Source of the DNA: Henricia sp. BOLD:AAB3569
Taxonomy: Eukaryota; Echinodermata; Asteroidea; Spinulosida; Echinasteridae
DNA: 64,000 bases
Direction: 5' to 3'
NCBI GenBank assembly: GCA_037783545.1
Contig: JBBELK010000525.1
Location: forward strand, 1,302,001-1,366,000
Program-made: the position numbers and the translations under genes
Shown here: positions 1 through 64,000 of the stretch, piece by piece
How positions within the stretch are numbered: position 1 is the first letter of the stretch
Layout of the letters: every line of letters starts with the position of its first letter
Notes under the pieces: generated by a model
Told to the model about the DNA's origin: nothing
Databases searched by the model: none
The model's input: only the letters and a program-made list of their open reading frames with translations

Positions 1-278
1 GTTTCATACCTGTATAAATAGTCTCTCTTTTGTCAATAACTTGTAAATATTGGGGGGAAATCAGTTGAATTTGGTGCAGTTCTGCAGTAACAAACTTTTA
101 TACGGCTGGAAATACAACTAACTTACAAGACCACGTGACTTTTCGGAACAAAAATTTGGTTCCGAAAAGTCACGTGACCTTGAATTTTTCAAAAGTACTC
201 AAAAACGGCCAAATTTGACGGCGTCCTTTCATGATATATCTAATTTACTCTCGAAGGCGCTTCAGAACATTATGTATG
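1..278. repeat. Partial copy of the 2.3-kb fold-back element, right-arm portion
   Basis: The first 278 bases repeat, in direct orientation, the sequence at about 5114-5365, and are the reverse complement of about 3116-3398. The copy breaks off at about 278, where unrelated sequence begins, so it lacks the last ~45 bases of the element end seen at 5411. Its left part, if any, lies before the window. It is probably a truncated member of the family described at 3071-5411. Confidence 0.8.
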
Positions 279-512
279 GGTCATGCAAATCATCGATATA
301 TATACAATGTATAATCATTGGATGAAGTATGCAATAGACTGTGACGTCAGTTGCCTTGGTAACTGGGTCTAAACATTCGCTGGTAATCTGAAACTTCTAT
401 TGGTGAAGCGCAGTGAATCAGTTCACTGGTTTTAGTGTAGACCTAGTAACCTTGGCAACACACAAACGGTGACGTTTTCAATTCAGTAGTCTATAGCAGT
501 TGGCTATACGAG

Positions 513-764
513 AATTGGCCTTTTTTAAGTATGGCGGACACAATAGGAGGGCGCACTTTGCAGTTGGTATAAAATCGACTAAAATGCAAAATAACTCAGT
601 TTTTCACTTTACACTTATTAATTTTATTTATAATTCTGTCTATGTATTATAATTACAACATGTAAATCAAGTTTTTGGAAAGAAATACAATTGATAAAAA
701 AATTCATACCCAAATGAAATTGCGCCCTCTCCTTTTGTTCCGCCATACTTCTAAAAGGCTAATT
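513..764. mobile_element. Inverted-repeat element (MITE-like)
   Basis: The arm at 513-553 (AATTGGCC, then TATGGCGGAC, ending in GGGCGCA) recurs inverted at 720-764 (TGCGCCCTC, then CCGCCATA, ending in GGCTAATT). The arms are about 40 bp with a few mismatches and the middle is AT-rich. It has no coding capacity. It abuts the next inverted repeat directly. Confidence 0.65.
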
Positions 765-936
765 GAAGCCAAGCGCCGGCCGCCATTGTACCCCACAAAC
801 AATGCTTGGCCTAGACTGCTCCCCGGTCCATGCGATCGCTTGCATTCCACTTAACACATGTGGACTAGTGAAGACAGTATGACCAGTCTAGGCAAGGCAT
901 TGTATTTGGTGGGGTACAATGGCGGACGGTGGCTTC
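765..936. mobile_element. Inverted-repeat element abutting the previous one
   Basis: GAAGCC and GCCATTGTACCCCAC at the left recur inverted as GTGGGGTACAATGGC and GGCTTC at the right. The inner arms also pair (AATGC, TAGACTG against CAGTCTA, GCATT). The imperfect arms are about 60 bp. It is non-coding. Confidence 0.6.
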
Positions 937-3070
937 AATCTTAGACGCCGTTGCTACATCCAGTGATTATGTATCGATGGTGCAAAAGCCCTCGATACCA
1001 GGGCCCAACTTCACAGAGCTGTTTAACAGCCCTTTTTCCGTTAACCGAGCGTCAGGCTATTTTATAGACATCGTTAACGGTAAGCAACTGAAAATAGCAT
1101 TAACGTTAGCACAGCTTTTCTGCTACAGTAAGCACACGTTTTCAGCTAGCGCTCAAGCAACTCTGAAATTGGCCCCTGGGCGTGAAATATTTGCGGACGA
1201 ACTCGATTTCCCATGGCACGAGGTTGTAGACAAGAGATTAAAGCGGTTGATATAATTCGACAATCGGTGTGTGAGTCCAGTGCACTCAGTTTCAACCGAT
1301 AGAGTGACTGCTTCTGGTAACTTTGGCAGATCATTGTTTCGGACACAAAGTGGAGTATTCTTGGATGTGTTTTAACTCGTTTGCATTAAGGTAGGTTTAC
1401 ATATTCTGTTAATAATTATTGAGCTGGCATTGTGTACACCAATCAACACAGATATATTGTGTGTAAAAGTCTGTGGGACAGGACAGAAAAATATATTTTG
1501 AAGTATTTTTGAGATGAACAGGAATGATGTTATGATTTTCGGAAAGTTAAAGGCCATTACGTATCATTTGCAGTGACAAGAAAAACCCTACTTTATAAAG
1601 TGTATATATAGCAATGGTAACAAAAACCACATGATTTTGTGTGTAAAATATGGTACCTTTGTGAAAGAAATTACAAACTGAAGGTGGTTTCTTTTTTAAA
1701 CATTTTCTGGAGAATATCACTGCATCTGTCTATAGTTGATATCCCCCCCCCCCCCAAGGTAATAGTTTTATCTGCAATATAATGCCCTTTAAAGATAGTA
1801 AACATGATTGGTAAACTGTTAAGATAAACTGTTGAAGATACTCATGATTGAAACCAACCTGAGCAAAAACCAGCTCCGTAATTTGTCTAACTTGTGAGAA
1901 AACAGTCAAAACATGGTTTTGGGGCGAATTGAATTTGTCTCATGAGACGAAAACTAATTGTTTTACTCATTTCTGAAAGACTATATAGCACTTTAGACAA
2001 AACCATTTTAGGGGGTAGTTTTCTACGGTCATCATGTTTATTTTGTGTAAGTTAGGCGTAAATCTGTTAACATCAGTATACACAGCACCCATGCATTTTG
2101 GACCGCGTAGATGCGAACTAAAAATAAGTAGATCGTTTGCAAACGATCTAAATAATTTCTGGTATTATTTTCTGGTAAAATTATATCATTTTGAGCGGAA
2201 ACCTTTCATTGGGTATAGTTGCTATTAATTCAATCTTTACTTTCAGAACTTTTCCCTGTAAACTCGTCGGTTACTTTTTTGGGTCATTGCAAATGATACA
2301 CTGGGCCTTTAAACGAGTGCGTATAAATTGGAACGTTTCAGAGAAATTTAGAAATTATTTTGTTAAGACCTGTAGGCCCACTGTTTTTCGGATTAAGTTT
2401 TCCTATTTCCTTTAATTTGCCATTAAGTTTCAATGTTATGCTCGTGAAAAGTCGTTAAAACGTTGAACGACCTGCATTGAGTCAAAACACCTGTTGTCAT
2501 CAATGTTAAAAAACAAATCCACGACACTGCTGTCATTTCGGAGAATCAAGACATTTAAATTTACGAGTTTCCGTAAACACGGTAACAAAATAATGCAACG
2601 GAATATACATGTATCGTGCCCTTCAGTTGCATTTGAAATAAATATTACTTATTTCGGGCATAAAATATATTTGGTGTGAGCATAGCTCCATGGTGTGAGC
2701 TATGGAAATAAAATAACCAAATACGGAGTGTGTGAGGACAAAAACAGGATATGAACAGGATGTGAACCCGAGTGTGCTTGGGCGATTCAGTACCACATTT
2801 TTGGAATCGAAAGTTGACACTAAACTTGGAAAAACTTGATACAAACTACTGCCAAATTCGTTGAAATTTGTAATTTTCGCACCTACTCCACGATGATACA
2901 CGGCGGTACTAGTAAACAAGTGCAGTCCATGCGGCGGACAACTAAAATAAATCCTGAGAATGATTTATGACTCTACACAAAAATTTGCTAAAATGCAAAA
3001 CTAAGAATTACTCAAAATAATTTTGTCGCGCATTGCACGTACACGCGCATGAGACGCGAGTTAACAAATT

Positions 3071-5411
3071 AAAGGAACACACCGGCTTTGTTGGGCTATT
3101 TTGGGCTCGAAATAGACCCATACATTATTCTGCAGCGCCTTCGAAAGTAAATTAGATATATCCCAAAAAGACGCCGTCAAATTTTGCCGTTTTTGAGCAC
3201 TTTTGAAAAAAAATCAAGGTCACGTGACGTTTCGTTACCAAATTCTGGTTCCGAAAAGTCACGTGGTCTTGTGAGTTAGTTGTATTTTCAGCCGTATAAA
3301 AGTTTGTTACTGCAGAACTGCACTAAATTCAACTCTGATTTCCCCCTAATAATTATAAGTAATTGACAAAAGGGAGACTATTTATACAGGTATGAAACAA
3401 CAGGTATGTTTGTTTCGAGAGTCCGGAGAACGGGAGCGAGCGCGTGCTACGGCAAGCTACCGTGGAGTGTAGGATAATTGCCCCGCGCAGCACGGCAAAT
3501 AGCCTGAGTGCACACACATGCAGGCGTGTTGCTTCGGTGTACGTTCGTTAAGAAAAAACATGATGCCAACTTCTCAAAAGAAAACGGGAATTCCTATTCG
3601 GTCGCCCGGGCTGTCCAGTGAAATCGTGAGCAGACAATTGGAGATCATCCTGCATGAGCAGGAGAAGAGCGAATCGTTTGTGACAAAGTCGTGAGGCTCG
3701 CGCGTATAGTTGCAACGGCTGGTAAAGCGTACAACCTGTCTTTTGGTCGTTTTTTTTTTAATTTTGCACTTCTTTACGGGATATTTTGAGGATCTTTTTC
3801 ACAACGACCATCAAAAAAGTATTGTCAATGCTGCTACATTACTAAATCATGTAAACAGTAGGCCGGTGTGTACCTTTAAACCATCATTTGATGCACATGA
3901 GGAACGGTGGTTTGAGCTACTTGGGGTGCTAGTCACAAACACACCAGGTACCTCATCCATAAGCAGTTACCTGCCTCATGTGTTCATGATTTTGGGACAA
4001 AAATGTGCTAGTGAAATGTTTACAGTGTTGTCTCTGGGCCGTCAGTGTAAACACCGAACCCACAAATTGGGGGTCATAAATTAAGCATGTGTCTAAACAC
4101 CGAACCCAAACATTGGAGGGTCATAAATTAAGCATGTGTCAAGCCCAGGCATTGGCAAACTGTACTGTGGATGAGTTGACTTGGAAATCAGTAAAGAGGA
4201 ATAAAAACGACTGAAAGTGCTGGCTAATTACATGTAGCACGGACAAGAAAATTGTCCATGGAAGGCCGTTTCCGCCCAACATCCCACAACGCACCAGGAG
4301 GTTAACAGCTGCAATGCCAAACTCGCCTCAACAAACAACTTCTCTTGACCTTGTTGATCCCCTGGCACTTGTTTTCTCAAGAAACCCAAGTTCACTATCA
4401 ATAATCCATTCGGGGAAACAAGGGGAGGGCCCCTCCCCTTGTTTCCCCGAAGGGGCATAAGGGGCACAATAATGCAATCTCCCACAATAATGCAAGACCA
4501 CTATGCAGCGGCGACGTAGCTAAAGGGGTGCGTAAGTATGTGCGTGTGTATTTGCCTCCAATCGTGGACGTCCATTATTAATAAAAGCCATAATTAATTA
4601 ATATTATTAATAATACCGGCCTACTGTTTACATGATTTAGTGATGTAGCAGCATTGACAATATTTTTTTGATGGTCGTTGTGAAAAAAAGATCATCAAAA
4701 TATCCAGTAATTTACTAAAGAAGTGCAAAATTAACAAAAACGGTCAAAAGACGGGTTTTACGCTTTACCAGCCGTTGCAACTACGCGCGAGCCTCACGAC
4801 TTTGTCACAAACGATACGCTCTTCTCCTGCTCAGGATATCTCCAATTTTCTGCTCACGATTTCACTGGACAGCCCCGACGACCGAATAGGAATTTCCGTT
4901 TTCTTTTGAGGAGTTGGCATCATGTTTAGTTTTTTGTATTCACGAACGTACACCGGAGCAACACGCCTGTGTGCACTCAGGCTATTTGCCGTGCTGCACG
5001 GGGAAAATATCCTACACTCCACGGTAGCTTGCCGTAGCACGCGCTCGCTCCCGTTCTTCGGACACTCGAAACAAACAATTATGTTCGAATTTTCATACTT
5101 ATGTTTAACTTTGTTTCATACCTGTATAAATAGTCTCTCTTTTGTCAATTACTGATAAATATTGGGGGAAAATCAGAGTTGAATTTGGTGCAGTTCTGCA
5201 GTAACAAACTTTATACGGCTGAAAATACAACTAACTCACTTTGGTTCCAAAAAGTCACGTGACCTTGAATTTTTCAAAAGTGCTCAAAAACGGCAAAATT
5301 TTACGGCGTCTTTTCAGGATATATCTAATTTACTCTGCAAAGCGCTTCAGAATAATGTATGGGTCTATTTCGAGCCCAAAATAGCCCAACAAAGCCGGTG
5401 TGTTCCTTTAA
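3071..5411. mobile_element. 2.3-kb fold-back DNA element with ~780-bp arms
   Basis: The arm at 3071-3880 is present inverted at about 4613-5411. The outermost bases are TTAAAGGAACACACCGGC on the left and GCCGGTGTGTTCCTTTAA on the right, so TTAA flanks both ends, as in piggyBac-type insertions. The single-copy middle is about 3880-4613. No full transposase is visible. Each arm does carry a related short open frame that starts Met-Met-Pro-Thr (3560-3694 on the plus strand, and an inverted version near 4843-4920 on the minus strand), probably a relic of an element-encoded protein. The element ends only 90 bases before the first codon of gene 1. Confidence 0.85.
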
Positions 5412-5500
5412 CAGTTGAACAAGAAAAAGGAATGAGAAGAACACCCAAAGCTGATACCGTTCTTTAAAGTTTTTCTCATGTTATTTACAGGGAAAAGACG

Positions 5501-8500
5501 ATGGGGCAGTCGGCCATTCTAAGAGCATTCATTGCAGCAATTCTGATAGCAACGGCCGTAAGCACTACCACTGACAACCCCAAGAGAAAGCGCCCTCCAG
5601 CGGTCTTGTCTAACATTTCCTTTCGCAACCTGACGGGACGTCCTCTCCTCCCCGGAGAGCTCAATGAAGGCGATGGAGACACGTTGATGTCATCACGTGA
5701 CATACAAAGGACGCTGAGTAGCCACAACGAGTACCGACGCCAAGCTAAAGCAAGTAATATGCAGTACATGGTAAGACTGACGTCTATGTCCGAATTTATT
5801 TTGATTGTCTGACTTGCCTGGCCCCCTGGTCGTCTTAGCAACAGTTTTAGCGTCCCGCTGTTTGTTTTTGAGACTGTTTGTATGATATATGTTTGTGTGT
5901 GGTGTCTTCTTTGCACTGCTAATCGGACTTGGGACGTCAACTGACTGACGTCACGCCCCAAAGAAAAAGTCGTACATCCACACAGTGAACGCATTTAAAG
6001 GAGCGTACAAGTCCAGATTACATTTTTGAGCCCCCAGTTTTTCCCATAGGTGTTAAGATTTTGATACCATATAATTTGTCATACATATTTTTCTTAATAC
6101 CGTTTTTTTTTATTTTGCACTCTTATTCCGTATATTTTCAAGGATATCGTAAAAAAAACACTGATGTTTTGTGAACTAATTTATCCGTTCCGTAAAGCAG
6201 TACAATGATTACACCAACCTTTTGGCTTCCACATCCAAATTGGAGATTGCAAATTTCCTGTTGTCTTCCTATGGATAGTATTTTTGGGAGGTATTTTATG
6301 TTAGAATGTAATCCATTTTCTAGAAATAATTGGACAAGCTCCGTTAAAGCTTTCTTCGGTTCGGGTTCGAGTTCGGTCGGGTTGTGAAAACCACGAACAT
6401 ATTTGACTGACTTTTGCGTCGCGACATATTTTTGACCTTGTTCCATATTATGTTTCCATGCTTTCGTTTAAGAGCCGATGAACTCTGATTCATGCCGTTC
6501 GGGGTCGCGAACGAGTACCTCGTGTCACCCGACCACCCGAACTCGGCCTAAATTTGATCCTTTTGTGTGACCTGTAATATAGACCTGGGATGCCACACTA
6601 GCCACGATGTCCCAGCGTTGGGCCGAACGATGTGTATTCGATCACGGCTTCGGTGAAAACATCTCACCTCACGAATCGATAGGACAGAATCTGTGGCTGA
6701 GGACTGGCGAACGGGACAAGCCGTTGTCAGGCGTTGCTGCAACAGACGACTGGCATGATGAGATCCAGTTCTACAACTACGAGAGTGATTACTGCTCCGA
6801 TGTCTGTGGACACTACACACAGGTAACGTGTGTCACTCTTAAACTGTTATAGTCCCACCACAAGGCATGGCAAATTTTGGTAGGGGTGGGGAAAGGGATC
6901 GGAAAGGGCACTAATACGAACAAGAACACTTTCGTGAATAAACAAATATACATACATCCTCTTTATGGTTACATCGGAATTCAATGACAACCAGTAATAT
7001 TAACTGATGTTGTCACGTGGTGTGTACAGGTGGTGTGGGCAGAGACTGACAAGGTTGGCTGTGGATTGGCGTTCTGTGGTTATATCAGCGGCTACCGAAA
7101 TGCCTGGAACATCGTCTGCAACTATGGCTCTGCGTAAGTATAGCTAACCACGCTGTGTGCTGACCGTGCGCCGGCCGTGTGCCGGCAGAGTGCCGGCAGT
7201 GTGCCGGCAGTGTATCGGCAGTGGGCAGGCATTGGGCCGGCTGTGTGACGACCGTGGGCCGGCCGTGTGCCGGCAACGTGCTGTGTGTATCGGCAGTGTG
7301 TGTGTGTGGGCATTGCGGTCGCATGCACAATTTGCGGGAAAAAGTGATGGATTGTGGACTTGCACTCGTTCGCTCAAGTCAACAGTCATGTTGTCCAAAC
7401 TTGGGAAAAGGGGTTAGGGTGGGGGTGGAGGGTTAAAAAAAAAGGTTAGGGTTCAGGAGTAAAGTTTAGAAACATGGATTAGGAAAAAATTGGGGTGGAT
7501 GAGGAAAGAATTTGGTGAAAACAACGATTTTCCGACCAAAATAGTTTGGCCTCATGTCCACAGTGCGTACGTAATGTACACATTTGTGTGTCGGCAGTGT
7601 GCCGGCACACTGTCGGTACAATAAGAAAGTTCACCATTGTGCTGGTAAATCTTGAGAAACTTTAGTCATATATTGTGGTTTCAGCTTAATTTGTTTACCT
7701 TTTTGTAGTGGCAATTTCCAAGGCGTGCGGCCGTACAAGACAGGACCCGTCTGTACCGACTGCGCATTGTCTGTTCCATTTTGCTACAATGGTCTTTGTC
7801 GTAAGTAAACTCGGTTTATTTTATTGAAAAAAAGGTGTTATATTTTGAATAATCACAATAACTCAAGGTTATTTCCTGATAGATAATTCAAAATTTGAAT
7901 TTTCTCTTCTCTTTTTGCAGGTCTTTGTAACATAGAAGAGGCAGGGTGTTGTAAGTATTAACCTTTACGCAAATTAATGCAGATTTATGCAAAATGTGAC
8001 GTTAATTTCGACACTAAAATTACTTTCAGTGTGAAATAGGGCCTATTCTATATCAAACACATGGCATTATTAAATATATATTTTATTTGTTGTGCATTGT
8101 TCGTTAAAGGTTTTGTGAGGTGAAAATTATCACCCAGCTGTTTTTATACAGAAATCAAAGGATCAAAGTGTTGCAGACAAAGGGGCAAACTCAAATTTGT
8201 TTTCATTTCAGAAAGAAGTGACATTTTCTCTACTTCAAAAATGTCTTGTCAGGCGAGGGCGCTGTTTGTTGCTGGTCATGGAGGGAACCCACAGTGGAAA
8301 AACAAAGAAAGGATATTACATTTCAAACAGTAGCAGTAGCCCACTGATCCATTTTTGACCCAAACAAACTTGTTAGGGTTGTTGCAAATGACATACTAAA
8401 CAAACTCAGCAAACTTATATAGTTCATGATATCAAGAAGCCACTGAAAATGACATTAACTTTTGTACACAAGTCTATGGAGAATTCCTCTGTTTTTCCTG

Positions 8501-11500
8501 AGATGACATCACGGCTTTGCTCATGAATATGGAAATTCTCATTAACATAAAAATAGAAAACGTGCAATTACACCAAAACGCAACTATCAAATTCTCTGAA
8601 ATTGACCGAAATGTGTAAAACACATCCTCTACTATTATTTTATGTAATAAAAACCCTATTTCACACGTCCTTTAAATTTCAGCTTGCCCGCTCGCGTGCC
8701 AGAATTGCGGAGTTTTGAACAAGGACAAATGCTACTGCGATTGTCCAAACGGATTTCACGGGGCTCAATGCGCCGGTAAGTGTGCAAGTATATAGACTAT
8801 AATATAGCACGTCCCTTGTGATGTAACTTTAAAGATTGATTACATGATTGGATGGGTATGACAAAAAACCAACCTGTGTATACGTCAACTCAGTACCTCA
8901 CGGTTCTGATAATACAATGAAAAACAGAGAGTTATTGTCAATGATGCTTACAATTCTTTATTTGCTCATCATTTATGCCACATTTCCATCCTTGGTTTCT
9001 TACTTGAGATGATTGCATGGACACCCACTACAACTGCAGGGCGAACCCGGGATGGCCCGGCCCGTCCGCTTGTTCTTGGGCCCCGAACATACCCAAGGAC
9101 TGCCCCCTCATGTGCGGGGAATGTCGTAAGTATATAACAGTGGTTTCATCTTAATATTCTTTTAAAATATATTGATAATTCCATACCGTAAGTCACATCG
9201 CAAATCACACCGCCAGTCATATCACATGTAACATCGCATATCACGTCGCAAGCCATCTGTAAAGCCGGCCGTATATACACCTTCTGCGATAGCGTTGCGA
9301 CGGACACGTACACAGAATCGTGACCACATCGCCATCTGAACGCATCGCAAAACCTGTACATCTTGTGATGCGACTGCACAACATGCGCTATCGTGATCGG
9401 ATCACGGACGAAACACAATGTGTACGGCCGGCTTAAGTCACATCCCAAGTTACATATATGTCACTCTCAAGCGATGTCACAACTCTCGATCTGTAACAAC
9501 AATTTTATTTCATTTTCATTTCTGTTTTCAGAGGCAAGGGATCCAGGCTTCACGTGTGGTAAGATTTAGTAACTAAATATAAAAAAACAAAATCCCTTTC
9601 ACACGAAAACAAAAACCCAAATCAGGTAATCTTAAATGTATTCACAGACATCGGTAGATAATGTATTTCTGTACCCATTCTTCCCCGTTAATTTGGACCA
9701 GATCCCAACCAGCCTGCCCCTGGCCCTGTCCCCGGGCCAGACAGCAACCCCACTCCAGACCGCCTCTGCAACACAGTGTTCAATTCTATTGCTATGATCA
9801 ACGGAGAACTTCACGTTGTCAAGGTATGTGACGTCATGTGACCCTGCCCATGTTTGTGATCAGGGTGTTTTGTTTTATCATACAAAACAGAAATTTAAAG
9901 TACGTATTCATGCCTGCACACAATGAACAATCTGGACATGAGGCCAAACTATTTAATGCAAGCCTCACTTTGGTGACGTTGATTTTAATATGGGAAAGGG
10001 AAGATATTAGAATCAACGTAACCAAAGCGAGGCTTGCAGAAAAAAATAGTTTGGTCCCGTTCTGAAATTGTTCATTGTGTGCATCACATGCACAATGGCA
10101 CAGGCGTTGCGCGATCACAAGAGCGCCCAGCGCGGACAGTGATTCTCAACGGGAGGGGAGATTACACGCGCTATCGCACGGTAGCGCAGACGCACTGATC
10201 GAACCCAACACATACTATGGGGAACAAGACAAAAATGGACACACCGTGATAAAAGTCTATTACCCCTGGTCATAATGTTTGTAATAGCATTCCTTAATTA
10301 GACCTTCTCGGATCCTCTGTGAGTAACTGAGTATGCAGCTGGCTACTTGATGAGCGCTCATGAGTCAATCAAACAGCACTTCACTGCCCTCCCAGGCACC
10401 CATTTGCTCCCGGGTGGAAAGAGGACATTTTATGGCAAAGTGCCTAGCCCAAGGGCACACGCATCATGGACGTCGACAGGCCTAGTTTCGATTTCATGAA
10501 AAACCAAGGTCTTAAGTTGGATGCACTGAATCACTTGTTCAAAATTAGTTTATGTAAATTATCCTTTTGAGGTATTTAGGAAACGTCGGTTACAGTGCCA
10601 TCATTTTAGTTTTGAGTTCAACTTTTAAGAATCAAAATGTGACGCCATTTGTTTACCCCATTCACTACTAGTTGACCCTTTACCTAACTACGTGTTTACA
10701 GGGTAAGGCGTTCTGGCGTTTCGACCAGCAGGGCAGACTTCTGTCCCCTTCATCCGGGGAGTTACTTAAAAGCTATCACCCTCTGGTAAAGAAAGGGGTG
10801 AAGGGACTTTACCAGATCGGAGTGGAGGGATCTCACAGAGACACCATCTCAATGATAAGGGGTAAGGATTGGCCTGAAATGTCCGTGGGTTGCAGTTTGA
10901 GTAATGACGAAAGATTATTTGTAGTTCTAAGTTTTTATTCATGTCTTTAGACATCTCAATGGCTTGGCTGCCGGAGATACTGCCTATATGTATCTGGATG
11001 CTCACGTGAAGCATCCAGATACATATAGGCAGTATCTCCGGCAGCCAAGCCAGAAACACCCGAAAGAACCCTTAGTGCGAACGAATGGTCTGGGATCTTT
11101 TAGGTGAATTAATACACAACACGGTTTTACATCCTATCCAAAGGATTAAGCAATTGGAATTACGCGCCCTGCTCAAGGGCGAAAATATGCTTCGGGTGGT
11201 TTCGAAGCCTGCAACATCAGGAAGCTTCCGCCAGCTTGCTTGCGAGTGACCTAAAACCGCTCGACCGTGGTACTGCTTGTTTTAAACTGCAAAACAAAAT
11301 GTTCATACTGTATTACTATCAGTAGATGTAGACAACACGTGAACACTTTCCACGTGTCCATTGTATTTTCTGTATCAGGTAAAAAGATTTGGCGATTTGA
11401 CAGTGCAGGCCAGAAGCTTGGAGGATGGCCTAAGAGTCTACGCCAGGATCTTGGAATGTCTCTGCGTGTCGTAGCCGCTGTGCATGACGAGCGATATGGT

Positions 11501-13179
11501 ATCACGTACATGATCACGTCGCAAAACTCAGACGTGTATGAATATGACGAGAACAGAGAGGAACTGGTGCAAGAAATTCCGCTTGGAATCAATACGGTCT
11601 TCTCCGGGTTACCGAACAAGATTTCGGCTGCGTTCCGCAGTAACGGTAAGTATATAGACCTTTTGCAAAGCGGCCATGAACTGAGGGCAGTCACATTGTC
11701 ACCGTGCGTTTGTGGGGTGTTATGGCCGAGCGGTCTAGTGCGTCGAACTTAAGTTCCTGTGCTAGTACTAGAATGTAGGTTCGATTCCTGGCCGTGACGG
11801 GTTGTGGCACCTGTGCCCTTGAGCAAGGCACTCAACCACACTTGCTCCCATTCCTGTAATTGGCGGTCCCTCCGCTGTTGGATGTGGTAAAATAAATAAA
11901 TAAATAAATAAAAAAATAAAAAAATATCATTTAAAATTGAAAATATGCCATAATCATATGAACCAAAGTAGATTTTGACGCAATTAAAAACCATGTTTAT
12001 GAGGCTCACAGTGGCGTTATTATCAACGTGTACACACTAATACAATAATCTGTGTGAAACTGATAAAGGACTTTATATCGGCATATGCGACCTATCTTCT
12101 GATCCCTCATGAAATGTACTATGTGAACGATTTAACTGTACTCGTTGAAGACTGTACACTGGTAGATCATTGCATACTTATTAAAGATACAGTCCGTGGT
12201 TCTCAGCAAATTAGAAATTGTTTTCTCCGAACGAATTTTCAAAGCATTTACTTTATTTTAACGAAACAAATATATCATATTTTGTATTTTAGACATCGAC
12301 AACCCTGTGAAAAAACCGCCGTTTTTATCCTGCCGTTTTGCGCCTTGCCTAGACTTGCCAAGATCTGACTTCCTGTGTTTGGTCTATGATGCGGTGCGTG
12401 CGGCCTGCTATGTCAAATCTCTCTTCTTCTGTCTCGAAAGACTTTCTGAGACAGAAGAAACAGAAGAAAACAGATTGGACATGCCACCGGTCCAGATGGC
12501 GCACTGTGTCCTGCACGTTGCAGACCGAGCACGGCAGGTCAGACTTGGGCAAGTCTACGCCTTGAATTATTGGCGGACCGCAACAAATTCGAAAAATTGA
12601 CAGTTAATTGTTCGATAACTAAACTTTGTTCGATTTTGTGATGTCTCATTTAAAAGCGATTAACATCTATGTTTTCAGATAATTATCAATTTTAAAATAA
12701 ATTATTGTTCGAGGTGCCACACCCAAAACCACGGACCACATATCTTTAAGCGCTGTTAAACAAATGCGATTTGCTTAATTAAAATCCAAAATGGCAGCTC
12801 ACTACTTGACCATACTAGCGAGCAACAATTCCAGATTTTCTTCCACGACCATAGGCCTAAGTGGTAAAAATCTGCGACAGCGCCTGCAACATGTTTCTCA
12901 CGGTTGTGGTCTCCATATAATACAAAGAATCAGGCTGCCTCACGAAATATCATTGGTTGACAGATGGCGTTTTTTAAATTTATTAGAAATTTTAACAAAT
13001 TGTCAGAAGTTCAAAAACACGTTTCAAAAGGTTGTTTTAAAACTGGCTCTGTTTTTATCGTCCATACCACAGGGTACTTCTACTTTCAGCGCGGCAAGAA
13101 GGTCTATACTGTCAACGAAAGGACCATGTCCGTTGAAGGAATTCCGGAGATTTTCGCTGAAAGATTTTTGGGGTGTTGA
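5501..13179 (+). CDS. Secreted CAP / EGF-like / ShK-like / hemopexin protein (gene 1)
   Basis: Twelve coding exons joined in frame give 542 aa: 5501-5770, 6583-6822, 7030-7133, 7709-7800, 7921-7950, 8683-8775, 9009-9125, 9532-9558, 9702-9823, 10702-10861, 11379-11645, 13073-13179. Residues 1-21 are a signal peptide. The CAP domain spans about 70-230, with cavity residues His75 (HNEYR), Glu150 (WHDE) and His167 (GHYTQ); the usual GEN motif reads GQN (Gln125), as in some insect antigen-5 proteins. An EGF-like module follows (246-276), then a six-Cys ShK-like module (279-315), a Pro-rich linker, and four hemopexin repeats (347-542) bounded by Cys347 and the C-terminal Cys542, as in MMPs. There are WRFD motifs in repeats 1 and 2. 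The product is extracellular with no protease domain. An acceptor-like site (TTATTTACAG) at 5481-5490 suggests an upstream 5' UTR exon, which was not found. The function is unknown; a CAP scaffold with an MMP-like binding domain is the inference. Confidence 0.85.
5995..6347. mobile_element. MITE of the TTAAAGGAGYGTGACCAG family, in gene 1 intron 1
   Basis: It starts with TTAAAGGAGCG and ends with a decayed inverse (GGACAAGCTCCGTTAA). The internal motifs 'ccatataatttgtcatac', 'aggatatcgtaaaaa' and 'attggagattgcaaatttcc' recur in the copies at 33843, 51290, 53065 and 55906. It is non-coding. Confidence 0.7.
7145..7315. repeat. GTGTGCCGGCA minisatellite in gene 1 intron 3
   Basis: Degenerate tandem units of about 11 bp (GTGTGCCGGCA and variants such as GTGTATCGGCA and GTGGGCCGGCC) run for about 170 bp, only 12 bases after the donor site of exon 3. 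A small second cluster sits near 7587-7617. Long open frames on both strands here are an artefact of the repeat period and GC content. Confidence 0.85.
8170..8675. repeat. Dispersed repeat similar to 13393-13971 and 62430-62840
   Basis: The motifs 'gagggcgctgtttg', 'tgacatcacggctttgctcatgaatatg' (in parts) and 'cattaacataaaaat' recur in the same order in the TTAAAGGGCCCC element at 13393-13971 and in the copy near 62430-62840. It lies in intron 5 of gene 1 and is diverged and non-coding. Confidence 0.5.
9913..10082. mobile_element. Palindromic MITE in gene 1 intron 9
   Basis: The outer arm GCACACAATGAACAAT recurs inverted as ATTGTTCATTGTGTGC. The inner arms also pair (GCAAGCCTCACTTTGGT with ACCAAAGCGAGGCTTGC, and GTTGATT with AATCAAC). 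It is about 170 bp, almost wholly inverted repeat, and non-coding. Confidence 0.7.
10961..11051. repeat. Perfect 42-bp-arm hairpin in gene 1 intron 10
   Basis: Positions 10961-11002 are exactly reverse-complementary to 11010-11051, with a 7-base loop (CACGTGA). It lies 99 bases after the exon 10 donor site. No mismatch was seen in 42 pairs. It is either a recent inverted duplication or a very young fold-back element; a pre-mRNA carrying it would form a strong stem. Confidence 0.9.
11714..11925 (+). mobile_element. tRNA-derived SINE with (AAAT)n tail, gene 1 intron 11
   Basis: The head is tRNA-like, with an A box (TGGCCGAGCGG) and a B box (GGTTCGATTCC at 11778-11788), then a body with 'cttgagcaaggcactcaacc' and a tail of AAAT repeats. 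The core 'gagcaaggcact' is shared with the SINE at 57811. It is non-autonomous. Confidence 0.8.
12190..12740. repeat. Dispersed repeat, sister copy of 41230-41680
   Basis: Long similarity to 41230-41680 is visible: 'ctccgaacgaatttt', 'aaagcatttactttatttta', 'caaccctgtgaaaaa', then an inverted repeat with 'ttcttctgtctcg', then 'ttgttcgataactaaac' and 'tcgaggtgccacacccaaa'. It lies in gene 1 intron 11. No intact coding sequence was recognised. Confidence 0.7.
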
Positions 13180-13392
13180 ACTTAATTTGGCGAATGACTC
13201 AACGAAGTTGTTTTAGTGAGTGAGATATGGAGGTATTTTTTAGACAAAGTTGCACTTTAATAGTTCATTGATTTTGATAGCGTAATGTACCGGTAATATA
13301 CATGTACATGAATTTTGTTTATACACTATATAGTGGTAAATTCTATATTGCACACATTTTCAGATTCCGACAGCTTTCAAATTTATGCTAGC

Positions 13393-13971
13393 TTAAAGGG
13401 CCCCTAAAATGCTCAATAACTTTATGCACAGTTTTTGCTGCATATAAAGGATTACTTGCGTAGAAAGACAATACTACGGTTCATTTTGATGCCCCATGGC
13501 ATTTTTCAACTTTGAAAATTTCTTCACATAAACTCACAGAAAGAGGGCGCTGTTTGGGGCATGTCACTTTAGGAACACAAAGCAGAAAAGCAAAGAAAAA
13601 ACATGACTTCAGACTGGAATTGTGGAAAAATGCTGCAGTTTCCAGCCTTAGTTTTTTCATGGTTTGCAACAGGCAACATGTAAAACAAACCTAAACTGTC
13701 ATGGGTTACAAAAGTTTCAGCAAGTTGGGAAAATTTTTTGAAACTTTTGTGCACAGTTGAATAAGATTTTCCTGTGTTTTCCTAATGTGACATCACCACT
13801 TTGCTCATGCATATGTAAATTTTCATTAGCATAAAAATCAAAAACCTTGATTTTAACCCCCCCCCCCCCCCCCAAACAACTTCCAAGTAAGGTTTTAATG
13901 ATTGTAAATTAATGGACTAGTTCCATAGCACAGATTTCATTGATAAAAACACCATTTTAGGGGCCCTTTAA
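13393..13971. mobile_element. TTAA-flanked element with AAAGGGCCCC ends
   Basis: It begins TTAAAGGGCCCCTAAAAT and ends ATTTTAGGGGCCCTTTAA, an 18-bp terminal inverted repeat including TTAA. The interior is non-coding with a 17-base C run near 13858. Related diverged copies lie at about 8170-8675 and 62430-62840. The TTAA ends resemble piggyBac-type non-autonomous elements. Confidence 0.8.
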
Positions 13972-14103
13972 AGGAAGAGGCTCGTCAATGCGCGCGTGAG
14001 GCTAATTTCGTGCCACGAAATACGCAGCTCCATCCTGAAGGGGCGTTCACACTATCGCGGAAAAATGGCTTTGCGCGCAGCTTCTCCATAGGTTTGTACA
14101 AAA

Positions 14104-14342
14104 ACTGGGCCCAATTTCATGTAACCTGTTAGTACACAAATTTGTTTAGCACATAATTTCTTTGCTCTGTAAAATGGGTTACCAGCCAAAATTTTATGTC
14201 AAATTGTATTTTTAGGAACAGGAGCAAAATATCAGTAAATACACATCAAATTTGGCTGGCAACTCAGTTTTGTAAAATAAAGCAAAGAGATTCTGTGCTG
14301 AACAAATTTTTGTGCTAACGGGTTCCATGAAATTGGGCCCAG
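14104..14342. mobile_element. Inner palindromic MITE (TGGGCCCAATTTCATG ends)
   Basis: The left end TGGGCCCAATTTCATG pairs with the right end CATGAAATTGGGCCCA. Further inside, GTTAG and ACAAATTTG pair with CAAATTTTTGT and CTAAC. It is about 239 bp and lies inside the 14038-14900 element. Confidence 0.75.
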
Positions 14343-14506
14343 CAGCCGATTTCACGAAAAAATTCGTAGCTTGCGCAATTTTTCAAAATGCCATAAGCCC
14401 CATAGGCTTGCGTGTAATCATCACAGGAATGTTGCGCAGCTTACTTAATAAAAAGCTGCGCAAGCGGGCTTACGCAGTGTGCAAGGATTCGTGAAATCGG
14501 CTGCTG
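14341..14506. mobile_element. Second inner palindromic MITE (CAGCAGCCGATTTCACG ends)
   Basis: The left end CAGCAGCCGATTTCACGAA pairs with the right end TTCGTGAAATCGGCTGCTG. The inner arms carry CTTGCGCA/TGCGCAAG and AAGCCC/GGGCTT. It directly abuts the 14104-14342 element inside the same host element. Confidence 0.75.
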
Positions 14507-14898
14507 GTTTTGCCACTTGCGCGTGGCTATCGCGACTCGCAGAACGTTTTGAGATGGGTCAAAGTTCAAATCTGTTGAACTTTGACCGCGGTGCGCTGAC
14601 CTTTCCAACGCGCAGCCAATAGACAGCCGAAGTGTAACGTAGGTTGCCATGGCATTTAGTCGTCGGAAAAATGGCCGCCGGGAAAAGTACCATTGCAAAA
14701 GCACAGGGACACGGTTTAGTGATTTTTAGTGTAGAGCCAATTGCCTAGGCAACCAACAAAAGATGAAGTATTCACTTCGGCAGTCTATAAGGTATCAGAG
14801 AAGCCCCAAGTTACCGCAGTTATCGGCTATTGGGACATCATGCAATGCGGTGAGCGCAGCGCGTCAGTGTGATTTTTCCGCGATTGTGTGAACTCCCC

Positions 14899-15267
14899 TT
14901 AAAGGAGCGTGACCAGAGTTTCTGGAAAATAGTTTTCGATGTAACTTACCAATATTATCAAGTAACTCCCATACATACCTCCCATGTCCCAAAAACCCGA
15001 AAACATTCGCAATTTCCAGTAAAAAATTGAACAAAACTATCGAGTATGCTTTCAGCGGATAAACGTTGATACTGGAAAATTAGTTTACAAATAATCGGTG
15101 GATTTTCGACGATATCCTCGGAAATATGCGGCCTAGAGAAGCGCGGGAGTTTCAGTTTCGTAATCAGAAAAATATAACGGATGTTATGATATAAAAATCT
15201 CATGACCCATAAGGTAAGTCCCGGGGAGTTATGGGTAAAAAAAAGTGATCTGGTCACACTCCTTTAA
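14899..15267. mobile_element. MITE, TTAAAGGAGYGTGACCAG family
   Basis: It begins TTAAAGGAGCGTGACCAG and ends CTGGTCACACTCCTTTAA, an 18-bp terminal inverted repeat with TTAA at both ends. Its left end abuts the nested element at 14038-14900. It shares its ends, but less of its interior, with the copies at 5995, 33843, 51290, 53065 and 55906. Confidence 0.8.
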
Positions 15268-16193
15268 CAGCAATTTCATAAGAGATGCGCTTTTAATTGA
15301 GTGAGCGAGGTAATAGCCAAATTCAACACTAATTGCTTTTTGCTGCTTCAGGTTTCGAACCTGGAATTCGGAAGTGAATCACTCTCTCATTTTCGACTCT
15401 TGAAACCGGTACCCCCGACGGTAGCGTGTGCCTGTGAGATAAACGTCTACGTGTTGATACATTTCCAAGTTACACTTTCTGAAACTTTGATGTGGGAAAT
15501 GCTGTACTTGTAGGTGGGAGGTAAAACATACATGGCCCAACCCCCTAGGAGACCACCAACAATATGGATATTCAGATACAGTGCACCAGTACAGTTGAAT
15601 AGACCGATTCAGTAAGCCCCGCCCACGTGGAAACGCGTCTAGCAACTTTAAAGTGCGCAGAATCATTAGATTGTTTGGATCACCAAAAGACCACGTGGAT
15701 CACCATTGTCCTTCAAAATTATTGGTTGGTGGAAATTTCGGGGGCGGGGCTTAAACGCTTCTGGATGGGTCTATTAGACGACAAGAAAACCATCCGAGAA
15801 ATAATTATATAATCAGCTCTTACTTTGTTTTGTTTTTCACAAAATATGCGTTTCGTGTTTTAAAACCTTATTGTTATATACATGTAGGATAGTTTTACCA
15901 TGGAGATAGCTCCATGTTTTTACATATATGCATGCATGAAGAAACAAATAAAAGTTTGATATAGCTGATTATTTTGTTTGGATCCTGTTAATTTCACTCA
16001 AAAGAAAACAGATTGTCTTAACGAGGTTGCATACACTTTTGAATTCTCCAAAACCTTTTCTCCATAATTATGTAGATGACGTAAGCAAGACTGATATCTG
16101 TGTTTTTTTAGTAACGCGAAATGACATTTTTCGTTCAGAATTTGTGGGAATGCATGCACGTCTATATTTTTCCATCTAATATTTTGACCCATA

Positions 16194-17260
16194 TGGGTGC
16201 ACCCAACGTAAATAGGCAGAGATCAGTGCACCGAGCTCATGAATATTTTGTATGCCCTCAAATTCTTCTTTATTAGAGAGAGAGAGTTGCTAGCTGAACG
16301 AGTGTGGTTAGTGGGGAAACTGGCCATCATAGTGATGTGGGGCATTTATTTCTTCCAAATATACAAACATTTTGAAGAATGTAGATTGTTAAAGTTGCCC
16401 TATTTTTCCAAAATGGACGCTGGCATGTGTGGCAATTTTCACTCTTTCATGGGTAGTTTTGTTTCATGTGGAAATTAGGGAATAAAATGACGGATTACCC
16501 CCATAAAATTGAACAGAATTTAAAAAGATGAGACTTCAATGAGTATTGGTTGTTGTCCTGAGTAGCTCAGAGAGTTGTGAGTATTTTTAAATGATTTTTG
16601 AAAATTGGGCATTTAGCATTGGTTCCTATGGGAGCCCTATTTATTTGGTTGCAACCATATAGGCCAAAGATCTACGAAAAACAAAACCTTGTGCTTTGAC
16701 CGCATGTTTTGTAGTTATACGTGCGAATTCTTCAATAAAACAAGCGGTTTAGTCATAAGAGAGATTTATATCATTCCACGCATTGTAGTACAAACATATA
16801 GGGTGCACCCAAGTAAATATAGGAACCAATGCTAAATGCCCCATTTACAAAAATCATTAAAAAATACTCACAACTCTTTCAGCTACTCAGGACAACAACC
16901 AAAATACTCATTGAGGTCTCATCTTTTCTATTCTGTTCAATTTTATGAGGGTAATCCGTCACTTTTATTCCCTAATTTTCACTTGAAACAAAACTATCCC
17001 TGCAACAGTGAAAATTGCTAAACAGACCAGCGTCCATTTTGGAACAAAGGCACATATATACGCTACTGGGCAAAATAGGGCCACGTTTAGGAGCTACATT
17101 GTCCAAAATGTTTATACATGTAGTTGGAAGAAAAAATACCCCACATCACGGCGATGGCCACATTCTACACAAGACCACACTCGTTCAGCTCGCAACTCTC
17201 TCTAATAAAACAAAATTTGAGGGCATCACGGATCTCTGCCTATTTACTTGGGTGCACCCA
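16194..17260. mobile_element. 1.07-kb fold-back element with TGGGTGCACCCA ends
   Basis: The left arm (16194 to about 16640) is inverted at about 16820-17260; examples are 'aaataggcagagatc' against 'gatctctgcctattt', and 'tagcattggttcct' against 'aggaaccaatgcta'. Both outer ends carry the 12-base palindrome TGGGTGCACCCA, and a third near-copy (GGGTGCACCC) sits at the inner edge of the right arm at 16801. It is non-coding. A partial related copy lies at about 42960-43110. Confidence 0.85.
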
Positions 17261-17805
17261 CAAAGAACTTCGTGGGCCCGTCCATGTTTTCCTACGTATA
17301 TCATTAGTAACAAAATTCTAAGTCCCCAAACCTAGTCATGGGTTTGGATGTGGACACAAAGTGGATCAATTACTCGGCGCGCTGTTTTCATTCCCGCCCA
17401 CCCTTTGGCATTTCTTGAGGATCATCTTATTTCCCTTCAATCCAGGCACGTGGTTACGTGACCGACGTCTTAAGAAACGATGCCAGTTGAGTGTGCCCTT
17501 GATCTAATTAGTGTAAACCTTGTTCTCAGTGGGGTGAGGTGAACATTGTAACCTCTGAGGTTACCACCTCAAGTTCATCGCAAGTCCGGTGATAATAATA
17601 GAACAAAAAGATCATTTACACCAGTCCTCCACAATTACAAACCCTGTTTCAACGAAGGATTGGTCACGCAGAGTTCATTTTTCAGTTTATATGATGGCAT
17701 TGAACTTGAATCAAGGCCCAGTGACTTGTGGTGGACTTGTCAAGGCTTGTGAGGACTTGGACCTCTTTCCGTTACGGCCATTTTAGCGGAGCAATCAGTA
17801 TGAAC

Positions 17806-17960
17806 GGGAGTCAGATGGCATAGCGGTTCTTTCTTCGCCTTGACCTCTGGCGCTCTGGTTCGAATCCCGCCCGAATCATTATGTGGATTGAATTCTCAGT
17901 CCCTGCTTGATTAAAAGTGAGCATTTCTTCCTGTTCTCTCGCACTTCGTGGCCATGCTGA
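17806..17960 (+). mobile_element. tRNA-like SINE fragment
   Basis: An A-box-like stretch (TGGCATAGCGG) and a perfect B box (GGTTCGAATCC) are about 40 bases apart, as in a tRNA-derived Pol III promoter. There is no cloverleaf convincing enough for a tRNA gene and no clear tail. Confidence 0.45.
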
Positions 17961-18185
17961 AAACTTCCATAGGTGGCTTCTATAGCGTTTTAACAATGGA
18001 CGTTTGAGATTACCAGCGAATGTTAAGACCCAATTACCATGGCAAGAAACGTCACACTTCAGTAGTCTATACCTTGGTATACATCAGTGCGTACACAGAG
18101 TCACACAGTTGGTGGTATTGCTGTGCTCGCTCACGAAATCGCTTCAAGAAAAAAACGAGGTTGACGGATTAGGCATGGTTGACCG

Positions 18186-18196
18186 TATATAAAAAA
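18186..18196 (+). promoter_or_regulatory. TATA box of gene 2
   Basis: TATATAAAAAA lies 58 bases before the gene 2 ATG at 18244. A start site about 30 bases downstream would fall at the CCAGTCAG stretch (18214-18221), giving a 5' UTR of roughly 28 bases. This also supports the ATG choice. Confidence 0.65.
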
Positions 18197-18243
18197 GGGA
18201 GAATTTTGGGTGGCCAGTCAGAACCGCTATAGCAATTAGCAAA

Positions 18244-21200
18244 ATGAGACGAGCTTTAGCGATGGTTCTCCCGGGTCTACTAGCCCTGGGAGTCGGAGCA
18301 GCGATATTACCACTTGAAAATGATGAGGATGGTGATCTACCGAAGAGTTTGGTGAAGCTACCGTGGGCGATTTTTGCCTCTAAGACCGGCGAGAGGGGAG
18401 AGCGGACCGCCCGGGCTACGTTCGGACAGACGGACTTCGGCAAAATAGCCATCAAAAAGATCCTCGCTAAACACAATGAGTATCGAGAAGCCGTGTCACC
18501 ACGGGCTTCCAATATGAAGTACATGGTGAGTTAAATGGGACATCAATAGATTGAAACAATAATAACTTGCAAAATACTCTTAAATTGTTAAAATAATTGA
18601 ATTATTTGTAATTATATTTAGGAATGGCTACGAAATTCAGGTTTTATGAATGACATTAGTCACTGGAAGATAATATCACCCGCATGTCTGTAAAGTGAAA
18701 AAAAATCGTAAATTTTTTTCGTATGTTTCTTTTGTTTCATGAATCCCTGCATCTTCCCTAAATTAAGATGTTTGTTATATTTTTAATTGAGACAATTTGG
18801 AGCTCACTTTAAGGTTTTTAGAATTCGATAATGTAATGTCTGTGTCTTCTGTAAATATTTGTAGAGTTTTACATTTTAGTTCAATTTTTAGAAGCTTGGT
18901 TTATGTGCTGTTCACAAAAAAAATAAGACTCGAACGAAGTTTTCTCAATTTCCATTTTCCGTGTTTTCTACACTAATTGATATTATAAGGCATATTTGAC
19001 GAGTTTATGTTATCACTCCAGACATATTATTTACTGCACAAAACACGAAAAAAATTAAAGGCCGAAAATTTTGAAATTTTGGGAAAATGTCGTTGGAGTC
19101 TTATTTTTGTATTAGTATTGCAATATATGTTCCCTCGGTACTGCATCATGAGCGTTAGTAGGATTCCACAAGAATTATCAACACGTAAATAAAATAAATC
19201 CATAATCAGTTTAAATTTTTAAAATTGAAAAAAAAGGGTAACCAACAAGTTAATATTAGATAAATGGAAGAAATTAATCCTGTGTGTTTCTCTTGTCGAT
19301 TTGGACAGACGTGGGACCCCGTGCTAGCGACCATGGCTCAGCAGTGGGCCGAGCGATGCCGCTTTGAGCACCCATCAAGCACCGCCAGTAACCCCTCCTC
19401 CTTTGAACGCGTCGGACAGAACATCTTCGCTCGCGAAGGCAATCCGAACAAACCGATTCCTGCAGCCGAATTTGTGCAACACTGGCACTCGGAGGTGTCT
19501 AGTTATAACTACAACAGCAACAACTGCCCACCGCAAGATTGTGGTCACTATACACAGGTACGTACGCAAAACTAAGCCCATGCACGCTTGCGATTTACGG
19601 GCACACCGGACACCGGACCATTGGTTGCGGAAAAAATCAAACAAGTCTGATTTGCCCCGATAGTTCATAATACGGTCGGTCAGATCGGCCCGAAGTTACA
19701 GCGCACACCTTTCCGATGTGGGACGATAGGCCGATTGGCCGGTAAATCGCAAAGGTTTGCGGCGGGCTTTAAAGAGAAGAAACCTGCATGTATTGTTTCT
19801 TAAGAAGATTTTAAAAATGCAAGTTTAGTTTAGATCGAAGTTGTTATGTAGCGCGTTTTATGTCTGTCGACATACCAATAATGCACTTTATTGGTTAGAT
19901 TTTTCACGCACGTTTCCCGCCATAGAGAGGAATTTAATTTAACCCACATTCCATACTGAAATAACTTTTCATAGATCCCAAGTCTTCACTCTTAGGGGCC
20001 CAAGAGGAGCGCCTTTACTTCCGGTGCCAATCAAGTGCCAATCTTTTCCTCTGGAAAGGATCATGGCCACGCCCAATGTAACATTTTGTTTTTATTCATA
20101 CTAAATTGCCATTCAGCCAAATTGAATTATGAAGGTAAGACGCTATATACAAAGTACATGTATAATTTTGAATGTGTTATATTGGACTGCAGCCGTCAGT
20201 TAGCCTACTCTAATATTTATGGGCACCATAACCCGTTATGACCCATGATTTTACTGCTAAGATGCATTGTGAAAAATACGTATTGCGATACTTTCGAGGC
20301 TCAGCGCCATAAGAGGGTCGGGTCATTTCGGCACCTTTTCTCTCAAACTAATTTGACGAAAGATTCATAACCTTAAAAATAATGTGTTTACGTAAACGAC
20401 ACTCTCACGACTATAAGAGTCGACCTGGGCATAAAAATATCAATTTATTTACATTACTTAAAAAGATAATGAATGTTAGTTACATTCTCAAGAATTGAAA
20501 TGGTAATTTATGGACATCTGCAGTAAATCTCTGTAATATCAACAAAGCCAAATGGAGCAATTTTAAGCATAAAATGCACAGAGCTGCGGTGGATTTTTCT
20601 CTTAGCGATGCCCACATTCGAAAGCTAGCTAAAAGGCAAACCGCTCAATTTATTATAATTGTGTATTCAAATTCATTTTTTAAATTTTTCGGGGTATAAT
20701 ATGAGCTTGTGCACAGATTTTGCACTGTATGCATTTCCATTGGTCTATTGTATATTGGTGCGGGTCCGACTTGGTCAGGGTCCGACTTCGTCCGATTTCA
20801 ATATGCGCCAAATTCATACAGGAAATACCCATTGTGACCGATGGTTTCAAATACCCTTTGTGATCCGGAGAGTCTAGAATTACCGTCATGTAAACATGAA
20901 CCCGGATTCGATTACTACCTTTTATGATCCGGGCTGTATAGAATTACTGCATGTCGTGTAAACATGGTTTCGGGTGCGATTATTGTCCGTTCGGGTGCTA
21001 CATGTAGGCTATATCTGATAACCCGCAATGCTGGCCATGCAGATGTGTCAAAATGTGAGAAGTTTTCCGTTGAGATACTTGTTGGAAAATTACAATTAAA
21101 AACAAACATCTGGTATGATGCCTGATCACCATTGAAATGAAACAACCAAACTTGGGATGAGAGAAAAATCGCAAGGGCCTTATTGGGATTCAAACCCGAT

Positions 21201-24200
21201 GCCTCTGACTGACCGGCTGAAGGCAAAAAAAAAGCTTTGCCATTAATCCAACTTTTGCGTGTAACAATTGCATAATGGCTGGCGCCCCGAATTCTCTCAA
21301 ACGGTGCAGTTTAGATTGGTTAAAAAACTACCAATCTAATTAGTTGACCGCATTATTGGTTGTTTCCAACCAATATATTAGTTAACTAGTGACCAATACG
21401 TTGGTTGTTTAGCAACCAATCACATTGGTTGAGCAATGATAAACCAACCCTTTAACCAATACATTGGCCAATAGTGACCAATACGTTGGTTGTCCAGCAA
21501 TTAACTATTCACATTGGTAGAGCAATAAACCAATCATTTAACCAATACATTGGTTGTTTTGACCAATATGTGATGGTTAGTTTTCTAACCAATATTGGCT
21601 GAGAATGTAACCAATCAAGATTTGTTATGGATTGGTTAAATAAACAACCAAGACATGTTGGTTAGTATTCTAACCAATATGGCTTGGCTAAATAAACAAC
21701 CAAGATATGTTGGTTAATATTCTAACCAATATGGATTGGTTAAATAAAAACCAATATATGTTGGTTAGTATTGTAACCAATATGGATTGGTTGACAAAGT
21801 AAGCCATATAAGATTGGTTATTTTAACCAATTTATTGGTTGGACACATATCTACCAACCCAGAGGCGGATCCAGCCTCATTAGAATACAGGAATACAATG
21901 AAATTCAGGGGGTCGGACCCCTGAAACCACATTTTATACTGCGCAGTCTCAAGGTGTGCACGTGGTTCACCAAGATACATGGGTCTTTCCACAGTAATGG
22001 GGTACATTTCTGTAACATTCAAGATCTTAGGTCCCAGTTCACTTCAAATGTCTTAATTTTATCTTTAAATTATCAAGCTAAACTGAGGAAATAACTTTTT
22101 CACCAAGGAGTAAGAAAAATAGTCCTACAACATACATTTGTGAAAACCCCGTGCACAAATTTTCCTATTAGTACGCATGTAACAAAGACGGAAAAAAATG
22201 TCACAAAATGGTCTGTCCACGTTACATACGTAATAGGAAAATTTGTACACAAGCTTTTTAAAAATGTATGTTGTGGCAGCAATTTCTTACCTTTTTGGGC
22301 AAAAGTTATCTCCTGAGAACAAAACAAGGATATTTCTTTAATTCTGAGATAAACTAAAGACATCTGAAAGGAATTATTGACTTATTTTTCAAATGTACCC
22401 CATTACTGTGGACAGACCCACATGTATGTAATTATTGCTTCACCCCTCCCCCAATCTTTAGGCCTATATTAAATGTTGGATTTTGTTTTTCTTTCTTTCT
22501 TTCTCATAGGTTGTTTGGGCTGATTCGTACAAGATAGGGTGTGGTCTCAACTACTGCAGCAGTGTTTCAGGTAGAAGCAATGCTTGGCTTGTCGTCTGTA
22601 ATTACGGACCAGCGTAAGTATAGGCCTATAAAATAGCATCCCTTTTCAAGTTCACATCGCCTTTTTAGATCCTACATTGAACCATAATTATTTCTTCAGA
22701 AATATTCTTAAAAAACCAGATGTATTCTGTTTTCTCAAGGGGGAACTTCTACGACGCGGACACCGGACGGCTGAGTAAGCCTTATGAGACCGGAGAATCA
22801 TGCAGCCAGTGCGACGAAGACGTACCGTTTTGCTTCCGTGGTCTTTGCCGTAAGTATTCAAGTTGGTCCAGATTTTGGCTCGCCTTTCTTCATTCCATTT
22901 TACAGCCAGTCAAATGTGTAAACATCAAGATTGAAAGAAGTATCGAGGTTAAGACACCCGGCTTTGATCTTTGAAGTAACAACACATCGGTTCACTTTAG
23001 AGTCCGGGGTGTTTACGCCATTATGGTATAGCGTATATTTTTCTTACACACCGATCGTAAATTTTGTTACCAAATTACACTGGACCCCGAGTACAAGAAC
23101 TCCTTGAGAAATTTAGCAAAAATAACCAAAATATTCACTGACACCTTATCATATGTGACCGACTCTGCCAAAACCCGACGCTTCTCTGCATTTCCCATAC
23201 GTGATATGGTCCCACAACCTTAAAAAATGGCCTCTGGGACCAACTTGAAAATTTGGCAGAATCAACATCGGGATACATTCAAGATTTGTTTTGTTGTTTG
23301 AACTGTCTCAAAATTCCTCATATTATTGACAAAAAAATAAATAATCAACTAGTTTGTCAAACTTTAAAGACCAATAGCTCCATTTCACTTTTTCTGATCT
23401 GTCATACTTTAATTGGTCATAACTTCGCCAAAAATTATCAAATTTCCTCAAACATGTTTTAAAAGATACCTTTTTGTATGCACACTAAGCTGATACCAAA
23501 ACTTAAATTTTGAATTTTCATCACAAGTGTTGGGTTTTGCTGGAGCCAGTCACATATTTTATCATACACATGGCTCAAGCGAAACCGGAATACATACTTA
23601 AAAGCAAAGGCTCGTCAATGCGCGCGTGAGGCCAAATTCGTGCCACGAAATACGCAGCTCCATGCTTTTGCTATGGAGCTGCGTATTTCGTGGCACGAAT
23701 TTGGCCTCACGCGCGCATTGACGAGCATGCATCCAATAATTTACTCTCAGCTACATTTTCTACCTGTTAAGTTCGAGTGTGGACCCCCCCCCCCCCCCCT
23801 CCCCCCAAATACTATGCCCTTATTGCCGTAAATTTGACATTTTCTAAGTGCTTTATTTATTTGTTTGGATTATTTTACCTCAGATCAATGCAATCCGCAG
23901 GCAAATTCTGACTGTGGTAAGTAATATGCATAAATTTAGAGAATTTGGTCAGTCTATAAACGCATTATTTCTCTCGATAATTCAGAAATTATTACGTTCA
24001 AGCGGGACTATTACATGCCATCTTTGCGAAATAAACGTCCAATAGCTAAAACACCGTTGGGAAACCTATGCAATATTAAATCTATTATATCATTTGCAGA
24101 TGAAACATGTTTTTTTTACGAATTCCAGGAACTAAAGAATAATGTTGATAAACTGCCTTGTATAACTCACTGAAATTTCAGCAACATGGAGATGCAGTAA

Positions 24201-27200
24201 TGCTTCAGAAAACCTTAAATTTCCATGCATGTTTTTTTGTGTTGAGTGGTAAAATCGTTTGCAAACGATTAGACAAAAACATCTTCGGTTGGTAATTTCT
24301 CCCCCAAAAAATACAATTTTCCACTGGGAAAAAACAGGTGGTGTTTGTTAATCCCTGTATACACTGGCACGTTTTCGGCCGACGCGACTCAACTCAACTC
24401 AAGCCAACTGGTGAAAGTCGGTAAGTATACCACTTCACGACTCAAATCGGTGTCAGTTGCTTCTAGTCTATAAAGTTGTCTTAAATATAGATTTATTCGT
24501 TTGAGCCCCGGTGAATTAGAATAAATCTGATTTATCCTTGTTACGTAAGAGCAACGGTTCAGTGCTCTAGGGGGTTGATAAATAAGGGGTGTTCACGGGT
24601 GTTGGGCATTCTCACGTTGCTTGCATACTGCAGCGCACATCGCTAAAATTTGGTGTTTTTCGGAATTTTATCAGTTGCATTGCTGGCCTCAAAGCCGTTG
24701 GTTTGCATAGGTCAGGCGTACGTTTCCACTTTTCCCAATAGGTTTTTGTGGTTTTTCGTATCTGGCAACCAACACAGCACTTTTAAAAATGTGCACATTT
24801 TTAGCAGTCTGAACACACTCGGCGATGATCTTCGGGTTGTTAAGGGGTTTTGCTAAACAGACAATTTTACTTTGCATCGTAACAATCATCAAGTGTTGTC
24901 GTAATTGACGATTGTCGCTTTTAGACAACTTTTTGATCAAAGTGACTGGATTGTACATGATAAGACATGTGAGGTAGCTGAATAAACCAGGTCACAGCTG
25001 CAAGCCGTGATCTTCCCAATAATTATATTGGTGTGATCGTTGATTGTGTTAAAAGGATAACAAGTTTTTTAGCAGTGTTGAAAAACTAGGCCCGACTATC
25101 ACCGACTGACACCAACTCTATAGCCAAGAAGTTGAATTGAGTTGAGTTGAATTGAGTCGCGTCGGCCGAAAGAGTGCCAGTATACCGGGCTTTACAATTG
25201 CATGCTATCAACACTTTTAGTAAGGTATTTCTTGTCAACTTATAAGTAAAATGTTGGATCACTGCTAATGATGTATTGGGGCATAAAGAAAACAGAAAGC
25301 TAAAACATGAAGCCGTCATTTCAAAACTATACACACTTGTAAATTACATTAGATCTATGGATTAAGTTTTTTATGTGTCTCATTAGTCGTAAGTATGAAC
25401 ACATTGAGGTTGTTTGTAAGTTGTTTCCTATTGGTTTTCCCCGTCAGTTTGCACTAAGATATGCAAGAACTGCGGCACTCTGAACCCCAGTAGATGCACG
25501 TGTAGTTGCCCCAATGGCTTTCGCGGAACAGATTGTGGAGGTATGTAGCCTTTCTCTTCTCTATTTTTGTATTAAAAGGGTAGTGTTGATTATGTACATA
25601 TTTCTGTATCAAACCTGCAATGTTTAGTTTTCTAATCGACGCGTCGTCATAGACTTCTAAATCGTGACGTCAGTAATCGCCGTCTAAACATTCGCTGGTA
25701 ATCCGAAACGTCCATTGTTAAAGCGCAGGGGAAAAGTTCACTGGTTTTAGTGTAAACCCAATAACCATGGCAACACACAAAGGGTGATGTTTTCACTTCA
25801 ATTTGCAGCTCGTAGGCTGAATAGACCGTATCGAATAGCTGCCATTTCGTGGGGCACGTTTTGTTACTTAAACCGTTCAACAATGGAAGCACAATATGTG
25901 CAACCATGCATGATTGTCCTCAAGGAACAAAGAAACTGCTCCACGAAATGGCGGCTATTCGATACGGTCTATTGCATGAAGCTTACAAGTGCCTTTAACC
26001 TAAACATCGAGAAACATATAAGTGGGTGGCACCATTGGCAGCGGACGGTCCGAGACACTAGGGAATCCCCTACTCTTCACGAAAGAGTGCTCTTGGGTAT
26101 TTTAGGTAAGTTACGCAGCACACTGGAACAACGGTTTTACATTATTGTAAAACTGTGGTTAATATGGTTAAGTGCCTTGCACAAGGGCACGACCGGGTAT
26201 CGAACCCCCAACACCAAGTTTTTAATGACCCGGCCACTCGGCCACGGATACATAGGCCGCCTCTATCCAGCTTTGAAAGTGTCATTTGCTTTCTCTTTGT
26301 GCAATTCTTGTGCTTTTGCAGTCATTATACTTCAGTCGAAAGTGCCTGGGAAGCTAGCACTTTGCGGACGGAAGTTATAAGTTGTGCAGATGCAACCGAT
26401 GCCAAAACCCCGGAATTATGCTTAATAACTTAAGGAACCATAAACTGATCGCTTGCATTGTATCAATTACATGGATCATGTGGCAATCAGATTGCTTGAA
26501 CATTATTGTCGGGTTTCAGACATGTCGGATGTGATTTTTTTGATTGATAAATCATGAGTCACTAAAACGTGACGCATATCTTGCGGAGACAAAACGGCAA
26601 GTCATTTAAAAGAGGTATTGTTGGACATTTTAAACCTGGGGAAAAAAGGATCGCTAAAATCAAGGCCTAAACTCATCATCTGTACAGATTGGAATTTTAC
26701 AGAATATCTTGTTGATTTTGATTTCAAAGAAAATACATTAGTGAATGATTATTTTAAATGCCTTGAAATCTATTAGCGTAATAGAGCACTAAAGTGAAAA
26801 CGTCACCCTTTGTGTGTTATAACTGTTTCCATGCGCTTGAACTATGGACGTTTCAGATTACCAGCGAATGTTTAGACCAATCACCATGGCAACTGACGTT
26901 ACACTTTATAGTCTATAGGAAGCTTACATGGCTTTTAACCACCCCATTTCATTTTGTAAAAAATGTACCAAATATATACATTTTTACATTCTTCTGTCCA
27001 TGTTAACATAACGATAGTACTTCAAGCAGGCATGTTACCAATGAGCAGTTAAATATCCAATCTTAACTCATGTTTTTTCCCCAGAAATTTGCCGAGACAC
27101 GCATGATTACTGTGGAAGGAACCCAGGCTGGCCTGACGAGTCATTCTGCTCGTTCGACCCCATGGTTCCCATCGGGTGTCCGCTAATGTGCGGCCAGTGC

Positions 27201-28431
27201 AGTAAGTTCGTAGCTCATTTCTGATTAATGTAACTAGCATATGGGAGATTTTTGAAACGCTTCGTGGCGGCAAACAAACCTGTCCTTTTCCGTTGTTTAC
27301 GTCATGGTTAAGCTAAAGTGCGCATGCTCACTGCCATGGGGAGATTCTAGTCTCGTACCCAGACCTGATGGGGATGCTCGCCCACCACATCAGGTCTGGG
27401 TACGAGACTAGGGCGATTCACAATGCAGGCGCCACCAAGAGTCTGGCTACTTTCGCTGTACATCATAAGTCGACAGCACATAATTGAGCCCAATGACCAG
27501 GGAAACTAATATGAAGTAGCAATGTCGATGATATGTGCGCTACATTTAAAACAATCCACATGATTATTTTTTAAGCATTTGTTTTTGTATTGTCCCTTTT
27601 CCATCATTTTAGGAGCTCGAGACAGAAATTACAGCTGCGGTAAGTTTTTATTTCAAATAATGTTACATCAATTAAAGTTTATAAAACCGAGAATTATTTG
27701 TGGGGTTTAATTAAATATAGATTATTAGGCCAATTACAACTGCCCAGTAAGTTGATGATTGAGGACTGCATGTTTCTAGATTCGCTAGTTTCCAGCCGCA
27801 CACACTGGGCGCTGGATGGAACAGGCTAATTTGTTTGCGCCCTCATTGGCCAAAATGTTTTACGCAACGAGGTCACGTCTTTTTCTAGTTAACGCACGTA
27901 AAAACATTTATTTTTTGCATTGGATATGAGCGTTAACATACTTTGCAGTAAGCAACCCACAATGCTCCGCGGTTCTGTATGTGACCTTTTCGTCACGTGT
28001 TTTCGTCACAGAAATCTGCGAAGGCACGTCAGCCCATATACCAGCGCCCAGTATGGGCGGCTGGGAACGAGCCAAGTTTCTGAAGGGAGACTTTTGAGAC
28101 GCTTGGTGGCAGCAAACAAGCCGGTCCTTGTCCATTGTCCATACGTCATAGTGAGCATGCGCACTTTAGCTTAAATGTGACGTAATCAATGGAAAAGGGT
28201 GGATTCGTTTGCTGCGACCACCCTTTTCAATTGAATGCAGTTCAGTTGAGTTTCGTGTCTTATACCCACCCCACCCCAGCTAACCCAAATGGATCCAGTG
28301 CACCACGCCCGCCATCTGGAGGAGGAACAGTTACCAAGCCCAAGCCAAAGAAGAAGAAGAAGAAGAACAAAAAGGGAAAGAAAAACAAGAAAAGAGGAGG
28401 CAAGAAAAAGAAGGGTCGACGCCCACAGTAA
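18244..28431 (+). CDS. Secreted CAP / EGF-like / ShK-like protein with Lys-rich tail (gene 2)
   Basis: Nine exons joined in frame give 388 aa: 18244-18525, 19309-19557, 22510-22613, 22740-22849, 23884-23916, 25448-25540, 27085-27201, 27613-27639, 28280-28431. Exons 1-8 correspond one to one with gene 1, and exons 3, 6, 7 and 8 have identical lengths (104, 93, 117, 27). Residues 1-20 are a signal peptide. The CAP domain has His77, Glu156 and His174, with Gln131 in the GQN motif. An EGF-like module covers 261-290 and an ShK-like module about 293-329. The last exon has no hemopexin: a short Asn-Pro/Ser/Pro stretch is followed by about 30 residues that are nearly all Lys, Arg and Gly, ending in Gln. 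The basic tail may bind heparan sulfate or other anionic matrix (inference). AATAAA at 28430-28435 overlaps the stop codon. Confidence 0.85.
21300..21850. repeat. AACCAAT / ATTGGTT palindromic short-unit repeat array, gene 2 intron 2
   Basis: About 550 bp are built from AACCAAT and its complement ATTGGTT, alternating with spacers such as ATATG, ACATTGG and TAAATAAACAACC. In the second half longer units of about 45-60 bp repeat in tandem (a TGGTTAATATTCTAACCAAT-type unit followed by ATGGATTGGTTAAATAAA). Many small stems are possible. There is no coding potential. Confidence 0.8.
21981..22419. mobile_element. Palindromic element with GGGTCTTTCC ends and ACAT duplication, gene 2 intron 2
   Basis: It runs from GGGTCTTTCCAC to GTGGACAGACCC and is flanked on both sides by ACAT (21977-21980 and 22420-22423). 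The arms are about 200 bp; for example CCTATTAGTACGCATGTAAC on the left faces GTTACATACGTAATAGG on the right. The same family inserted in a LINE at 59509-59938, also with a 4-bp duplication. It is non-coding. Confidence 0.85.
23598..23730. mobile_element. Near-perfect hairpin element (GCTCGTCAATG family), gene 2 intron 4
   Basis: The arm 23610-23663 is exactly reverse-complementary to 23673-23726: 54 bp, no mismatch, with a 9-base loop. A TTAA precedes it at 23598; the right TTAA is missing, so that side is truncated. Full copies lie at 29156, 31291 and 35473, and half copies at 13971 and 39857. Confidence 0.9.
24354..25188. mobile_element. Fold-back element with CGGCCGACGCGACTCAA arms, gene 2 intron 5
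   Basis: The left end (GTATAC, CTGGCAC, then CGGCCGACGCGACTCAACTC) is inverted at 25120-25188 (GAGTTGAATTGAGTCGCG, TCGGCCG, GTGCCAG, GTATAC). The arms are about 60 bp plus weaker inner pairing, and the middle is about 700 bp of AT-rich sequence without a recognisable protein. Confidence 0.75.
25822..25972. mobile_element. Hairpin MITE, TAGACCGTATCGAATAGC family, gene 2 intron 6
   Basis: The left end TAGACCGTATCGAATAGC pairs with the right end GCTATTCGATACGGTCTA, with further pairing inside (CCATTTCGTGGGGCA with TGCTCCACGAAATGG). Related copies lie at 38391, 49139 and 55298. It is non-coding. Confidence 0.8.
26030..26250 (-). mobile_element. tRNA-derived SINE (reverse orientation), gene 2 intron 6
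   Basis: On the minus strand an A box (TGGCCGAGTGG) is followed by a B-box-like GGGGGTTCGATACCC and a body with 'cttgtgcaaggcactta', the same core as the SINEs at 11714 and 57811. It ends near 26030. Confidence 0.7.
27347..27411. repeat. Perfect 24-bp-arm hairpin, gene 2 intron 7
   Basis: 27347-27370 is exactly complementary to 27388-27411, with a 17-base loop. It follows a partial copy of the repeat seen again at 28080-28235 ('cgctt.gtggc.gcaaacaa', 'gcgcatgctcac'). Confidence 0.85.
28080..28235. mobile_element. Palindromic repeat just before the last exon of gene 2
   Basis: The left 'ggtggcagcaaac' pairs with the right 'gtttgctgcgaccacc', and the centre pairs around 'catgcgcactttagct'. 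A half copy is at about 27249-27345. It ends 45 bases before the acceptor of gene 2 exon 9. Confidence 0.6.
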
Positions 28432-28716
28432 TAAACAGACAGTGTATTGCGACAAATTTTGATGACGCAAATTAAGTCTCAACTGATTGGGAAGATATTT
28501 TCTCACGTGCATTGGCAAAATGCAACAACTGACAATTTCTTATAATTGTCTTTTTTATGCCTCCATTTAGAATCATCTAAGTCCATGTTGTACATAGAAG
28601 CAATGTAGCAAGGGTTGTACTCGCGTCCATCACAAGTCTGGTGATGACAAAAATTCAAATCCATCACGTCAAGTCCTTCACAAGTTCACCACATGAACCA
28701 GGTACCATGGTACCAC

Positions 28717-29090
28717 GGGGCATCGTGGCCGAGCGGTCTAGTGATCCGAACTCAAGACCTTGGTTAATTCTGCAGGTCGTGGTTTCGAATCCGGGTCTGC
28801 CCGCGTCCATTGTGCGTGTGCCCTTTGCCAAGGCACTTTGTCAAGGCACGTTGCCATGAGATGCCTCCATCCCCCCAGGAGGAAATTGATATACCTGTGA
28901 GGGTAGTGAAAGCTGATGTGTTTGATTAGTTCCTGTGCGCGTAAGCTGCACGGGACTGCATGCTCCCCAGGGGGTTGAGAAGGATTAAGGAATGATATTA
29001 CAGAGCCCAATGAGCGGGATGATAATGTGACAGCGCCTTGAGCATCCTTGGGATGGATATGTGCACGATATAAATGTCATCATCATCACC
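28717..29090 (+). mobile_element. tRNA-derived SINE
   Basis: The head has an A box (TGGCCGAGCGG) and a B box (GGTTTCGAATCC), as in a Leu/Ser-type tRNA. The body contains 'ccaaggcactttg' and ends near 'gcacgatataaatgtcatcat', a common tail form for tRNA SINEs. It is longer (about 370 bp) than the copy at 11714 and has a different body. Confidence 0.75.
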
Positions 29091-29155
29091 ATAATCACAA
29101 GTCCAGTTTCAGACAACGAAGGATAAACACACACCAAAGAATGTCTTTGTTGCTG

Positions 29156-29297
29156 TTAAAAGCAGAGGCTTGTCAATGCGTGCGTGAGGCCAAATTCGTG
29201 CCACGAAATATACGCAGCTTCATAGCAAAGGAATGGAGCTGCATGTTAGTGGCACTAATTTGGCCTCACGCGCGCATTGACGAGCCTCTGCCTTTAA
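29156..29297. mobile_element. Hairpin element, GCTCGTCAATG family, TTAA flanked
   Basis: It has TTAA at both ends (29156-29159 and 29294-29297) and inverted arms starting GCAGAGGCTTGTCAATGCG. The arms carry several mismatches, so this copy looks older than those at 23598 and 31291. Confidence 0.8.
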
Positions 29298-30851
29298 TTT
29301 GAATGGCTTGTCATTATAGCCTTTTGCATGTTTCACATGTCTTGAATAGCATCTGGTGTACTGACGTACTTCCTTTCACATGCACACTTAGTATCCACTT
29401 GACCAGACTAAATTGTTGGTGCTATGTGGTGCACACGGCAGGTGTGAAGTACAGAATCAATACCGTATTCACCGTATAGGAGTGAATGGCATAAATCAAC
29501 TGTTGGCTGCTATAGGTATTGGCATGCGCCACATAGCAATAACAGCGTAGTATGTGCAAATGTTACACGCAACCGGCCAATTATAAGACTCGGGGACTTG
29601 TGGTGATTTGTGATGCACTAGACTACAACCCAGCTTTACGAATCCATTATGTGTATAGGGTCGGTACTATGAAGAACGCCCCAAATTAATTTGGTTTTGT
29701 TTCTTTTATGTATAATTATTTCACTTGCAGAACCCATGAAACTCGTGGTCATTCTTTCTGTGTATAGGGTAATTAATCTTTTCCCAAAGCACTTGTGGCC
29801 TTATATAACATGCATGTGTCTCAAAGAGATTTTCCTGAATTTTATGTATACTCCTTGTATATTTTACGCGAATTACGAATTTTATTTCGATAGACTCTTT
29901 GCACGGAGCTATCATAGAATACAACCACACTGGTGCCACGTATCTGGCACGAGTATTAAAGCACTCTGTATATTTCCATTACAAAACTGCTCCCAACATG
30001 GCATCTGGCGCAAAGGGTCTATAAGCGTTGCGTTCATATATTCACTGCACTATAATAATGTATTCATAATAAAGATAGAAATTGTAAATGCCAAGTTATT
30101 TGATAAATATTTTATTTGATTGTCACCCAATCCAAATTCAGTCAATTACAAAAAAACAACCCGCCATATTTAAGTCGACAAACAATAAAATGTGAATGAT
30201 TTCAATTAAATTCTAAGACAATTAAACGTTGTTTAGAATCAAAGCAATCTGTAAAACAAATACTTTCTGAAGATCATCTTTTATCATTGTTGAAACTGAT
30301 CGTATAAATTATACCCTCTTAACCACTTAGTTTTGGTTTAACTGGAAATTTTAATTACAGTGATAGATTTTAAATTTGAAAATCAATCAAGAGAAATAAT
30401 AAATACCACATATATATTATTTCAAAAATAAATACATTTATAAAAAATGTAACTATAATTATCCGCAATTTGCGAAACGTTGCAATTTCAAAATTGAAAA
30501 ATAATTTGCATCCGGCATGTGTTTGCACGGGGGAGGGACAGCCCGTTTAAACAGTCCTCATGATAAACACGGCTAATAGGTGTCCTTAAATATCATTTTC
30601 CCCTCTCTTTTCGGTATATGCACAGGCTGACATTTTGCAGTATATATTTGGACATAACTCGTGATTATACTCTTACAATGCACTTGATACATTTGATAAA
30701 TTATGCATTCAGCAAACATGATAAATACAAAAAATGTAGTTGTCATGTTTAATAAATTACTTAGGTATATGCTAATTAGCATATGGCTGCTTCATATGGT
30801 ATTGTACATTTTATAATATGTAGTACTTTCCGAGTCTAGACTCCCGACGCC

Positions 30852-33800
30852 TCATGGCCTGTCTGCCGGTGGGCAAAAGAGAATCTCCTCAGCAAAGTTT
30901 TGTGGGTAGCCCCTGACGGCGACAAATGATGACGTGTCATAGTCGAACACGTACCTGTGATATTCCTGTCCAATCAGCACGTTTGCAAACCCTAGAAGAA
31001 AATGAAGTTAAAATCAATACATTTATACGTGCTCACTTGTCTGGTATTCCAATAACAGGTGTACATACCATCCGAAGGATGTAGCAGCGTGGTTTAGCAC
31101 TTTGCTCAAAAGTGAAAGCACAACGACTGTGCACCTAGCTATTATTTTCAGATAGTTTTATTTTACCATGACTTTTTGAAGAAAAAAAAATCATATTCCA
31201 GGACAACAAAATTCAAACACAGCAATCACAGCTTGTGAAAAAAGTGGGAAATGTCCAACAGTATATTTCAGATGTCAACGTCTGGTAAATTTAACAAAGG
31301 CACAGGATCTTCAGCAATGCACGCGCGCCAATTTCGTGCCACGAAATACGCAGCTCCATGCCTTTGCTATGGAGCTGCGTATTTCGTGGCACGAATTTGG
31401 CGCGCGCGCATTGCTGACGAGCCTGTGCGCATTGATTATAAAATGTAGAAATTAATTTAATTTAATTTTATTTATTATTTCTATAAGGGTAATTCAGCTA
31501 TAACAGCAGCACATGCAACAATAGAATCTCAATACACAATTGCATCAGACAAAATTAATAGCACCACTGAAAGAATGTCCAAAAAGCGAACCTAATCAAT
31601 GTCTATAAGTATGTAGTGACTCTCCTAAAATGAAACAAAAACTAACCTTTGTCGTAAAATGCTGAAGTTGGCCGGCCAGCAACACCCTCGAAAACGCTGC
31701 TGACTTTCACCGAAGATGGGGACAGTTCGAGTCTGTTCTCATCGAATGTATACACAGCCCTTCCCTTGATGAGGTAGGAGAACCCGATGTTTTCTAGGTG
31801 TACCACCCCCGTGACGAATTTGGGAAAGCCTAGTACCCTGACGTTTTGAGGGAAATCCGTGTTCTTTTCCGGATTGACGTCCTTCTGTTGAAAACGCGGT
31901 GAATTTGGAGTGGACGATTTTGCTACTTCGTAGATCCAGTAATTCTTCCCTGTTACGGAAAATGAGGAATTTGTTGGTGAGTTTGCTGATTAATTTCTGT
32001 TCAGTTATTATTTGGGGCATATTTTGGTGTGGGTTTGGCGTAGCGGAAACGACGTCTGATGTATAAATTTCTTAAATTTAGCACGGCGAGTTTTTTACCG
32101 CTTAAATTGCCGTGCCACAACCACACGCGCGCGTGCACACTGCGCCATTTGAATTGGCGTGCCACGCAATAAATACTGTACTGCCGCGCGAAACAACCAC
32201 AACCATGCATTCTTGTTCTCGTTACGAATTCACGGAGTTCACATTATGCGAATTGTAGGCCAGACCAGATGTAGTACATGTAGGTTTAGATCAGATTTTG
32301 ACACTAGAAAAAGTAATTCAAAAAGAATTCCGTACTCGGACGTCACTATTTTTACCAAATTCTATGTAACGGGGATAAACAATAAATTGGTCTAAAAATT
32401 TGTGGAATGACTCTACCGGCCAAATATCATAAGATTAGGAAACTGACAAGTGGCCATGTTTAGTGTGTAGGGTACGAGCATGAGTTGTTGAATTCCATAT
32501 CCGGCCACTAGTAATGATTGACCTTGTTATGACCTATAAATCATATAATGAGCCAGTTTAATGATAAATATTTAAAAAAAGGATGTGAAAATGTTGGTAG
32601 TTTTTTTTTTAAAAACGAGGTTTTGTGCATTGGGTCCCAGACAGTGGCCGGATATGTAGAAATTCTTTCCTTGCATGTTTTTTTTGTATAAACGGTGATC
32701 CTACATTATTTGTGTTAGCCAATTGCTCAGAATTATAACCCAATTTGTAAAACATTAATTTATCATTTGGCTAAAATAGCCAATATATTGCTAAAATATT
32801 GCAATATTTTGCAATATTTTGCTAAATATTGATTGAGAACTTAGTTTAAAAACTTGAAGTTACCTTTAAGTACAATGACCGAGCCGCTCTTTTCATACAC
32901 TGCCTTGACTCCAGACTTGGGGAACTTTGGGAAGATATCCCGCGGGGATTGACCCTCGGGTGGGGAGAGGAGATTACGGTTCACGTCGAACCGCCATAGC
33001 AGATTATTCTACAAGTAGGGAAAATGTCAGACAGAATTAAAGGAGCATGTCCGTGGTGTACATTCAGTTAACAAATTGATACATTGTGATGGACGGTTAA
33101 AAGAACTTTTCGAATTGTATTGTACATGTATGTAGCCCAAACAATGCTTGTCAAATGTTTAGCAAGCAGTCTTTTCTTTAATAAAAGAAAAGATGGTGCA
33201 GTCATGATTTAGTGAAAAGGGTTAAAGGTTTCCATATCATTTGCACGATGCAAACCCTTTTTTTGTGGATTTCTTGAATAAGGGCATAATATATTTAAAG
33301 ATGAATGTTTATTGAATCACAAATTGTATGTCCAGATTTTCTTTTCTTTAATTTTCACTGTGAATTCACACAATGCACTATGAGCCCACCCACGTGTATT
33401 GCAAAATAAATGAAAGTTTCAATATGCTGCACACTATATGCCTGTATGATTTAACATGTTTAAAGGTAGAGCACATCATTTACAATGACTCCAATTTGTT
33501 TTACGATTTGACAAGAAAAACCTTACTAAAAAAAGTGTTAATAACAATATTGTACCAAACACCACATCATTTTATTTCAGTCCAAACTGGTATTTTGTGT
33601 GAGAAATTTACAACTGAAAGTGGTTTTCTAAAGACCTTTTCACCATTCTTACCCCAAACATGTAATACTGGTCGTTGATGACAGCGGTTGCGTCAAATGT
33701 GGTGTTACAGTGTGGCCGAGTCGCAATCATTGGCTGTTCAGTTACCGAATGGCCGGTGTTGGGTCCTGGGAGGGTAAACAATAAATTAAAGGCATTCATG

Positions 33801-36800
33801 ATTATTAAACCTGGAGATAACGCCATTGGTATCGCCAATCCTTTAAATGGGCGTGTCAATATCACATTTTTAGTCCGCCCCCCATTTTTGCCATGTTGAG
33901 ATTTTGTTACCATATCATTTGTCATATTTTTCTCATTATACCATTCTCTCAATCCGTATATTTTTAAGGATATCGTAAAAAACAAAAACCACTGATGTTT
34001 TGCAAACTAATTAATCGGTTCCATAAAGCAGTGCAGTGATTATACGCTAGATAACCTTTTTGCTTACCTTATCCAAATTGGAGATTGCAAATTTCCTGTT
34101 TTCTTCCCATGTATAATATTTTGGGGAGGTATTATATTATGGTTGTTATATTAGAACGAAATCTATTTTCTGGAAAAATCTGAACAGGCTCAATAATCTA
34201 TATTTAACACGGTGACTTACCATAAAGACTCTGGATGCCCAGTATGTCATCCTGAGGTAGTTTGAAGTTGGGAATGTAACCACGATCATAGGGCCACATG
34301 AGGGAATCGGACACATCGGAGTGGAACATGCCAATGGCGTGGCCGATCTCATGAGTCAAGGTATAGAAGAGGTTGGTTCCTAAGAAAAGGAGAAATAAAA
34401 TGGACTTTGTTATTATAATGGTCAGTGAGTCACAGTGATGCGGTTTTGATATACCGGTAAGAAGTCATTGAGTTTCCGTTGGGTGCACGTGATAATGCTC
34501 AGTGTGTTAGGCTTTGGGATGTTTTAGATACATGTTATTAATTTACTCGCTTTTTAACGCCTTTAGAAACATGTTTGTAGGTTAAACTTCTATTCCTTTA
34601 AACGTATATCCTTTAAACGTAACTGAAGATCATTTGTTAGGCGTAATATCCCTTTAAATGTGTTAATTTGATACAAATGTGGGCAAATGTCCTTGAGTTT
34701 ATGAAATCTTGATGCAGCGAATTTGCTGAATAATCTGGATGCAGTGTTAATTTGCTGAACATTTCTCCACAGTTAAAACATTCCTTCACCTGCAAAATTG
34801 TATATACCTTTGTTTTACATACATGTACATGTATATGTAGTTGAAGTTTAAATATTTTTACAAACGATAGTCTAAATAGGCCTATTGACTTAATTCAGAA
34901 GGTTTGAGTTTTCTTTGATGAATTTGTGGTACATGCCAAAATCTATCCAAGCTCACCGGTGTACACTGCTTTGGTGAATGTCTCATCGTCATCAAGATGC
35001 ACGTCCCCGTTAGTCTCTCCCCAGCCTGAGTTTGGGGTGAAGGCGTGGGCCAGGGTACCACCAGGCCCATCGAATGTAGGGTCCCCTTTGACACTGGTGT
35101 GCAACCTTGCTCCGAATTTGATCTTAATGTCTGCGTCATCAGTGTGTTTTTCGGTGAAGGTCAATGGTGTGACGTCACTCCAGACCTTGAATGCCGCGAC
35201 GATGTCGTCGTTCACTTGCTCCATGGTGAGGTCGGGGGAATTGTCGCTTGGGTAGTTTACGATCCTGCAGAAGGGGATCATAATATTATTTCAGTACATG
35301 TAGTTATAGCTTTCGTAAATAACAGAAAGTGTTCCTGAAGATGTAGTTAATTTATAAAGCCCTAGTACATCATTTGCAGTGACCCAAAATTATATATTTC
35401 ACGAGTTCACAAGAAAAACCCGACTAAAAATGTTGATGGCAATGGTAACACTGAAAAAGATTCATTCATTCATTAAAGGCACAGGCTCGTCAGCAATGCG
35501 CGCCCGCCAAATGTGTGCCACGCAATACGCAGCTCCATAGCAAAGGCATGGAGCTGCGTGTTTCGAGCACGAATTTGGCGGGCGCGCATTGCTGACGAGC
35601 CTGTGCCTTTAACACATAAACGCTATGCATAGATTTTTAAGGTTTTCTGAAGTATTACTGCATCTATTCTATCAACATTATTTTTGGGTTCAGTACGTAT
35701 ATACCATGCACGGACACCCATGATATTCCTTGTTATAATATATAAACCATGTAAAAATGTTAGTTTGATGACAAAAACGCAAATTTAGGAGGGAAAAGTG
35801 TCATGAATTTACAAAGGAAAAACTGTTTGAAAGTTGTCCCGTATAGGTTTAGCACATGGGGTCTGCAGAGGGTGTCCGTGCGCGCATGCATGGTAATCTT
35901 TCTAAACTCTTAAACTGAAATCGCGGTTGCCGAGTCGGAAATGTCACATGCACAGCCGTACAGTGAATTTGTGTGTGTATGTTTAAACCAGTTATAATCT
36001 TACCGATAAAGGTAAAAAATACTCGTATTTGAATCGATACTACTTATTGAGAAGAAAATATATTTTCCGAAATCGTTTTGTTTTCATATAGTTTGAAAAT
36101 TTTAATATACAAGATAAATTCCTTGGGCTTGTGAAAAATGATGTTATAATAAACTACTAACGTGTGACGTCAGTTAGTAGCTTAACTGGGTCTAAACATT
36201 CGCTGCATGGTAATCTGAAATAGTTCGCTGGTTTTTAGTTTAGACCATGGGCAACACGCAAAGGATGACGTTTAATTACTTTTTAGTACTCTATGCAAAA
36301 TGTGAAAGCAATGCTAAAAATTGACATTTTGTAGTGATGGTATAGTGATTTTTTGTTAGTGACATTGAACTTACTTGTAGGTAAGATCGTTCTTTGACCA
36401 TTTGTACGGGTCACCAAGCACTGAAAATCGCCTGCCGCGGCGGCCAGTTACGGACTTTTCCACCATGACTCGGGGGTTTCCGTCTTTGACACCGCAGCGA
36501 GGCTTGGTCAGCATCTCCACCGTCTTATCGTCGATTTCACCGGTTTCCGGGATGCCGGCTATCCGCTGCATCGATCGGAGTGCTTCCCGGACTTCGCTTT
36601 GGTTCGGCCTTTCGCCCGGCGATTTGTCAGGAAGGTTGTCGAAGTAGCCATATTTATTTAAAAATTCCTTTAGATGAAAAAATACACAAAGTTAAAGAAT
36701 TAAAATGATAAGTTATTTTCGTACTTATTTTGTTTTTCCTTAAAAAACTAAAAAACCAAAAAACACAAAAAACACAAAAAAACAAACAACCCAACAAACA

Positions 36801-37107
36801 CGCGTCAGTTGAATTAAGCACTTTTGATCATGCTCCCAGAACCATTTCCATAAAACGCAAGCTACTTATTGAGATGGAGCCACACTATCTTGATATCTTG
36901 AAACGCGTGGTTAAAAATTGCTTTTTCGCGAACAGTGTCTGCTATTAACGAGACCGTCTTAAAAGCGTATCTGTTATAGATGGAGTAAATTCTACTTACG
37001 TAAGTCTGTACTTGCCGCATTGCACTTGGTGGAAGGCCCGTTTCTTGAGCGTGGACGCACCCTATAAAAACTACCCCTAAGAACGCTAGAAATTTAACAG
37101 TCGTCAT
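30852..37107 (-). CDS. Secreted furin-activated matrix metalloproteinase with hemopexin domain (MMP-A)
   Basis: Eight exons on the minus strand (37107-37000, 36667-36375, 35264-34957, 34379-34221, 33765-33653, 33008-32864, 31949-31647, 30991-30852) give 522 aa. Residues 1-20 are a signal peptide. The prodomain carries the cysteine switch KPRCGVKDG (Cys94) and a furin site GRRGRR ending at 116. The catalytic domain (about 117-290) has [11 protein letters not shown] (zinc ligands His246, His250, His256; catalytic Glu247), a Met-turn at Met264, and the structural-zinc/calcium region [13 protein letters not shown] hinge leads to a four-repeat hemopexin domain bounded by Cys309 and Cys516. There is no transmembrane or GPI signal, so it is a secreted endopeptidase, probably activated by furin. 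Six residues follow Cys516. It is the paralog of MMP-B with identical intron phases. Confidence 0.9.
31291..31430. mobile_element. Hairpin element (GCAATGCGCGCG subtype), MMP-A intron 7
   Basis: The long hairpin has CAGCAATGC..GCGCGCCAA on the left and TTGGCGCGCGCGCATTGCTG on the right. The central arms (TTCGTGCCACGAAATACGCA and its complement) match the 23598 copy, but the outer arms differ from it in both arms together. TTAA is at 31291. Confidence 0.85.
33843..34193. mobile_element. MITE, TTAAAGGAG family, MMP-A intron 4
   Basis: It starts with a decayed TTAAATGGGCGTGTC and shares with the 5995 copy 'accatatcatttgtcat', 'aaggatatcgtaaaaa' and 'attggagattgcaaatttcc'. It ends about 28 bases from the donor site of exon 4. 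It is non-coding. Confidence 0.7.
35473..35612. mobile_element. Hairpin element with complete TTAA-flanked ends, MMP-A intron 2
   Basis: It runs from TTAAAGGCACAGGCTCGTCA to TGACGAGCCTGTGCCTTTAA, the best-defined ends of the GCTCGTCA family. The arms are about 65 bp with a few mismatches near the middle (ATGTGTGCCACGC against GAGCACGAAT). Confidence 0.9.
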
Positions 37108-37201
37108 TTTGATCGTGAGCGTCTTATTGTGATTATACTAAATTTAGGACGCTTGTTTGCAAAGCTCTGAGATTTCTGAATATATTGCTGCCGAACAAGA
37201 C

Positions 37202-37210
37202 GTTATATAG
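37202..37210 (-). promoter_or_regulatory. TATA box of MMP-A
   Basis: On the minus strand CTATATAAC lies about 95 bases before the ATG at 37107. A start about 30 bases downstream would give a 5' UTR of about 65-70 bases with no intervening ATG seen in the first part. Confidence 0.55.
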
Positions 37211-38390
37211 TTAAATTTCAAGGTCGTTTCGGCAAGTTAACGGATCTGAAGCCGGTAAATGACTTTTTCAGCACCCATAGATACCTCGTCATTTTCAAGG
37301 AATCAACCGCACTTATAGCCAAGAGTATTCGTCTAGGTGTATTTTGTTTGTCTTTTTCCCCCATAGTTACCCCCATGCCAATTGGATGAGTCCTTTCATA
37401 ACACGGATGACGTCATCAGTTCCGGTATAAACCCGGTCGGGGTCTGTTCCACCGCTTCCGTGTTTGAGCTCATTGTCAAAATGTTATGACCGCCATTTAC
37501 ATCTTTTAAAAACTGACTTTTGAATCGCCTGTTGAGAACAATGGGCCGTTAAGCCTATTAAGACAAACAAACTGTATAGACACAACTTCGGCATTGTCTT
37601 CTAGATTACAAAGAATGAACAATAGTGGCACCTCAGAATGTACGGTGAAAGTGGAAAGTGCAGTGTGCTTTGTGAAATCTGATTCTTTGAACCCATGAAA
37701 TACTATCCACAACTGTAGTGTTGACAATACAGTGTACTGAATTCATATACTCTTTTTTGTTAGTAGCGTAAAAAGTTGTAACAGAAGGTTTATAGATTGA
37801 AGGTCATAGGAAGTTTCGGGCCATTAAAGGGATTGAGTTTTCTGCGGAAATAACTCATCATTTGCTTTGTTGCAAATCTAATAGTAATACATGTACCACA
37901 AAATGAATTTAATAACTTTTACAAATTCACAGTGCACCCTTTGTTAGGCCTTCAAAGCCCCGTTACATCATTTACAGTTGCTCAAAATTTTAGTTCAGGA
38001 GTTGACAAAAAAATCGAACCAATCATTTAGAACAAAAACCATGCAGCATGGATTATTTTTTAAGGTTTTCTGAAGAACATGTATTACTGCATCTATGTGA
38101 TTGAAATTTCTGCAAGGCCAACCAGTGTTAAATTATTATTGTCGTGGCAACTGGCGTCACCTTTTGGGACTCTGTACAGTTTCATTGGCCTAATATTGGT
38201 GCAATGAGCCAATTCATGATGGTTGCAACTGGGCTTGCGCACATTGTAGCTGGGGAAAGGTTACAGGGGAAACCTGATCGAAAAATGCAAGCAAAGCAAA
38301 ATTTAATATTACCAGTGAAATGTTTCAAAAAAACTTTCACGTTTATCTGCCATATTCACCAGTACATGATTAATAGATGATCCCAAGCTA

Positions 38391-38550
38391 TAGACCGTAT
38401 CGAATTAATAGCTGCCACATATAGGGCAACCTTTGTTGTAGGCTATAGCTAAGACCTATTGGTGAACAATGTAAGCACAACATGTGCAACCATGCATTAT
38501 CTCACGGAACAAAGAAACTGCCCTACAAGATGGAAGCTATTCGATACGGT
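38391..38550. mobile_element. Hairpin MITE, TAGACCGTATCGAAT family
   Basis: The left end TAGACCGTATCGAATTAATAGC and the right end GCTATTCGATACGGT are inverted; inside, 'ttggtgaacaatgtaagcacaacatgtgcaaccatgcat' (in parts) matches the copies at 25822, 49139 and 55298. Confidence 0.75.
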
Positions 38551-38666
38551 TAACCTTCCAAAAAAAATTTATAAAATATAAATCCCTCTGTAGGGCTTGG
38601 TAAGCTCACGTGATAGCCAATCCCAACCGGGAACAACTGCACTACAGTGATTCGAGACCACCAGTT

Positions 38667-38739
38667 GGCTTCATAGCTCAATTGGTATAGGGCGTCTGCA
38701 CGTTAAGCAGAAGGTCAGGTTCGAATCCCGGTGGAGCCA
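38667..38739 (+). tRNA. tRNA-like sequence, anticodon GTT (Asn), possibly a pseudogene
   Basis: Seventy-three bases fold as a cloverleaf: acceptor GGCTTCA/TGGAGCC (one G-U), D stem GCTC/GGGC, anticodon stem TCTGC/GCAGA with loop ACGTTAA (anticodon GTT), T stem TCAGG/CCCGG with loop TTCGAAT. The A box (TAGCTCAATTGG) and B box (GGTTCGAATCC) match the Pol III consensus, and a TTTT run follows. Against a functional gene are an A-C mismatch and a T-G pair in the T stem, a three-base variable loop, and a sequence unlike the usual animal tRNA-Asn. Confidence 0.5.
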
Positions 38740-39856
38740 AGTTGCTTTTCACTGCATCCAGATTTTCCAAACTCATTGGCATTTTTCCACATTTATATCG
38801 AATTTATTCACCCCGGCGGTCCTCCCTGGGTCATAATCCCTACAAATAATCAGTTATTCATAAAAACATTCTTTATGTTGGTCCAAAAAAAAAGATTTTG
38901 TAAAGTGCTTCCTTTGTTTTGCATGCATTTTTCGATCACGTTTCTCCCCCGTAAATAAATGGAGGTGACGTTGAAAAAAGTGCAAAGGAATTTTCTCCGA
39001 AAACGTTTTTATATGCTCCTATATAGTGATTCACAGACAAATCTTTACCGGCAGCGTCTCCCTTTTTTGTGTGTCATTTTTTTTCAGACGATGCCGGAGG
39101 TTATTTTGGTCTGTTCCGAAGACGTTTTAGGAAAGAGCGTGAATTCGTATCTGTCCCGTGGGGAATGGTGACTCATGTGCCGCGACTTCATTTTGGAAAT
39201 CACTTGGAAGAAAATCTCTCTCGTTTGAAAGTAGAGCTTTTTCAGTATAAAATGCAGCTTTAATTTTTTGATATATCCGTTTCCATATGGTTTTTAAATC
39301 GAATACACAGCACGAGACCACTTTCTCATAAAATCCAAAACTTGTTGATGTTGAGATAATAATTAATACGGAGGTATAGGAAAAACTTACACATCCGGGC
39401 ACATCCATTGTGTTGTAATCTTTATTTATAGACCGTGTCGTCACCATCGTCCAATGATCACTCTGCCTTTCTGATCATGCGCACACGGTTTTGAGACTAC
39501 ATGTATGTCATAATTCCAGGGAAACGCGGCATATACGCATCCGCGGTCCCATGCCAACTTTGAACCGCATAAGCCGAAGGTCGCCGGGTTTTATGAACTT
39601 GAAAGTGAACATGGTTTCAATCTGTAATCGAATTGAATTCTGCTTTGCTGCTTTCATTGTGAAGATCACCGTAACTTCTTGTTATTTGTTACTTTGCTCA
39701 GTTGCGTATCCATGCAACACCGAGAGAAACCTCGGGTTGCAGGGGAAACCTGAGGGAGTATAGACCCTTTGTACGGGCGGCCATGACAGGGGGCAGTCAC
39801 ATTGTCATAGTGCGTCATGCACGAGTAGGCCTTGTAGATCTAAATTGTCACATCAT

Positions 39857-39930
39857 TTAAAGGCAGAGGCTCGTCAATGCGCGCGTGAGGCTAAATTCGT
39901 GCCACGAAATACGCAGCTCCATGCCTTTGC
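39857..39930. repeat. Half copy of the GCTCGTCAATG hairpin element
   Basis: TTAAAGGCAGAGGCTCGTCA and the following left arm, through ATACGCAGCTCCATGCCTTTG, are present; the right arm is absent and unrelated sequence follows. Confidence 0.8.
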
Positions 39931-40750
39931 GCCTCATGGTGCAATGCCTCAGAGCTCGGCTGGCAGAACTTCATCTGCCCAGGGTGTCAGATGTCTCGGG
40001 TACGAACCCTTATGCATAATTTCGTGCATCTCTCCGTAAAATATGTTCACTTTCGTCGTTTTAAATCCAATGTATATATCTATACACGCGTTTGTGACCA
40101 TGTGACAAACAAGCAAACTTGTGAAGGGTTCAGGCCGCGAATCTCCAATCATTATGGATAGTTTAGTGATGTGAACACTACTCAAAAGAATTCAAGGATC
40201 AGACTTGTTTATAGTTATTTTTTATAAAGGTAGATTATGAACAGAAATCGCCATGTTATGTGATGGGTTACCGAGTTGTCAAGAGAACACAAACCACATC
40301 AGTTCCACTGGAGCTCAGCATACACTTCAACTCGTGTTTAATGCAGCGACTGAAAGCCAGATTATTAGTTTTAAATTGTTTGAAATTTTTGAGAGATAAA
40401 GCCTGATCCTTCAGTAGGTTATTATAATTCCTTTCTTCTTTATCCTTGTTGGATCGTTGGCTTCAAAGAGTCCATGAAATGCTAAATTTCATGGCATTTT
40501 TTATGGCTTACAACATACTGGGCAACATGTTATTAAAACAAAACCAAACGACCAAGGATTGAAAATATTATAAAATAGTAAAACAGTTGAGTGTATTTTT
40601 TCCTGTTTGCCTATTAAATGTGACATCACAACTGATCTCATGAATATGCGTATTTGTATTAGCATAAGAACCAAAAACATTTATTTTATCCCCAGAAACT
40701 TTCGAATTGGGTTTTATGGCTATAACTGAGTGTAGTAATTGCATAGCATA

Positions 40751-40992
40751 TACTGTAAAAACTGTGGTGTTAAACTAACACCAATGGTGTTGTCTTATAT
40801 AGATACCAAGTCTGGTGTTAAAATTTAACACCGTAGGTGTTAGTTTTAATTCTACACTTAAAATAAATGCATTATTTTTAACACCCTAAGTGTTAAAACT
40901 AATACCTGTGGTGTTAAAACGTAACACCAGGCTTGGTATCTATATAAGACAACACCACTGGTGTTAATTTAACACCACAGTTTTTGCAGTAT
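40751..40992. mobile_element. Palindromic element with TACTGTAAAAACTGTGGTG ends
   Basis: The left TACTGTAAAAACTGTGGTG and the right CACCACAGTTTTTGCAGTA are inverted, with TA at each edge. The interior is made of GGTGTTA/TAACACC units arranged symmetrically around an AT-rich centre (about 240 bp). TA ends with CAGT-type termini fit a Tc1/mariner-type MITE. The sequence from about 63690 starts in a similar way (CACTGTAAAACAAA). Confidence 0.75.
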
Positions 40993-41229
40993 ATATTTAT
41001 TTGTTTAAAACACCATTTTAGCCTGGGGTGCTCTTTCATTCGTGCGAAGTTGATTGAACTGATGTTGATTGAACTGTGAATGTGTACATTCAATCAGGAT
41101 TCAGTTAAGATCCAGGACGTTATATCCGGTACAACGACACGGACATACTGGAGCCGAGTAGGTTCAACATCTGGAATTTCGATTAAATGGGCGGGAAACA
41201 TGATGAATGTTGTTGTGGCAATAATTGCT

Positions 41230-41680
41230 TTAAAGTTTGTCAGTGGTTCTCAGAAAATTCGATTTTGTTTTTTCTCCGAACGAATTTTTAAAGCATTTAC
41301 TTTATTTTAACGGGAAAAAAATCATAGGCCTATACTTTGTATTTTGGACATCGGCAACCCTGTGAAAAACGGCGTACAGCGCGCCCTCTGGACTAGTGGC
41401 CTGTCTAATTTTCTTCTGTCTCGGAAAGAAGAAAACAGATTAGACAGGCCACTAGTCCAGAGGGCGCGCTGTACGCTGCGCATTACAGACCTAAAACGGG
41501 AAGTCAGACTTGGCAAGTCCACGCCTTACCGTGAGTTGTCGAAATATTGACACTAATTATTGTTCGATAACTAAACGTTGGTCGATTCTCTTTTTCGTTG
41601 ATGTCTCATTTGAAAAAATATATATATATTTCGAGGTGCCACACCCAAAACGCACGGACAATACATCTTTAACTTTATAG
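41230..41680. repeat. Dispersed repeat with a 38-bp-arm hairpin
   Basis: Sister copy of 12190-12740. At 41372-41476 the arm GCGTACAGCGCGCCCTCTGG (and on through TGTCTAAT) is repeated inverted with essentially no mismatch over about 38 bp. It is non-coding. Confidence 0.75.
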
Positions 41681-42159
41681 CAGTGTGAGCAGGACTAATG
41701 CGTAAAGATTGGGAAGGTCAGGCAGCAAAAGTACGGGTCACAGTGGACACAAGGCCGGTCAATTAGGCTAGCCGCCGGCGCAGGCCGGGCGGGGGAGGCC
41801 GGCCTGTATACGGCCCGGTGTCCCGATCTCAGTCATACCACGGAATGATGCGTTGCGGATTTCGCCGTGGTCACTTTCACAACAATCCTTACTTCCACAA
41901 ATGAGATAATAGGTATATACCGTGTAATCCTCATTTCCTCGTATTGTATCCGGATATCCGTAGAGACATATACTCAATATTCTTGAATCAATCTTTATAA
42001 TGTGCGATTCAATGTATGACCACACTCTTTAAAGGCCTATATGAAACGTATTGACGAATTGTAGGAATAAAAGCATTCACTTTAGACTTATAGAAGTTCC
42101 GTGTCCGTCGGACAATGGATTGTTCCATGCACGCCATTTCCTTCCGTTGTGAGATAATT

Positions 42160-42440
42160 TATATAGCTTCCTCCGTTGTGATGTTTAGGTCAGTTAGTAG
42201 TTCATCTATCCATCTTTTTTGGTGATCGTCCCCTGTTCCTCTTCCCGCGGATTCTGCCAAATAATGCAAGCTTTGGAAACCGATCAGAGGGCATTCGGAC
42301 GATGTGACCTATAACCTTCTTGTCTTTTCAGAATGGAAGATATAGACAACATTCTTTTATGCTTATGTGGAGCCTCAGCTGTTGCAATATGATTGTAGTA
42401 GGCTATACGCGATCTTGCCATCTGACATAAACTATTGTAG
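42160..42440 (-). pseudogene. 3' fragment of an RTE-like LINE reverse transcriptase
   Basis: The minus-strand translation gives, in pieces, VRWQDRV, then GHIVRMPSDRFPKLALFG and RIRGKRNRGRSPKK, and in the next frame RWIDELLTDLNITTEEAI followed by a stop. This is the usual ending of a non-LTR retrotransposon reverse transcriptase ORF. At least two frame breaks and one in-frame stop show it is dead. Confidence 0.7.
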
Positions 42441-43383
42441 AAATTTCAGCCACATAGATGCAGTAATACTTCAGAAAACCTGAAAAATTCATGCATGGTT
42501 TTTATGTTGAATAAATGGTAAAAAATCTTTTGCAAACGATTTTTAAAAAGTTGGCAATTTCTCCCACGGTTACTATTTTACACGGGGAAAATCATGTTGT
42601 TTGCTATACTATTGCTGTCAACACTTTTAGTCAAATTTTTCTTGTAAACTCGTGAAGTAAAATTTTAGGTAACTTCAAATGATGTGATGAGGCTTGAAAG
42701 TGTAATCTCCACTGTGTTCGATTTAACATCATTCATGATACATCGATCGTCATCTTTTTAACATTTTTGAAGTGTGTATGGTGACTCAGCGTACGTATTA
42801 AGAATGCCCTATTTATCCAGTAGCGTAGGCTATATATGTAACCCTTTTCCCCCAAAAAACCATGCTCATTTACCCGTGGAAAATTTTCACACCTGCAGAG
42901 GTGCACGGTTTTAAATTAGTAAATAAAAATGACGGACTCCCCCGCCCCCGCCCCCCCCCCCCCCCCTATAAAATTGAAAATATGAGACTTTAAGGAGGTT
43001 GGCTTTTTGTCTCTAGACGCTGTGAGTGTTTTTTAAAATTATTATTTTTTAAAATATTGAGCATTTATCATTGATTCCAATGGGGACCTGATTTAGTGGT
43101 GTGCACCCTAAAGTGTCGATTCAGCAATTAGGTGTTTATTTTTATGGCTCGTCCATATTTTCGTTAAAATTTTATTGGAGAGGGAAAAATCAAATCAAAT
43201 TGGCGCAGGTTGGTGACGATTTTCATTAATTTAAATGTGGGAAATTCTCAGAACGTTCACCAGAAACCTTCTTTTTTTTGAGGGGGGTGGGGGGGGGGGG
43301 GATTTGACGCCTAATGGTGAGTCTTCCGTCGCAAAACACAAAGTAAATGTCAACTGATTCGCATAATTAATGAAAATGTACAC

Positions 43384-43389
43384 TTTATT
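43384..43389 (-). terminator. Polyadenylation signal candidate of MMP-B
   Basis: AATAAA on the minus strand, about 180 bases beyond the MMP-B stop codon as read. It is the nearest canonical hexamer seen. Confidence 0.45.
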
Positions 43390-43569
43390 AATTTAATAAA
43401 TAACTTGTTATCGTGACTGTCGACTACGTTAAAAAATACAAACAATGCAAATCTATGTACATGTACAAACATTTTAAAGAAAGTGTGAATAAATTATATA
43501 TATGACAAATCGCAGATATTTCGAATGAAAGATGCTGTTCAAGTTGTGTTTGGCGGTTAAAAGTAAATG

Positions 43570-46500
43570 TTATGCCATCCAGTTCGTGAACAAGTATTCC
43601 GTGCCTTCTGTGCGGGCCTCTAAGAGCAAAAGGGGTCAAATGGGGTTTGTTTTGCCTTTTCCTTACATAACTTCATTAGCATTGTATACTCGCTGCGTCT
43701 TGCAAGACGCAAGAAAAACTCGAGTGGGACTCGAACCCACGACCTGAATACTATGCAGGAAAGAGCAAAACAAACCCCAATTAACATTATACCACCACGT
43801 CCCTTCTCCCCGACCACTTGTGAACAAAAGGATTCGATTTTACTAATTTTAGTTTAATATCAGAAACTGAATGAAGACTATTTTTTTTTCGTGAAGGTAA
43901 ATTCACCCGTATCAATAATTGAATTTAACCCTTCCGCCCGAAATTGGCCCAAAATGACGACGTTGTTGTCGTTGTTTGAGCTACCAAAATCTTCACTCTT
44001 GCAATAGATGAAGTAATTAGTATGTTGCCTGAGCGTCATTTTAAAACACTCGTCAAGGTATTGGAAAACCTGACTGAACCTCGTCCAAAAATCTTGGGCA
44101 GCAAGTGAGTAAAAGTAATCGCTACCGTGAATTATGGAACAACCTTTCAATTGGGTTTCACTTTCTTGACAACCGGTTGCTATTCGCCATTACTGTGTCC
44201 ATACTATGGCACGCCAAAGCGAAAATAATTCAACACATAATTTAATGTTGACGCATATTTTCGCACATGTTGCGCAAGAAAGACAAAAAGTTGGCATGAC
44301 TTTTAAAATATGTTGATAGACTGTTTGAAACTGGCATACCGTGCTTTTGTTGGCAAGTTTTTAAAAACGTTGAGACTTGTTTTTCAGGGTTGATGGCAAA
44401 ATTACCAGTGTTGAATTATTTTCGCTTTGGCGTGCCATAGTATGGACACAGTAATGGCGGATACCAACCGGTTGTCAAGAAAGTGAAACTCAAGAATAAC
44501 GACATTCGGCCACAAACCCAAAAGCATTTCAGATAACATATTCGCTCCTTGCACGAAATCGCCATATATTAGCTAAACACCGAGGCTCTACATGCAAGAA
44601 AAATTACTCCCTCGCGTCTTTACTACATTATGTCAGTTTTGTGGCGTTGGCTTTGCACGTACAGCCTCTCTTTGAACGCAGCCGCGCAAGGAGCCAATAG
44701 GGAGTGATCTCGGGAAGAATTCAATTTTTTAGGCTTTGGCTTTTAATTGTAAAACATGTTGAAAATGTCAAATTCTGGTTACAAGTTGCACCGGCGGCCA
44801 TGGCAAGGGGGTAGGTTTTTTATATTTAAATGATGTGACAATAGATCCACAAAGTGCCTACTCGTGCACGACGCACGGTGACAATGTGACTGCACCCTGT
44901 CATGGCCGCCTGTGCAAAGAGTCTATATATAGCTGATTCAGGGGCAGTGCAGCAAGTCCTTGTACAGGTCACGTGGGTATCCCGGCATGCTTGCGAATGC
45001 TTTCCTGGTCCGGTCCCATTTGAAGCGAAAATAGTCTGCTCCTTGCCCGTGACTGTAGATAAGGTATGCGTAACCTGGATGCATTAAAAAGAAACAATAC
45101 ACTATAGATTAGTATTGATCAATATCATTATTATATTGTCCTTTTATGCAAAGTCGGTGTGAAAGATTTTGTTCGTTGTGGTGGTTTTTGTGTTAATTCA
45201 TATAGAGGTCCCACAGAAAACGCAAGAGTTGCAAATATTGTATATGAGAAATCACGCTATTTTAGGCCCATAATTTCGGTTTCATAAAATGCATTCAAGT
45301 CGATCACCTTCTGTTTGACTAATAATTGTTTGACTGAAATGGGATCATGACAATGACTGCACGTTAGAAGCTGCATGCATGAGTAATGAACAACATAACT
45401 CGGTTTCGCATTCCTTTGAAAACGAAACCTTTTAAAAACGTTTCTGTAACAGGAACAAACATTTGCATCACATTCCACGCGATCTTTTTCACATTTTTAA
45501 ATTGTAAATTGTCAAAACGAAAGACATTACGGCACTTCCTTTATCAAAAATTGTCATTTTATCACCTCAAACGGCGACTATTCAGTCATGCAGAAAGTGA
45601 TGGACTTGCAATTGGTACCAAAATGATGCTTAGAGAACCTAGCACATTTTATGATACCAAAATGACACATAAAATATTGTGGTTTCTCGCAGTGACAGTT
45701 TTTTGCAACTGTTGCGTTCTTTTTGTGGGATAGTTTTAGGGGGCAATAATATTGTAATTGTGCGTCCTGCATGAGTATAGCGCTTTGTAAATCTATTGTC
45801 ACACGTTTTAAATAAGACCCCGTTCTCACTAGAGAAATCGCTTAATTCGCTCGTTCGACGAAGATTATTTAATCATCTTTAGTTAATGAAGCGTGCGTTC
45901 ACAATGAAGATCGAATGAAGTGCGGTACCGTTCACATGCGACCGCTAACGAAGATCGAATGAAGCTGTGCGGCGCCCCATCTCGTTACGTGTCAAATCGC
46001 TTCGTCAAACGAAGGGAGGGTTCACGTAACGATTTTGCTTCGTCGAATGAAGCTATTTGCTTCATCGAATGAAGCGATTCTAATCATCGTCGAATAAAGA
46101 TGCGTGCGTTCACATAAGAAAATCTCTTCGTCGAACCATCGTTAAATTTTCATCGAAAAAACGAAGCGATTTCTCTCATGAGAACGGGGTTTCAGAAAAC
46201 ATGCCCCCTTAACATGGCCGGCAACGCAAATGGTCTATATTCAGAAATTCCGTTGTTTACCTTCACTGTAGAATGCCCCAGTTGGAAACCACTGGCCGCC
46301 GGGGAACGCCAGATGCGTCTTGGTGGTGTCCGTTACGTTCCCTTCGAACTCGTCCACGATGAATGTCTTCTTGGCCTTGAAGATGTACGTGCGTCCTTCA
46401 TCGGCCACGTGCAGAGCGGCCGAGATCTTCTTGGGCAGTCTGAGCTCGCCCACGTTCCTGGGATAGTCCGGCTCGCCCGGCAGGTTGGTTCGATCCACGT

Positions 46501-49500
46501 CGTGCATTCTGAAGAGAGGCGGGGACGGGGAGGCACGGGCCAACTTGTAGATCCAGTAGTTGCGACCTAAAGTAGATAGGAGGATGCGCAGGCACGGGTG
46601 AGAAAACGTAATGTGTTGTGTACTACTTAATTAGGCCTGGGTCACACGAACTACGACATCCCAATTTATTGTAGTGTTAGTATTACTACGATCTCTTGGG
46701 GGTTATGAAGGAATTTCAAATTGTCATCGAAAACGAGGGACTATGTGCTTTCTTGATCTTTTGTGATAAAATTTGCAAAATGTAAAAACGAATGACGAAT
46801 GGCTCAGCATCTGAAGCAAGGCTGTCAGTGCTAATTTCAAATTTGTCAACAGGTATAGATTCACACTGTAGCTGCAATACTGAAGGCACACTCTGTATTA
46901 AAATATGCATGTGCCTCCAAATTACTGTGACCAATGACTAAACCTTTCATTAATTTATCAAGGAATGTATGGTGTAGTCTGAACAGTGATATATATCGTA
47001 TATAAAAAAAATCAATACTAATCACTAGAGAATTTATGAAATAAATCAAATTACTGTTGCTGTTAAAAAACAATTTCATTTCAATGAGAGATACCCCATT
47101 TTAATATTGTCAAGCACTTTTGCATAAACTATATACAAATGAGTCTTTCCATAAAAACAGAAGCCAAAGTGTGACAGTTTTATGCATTTGTAAAAATGGC
47201 GTTTTCAAGTTAACAATTATAATTGTTTAAAGAAATTTCTGTGCAATTTCTAAATAATGTAGAATATTTAAAGTAATCTACAAACGGTTAAATATGTCTT
47301 GGTATCATAGTCTTGAAAATATTCAAGATTTTTTTCATGACGTAAGGGGGAGGGGGGGGGGGGGGGGGGGGGCAGGGGGGACTCCAAGGCATTTTTCAAC
47401 GCTTGCGATTACATTTCAAGTCTTTTAGACCAGTTTCTTTCTGGAAAAGGTAGTTGTTGATTTTACCCAGCTGTATAGAAAATGGACTTTATCTATTCAA
47501 ATTATTGTGAGCGAAATTTGTCACATTTTGAGCGAAAGTTTTAAAATGTCACACTTGCACTTAGAAGATCACACTATAGTTTATTGAATCGTTCTCGTTA
47601 TGTTTTGGGTAGTATCAACAGATAAAAGAAGTGTTCGATTCTTGAGGTCATATATTCTTTTTATGTCGAGGGTGATCGTTCTCTGAAGTAAATTATAAAA
47701 AATTAACTCCAAAAAGTGCCACAACGTAAGGGGGCACTGTGTCCCGTTTTCATGGAATGACCCAAATGAATTGTATGCGGTTAAACATTTTTTTTCACTT
47801 GTATAATCTAAATGGAGAATGGAGATCACCCCTACTAATTATTGGGGCGTCCGTTTTGGGACTTTCTTTATGAATAAGAGAAAACAATTTGAAGAAACAC
47901 TCCTAAGTTTTGAAGCCGTCTTCTTTTTACCTTTAAAGAAATGAATTTGGCCGTCAAACCACCTTTCGTAACCGGCTGCCACATCACGAGGAAGCTTGGG
48001 GAAGTAGATTCTGGACAGTTCCCCCTCTGGGGCAGACATCAAATTGCCGTCGGGGTCAAATCGCCACAACTTATCGTCCTTTTGAGAAAAAGAAAAGGAG
48101 AATAGAATTTTAAACGTCAAGACGTTTTAGGTTTCATGGTGTCTGCGAACTGTAACTATAGAAATGTGTTTATTAATTCTTTGGCCAATTTTGGGCAGAG
48201 ATTACACATAATTTTCGCCCAAAATCGGCCAAAGAAAACATAGATGCATACCATGCATATACCTCCATTTTAATTTGAATAATTGTTACAGACACAAATC
48301 TTGCTATAGTAAAAAAATATTTGGAGCATTCACATTAGTAAATTTAAGTTTATATGCCCCACAATTTAAGTTTATATGCCCCTCCTCGGGGAATCGGGTT
48401 GGTGAATAGTGGTTCATTCCTCGTCTGAAAAGTACTTGATTTCGCTGCCCAGTGAACGATTTTACCGTAAAGACACAAAATAGTTTGGGAAAAAAACTGT
48501 CACTTTGCCGAAGTTATAGGCTAGCCTTTCGTTCAAAAAAATCCATCTATTATTGGAATATTGTAAAATTAAGATTAGTGTTTTTTTCTTACGGAAAATG
48601 CGTAGATCTGGTCGCGAATCATGACGAGTGAGCTGAAGGCGATGGCACAGTAGACCGGGGGAGCAGGGGGTTTCGTCGGCTGGACGGTCGGTGGGTTCGG
48701 GTTGGCCCCTGGAAGGTGAGCAAATATAGACATTTGTCGAAATTATAGACATTTGTTGCCGTCGTTGTTGTTAATTGAATGGAATCTTTAGCAACTGTAA
48801 AACTCTTTATGTCATTAACTATATACTGTATTAGCTTAAACATCATTTTATTATCAACTCAAGATAACGAATGAAGGAGATGCAGTTTTATAAGAAGTGG
48901 AAAGAAAACCCACGCGTGAACTGCAAACCCAATCCAAATACACGCCCTGGAATCGGACAAATCGGCAAAACTATTACATTTAAAGGACATTTTTCTCGGC
49001 AACGACGCTACGATATTTCATAACGTCGATTACACTATGAACATCTAATGGAAATTTGGCACACACCATTGTTACTAACAATGGGGTTACAATGAACATG
49101 TACATGTTTTTGCTCATAGTGTGAAACTCATTCATATTTAGACCGTATCAAATACCTGCCATATTGTGCATGTGGTGCAGTTTCTTTGTTCCCTTAGGAC
49201 ATGCATGGTTGTACATTTTGTGCTTACATTGATGACCAATTTAAATGACAAAAGTTGCCCATCAAGATGGCGGCTATTCAAAACAGTCTATACATGTACT
49301 AGGCTTTAAATTAAAAATGAAATAGATTTGATATCGATCCATAATTAAATTGTCCCCTACCGTATATTGACTGGATGGCATTTTTGTCGTCCTCGGGCAG
49401 AGTAAAGCCCTTGGAATCATAGAAGCCGCCCCACGGCCACATGAGGGCGCCAGACACTTTAGAGTGGTCAAGACCCAACGTGTGGCCGATCTCATGCGCT

Positions 49501-52500
49501 GCTGTGTAGAAAAAACTCACACCTGCAAGCGTGGGGGAAAAGACAGGAAATTGCGGTTGAAATTTAATCTCCCACATATGTAATCATTAAAAGAAAATAA
49601 AAGAACTTAACAAAATATTGTAATCGGTGGTATTTAATATAAAGACAAATTGAATGACACAGATTGGTTGTGCATTTTAAATTTAGGCCTACATGAGCAA
49701 ATCTGGATTGAGGTTTTAACCTGGGACCTCTGATTGAAAAACTCAGTGCTCGGATCACCGATAGATGTTTAACCCTAGTTTAAAACACTTTGTCGTTCGA
49801 TTAAAGGCCCTATGTCCTATCATTCACAAGATAGGCCTACAACTTTTTGCAGATTCGTGGAATAAGAGTGTAAAATACCTAGGAAGAATGTTGGTAAACT
49901 AGCCTGAAGAAATTTTAGCTACTTAGATGCATCAATGCTTCAGAAAACCTTGACAATCTATATATGGATTTTGTGTACAGATGAATGGTAAAAAAGTCCC
50001 ATGCACGGGACCTTTTTTTAGAAAACCACCTTCGGTTGTCAATTTCCAGCATGAAATACCATTTTTGACGGAAATAAATTCATGTGGTGTTTGTTACCAT
50101 TGTTATTAACACTTTGAGTAAGGTTTTTCTTGTCAACTCATGAAAAACAAAATTGGGTCATTGCAAATGATACAATATGCCTTTAGGGATAATATTGATA
50201 TAATTTTCAAGATGGAACTGTTTACGGATTCTTTGAATGAGTGCATAACATACCTATGAAGAATGAACAATGTTGGTAATAGCCGGCAGAACTTTTAGCT
50301 AGCCTACATAGATGCAGTATTACTTATAAAACTTAGAACACATGATTGGTAAACTGTTAAAAGGGGCGTTATTTCCACTCGTGATTAGAAGCCCATGTTG
50401 ATAAAACTGCCCTGTGGAAATTTCAGCCACATATGTGCAGTAATACTTCTAAAATTTGAAAAATCCATGCATGGTTTTTGTGTTGAGTTGAAGATGGTAT
50501 TAAAAAAAGTCTTTTGCAAAGACTTTTTTTTATTTTTAGAAAACCACCTTCAGTTGTTAATTTTTTACACAAAATACCAATTTGGACTGAAATAAAATCA
50601 TGTGGTGTTTGGTACCATTGTTATTAACACTTTTAGTGACAGAGGTTTTCTTGTCAACTCGTGAAAAAAATATTGGGGTCACTGCAAATGATGTGTTCTA
50701 CCTTTAATTCAGAAAACCTTTAAAATCCATGCATGGTTTTGTGCAAGCTGAGTAAATGGTAAAAAAATGTGTGCGCGCACACATTTTTAAACTTTACCTT
50801 AAGTTGTTAATTTCTCACCATTTCTATCAACACTTTTTGTTTTCTTGTCAACTCATAAAGTATCATTTTGGGTCGTTCCAAATAATATAATGGGCTTTTA
50901 AACATGAATCATGTTGGTTGAAAGTTTTATTTACCAGTTTGGTTTTTATGCGTAAAGGTTTCATCCTCGTCGAAATGCGCATCGCCGTCGGTGGCGCCCC
51001 AGTTGCTGTTGGGCGAGAACGCATGCGCGAGAGCTCCCCCAGCCCCGTCGAATGTAGGGTCACCGTCCACATCTGTGTGGGCTAATCGCCCGAATACGAA
51101 CCGGATGTCCGCGTCGTCCTCATTGTCGACTGACTGGAAGGTCAACGGGGTGACGTCACTCCAGAGCTTGAAAGCGCGTACGACGTCGGCGTCGACCTCT
51201 TCGCGTGTGATCGTTGAGGGCGGGCCGGGGTAGTTCGTGATTCTGTAGATGGACGAACAAGGAAATGATTCTTATAATGGAGTCTGTTCCTATTTTTCCA
51301 GAAAATGGATTTCGTTATAACAGAAGAATCATATAAAATACCTCCCTATACTATCCATGGAAGCAAAAAGGTTGGTGTTAAATAACTGCACTGCTTTATG
51401 GAACCGAATGAATTAGTTTACAAAAAATCGGTATATTTTTTTTACGATATCCTTGAAAATATACGGATTGAGAGCGCGAATATTTAAGAATGGTATTGGT
51501 AATGAGAAAAATATGACCAAATTATATGGTATCAAACTCTCAACACCCATGGGAAAAATGGTGGGGGGGGGGGAGGGTTGGGGGTGGGGGTGTGGTTAAA
51601 AAATGTGATCTGGACACTTTTCTTTAATAAATTACGATCTAATTAAAATTTGTATACTTTGTTTCTTGGAAGATTGTCATAAAATGAGGAAGGAAACCGC
51701 AAGTGTCCTTTTACCCAAGTTTTGAAACTGACACTGACTTAAAATAATATTGGTGTTGGAAAACATAACGGGGCACTTCCGACAGTTTCCGTCAGCGCAC
51801 TTGCCGTTACCTTATTATAACATAACAATATACCTGGGGGAAGTTGCAAGGTATACCACGGCTTTAGAGGTGATTTCCACTTCCGAAAGCAGGAAACAGC
51901 GGTAGTCATTATTAATCAAACATGTGTAATACACTACGATATATGTTGGATCCGCGCAGAATATTGAGTAATAAATATTACAGGTATGTTTACACAAAGA
52001 TTAAATGAATTTATAAATAACAAAAAATCATATCCAGTTTGTTACGAAATTTTGGCAAGGCCTAATTCATTCTCCCCGACGCAGGCTAATCTAATTGGGC
52101 CTAATGGCTTTGGGGTTATATTCTTTGGTAAAATGTGAGACAATTTGGCGTCTTGAGCGGAGTATACCAAGGCTGTGCCTTATGTCTTGCCACTCATTTG
52201 GCGCAAGATATGAGACCAAGTGACTCCCCCTTCTATTGTTCCCCTATTTTGTGTGTAAAACATCTAAGAAATTTCCTTTCAGGTTTTAGGGGCAGTCGTA
52301 CGTTGAGGTATATGGGCGGTAGGAGAGTGGCGGTGTTGGTGCACTCGGTCTCAAATGTGGCAGCATATATTGCCAATCGGCGTGTGTAGACTCTACCCAA
52401 GTCACTAATTCACGAGGCCTTGTCAAAAGGCTATATTTGGTGCGGTGCCTATATAATCATAGAGCAAGGAACAGATCCTTGCTCTATGATATAATCAATA

Positions 52501-53932
52501 CTAAAATGAAATAGCAAACGTGCGATTGTTGCGTGTGCACAGGTTCTACTTGCCATAATTTTTGAGGGAATTTCCCAGCTTAGCATAGTAAAACAAAGAA
52601 TTGTTTGAATTTCTGTGTAAATTTTAGAGGTGTATGAAATTAGTTTTTTTTAAAAAGTTAGCACTTGATTTGAAACTTACTTGTACGTGAGTTGATTCTT
52701 ATTCCACTGATACGGCGGACCGGCCACCACGAACCGCCGGCTCCGTCCGCCGCTCTCCGACGCGTTTTCCCCGTCAGCTTCCTCGGTGATTATCGCTGGG
52801 TCTTGGACACCACATCTCGGTCTTTCGATCAGGTCTCTCGTGACCGAATCAATCTGACCAGTCTCGGCCAAACCGGCGAATCTTTGCAGGCGTCTGATGG
52901 CTTTCGCTGCCTTGGCTTCCAGTCCACCCCCGGCGCTCGTTCCGTCTTTAGTCGGTCGCTTGCTCAAATACCCGTACTTTTTCAAATACTCCTTTGAAAA
53001 TAATGATCGTATAATAAAAAATAAATACCTTGCGTTTCAGCTGATCCAACAGACTATTTCCTCTTTAAAGAAACTTGTCCAGATTTTTCCATAAAACGGA
53101 TTTCGTTCTGACCTATAGCAATCATATAAAATACCTCCCCAAAATCCACGGAAAGAAAATAGGAATTTTTTAATCTCCAATTTATTTGTGGCAAAAAAGT
53201 TGGTGTGATCACTGCACTGCTTTATGGAACCAGATAAATTAGTTTACAAAACATCGATTTATCCTTGAAAATATATACAAATTGAAAGTGCAAAATTTGA
53301 GAATGGTAATGAGAAAAATATGACAAATGATATGGTATCAAAATCTCAATCCCCGTGGGAAAATATTGGGTCAAAAAATAATGTGATCTGGAGTCTGGAC
53401 ACTCTCCTCTAAATTACTCACTCTAGTGCTTGGAGGGAAAAAAATATGGGATTCTTAAAAATATTCTTCCGATTTCTTGTTAATGCAACGCTAACAGTTG
53501 CTTGCTTCCCTGCATAATTAGTAAACTACTTTATAAAAAACACAAAATGTACAAAACTGGGTAATGGTTCGTATTACTATTAAATTTATTAACCGAGGAA
53601 TGAAATTTGACTATTTTAAACGCAAAACCAACGGTCTCGTGTTTAAATAAATTTTGAGTGATTGCTCTTGGGAAATAAATCTTTGAGTAAATTTTAAAAA
53701 TTCTTTGCTTTAATTTTAAAAAGTACAAAAATCAAACTTGCTGTATTCTTTAGTAATTAAGGACAATACTCACGTATCCTCTTGCTTTGTACACTTGATC
53801 GGTGTCGACATCTTGAGCAGCGTCGACATCTGGAACAGTGTCGACATCCGGCAATCTGTTCGCTGCATCATCTTTGGCTATTTTCCCGTTCACGGCTAAC
53901 ACACACATCAGCAAAACGAATACAAACGCCAT
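43570..53932 (-). CDS. Secreted furin-activated matrix metalloproteinase (MMP-B), last hemopexin blade truncated
   Basis: Eight exons on the minus strand (53932-53774, 52991-52681, 51242-50935, 49522-49361, 48708-48593, 48078-47931, 46566-46261, 43619-43570) give 519 aa. The start at 53932 is preferred over the in-frame Met at 53962 because it begins a clean signal peptide (about 1-16). An acidic Val-Asp repeat follows. The prodomain has the cysteine switch RPRCGVQD (Cys113) and a furin site GGRSRR ending at 139. The catalytic domain has HEIGHTLGLDH (zinc ligands His269, His273, His279; Glu270) and Met287. The hinge is Pro-rich; hemopexin starts at Cys334. Exons 1-7 are secure. Exon 8 has a good acceptor and correct phase but hits a stop after 16 codons, without the closing Cys; the continuation of the blade is in another frame. 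An alternative acceptor lies 12 bases further in (exon from 43607). Confidence 0.85.
43716..43816 (-). mobile_element. tRNA-like sequence / SINE head, MMP-B intron 7
   Basis: On the minus strand an A-box-like TGGTATAATGTT and a B box GGGTTCGAGTCCC (about 43724-43736) are separated by about 60 bases, longer than in an ordinary tRNA. It is treated as a SINE or tRNA relic. Confidence 0.4.
44156..44493. mobile_element. Fold-back element with ~85-bp arms, MMP-B intron 7
   Basis: The left arm GTTTCACTTTCTTGACAACC, then CCATTACTGTGTCCATACTA and GGCACGCCAAAGCGAAAATA, is inverted at 44409-44493 with only a few mismatches. The interior is about 170 bp and AT-rich. It is non-coding. Confidence 0.85.
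44786..44925. mobile_element. Palindromic MITE, GGCCATGACAGGGGGCAG family
   Basis: The left 'ggcggccatggcaaggggg' and the right 'cctgtcatggccgcctg' are inverted around 'aaatgatgtgacaatagatc'. The same element is at about 58908-59047, with half copies at 11673-11710, 39775-39850 and 45735-45810. It is non-coding. Confidence 0.7.
45817..46190. mobile_element. Element with ACCCCGTTCTCA ends and CGAATGAAG repeats, MMP-B intron 7
   Basis: The left ACCCCGTTCTCACTAGAGAA and the right TTCTCTCATGAGAACGGGGT are inverted over about 27 bp with two mismatches. The interior contains many copies of TTCGTCGAA, CGAATGAAG and GATCGAATGAAG on both strands. It ends about 70 bases from MMP-B exon 7. It is non-coding. 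Confidence 0.75.
49139..49291. mobile_element. Hairpin MITE, TAGACCGTATCAAAT family, MMP-B intron 4
   Basis: The left TAGACCGTATCAAATACC and the right GGCTATTCAAAACAGTCTA are inverted, with shared interior 'acatgcatggttgtacattttgtgcttacattg' (in parts). It is a diverged copy of the family at 25822, 38391 and 55298. Confidence 0.7.
49800..50890. repeat. Cluster of three copies of the 'catttgcagtgac' MITE, MMP-B intron 3
   Basis: Three partly overlapping copies share 'atgcatggtttttgtgttga', a small central palindrome flanked by AAA/TTT (different in each copy: CCATGCACGGG, CTTTTGCAAAGAC, GTGTGCGCGCACAC), then 'accaccttc.gttgt.aattt' and 'ttgtcaactc.tgaa'. Other copies are at about 1555, 24110, 33480, 35370, 37960, 42430, 56640 and 58320. 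It is non-coding. Confidence 0.7.
51290..51627. mobile_element. MITE, TTAAAGGAG family, MMP-B intron 2
   Basis: Reverse orientation relative to 5995. The motifs 'ctgcactgctttatggaacc', 'tacgatatccttgaaaatat' and 'atatggtatcaaa' are shared, and the right end reads GATCTGGACACTTTTCTTTAA. A G run of 11 lies near 51562. Confidence 0.7.
53065..53412. mobile_element. MITE, TTAAAGGAG family, MMP-B intron 1
   Basis: Same orientation as 51290. It starts TTAAAGAAACTTGTCCAG and shares 'cactgctttatggaacc', 'tatccttgaaaatat' and 'atatggtatcaaaatctca'. The right end is decayed (GGACACTCTCCTCTAAAT). Confidence 0.7.
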
Positions 53933-54107
53933 ACTGCACTGATATCCTTCAAACACACCCAACTTGAGTTATAACAGTACAACAATATACCTGTACCAAC
54001 TGAAATCGCGTGAAGAAATCTGGCGAATTTGTGTAATTAAATTAATTCTAAGCCACCGCCCACTGTTACCTCCGCACAATTACTGAGAGCTCCCACCAGC
54101 ACCTCGG

Positions 54108-54115
54108 TATTTATA
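54108..54115 (-). promoter_or_regulatory. TATA box of MMP-B
   Basis: TATAAATA on the minus strand, about 180 bases before the ATG at 53932; a start near 54078-54082 would lie at CTCTCAGTAAT. A GGGCGG box is at 54056-54061, downstream of that start. The longer 5' UTR would include the in-frame Met at 53962. Confidence 0.5.
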
Positions 54116-55297
54116 CACAACCCTTGTCCCACTACTATTATTATTGTTTCCCCCTCGTTTTTTTTATTAACCATGGCGAGAACAAACAATCCATTGTCGA
54201 TCACCGTTGCACACCGTGTGCTCACCGTAAAAGGTAATGAATGGGGTGACGTCACCTCCTGAACGCACCAATCACGGACCACTTCCGGGACTGTCGTAAC
54301 ACGTTGCGTATACTATTATAGACGGCTGTTGCATGCATACACAGTTGCGTTTTACCTGTTGTGGGAATTTATTTTATTTGACTGTTGATTTAACCTGTGT
54401 GGAAAGGAGATGACTATTTTCCCCTGTGACATAATAGAGGAAGAATAACAGGGCTAAAAGGCGAAATAACTGGCAACATGTGATAAATTGTCACACGTGC
54501 TAACATAATAATCGCATTTTTTCTTAATTTAAAATGGTATGTTTTTGACATTGTTTAATTAGCGGGTCAGTAAAATTTATTTGCATGATGATACATTTCC
54601 ATTGATCATTGAACAGCCAAAGTGTTGTGTAGCTGACTAGCTGGTATAGCCTACGCAATGGCTCTTCACTAAAAAAATCAAAATCACTGATCCGATCCGC
54701 CGTGCTTTTGCCGACGGTTTCATTGCCATGACAACGGAGTCACACTTCGGCTCTCTATGGCTATGTCCTAATTACTTAGGTACATCTTAAAATCAGGCAT
54801 GAATCTGCTATTGATTCGTACGTAATTCGGACAACGGATTCATTTTGGAAGTATTACAACTTGGGCCTAGATATCGTGTGAATTTCTGATATTTGAAACC
54901 ATTTTGGTTTTAATAGTGACCCTTAAAGCCCGTGTACAGAATTTGCAATATCCCCAAATCTTAATGAACCATAATTATGACTAAAAAAATATATATAATC
55001 AAAATAAAAGATGAATCTTCCCGAGGGGATATTATTTGTTTATATTTGAAAGCGATAATTGAAGATGAATTGATATAAATGCGTGTGCACACGTAATCTT
55101 TTCAAGGCCGCCCTCATGTAAAAACAGAAAAAAACTACGCCCGGACTAATATGGTATATGGTGATCCATTTTATGGTGATGCAGTGTACCGGGTATATGG
55201 CCAGGGAAATAGCCTAAATAAGAAGACGGCTTCGCACAGCATGGGCACAGTTTTCTTTTCTTTTTTCGAAATGCAGATGATGTACCATGCTGACTTA

Positions 55298-55444
55298 TAG
55301 ACTGTATCGAATAGCTGCCATCTTGTTGGGCAGTTTCTTTGTTGTTTGATGACATGCATGGTTGCACATTTTGTGCGTACATTGTTGACTCATTTAAATA
55401 TCAAAAGTTTCCCTACAAGATGGCAGCTATTCGATACGGTCTAT
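55298..55444. mobile_element. Hairpin MITE, TAGACYGTATCGAATAGC family
   Basis: The left TAGACTGTATCGAATAGCTG and the right CAGCTATTCGATACGGTCTA are inverted; CCATCTTGTTGGGCA pairs with the CTACAAGATGG side. It is the clearest copy of this family. Confidence 0.85.
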
Positions 55445-55905
55445 ATACACAGGTTGGTTTTTATCAACTCCGCAATCTCTCAAATTCATTGCCGCAGATT
55501 CCCACGGTCCTGCCGGGAAAGAAAACAATGAAGATACATACGATGTAACAATGCTTGTTTCACTTTAATTGTTGTTCGAGAAAGAGAAATAATTGTTGGC
55601 ATCCAAAACTCGTCCCGTAAATCACTATTAATCGGAATACAATGTGCTGTATGCAGCTGTGAATTTTGCGGTTAAAACATGCTCACAACCTCTTCAAATC
55701 GAAACTCATGTGATCTGTCAATTTGTGGCCTAAATTCCTTACAAGAGACAATTTGGAGGGTTGTCTGCTTATGAGGCAATTGTCCTTGCGGTTAGTTCGC
55801 TGAAAACAATGAAAATCTTTAGTAATTAGGTTGACTTTCTGGTTACACCTACGAGGGTGGGCCGGCGGAATTTTAGAGCTTTCGCTTTGGAATGTGTCAA
55901 TTTAA

Positions 55906-56358
55906 TTAAAGGAGTGTGACCAGTGTCCTTTTTCAAAAAAGTTAAAAACATTCTTAAGTGGATTTAGGAACAATAAAAACATGAGTTAAGAACGTTTATT
56001 TAGGAATGTTTATAAGTGGGCTTTATGAAATAGGACCCTGGTTACATTTTTTAGCCCCCCATTTTTCCCATGGTTATTGGGATTTTTATACCATATTATG
56101 TGTCATAATTTTCTCATTATACCATTCTAATTCCGTATATTTCCAGGAATATCGTCAAAACTCCACCAACGTTTAGTAAACCAATTTATCCGGTTACATA
56201 GAACAGTGCATAACACCAACCTTTTTGCTTCCACATCCAATTTGGGTTTGCAAATTTCCTGTTTTCGTCCCATGGGTAGTATTTTGGTAAGGTATTTTAT
56301 ATGAATTTTTGGTTAGAACGAAATTCATTTTTTGAAAAATCTGGTCACGCTCCTTTAA
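55906..56358. mobile_element. MITE, TTAAAGGAGTGTGACCAG ends
   Basis: It begins TTAAAGGAGTGTGACCAG and ends CTGGTCACGCTCCTTTAA with TTAA at both edges. The right two thirds match the interior of the copies at 5995 and 33843; the left 120 bp ('gttaaaaacattcttaagtgg') is extra. Confidence 0.85.
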
Positions 56359-57810
56359 TGTAACAACTTCGTTTCGTCGCAGACGAGACAGATAAGAGTT
56401 GAATGTGTAAGAACATTTTCAGTTGTCTGGAGGGCTGAAACGTAAGGAAAATGTTACTTTTTGTAAGCCTCGCCTCGGTTGCAATATTTGTGAATGTTGT
56501 CGGGTGGTTCGAATCCCTGCCTAATATAATTCTTATATAATCCCTGCCAAACATTAACCGAAAGTGATGTATGGCGAAGCCAAGATTACATGATTGGAAA
56601 ACGTTTAAAAACAGGAACAACAGCATTACATAACTAAAAAGAATAATGTTGATAAACTGCCTTGTAGAAATTTCAGCCACATAGGAGCAGTAATTCTTCA
56701 GAAATCCTGAAAAATCCATGCATGGTTTTGTGTTGAATAAATTGTTTTGACAAAAAATCGATTGCAATTTTGTTTTAAAAGCACCTTAATTATGTTGGCA
56801 ATTTCTCCCACAAAGGTACCGTTTTGCACGGAAAAAAAATCATATTTGTATATGGTGTTTGTTACCATTTTAGTCGTTTTTGTTGTTGTGGTCAACTCGT
56901 GAAGAAAAATCAATTTTGGGTAACTGCAAATGATGTAGGTATATAGGCCTATTGGAGTTTTAACTCATGTTATCTTGCAGAGTATGAAAATTCAAATGTA
57001 AGTAGACAACAAATAATTGGTTTAAACACATGGTTATCACTGTAATTTGAACGTATATACATTCGACAATCGTAGAAACGCACATGCATTCAACAGCCGT
57101 CTGCTGCACCGAGTCTGACTCGTGTGCCCGTCACCGTATTCATTTTCCCTTGAAGAGGCAGTTCCATGAACTTCTCTCTTGAATGTGCCAGCTTATGTTT
57201 CATGTATTAAATATAAAACAATCAAATCAATTGTAATTTTTAGTGACAGGACATAAAAACTTGGGGATTTTGTGGCTCGCCCAATGTCAAACCGCGTATC
57301 GCTCACTGCCACCATTATGCAAAACGTAATGCCACACACAAAAGTCGTGTTTGTTTCATGATTTGCCCTTTGTGATCTATACGAACTTTGTATTCTGCAT
57401 TGAAAAGAAACTATTGTGAAATCATGGCGCGGGTGGGTTGGGTTTTTATGAGGCTTTGCACGTAGACAAAAATTGTATTGATTTGGGTCACTCGACGTCC
57501 GTGAGTAAATTATTCCTTAGTTTGAATTTACATCGTAAAATACGGACACTGAATTTTAAACATCATAAAATACGGACACTGAAACTAAGGTATTTCACAA
57601 TTACATGTGATTTCGGGAATTAAACCTTGACCGAAATTTTGTGGAATTCATCAGAATAATGACATTTTTGTCTCCTATAATATTAATAGGCAAACTGTTC
57701 CGGGAAAGTTGAGGGAAGAAATTAGAGTTCCTTTGTTTTACAGAGCGAAATTCAAATTGTTCATCTCTTAGTTTATATTTCAAAAACAAGTTATTTCAAA
57801 TGTCTTGTAG

Positions 57811-58180
57811 CCTACCGTGGCCGAGTGGTTTGGGTCACTGACTCACAATGCTCGGGTGAAAACTTGAGGTTGCAGGTCGGATACCCGGCTGCGGTATAGG
57901 CCTACCATGTGCACTTGAGCAAGGCACTTAAACAAACTTGCTCCATCTTTCGGAATGGATGTAAAGCCGTTGGACCAGTGTGTTAGGTAACGCACTTTAA
58001 AGATCCCAGCAGAGCATTCTTTCGTGAAAAGCAAGGGGATTCCCCGGTGTCTCTGGCCGTTTCTAAATCATCGTCTTCTCCTTATGGGTTTCCTCACGCT
58101 TGCGAGCGACAGTGCAATGGGCACTGGTTTCAGCACCAGAAAGAAGTAATAATAGTAATCCCATCATCATTTTTACCATG
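57811..58180 (+). mobile_element. tRNA-derived SINE
   Basis: A box TGGCCGAGTGG, a weak B box (GGTCGGATACCC), then 'cacttgagcaaggcactta' and 'ttgctcc' as in the SINE at 11714. The body continues through 'gcactttaaagatcccagcag', and the end is ragged. Confidence 0.7.
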
Positions 58181-58907
58181 CAGTATAGGCTATATTTCAC
58201 CCTTATACTCTTATATCTCAAAAAGCTAAATCTGTGGGTTACTCCTCAGTTCACAATCGACATCCATGCACAATAATGATCTTCACCTTAAACTCGGTAC
58301 TAAAACACATACTTAAAGACAGATTACATGAATGGAAAACTTTTTAAAACAGGAACAACAGCATTACATAACTAAAGAATAATGTTGATAAACTACCTTG
58401 TAGAAATTTCACCACATAGATGCAGCAATACTTCAAAAAAACACAAAAAATATTAATGCATGTTTTTTTTTGTGTTAAATGAATTGAAAAGGTTAGCCCC
58501 AAACTCGGCCGGTGTGCCGCAGGACATTATAATGGCCTGAACACACCGATAATTGAAACCGTAAGTTTACGAACCCCGTGGTTTGCATACACAAAGTAAA
58601 TATAGTTTTTGTTATTAATAAGGGATTTTCATAATGACTTCATTGCAGGTGACCGGAAAACGGCGGTTGCTAAATCAGTTTAATGTGACATGATTTGAAT
58701 ATTCCATTGAGATTAAAATAGTTCAGAGTATTTTCTTTTCAGAGAAAATTATGAGTATTTTTAGTACATGTATTGTTTTAGATTTTAATTAAAACCCCAT
58801 TTCATCATTTGCAGATTTTAAAAAAAACATTTCCTTGAATAAAGTAAACTGTATGTATAACATGCACGGTCACAGTGGTTTTTGGAAATAGTATACCAGT
58901 TCAATAG

Positions 58908-59047
58908 ACTCTTTGCACTGGTGGCCATGACAGGGGCAGGTTTTCATATTTAAATGATGTGACAATAGATCCACAAAGTGCTTATACTCGTGTGCATGAC
59001 GCACGGTGACAATGTGACTGCCCCCTGTAGTGGCCGCCCGTGCAAAT
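58908..59047. mobile_element. Palindromic MITE, GGCCATGACAGGGGCAG family
   Basis: The left TTTGCACTGGTGGCCATGAC and the right TGTAGTGGCCGCCCGTGCAAA are inverted, and the centre contains AAATGATGTGACAATAGATC. It matches 44786-44925. Confidence 0.75.
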
Positions 59048-59149
59048 GGTTTATTGATACACTTGAGTTTTCAGCCGGCCACATGGTAAAGTTGAGTCCA
59101 TAAGAATTTGCCCAAATATAAACTAACGCTGCCAACTAACTGCATGGTT

Positions 59150-60190
59150 AAAAATGTTATTTTCCTTTTGAAAAAAATAATATTTTTGGGTGTAATAATT
59201 GATGACAAACTTACTTGGAAAGATCACTGTCAAAAAGTTAACTTATCTATTTCGAGAAACTTGGGTATTCTTCGGAAACTGAAATATGCAGTTCCTTCCA
59301 GAATTCTTATGACAATATATAATACGCTGACACTTCCTCATTTGCAATATGGTGTTTTATCCTGGGGTAATACATATGAGTCTTATACTTAAACAAGTTA
59401 TTAATCATACAGAAGAAATCACCTAGAGTAATAAATAACTGTAATGATGTAAACAGTATGAGATGTTTAAACAATGTAATTGTCTAAAATTGCCTGATGT
59501 TTGTAAATGGGTCTTTCCACACTAATGGGCCTATTTAAAAAATAAGTCAATAATTCCTTTCAGATGTCTTCGGTTTATCTCAAACTTAAAGAAATTTTCT
59601 TGTACTCTCAGGAGATAACTTTTGCCCAAAAAGGTAAGAAAATGCTGCCACGACATACATTTCTGAAAAGCTTGTGTACAAATTTCCCTTATACGTATGT
59701 AACTGGACAGACAAAAATGTCATAATTTTGTCTGTCCACCGTTACATACGTATATGGAAACATTGTGCACAGGGTTTTCAGAGATGTATGTTGTGGCAGT
59801 ATATTCTTACCTTTTGGGGCAAAATTTATCTCCTGGGAACAGTACAAGGGAATTTCTTTAAGTTTGAGATAAACTGAAGACATCTGTAAGGAATTATTGA
59901 CTTATTTTTCAAATAGGCCCATTAGCGTGGAAAGACCCAAATATCACCTTGGAGTCTTAATGTTTCAGTATGAAAGAAATCTCTTTCCTCAAACTCTTCA
60001 AAACATGTTTACTTTGAATTTTGCAGTTCATATACATAATACAAGACTGTCAACCAAACTCCATATATCAACAGTTAGAACTAATCTTTTAAAATCCACC
60101 GTTGGATGTGAGGTATCAAGGTCCGCTTCTTTAATTGGAATAATTTGAAACATTTTGCATATATGCGTAATATTTATCAATTTAAACGCT
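59150..60190 (+). pseudogene. Decayed LINE reverse transcriptase fragment, split by an insertion
   Basis: The first piece translates to motifs typical of the end of a non-LTR retrotransposon reverse transcriptase: LGVIIDDKLTWKDHCQKV, ISRNLGILRKLKY, LPHLQYGVLSWG. A later frame has KQCNCLKLPDVCK just before the palindromic element at 59509, and the reading resumes after it with YHLGVLMFQY and HNTRLSTKLHIS. Frame breaks show it is inactive. The 3' end may lie near the ACTAAACTAAA stretch at about 60540. Confidence 0.75.
59509..59938. mobile_element. Palindromic element inserted in a LINE, AAAT target duplication
   Basis: It runs from GGGTCTTTCCAC to GTGGAAAGACCC and is flanked by AAAT on both sides (59505-59508 and 59939-59942). 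Removing the element and one AAAT rejoins the LINE reading between KLPDVCK and YHLGVLM. The same family is at 21981-22419. Confidence 0.9.
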
Positions 60191-60743
60191 ATTTTAAACG
60201 GCAACTTCTTTCAAGGTACATATATTGAACATAGATTGGGTATACTACAATGTAAACTTTTGTTTGCGAGTGACATTATACAGTTTTTATCATTGTTGGA
60301 TCTGTCATACTGTATATTAATGCTATTATGACGTCATTCTATAATTATACTAATTTTATAAGAAACCACGGGTGCCAGATCTCGTATAAGCCTCGGCTTT
60401 TTATTTGGCATCCTATTATACGTCTTCAGTTAGTGTATTTACTCTTGAACATAACACATGTATTCTAAAACACATGTATTCCTTAAAAATTGTTATGTTA
60501 AACTAAGGAAATGTAATTTGAAGATGTATGAAACAATAAACTAAACTAAATACAATTTCAGGCGAACAAATTCCATAGTGCAGTGAGTGTTATTACAACA
60601 AGCAACAAAAGAAGCGCAACAATTGTCTCCATGCACCTGTAGTACCTTTTGATTGAAAAATCAGTCGACCTGAAAGTGGGAATTCTCAGCACACAGAAGC
60701 TTTATGTAGTAATGAAGCTGTTATATGGATATATAACAGCTTT

Positions 60744-60885
60744 ACTGCAATGGAATCTTCAAAGTTGAAAAAGGCTACCTTTTATTGATTTTACATCAAA
60801 ACGAATAAGAGTATAATAATTGCTAAACAAGTAATTAATCGTATGAAGGAAAGACTATTATACATAAAGTTGTTTACCATTTCGA
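60744..60885. repeat. Direct repeat, copy 1 (second copy 62840-62993)
   Basis: 'ttactgcaatggaatcttcaaagttg' through 'aaggaaagactattatacataaagttgttta' (quoted by ends) recurs at 62840-62993 with few changes apart from an A run and about 15 extra bases in copy 2. Confidence 0.85.
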
Positions 60886-61439
60886 TTTAAATTTTAATTA
60901 CAATTTTTTTTTGATATTTGAATTAAATGTTTAATTTGTGGGAATTATTTGTTTTACTCGGTACCGGTATGCTTTCAGTAAACAATACAAACGTGAAAAA
61001 TAAATAGAGGAAAACAAATCATGTCGGTGGGATGTGTTCAAGTTTCCAGGATTTGTCGATTTACTACCGCCATTCGCTGAAACCCGCACAGTATTATATT
61101 TCAGGTGTTCGCGTATGCAGGGTTTCCCGGAGTGACGTACGTGCCGGTATATGATCGCACACAGGTACAGGTACGTCTCGACCCGGCACTGTACCACGGT
61201 CGTGCCTGGACTAGGCCAAAGGTGGTAGCAGAACACTGTTTTACATTATGCAACGCTTGCTGATATACACCGAACTTCTTTAAAGCACTGTGCAAGATTT
61301 TGCAATGTCCAGAAATATTAATCAATCATTTTGAAATAACAAACAATTATCGAAACGGATAATAGGCCTATGTCGTAACGTGGTTCCATCCAATGCAATA
61401 ATTTCGCCCAAGATTATATGTTTTTTGTAAGAATTGTAT

Positions 61440-62185
61440 AATACGTGCCTTTACGCCGGTTCTCCCACAATTCACTGCGCGCGGTACATGATGGGATAGA
61501 AATCTAGTACACTTTGCCACGGCGCTCAATCCCCTCGTGTATAATCGAATGAGAATTCGCAGGTGAGTGGAGCTCTCGGCCGCTTCAAACTCGTAAAACG
61601 TGGCGAATTTGATACAGATTCAACCAACTGTATATCTGTTTCGGGATTATATCGGCGTCTAGGGGTGGAATAATTGAAATTACTGTCGAAAATCCGTGGT
61701 CACGGTAAAGGCGCATTTCCTGTTGTCCGTTTTTCATCTGTTTGCGTATTTTGCGTCTGAATCGCTCCACTGAGACCGATACAGACGGACGAGCGCAGCG
61801 CAAACGCAACGCCTGCAAAACGGATGAAAAACGGACCTAAGTATAAAGGCCCCTTAATTCAGTGTGTCCCCGTTGTCAGTGCGTGGGTCCCCTGACAACG
61901 TAGACACGCTGATGCGCCATGCATTAGCGAGACCTATACGCATTAGCGACCCCTATACGCCGATATAATCCCAAAACAGAAAACTGATATACAGTAGTTT
62001 GAATCTGTATCTGAGCTCTATATTGCCAGCGAACACATGTTTGAAGCGGCCGAGACCTCCACTCACCTGCGAATTCTCATTCGATTATACACGAGGGGAT
62101 TGAGCGCCGAGGCAAAGTGTACTAGATTTCTATCCCATCATGCACTGCGCGCATTGAATTGTGGGAGAACCGTAAAGGCACGTAT
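61440..62185. mobile_element. Fold-back element, ~150-bp arms
   Basis: 61440-61592 is inverted at 62038-62185: GTGCCTTTACG, TCTCCCACAATTCA, ATGATGGGATAGAAATCTAG, CCCCTCGTGTATAATCGAAT and GAGAATTCGCAGGTGAGTGG all recur inverted. Weaker pairing continues inward ('tatatctgtttcgggattatatcggcg'). The interior has no recognised protein. Confidence 0.85.
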
Positions 62186-62839
62186 TGAAGATGAATTTAT
62201 ATAGGCCTAAATGTATTTGCACACACATTTATTTTTTTAAAGAGAGTGCCCTCGTGTAAACGAAACTAGACCCCTGACTACCGTGGTTTTTAAGTAACTA
62301 TAGGCAATGGCTTTGCACAATTTGTTGAAAAGCACGAACAGTTGGTTTTGACCATACACATCCTCAATCACACGTGGAGATAACGCTGTTTGCAACATTT
62401 TTAATCGTGTAATCTATCTTGAACTTAAAGGCCCCATGATTAGGGATTTTTATCAATGAAATATGAAACTACTCTACTCAGTTACAGTCATAAAAATCCT
62501 ATTTGGAGCTTGTTTGGGGGTTAAAACAAAGGTTTTTAGCTTTTATGCTAATATAATATGCATATTCATGAGCAAGGCTGTATGTCACAAGAGGCAAACA
62601 TCAGATTCAACTGTACAAAAAAAATATTCCACTTTTTTCTCAAACTTGCTGAAACTTTTGTAATCCATGGCTGTTTGAGTTTGTTTTACATGTTTCCTGT
62701 TGTAAGCCATGCATGACAAAACGGGGTGGAAACTGCAGCAATTTGCCATAACTTCAACTTGAAGTATTATGTTTTTTCTTTACTTTTCCCTTGTGTCTTC
62801 CTGAAGTGATGCACTCCAAACAGCGCCCTCTGTCTGTGA

Positions 62840-62993
62840 TTTACTGCAATGGAATCTTCAAAGTTGAAAAAGGCTACCTTTTATTGATTTTACATCAAAA
62901 CAAATAATAGTAAAAAAAAAAAAAAACTATGTCTTGCTAAACAAGTAATTAACCGTATGAAGGAAAGACTATTATACATAAAGTTGTTTAGCA
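62840..62993. repeat. Direct repeat, copy 2 (first copy 60744-60885)
   Basis: See the copy at 60744. This copy has a 15-base A run and an extra 'ctatgtctt'. It follows the end of a diverged member of the 13393-13971 family (about 62430-62840). Confidence 0.85.
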
Positions 62994-64000
62994 TGTCATG
63001 GCCCTTTAATATTTATGTTGCTCACTGGTACGGAAAATATGTATTGGCGGACTACACTCGTTGGCACATCGTTTAAATCACTGATCTAATGTTATAAAAC
63101 TTTTCGCGATATTTCAGCAAAAGACATAGCCTACACCTCCGGCAAACGGAGAAATATTCCTTCCGATGTAAAATTGTTCGTGAACATATCTTTAAAGCCC
63201 GAAGTAGTTTATTATTTCCTCAGTGGTTTTAGGTCTTTTGGTTTGATTTCCTCCCTTTCCCGTCTTGTGTTTTTGTTGCGGTTTGAAATGCTCTAAAGTT
63301 ACTATACCGGTAAATATTTTTCCCACATCAGGTTTTGGATATATGATAGAGAGAAAGGGTTCTAGGATATGGCATGGCGTCTGTTAAATTCACTTTTAAG
63401 ATTTGTTCCCGACTTGAATTGAAACTAGAAAGTCGTAGAGCCGTAACACATATACCGCGTTCACTTGTCAAAATACCGAGGACAAAAATACGCTCAATAT
63501 TCTCAATATTAAACATTACGAATTGTGCCAAAGGTTAAACGAATTATGAATAAATACATGTAGTAGGCAATAAGCACACCGCTTCCTATCGAAAGCATGA
63601 CATTGCGCCGCAAATTGCGGCAGGTTTATTTATAATGTATATACAATATAAAACAAATAAAGATCTTGTGTAAAAATTGAAATCCCTATACACTGTAAAA
63701 CAAAATTGGGTAAATATTTGCCTATAACATTTTGCCCAACGTTGAGCAAATAGTCAGCTCAACCAATAGTTGGTTAACATGCAAAACACACTTGATGGGT
63801 ACAGCAATTTACCCAGTACCTGGCCAATAAAACGGTATCTCAACAACTGGGTGAAAGGAATTCACAAATAAATTCGCAAACTTAGCTCGCTTTAACCAAC
63901 TTTGAAAACATCTTCATTCAAGCCAATGTTGGGAAAGTCGCCCTATTATTCCCCAGCGCATGGTCAAAGTTTACCCAGAACGATTTGCATCCATTTCTTG

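Follow-up and report, generated by a model that had tools for sequence, protein, structure and literature searches.

A CAP-hemopexin architecture predicted from the genome of Henricia sp.

Within a 64,000-nucleotide stretch of the Henricia sp. BOLD:AAB3569 genome (contig JBBELK010000525.1, positions 1,302,001 to 1,366,000; hereafter the window), we identified a gene whose sequence very probably encodes a CAP domain and an MMP-type hemopexin domain in a single protein. This gene (gene 1; 5501-13179, + strand) comprises 12 GT-AG exons with consistent phases and no internal stops and yields a 542-amino acid product (Table 1). It looks intact, and its predicted product is a secreted-type, non-proteolytic mosaic – a CAP domain, a CRISP-like hinge, an EGF-like module, a ShK-like module, a Pro-rich linker, and an MMP-type hemopexin propeller. 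We take exon 4 to resemble the CRISP hinge by inspection. The mitochondrial code of this genome is that of an echinoderm.

Table 1. Coordinates of gene 1 and of neighboring features in the window.
Feature	Position	Strand	Content and basis
Gene 1 exon 1	5501..5770	+	Start codon, signal-like stretch (by inspection only), CAP start; GT donor, splicing model
Gene 1 exon 2	6583..6822	+	CAP core; Pfam CAP
Gene 1 exon 3	7030..7133	+	CAP domain end; splicing model and Pfam
Gene 1 exon 4	7709..7800	+	CRISP-like cysteine hinge; splicing model
Gene 1 exon 5	7921..7950	+	30-nt linker exon, phase 1-1; splicing model
Gene 1 exon 6	8683..8775	+	EGF-like module, phase 1-1; best EGF-type Pfam match below cut-off
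Gene 1 exon 7	9009..9125	+	ShK-like six-Cys module, phase 1-1; ShK match below cut-off
Gene 1 exon 8	9532..9558	+	27 nt, phase 1-1; closes the CAP part; corresponds to exon 8 of gene 2
Gene 1 intron 8 (join)	9559..9701	+	143 nt, without AATAAA or ATTAAA
Gene 1 exon 9	9702..9823	+	122 nt, phase 1 to 0; Pro-rich linker, blade I start, Cys347
Gene 1 exon 10	10702..10861	+	160 nt, phase 0 to 1; hemopexin blades I-II
Gene 1 exon 11	11379..11645	+	267 nt, phase 1 to 1; hemopexin blades II-IV
Gene 1 exon 12	13073..13179	+	107 nt, phase 1 to stop; blade IV end, closing Cys542
Gene 2	18244..28431	+	Tandem paralog (CAP-hinge-EGF-ShK), 388 aa from 9 exons; exon 8 likewise 27 nt
Gene 2 terminal exon	28280..28431	+	Lys-rich, stands where gene 1 has hemopexin
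MMP-A	30852..37107	-	8 exons, 522 aa, zinc motif, hemopexin domain
MMP-B	44938..53932	-	8 exons, 548 aa, HEIGHTLGLDH, hemopexin domain

A Pfam search of the 542-amino acid product placed CAP (PF00188, residues 72-202; 74.4 bits against a curated cut-off of 21.1, E 1.8e-20) and Hemopexin (PF00045, two stretches; 39.1 bits against a cut-off of 21.3, E 6.9e-10) on one protein, bearing out the fusion put forward in the original prediction. These were the only matches at E values up to 1, so the product has no C-type lectin domain. The hemopexin part also aligned with the MMP-13 hemopexin domain of known structure (E 4.4e-16, query 10-192). Four hemopexin repeats had been claimed: two of them are recognized by Pfam, and the remaining two are supported by alignment to MMP hemopexin domains of known structure. 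The opening Cys347 and closing Cys542 named at the outset are indeed the sole cysteines of the hemopexin part and align with the bracketing cysteines of MMP-A, MMP-B, and MMP-C; they would be expected to form a disulfide bond.

The EGF and ShK labels turned out weaker than initially implied. Isolated modules gave only Pfam matches below cut-off – EGF-type E values of 0.023 (gene 1) and 0.0052 (gene 2), and ShK E values of 0.056 (gene 1), 0.093 (gene 2), and 0.0026 (a paralog on C1047) – and the hinge-EGF-ShK stretch, taken as a single 112-amino acid piece, gave no Pfam match. Compared by eye with the CAP1/CAP2 signature motifs, gene 1 contains GHYTQVVWAET and CNYGSAGNF. Inspection of the CAP His/Glu tetrad found both histidines kept and one Glu site occupied by Gln (IGQNL), as is also the case in gene 2 (VGQNI). 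The claim that the product is not a protease holds: HExxH is absent from gene 1, as is PRCG by eye, and both motifs are present in MMP-A and MMP-B. We found no zincin motif in gene 1 and, using MMP-A and MMP-B queries at E values up to 5, no MMP pro- or catalytic-exon match in window positions 1-18240.

The locus contains several MMPs, with MMP-C upstream of gene 1 on the same strand, and the gene 1 hemopexin domain is strongly diverged. Such a setting could favor a two-gene or read-through reading, in which gene 1 ends after exon 8 and exons 9-12 are the relic of an MMP copy; neither AATAAA nor ATTAAA was found after the exon 12 stop (13180-14000), either. We nevertheless regard this reading as very improbable. 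Intron 8 is only 143 nt long and has no polyadenylation signal, so a promoter plus a signal-peptide exon would hardly fit in it; on these grounds, and for lack of a pro- or catalytic-exon match, we rejected exons 9-12 as a separate gene. Reading beyond exon 8 into the intron also meets a stop after three further codons. Exons 9-12 are open, have GT-AG borders, and show coding-like codon use, with the top score in the true frame for all four – though for exon 10 barely above the best wrong frame (0.222 versus 0.203). Noncoding draws matched the real codon score in 2/2680, 6/2639, 0/2359, and 56/3000 cases for exons 9, 10, 11, and 12, respectively.

Comparison with gene 2 (48.9% identity over 278 aligned columns) locates the point of divergence. 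The two genes have exons 1-8 in common, but gene 2 has a Lys-rich end – some 15 kb past the gene 1 stop – and thus they part from one phase-1 intron onward. That the join lies at a phase-1 intron after a 27-nt exon was confirmed. A search of 9559-18240 (+ strand) for five consecutive K/R in open stretches of at least 15 amino acids found no Lys-rich alternative last exon for gene 1. No MMP-like matches were present between gene 2 exon 8 and MMP-A (27640-30840); two inside gene 2 (E 2.4 and 2.5) were weak and taken as chance.

Other CAP-EGF loci in the genome lie on C1047, C412, and C368, with near-copies of the last on C705 and C746. The ShK-like exon is present in gene 2, C1047, and C412, and C412 has several EGF/ShK exons. 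We found no hemopexin in the ~17 kb past the ShK exon of C1047, the ~11 kb past the last EGF exon of C412, or the 5-10 kb past the EGF exon of C368, C705, and C746. Given these results and the different tail of gene 2, the most parsimonious reading is that gene 1 gained the domain; a CAP tree of four paralogs did not resolve their branching (AU p 0.393 and 0.396). We saw no further CAP-hemopexin gene elsewhere in the genome, though with limited sensitivity: a whole-genome PF00045 scan returned 11 matches (among them C451, C386, C274, and two further places on C147) but failed to pick up the hemopexin exons of gene 1 and of all three MMPs, MMP-A, MMP-B, and MMP-C, and little can therefore be concluded from its lack of matches on other CAP contigs.

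The hemopexin exons are organized as in MMPs. The lengths and phases given for gene 1 exons 9-12 were reproduced, as was their parallel with exons 5-8 of MMP-A (113, 145, 303, and 140 nt to the stop) and MMP-B (116, 148, 306, and 137 nt), which have the same phases. Exon 9 corresponds to the hinge exon of MMPs (phase 1 to 0), and the phase 1-1 hemopexin exon is undivided in gene 1, MMP-A, MMP-B, and MMP-D; MMP-C has an extra intron. Identity of the gene 1 hemopexin domain is 29% to MMP-A and 25% to MMP-B, with a range of 25-29% across MMP-A, MMP-B, and MMP-C. The sequence likeness to MMP-A exceeds chance, scoring 81.6 bits when the best of 319 alignments to 500 shuffles of MMP-A reached 22.7. 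The domain is single copy in the 740-Mb genome, its best non-self match being MMP-A exon 7 (E 5.1e-4). The same search gave further weak matches at C147:2549833 and C256. A further MMP gene is located outside the window, at a distance of 72 kb. All five C525 hemopexin domains have a basic calculated pI (8.45-10.0), and that of the five others compared is acidic (4.64-5.68), although all five acidic rows are partial (122-189 amino acids), MMP-D is an approximate join, and the rows are related.

Exon transfer from a neighboring MMP had been proposed as the origin of this arrangement. Of that proposal, the presence of MMP-type exons joined at a phase-1 boundary is supported; MMP-A or MMP-B as the donor is not established. 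A recent copy of either was ruled out by the low identities and by their being sisters: in the hemopexin tree MMP-A and MMP-B are each other's closest relatives (97/94), to the exclusion of gene 1. That tree, which left out the MMP at C147:2578003 with its several unjoined hemopexin exons, had two of seven inner branches starred, and gene 1 formed a long branch (1.52) unplaced among MMPs. AU tests grouping gene 1 with A, A+B, C, A+B+C, or D rejected none of the five (p 0.195-0.337); phylogeny therefore neither supports nor excludes a neighboring donor. The MMP-A/MMP-B pairing and the best tree, which joins gene 1 to vertebrate MMP-1/13 without significance (54/77), would also suit an older or distant MMP outside the cluster, with adjacency a coincidence or the product of later gathering. 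We give such an origin roughly one chance in three, since the best non-self match in the whole genome lies in the same window, basic charge is common to gene 1 and the C525 hemopexin domains, and the undivided exon is that of MMP-A, MMP-B, and MMP-D. Under a local origin, the hinge and hemopexin exons would have come from one of the clustered MMPs, or from a copy since lost, and phase-1 splicing would have attached them downstream of a CAP-EGF-ShK gene.

CAP and CRISP proteins are associated with lipid or membrane/channel binding, and the CAP/ShK part of gene 1 may be an effector of this kind. The basic hemopexin domain (pI 9.0) could then, with about even probability, serve as a docking module, anchoring the effector to matrix or to partners that bind hemopexin domains, such as collagen, TIMPs, or LRP1-type receptors. 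The Lys-rich tail of gene 2 (pI 12.0) could dock likewise via anionic glycans. MMP-13 binds LRP1 via its hemopexin domain (PMC5146981). By eye, none of the three blade-start Asp residues of MMP-1 (FDAI, DAAV, DAVF) is found in gene 1, and MMP-A keeps the first; partner binding may thus differ. The best overall explanation, which we hold at even odds, would be a CAP effector that is not a protease and docks to matrix or MMP partners through a hemopexin domain whose exons came from a cluster MMP or a lost copy.

Alternatively, the hemopexin domain might act as a decoy that tunes the activity of nearby MMPs by competing with them for TIMPs or for exosite ligands, collagen among them; in favor, it has no attached protease, three MMP genes lie close by, and MMP-A is its best genome match outside gene 1. 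We think this candidate role unlikely, since identity of 25-29% to MMP-A, MMP-B, and MMP-C does not assure common ligands, and the CAP part would be left without a role. The competitor or delivery function of the original prediction is possible; matrix tethering and receptor docking would look no different at the sequence level. Echinoderms have mutable connective tissue. More speculatively, gene 1 may represent a protease-free hemopexin class – a CAP/ShK effector using an MMP propeller at the sites of surrounding MMPs, and an echinoderm modulator or targeted effector that arose through exon shuffling in an MMP cluster – though we doubt that it does.

Hemopexin propellers occur mostly on MMP proteases, as well as in hemopexin and vitronectin. 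Among the papers listed in literature searches, no title or abstract opening dealt with a CAP-hemopexin protein, although the body text of several, PMC13185349 and PMC3998978 among them, contains both words; in the main text of a review of echinoderm MMPs (PMC8467561), ‘ShK’, ‘fusion’, and ‘cysteine-rich secretory’ have no occurrences. A CAP protein with a hemopexin domain would be a natural test of that domain's action without a protease. The locus would also be a well-preserved case of exchange at one symmetrical intron, with a tandem paralog keeping the alternative tail, and conservation across echinoderms would add to its significance.

The architecture resembles several known systems in part. 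CRISP family proteins consist of CAP, a hinge, and a ShK-like ion channel regulatory domain; gene 1 likewise has CAP, a Cys hinge, and a six-Cys ShK-like module, but with an EGF-like exon between the last two and a hemopexin tail. The CAP-EGF(-ShK) paralogs in this genome have CAP followed by EGF-like exons as in gene 1, but no hemopexin in the stretches read. The CLEC18 family has the order CAP, EGF, EGF-like, CTLD (PMC11103991). Like gene 1, it joins CAP to EGF modules and ends in a recognition domain, which in gene 1 is hemopexin rather than a C-type lectin; gene 1 also has a ShK-like module. In contrast to MMPs, gene 1 is without propeptide, cysteine switch, or catalytic domain, but it has their hinge and hemopexin, their closing Cys pair, and equal exon phases.

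The window spans positions 1302001–1366000 of contig C525 in a 740.7 Mb assembly. Gene 1, rebuilt from its bases, comprises 12 exons with GT-AG borders and consistent phases that yield 542 codons plus a stop. The exon lengths and phases originally predicted for this gene and for its neighbors MMP-A and MMP-B were reproduced from sequence, and both cysteines that bracket the hemopexin part are present. A Pfam search of the 542-amino acid product recovered two domains, CAP at E 1.8e-20 and, over two stretches, Hemopexin at E 6.9e-10; the product of exons 9–12 resembled the hemopexin domains of solved MMPs (top match MMP-13, E 4.4e-16). The EGF-like and ShK-like labels fit a reasonable cysteine pattern, with scores under Pfam cut-offs, and the 112-amino acid hinge-EGF-ShK stretch as a single piece matched no Pfam family. 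The product contains no zinc-protease motif and is thus not an MMP, bearing out its description as a non-protease protein.

Exons of the spliced gene 1 model and MMP genes flanking the window (C525, contig of the window)
Feature	Position	Strand	Remark
Gene 1 exon 1	5501-5770	+	spliced model
Gene 1 exon 2	6583-6822	+	spliced model
Gene 1 exon 3	7030-7133	+	spliced model
Gene 1 exon 4	7709-7800	+	spliced model
Gene 1 exon 5	7921-7950	+	spliced model
Gene 1 exon 6	8683-8775	+	spliced model
Gene 1 exon 7	9009-9125	+	spliced model
Gene 1 exon 8	9532-9558	+	spliced model
Gene 1 exon 9	9702-9823	+	spliced model
Gene 1 exon 10	10702-10861	+	spliced model
Gene 1 exon 11	11379-11645	+	spliced model
Gene 1 exon 12	13073-13179	+	spliced model
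MMP-C	about -9532 to -2681, within C525:1292001-1302000	+	further MMP gene (span of exons after the first)
MMP-D	about 72 kb past window end		MMP gene

We conclude that gene 1 is one intact-looking predicted gene. Intron 8 is 143 nt long and contains neither AATAAA nor ATTAAA; read-through past exon 8 reaches a stop after three more codons. A codon model built from gene 2, MMP-A, MMP-B, and exons 1–8 of gene 1 scored the true frame highest for all four hemopexin exons, narrowly so for exon 10 (0.222 vs 0.203). Random draws from the noncoding pieces that also set the background matched the real score in 2/2680, 6/2639, 0/2359, and 56/3000 cases for exons 9–12. MMP-A and MMP-B queries found no pro- or catalytic-domain match in window 1–18240 (E up to 5). 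No polyA signal follows the stop within 13180–14000. A large inverted-repeat, foldback-like element (3069–5411) ends 90 nt upstream of the start codon; its five nested ungapped arm pieces span about 800 nt per side and are 94–97% complementary, and a related end lies at 1–267.

Gene 2, which starts 5 kb past the gene 1 stop on the same strand, is a tandem paralog with eight exons of matching order and phases. The two share 48.9% identity over 278 aligned columns, including the 27-nt exon 8, which reads ARDPGFTC in the first gene and ARDRNYSC in the second. Beyond this exon the genes part: hemopexin exons follow in gene 1, and a single exon encoding a Lys-rich tail (calculated pI 12.0) in gene 2. 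Both continuations start at phase 1, as do the hinge exons of MMP-A, MMP-B and, as read, MMP-C. The predicted tail exchange is clean and falls at an intron.

MMP-C adjoins the window upstream on the strand of gene 1, with hemopexin exons at -5007 to -2681 and an extra intron there relative to MMP-A and MMP-B. With MMP-D beyond the window, genes 1 and 2 therefore sit among MMP genes. A tRNA-Asn gene (anticodon GTT, 38666–38740) lies between MMP-A and MMP-B.

The original prediction named a neighboring MMP as hemopexin donor. When the whole genome was searched with the gene 1 hemopexin (E up to 10), the four query exons themselves came first among 10 matches, followed by MMP-A exon 7 (E 5.1e-4) and five weaker ones. 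The gene 1 hemopexin is 29% identical to that of MMP-A, 26% to that of MMP-C, and 25% to that of MMP-B, compared with the 35% that MMP-A and MMP-B share. In a 10-row tree MMP-A and MMP-B were sisters (97/94) and gene 1 formed a long branch with no placement; the best tree grouped it, without support, with vertebrate MMP-1/13, and five AU tests rejected no placement. A recent copy of MMP-A or MMP-B is not supported. Charge favors the local part of the prediction: all five hemopexin domains of this contig (gene 1, MMP-A to MMP-D) are basic (pI 8.45–10.0), and the five others compared are acidic (pI 4.64–5.68), although these five are partial and the compared rows are all related. A local origin is judged the likelier case.

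With the CAP-EGF-ShK part as query, the genome yielded 33 matches (E up to 10). Apart from genes 1 and 2, CAP and EGF matches coincide on contigs C1047, C412, and C368, and contigs C705 and C746 carry near-identical copies of the C368 locus. These three copies are 99.96–99.97% identical over 5.5–6.0 kb, with higher divergence after, and are perhaps uncollapsed haplotypes or assembly duplicates. C1047 showed one EGF-like and one ShK-like exon; on C412 (2117001–2137000) several consecutive exons of both kinds follow the CAP-family locus, which suggests a CAP-(EGF-ShK)n family with varying repeat number. No hemopexin was found downstream of these loci in the stretches read, where short diverged exons are easy to miss (a genome PF00045 scan missed gene 1 itself); this absence makes a gain by gene 1 a more favored reading than losses at the other loci. 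In a CAP tree of four rows with unsettled branching (gene 1, 5501–9125; gene 2, 18244–27201), the gene 1 branch (0.24) was far shorter than those of gene 2 (1.3) and C1047 (2.25), and C368 was also longer, which hints that gene 1 is more strongly constrained than its paralogs.

Translation of COX1 from the assembly makes sense when AAA codes for Asn, ATA for Ile, and AGA for Ser – the echinoderm mitochondrial code, shared by flatworms – and so supports the echinoderm source originally named. COX1 occurs four times on C955 and C2104; three copies lie 16.2 kb apart on C955, apparently as tandem mitochondrial genome copies in the assembly.

New domain combinations commonly arise in animals by exon shuffling. 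Within the open-access literature searched, itself part of all literature, no paper among the matches listed dealt with a CAP-hemopexin protein. The interest of gene 1 lies mainly in its clean exchange point and its position among MMPs.

Known MMPs use the hemopexin domain for docking: through it MMP-13 binds LRP1 (PMC5146981), and in MMP-2 and MMP-9 it binds TIMP C-terminal domains (PMC7290391). CAP domains are implicated in sterol and acidic lipid binding (PMC11103991). We propose that the basic hemopexin domain of gene 1 would place a CAP/ShK effector on matrix or hemopexin-binding partners, and that the Lys-rich tail of gene 2 would achieve similar placement via anionic glycans. A decoy role, in which the domain would compete for MMP targets as originally proposed, is a fair rival to such placement. 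The closest layout to gene 1 is that of CLEC18 – a CAP-EGF protein with a terminal recognition domain.
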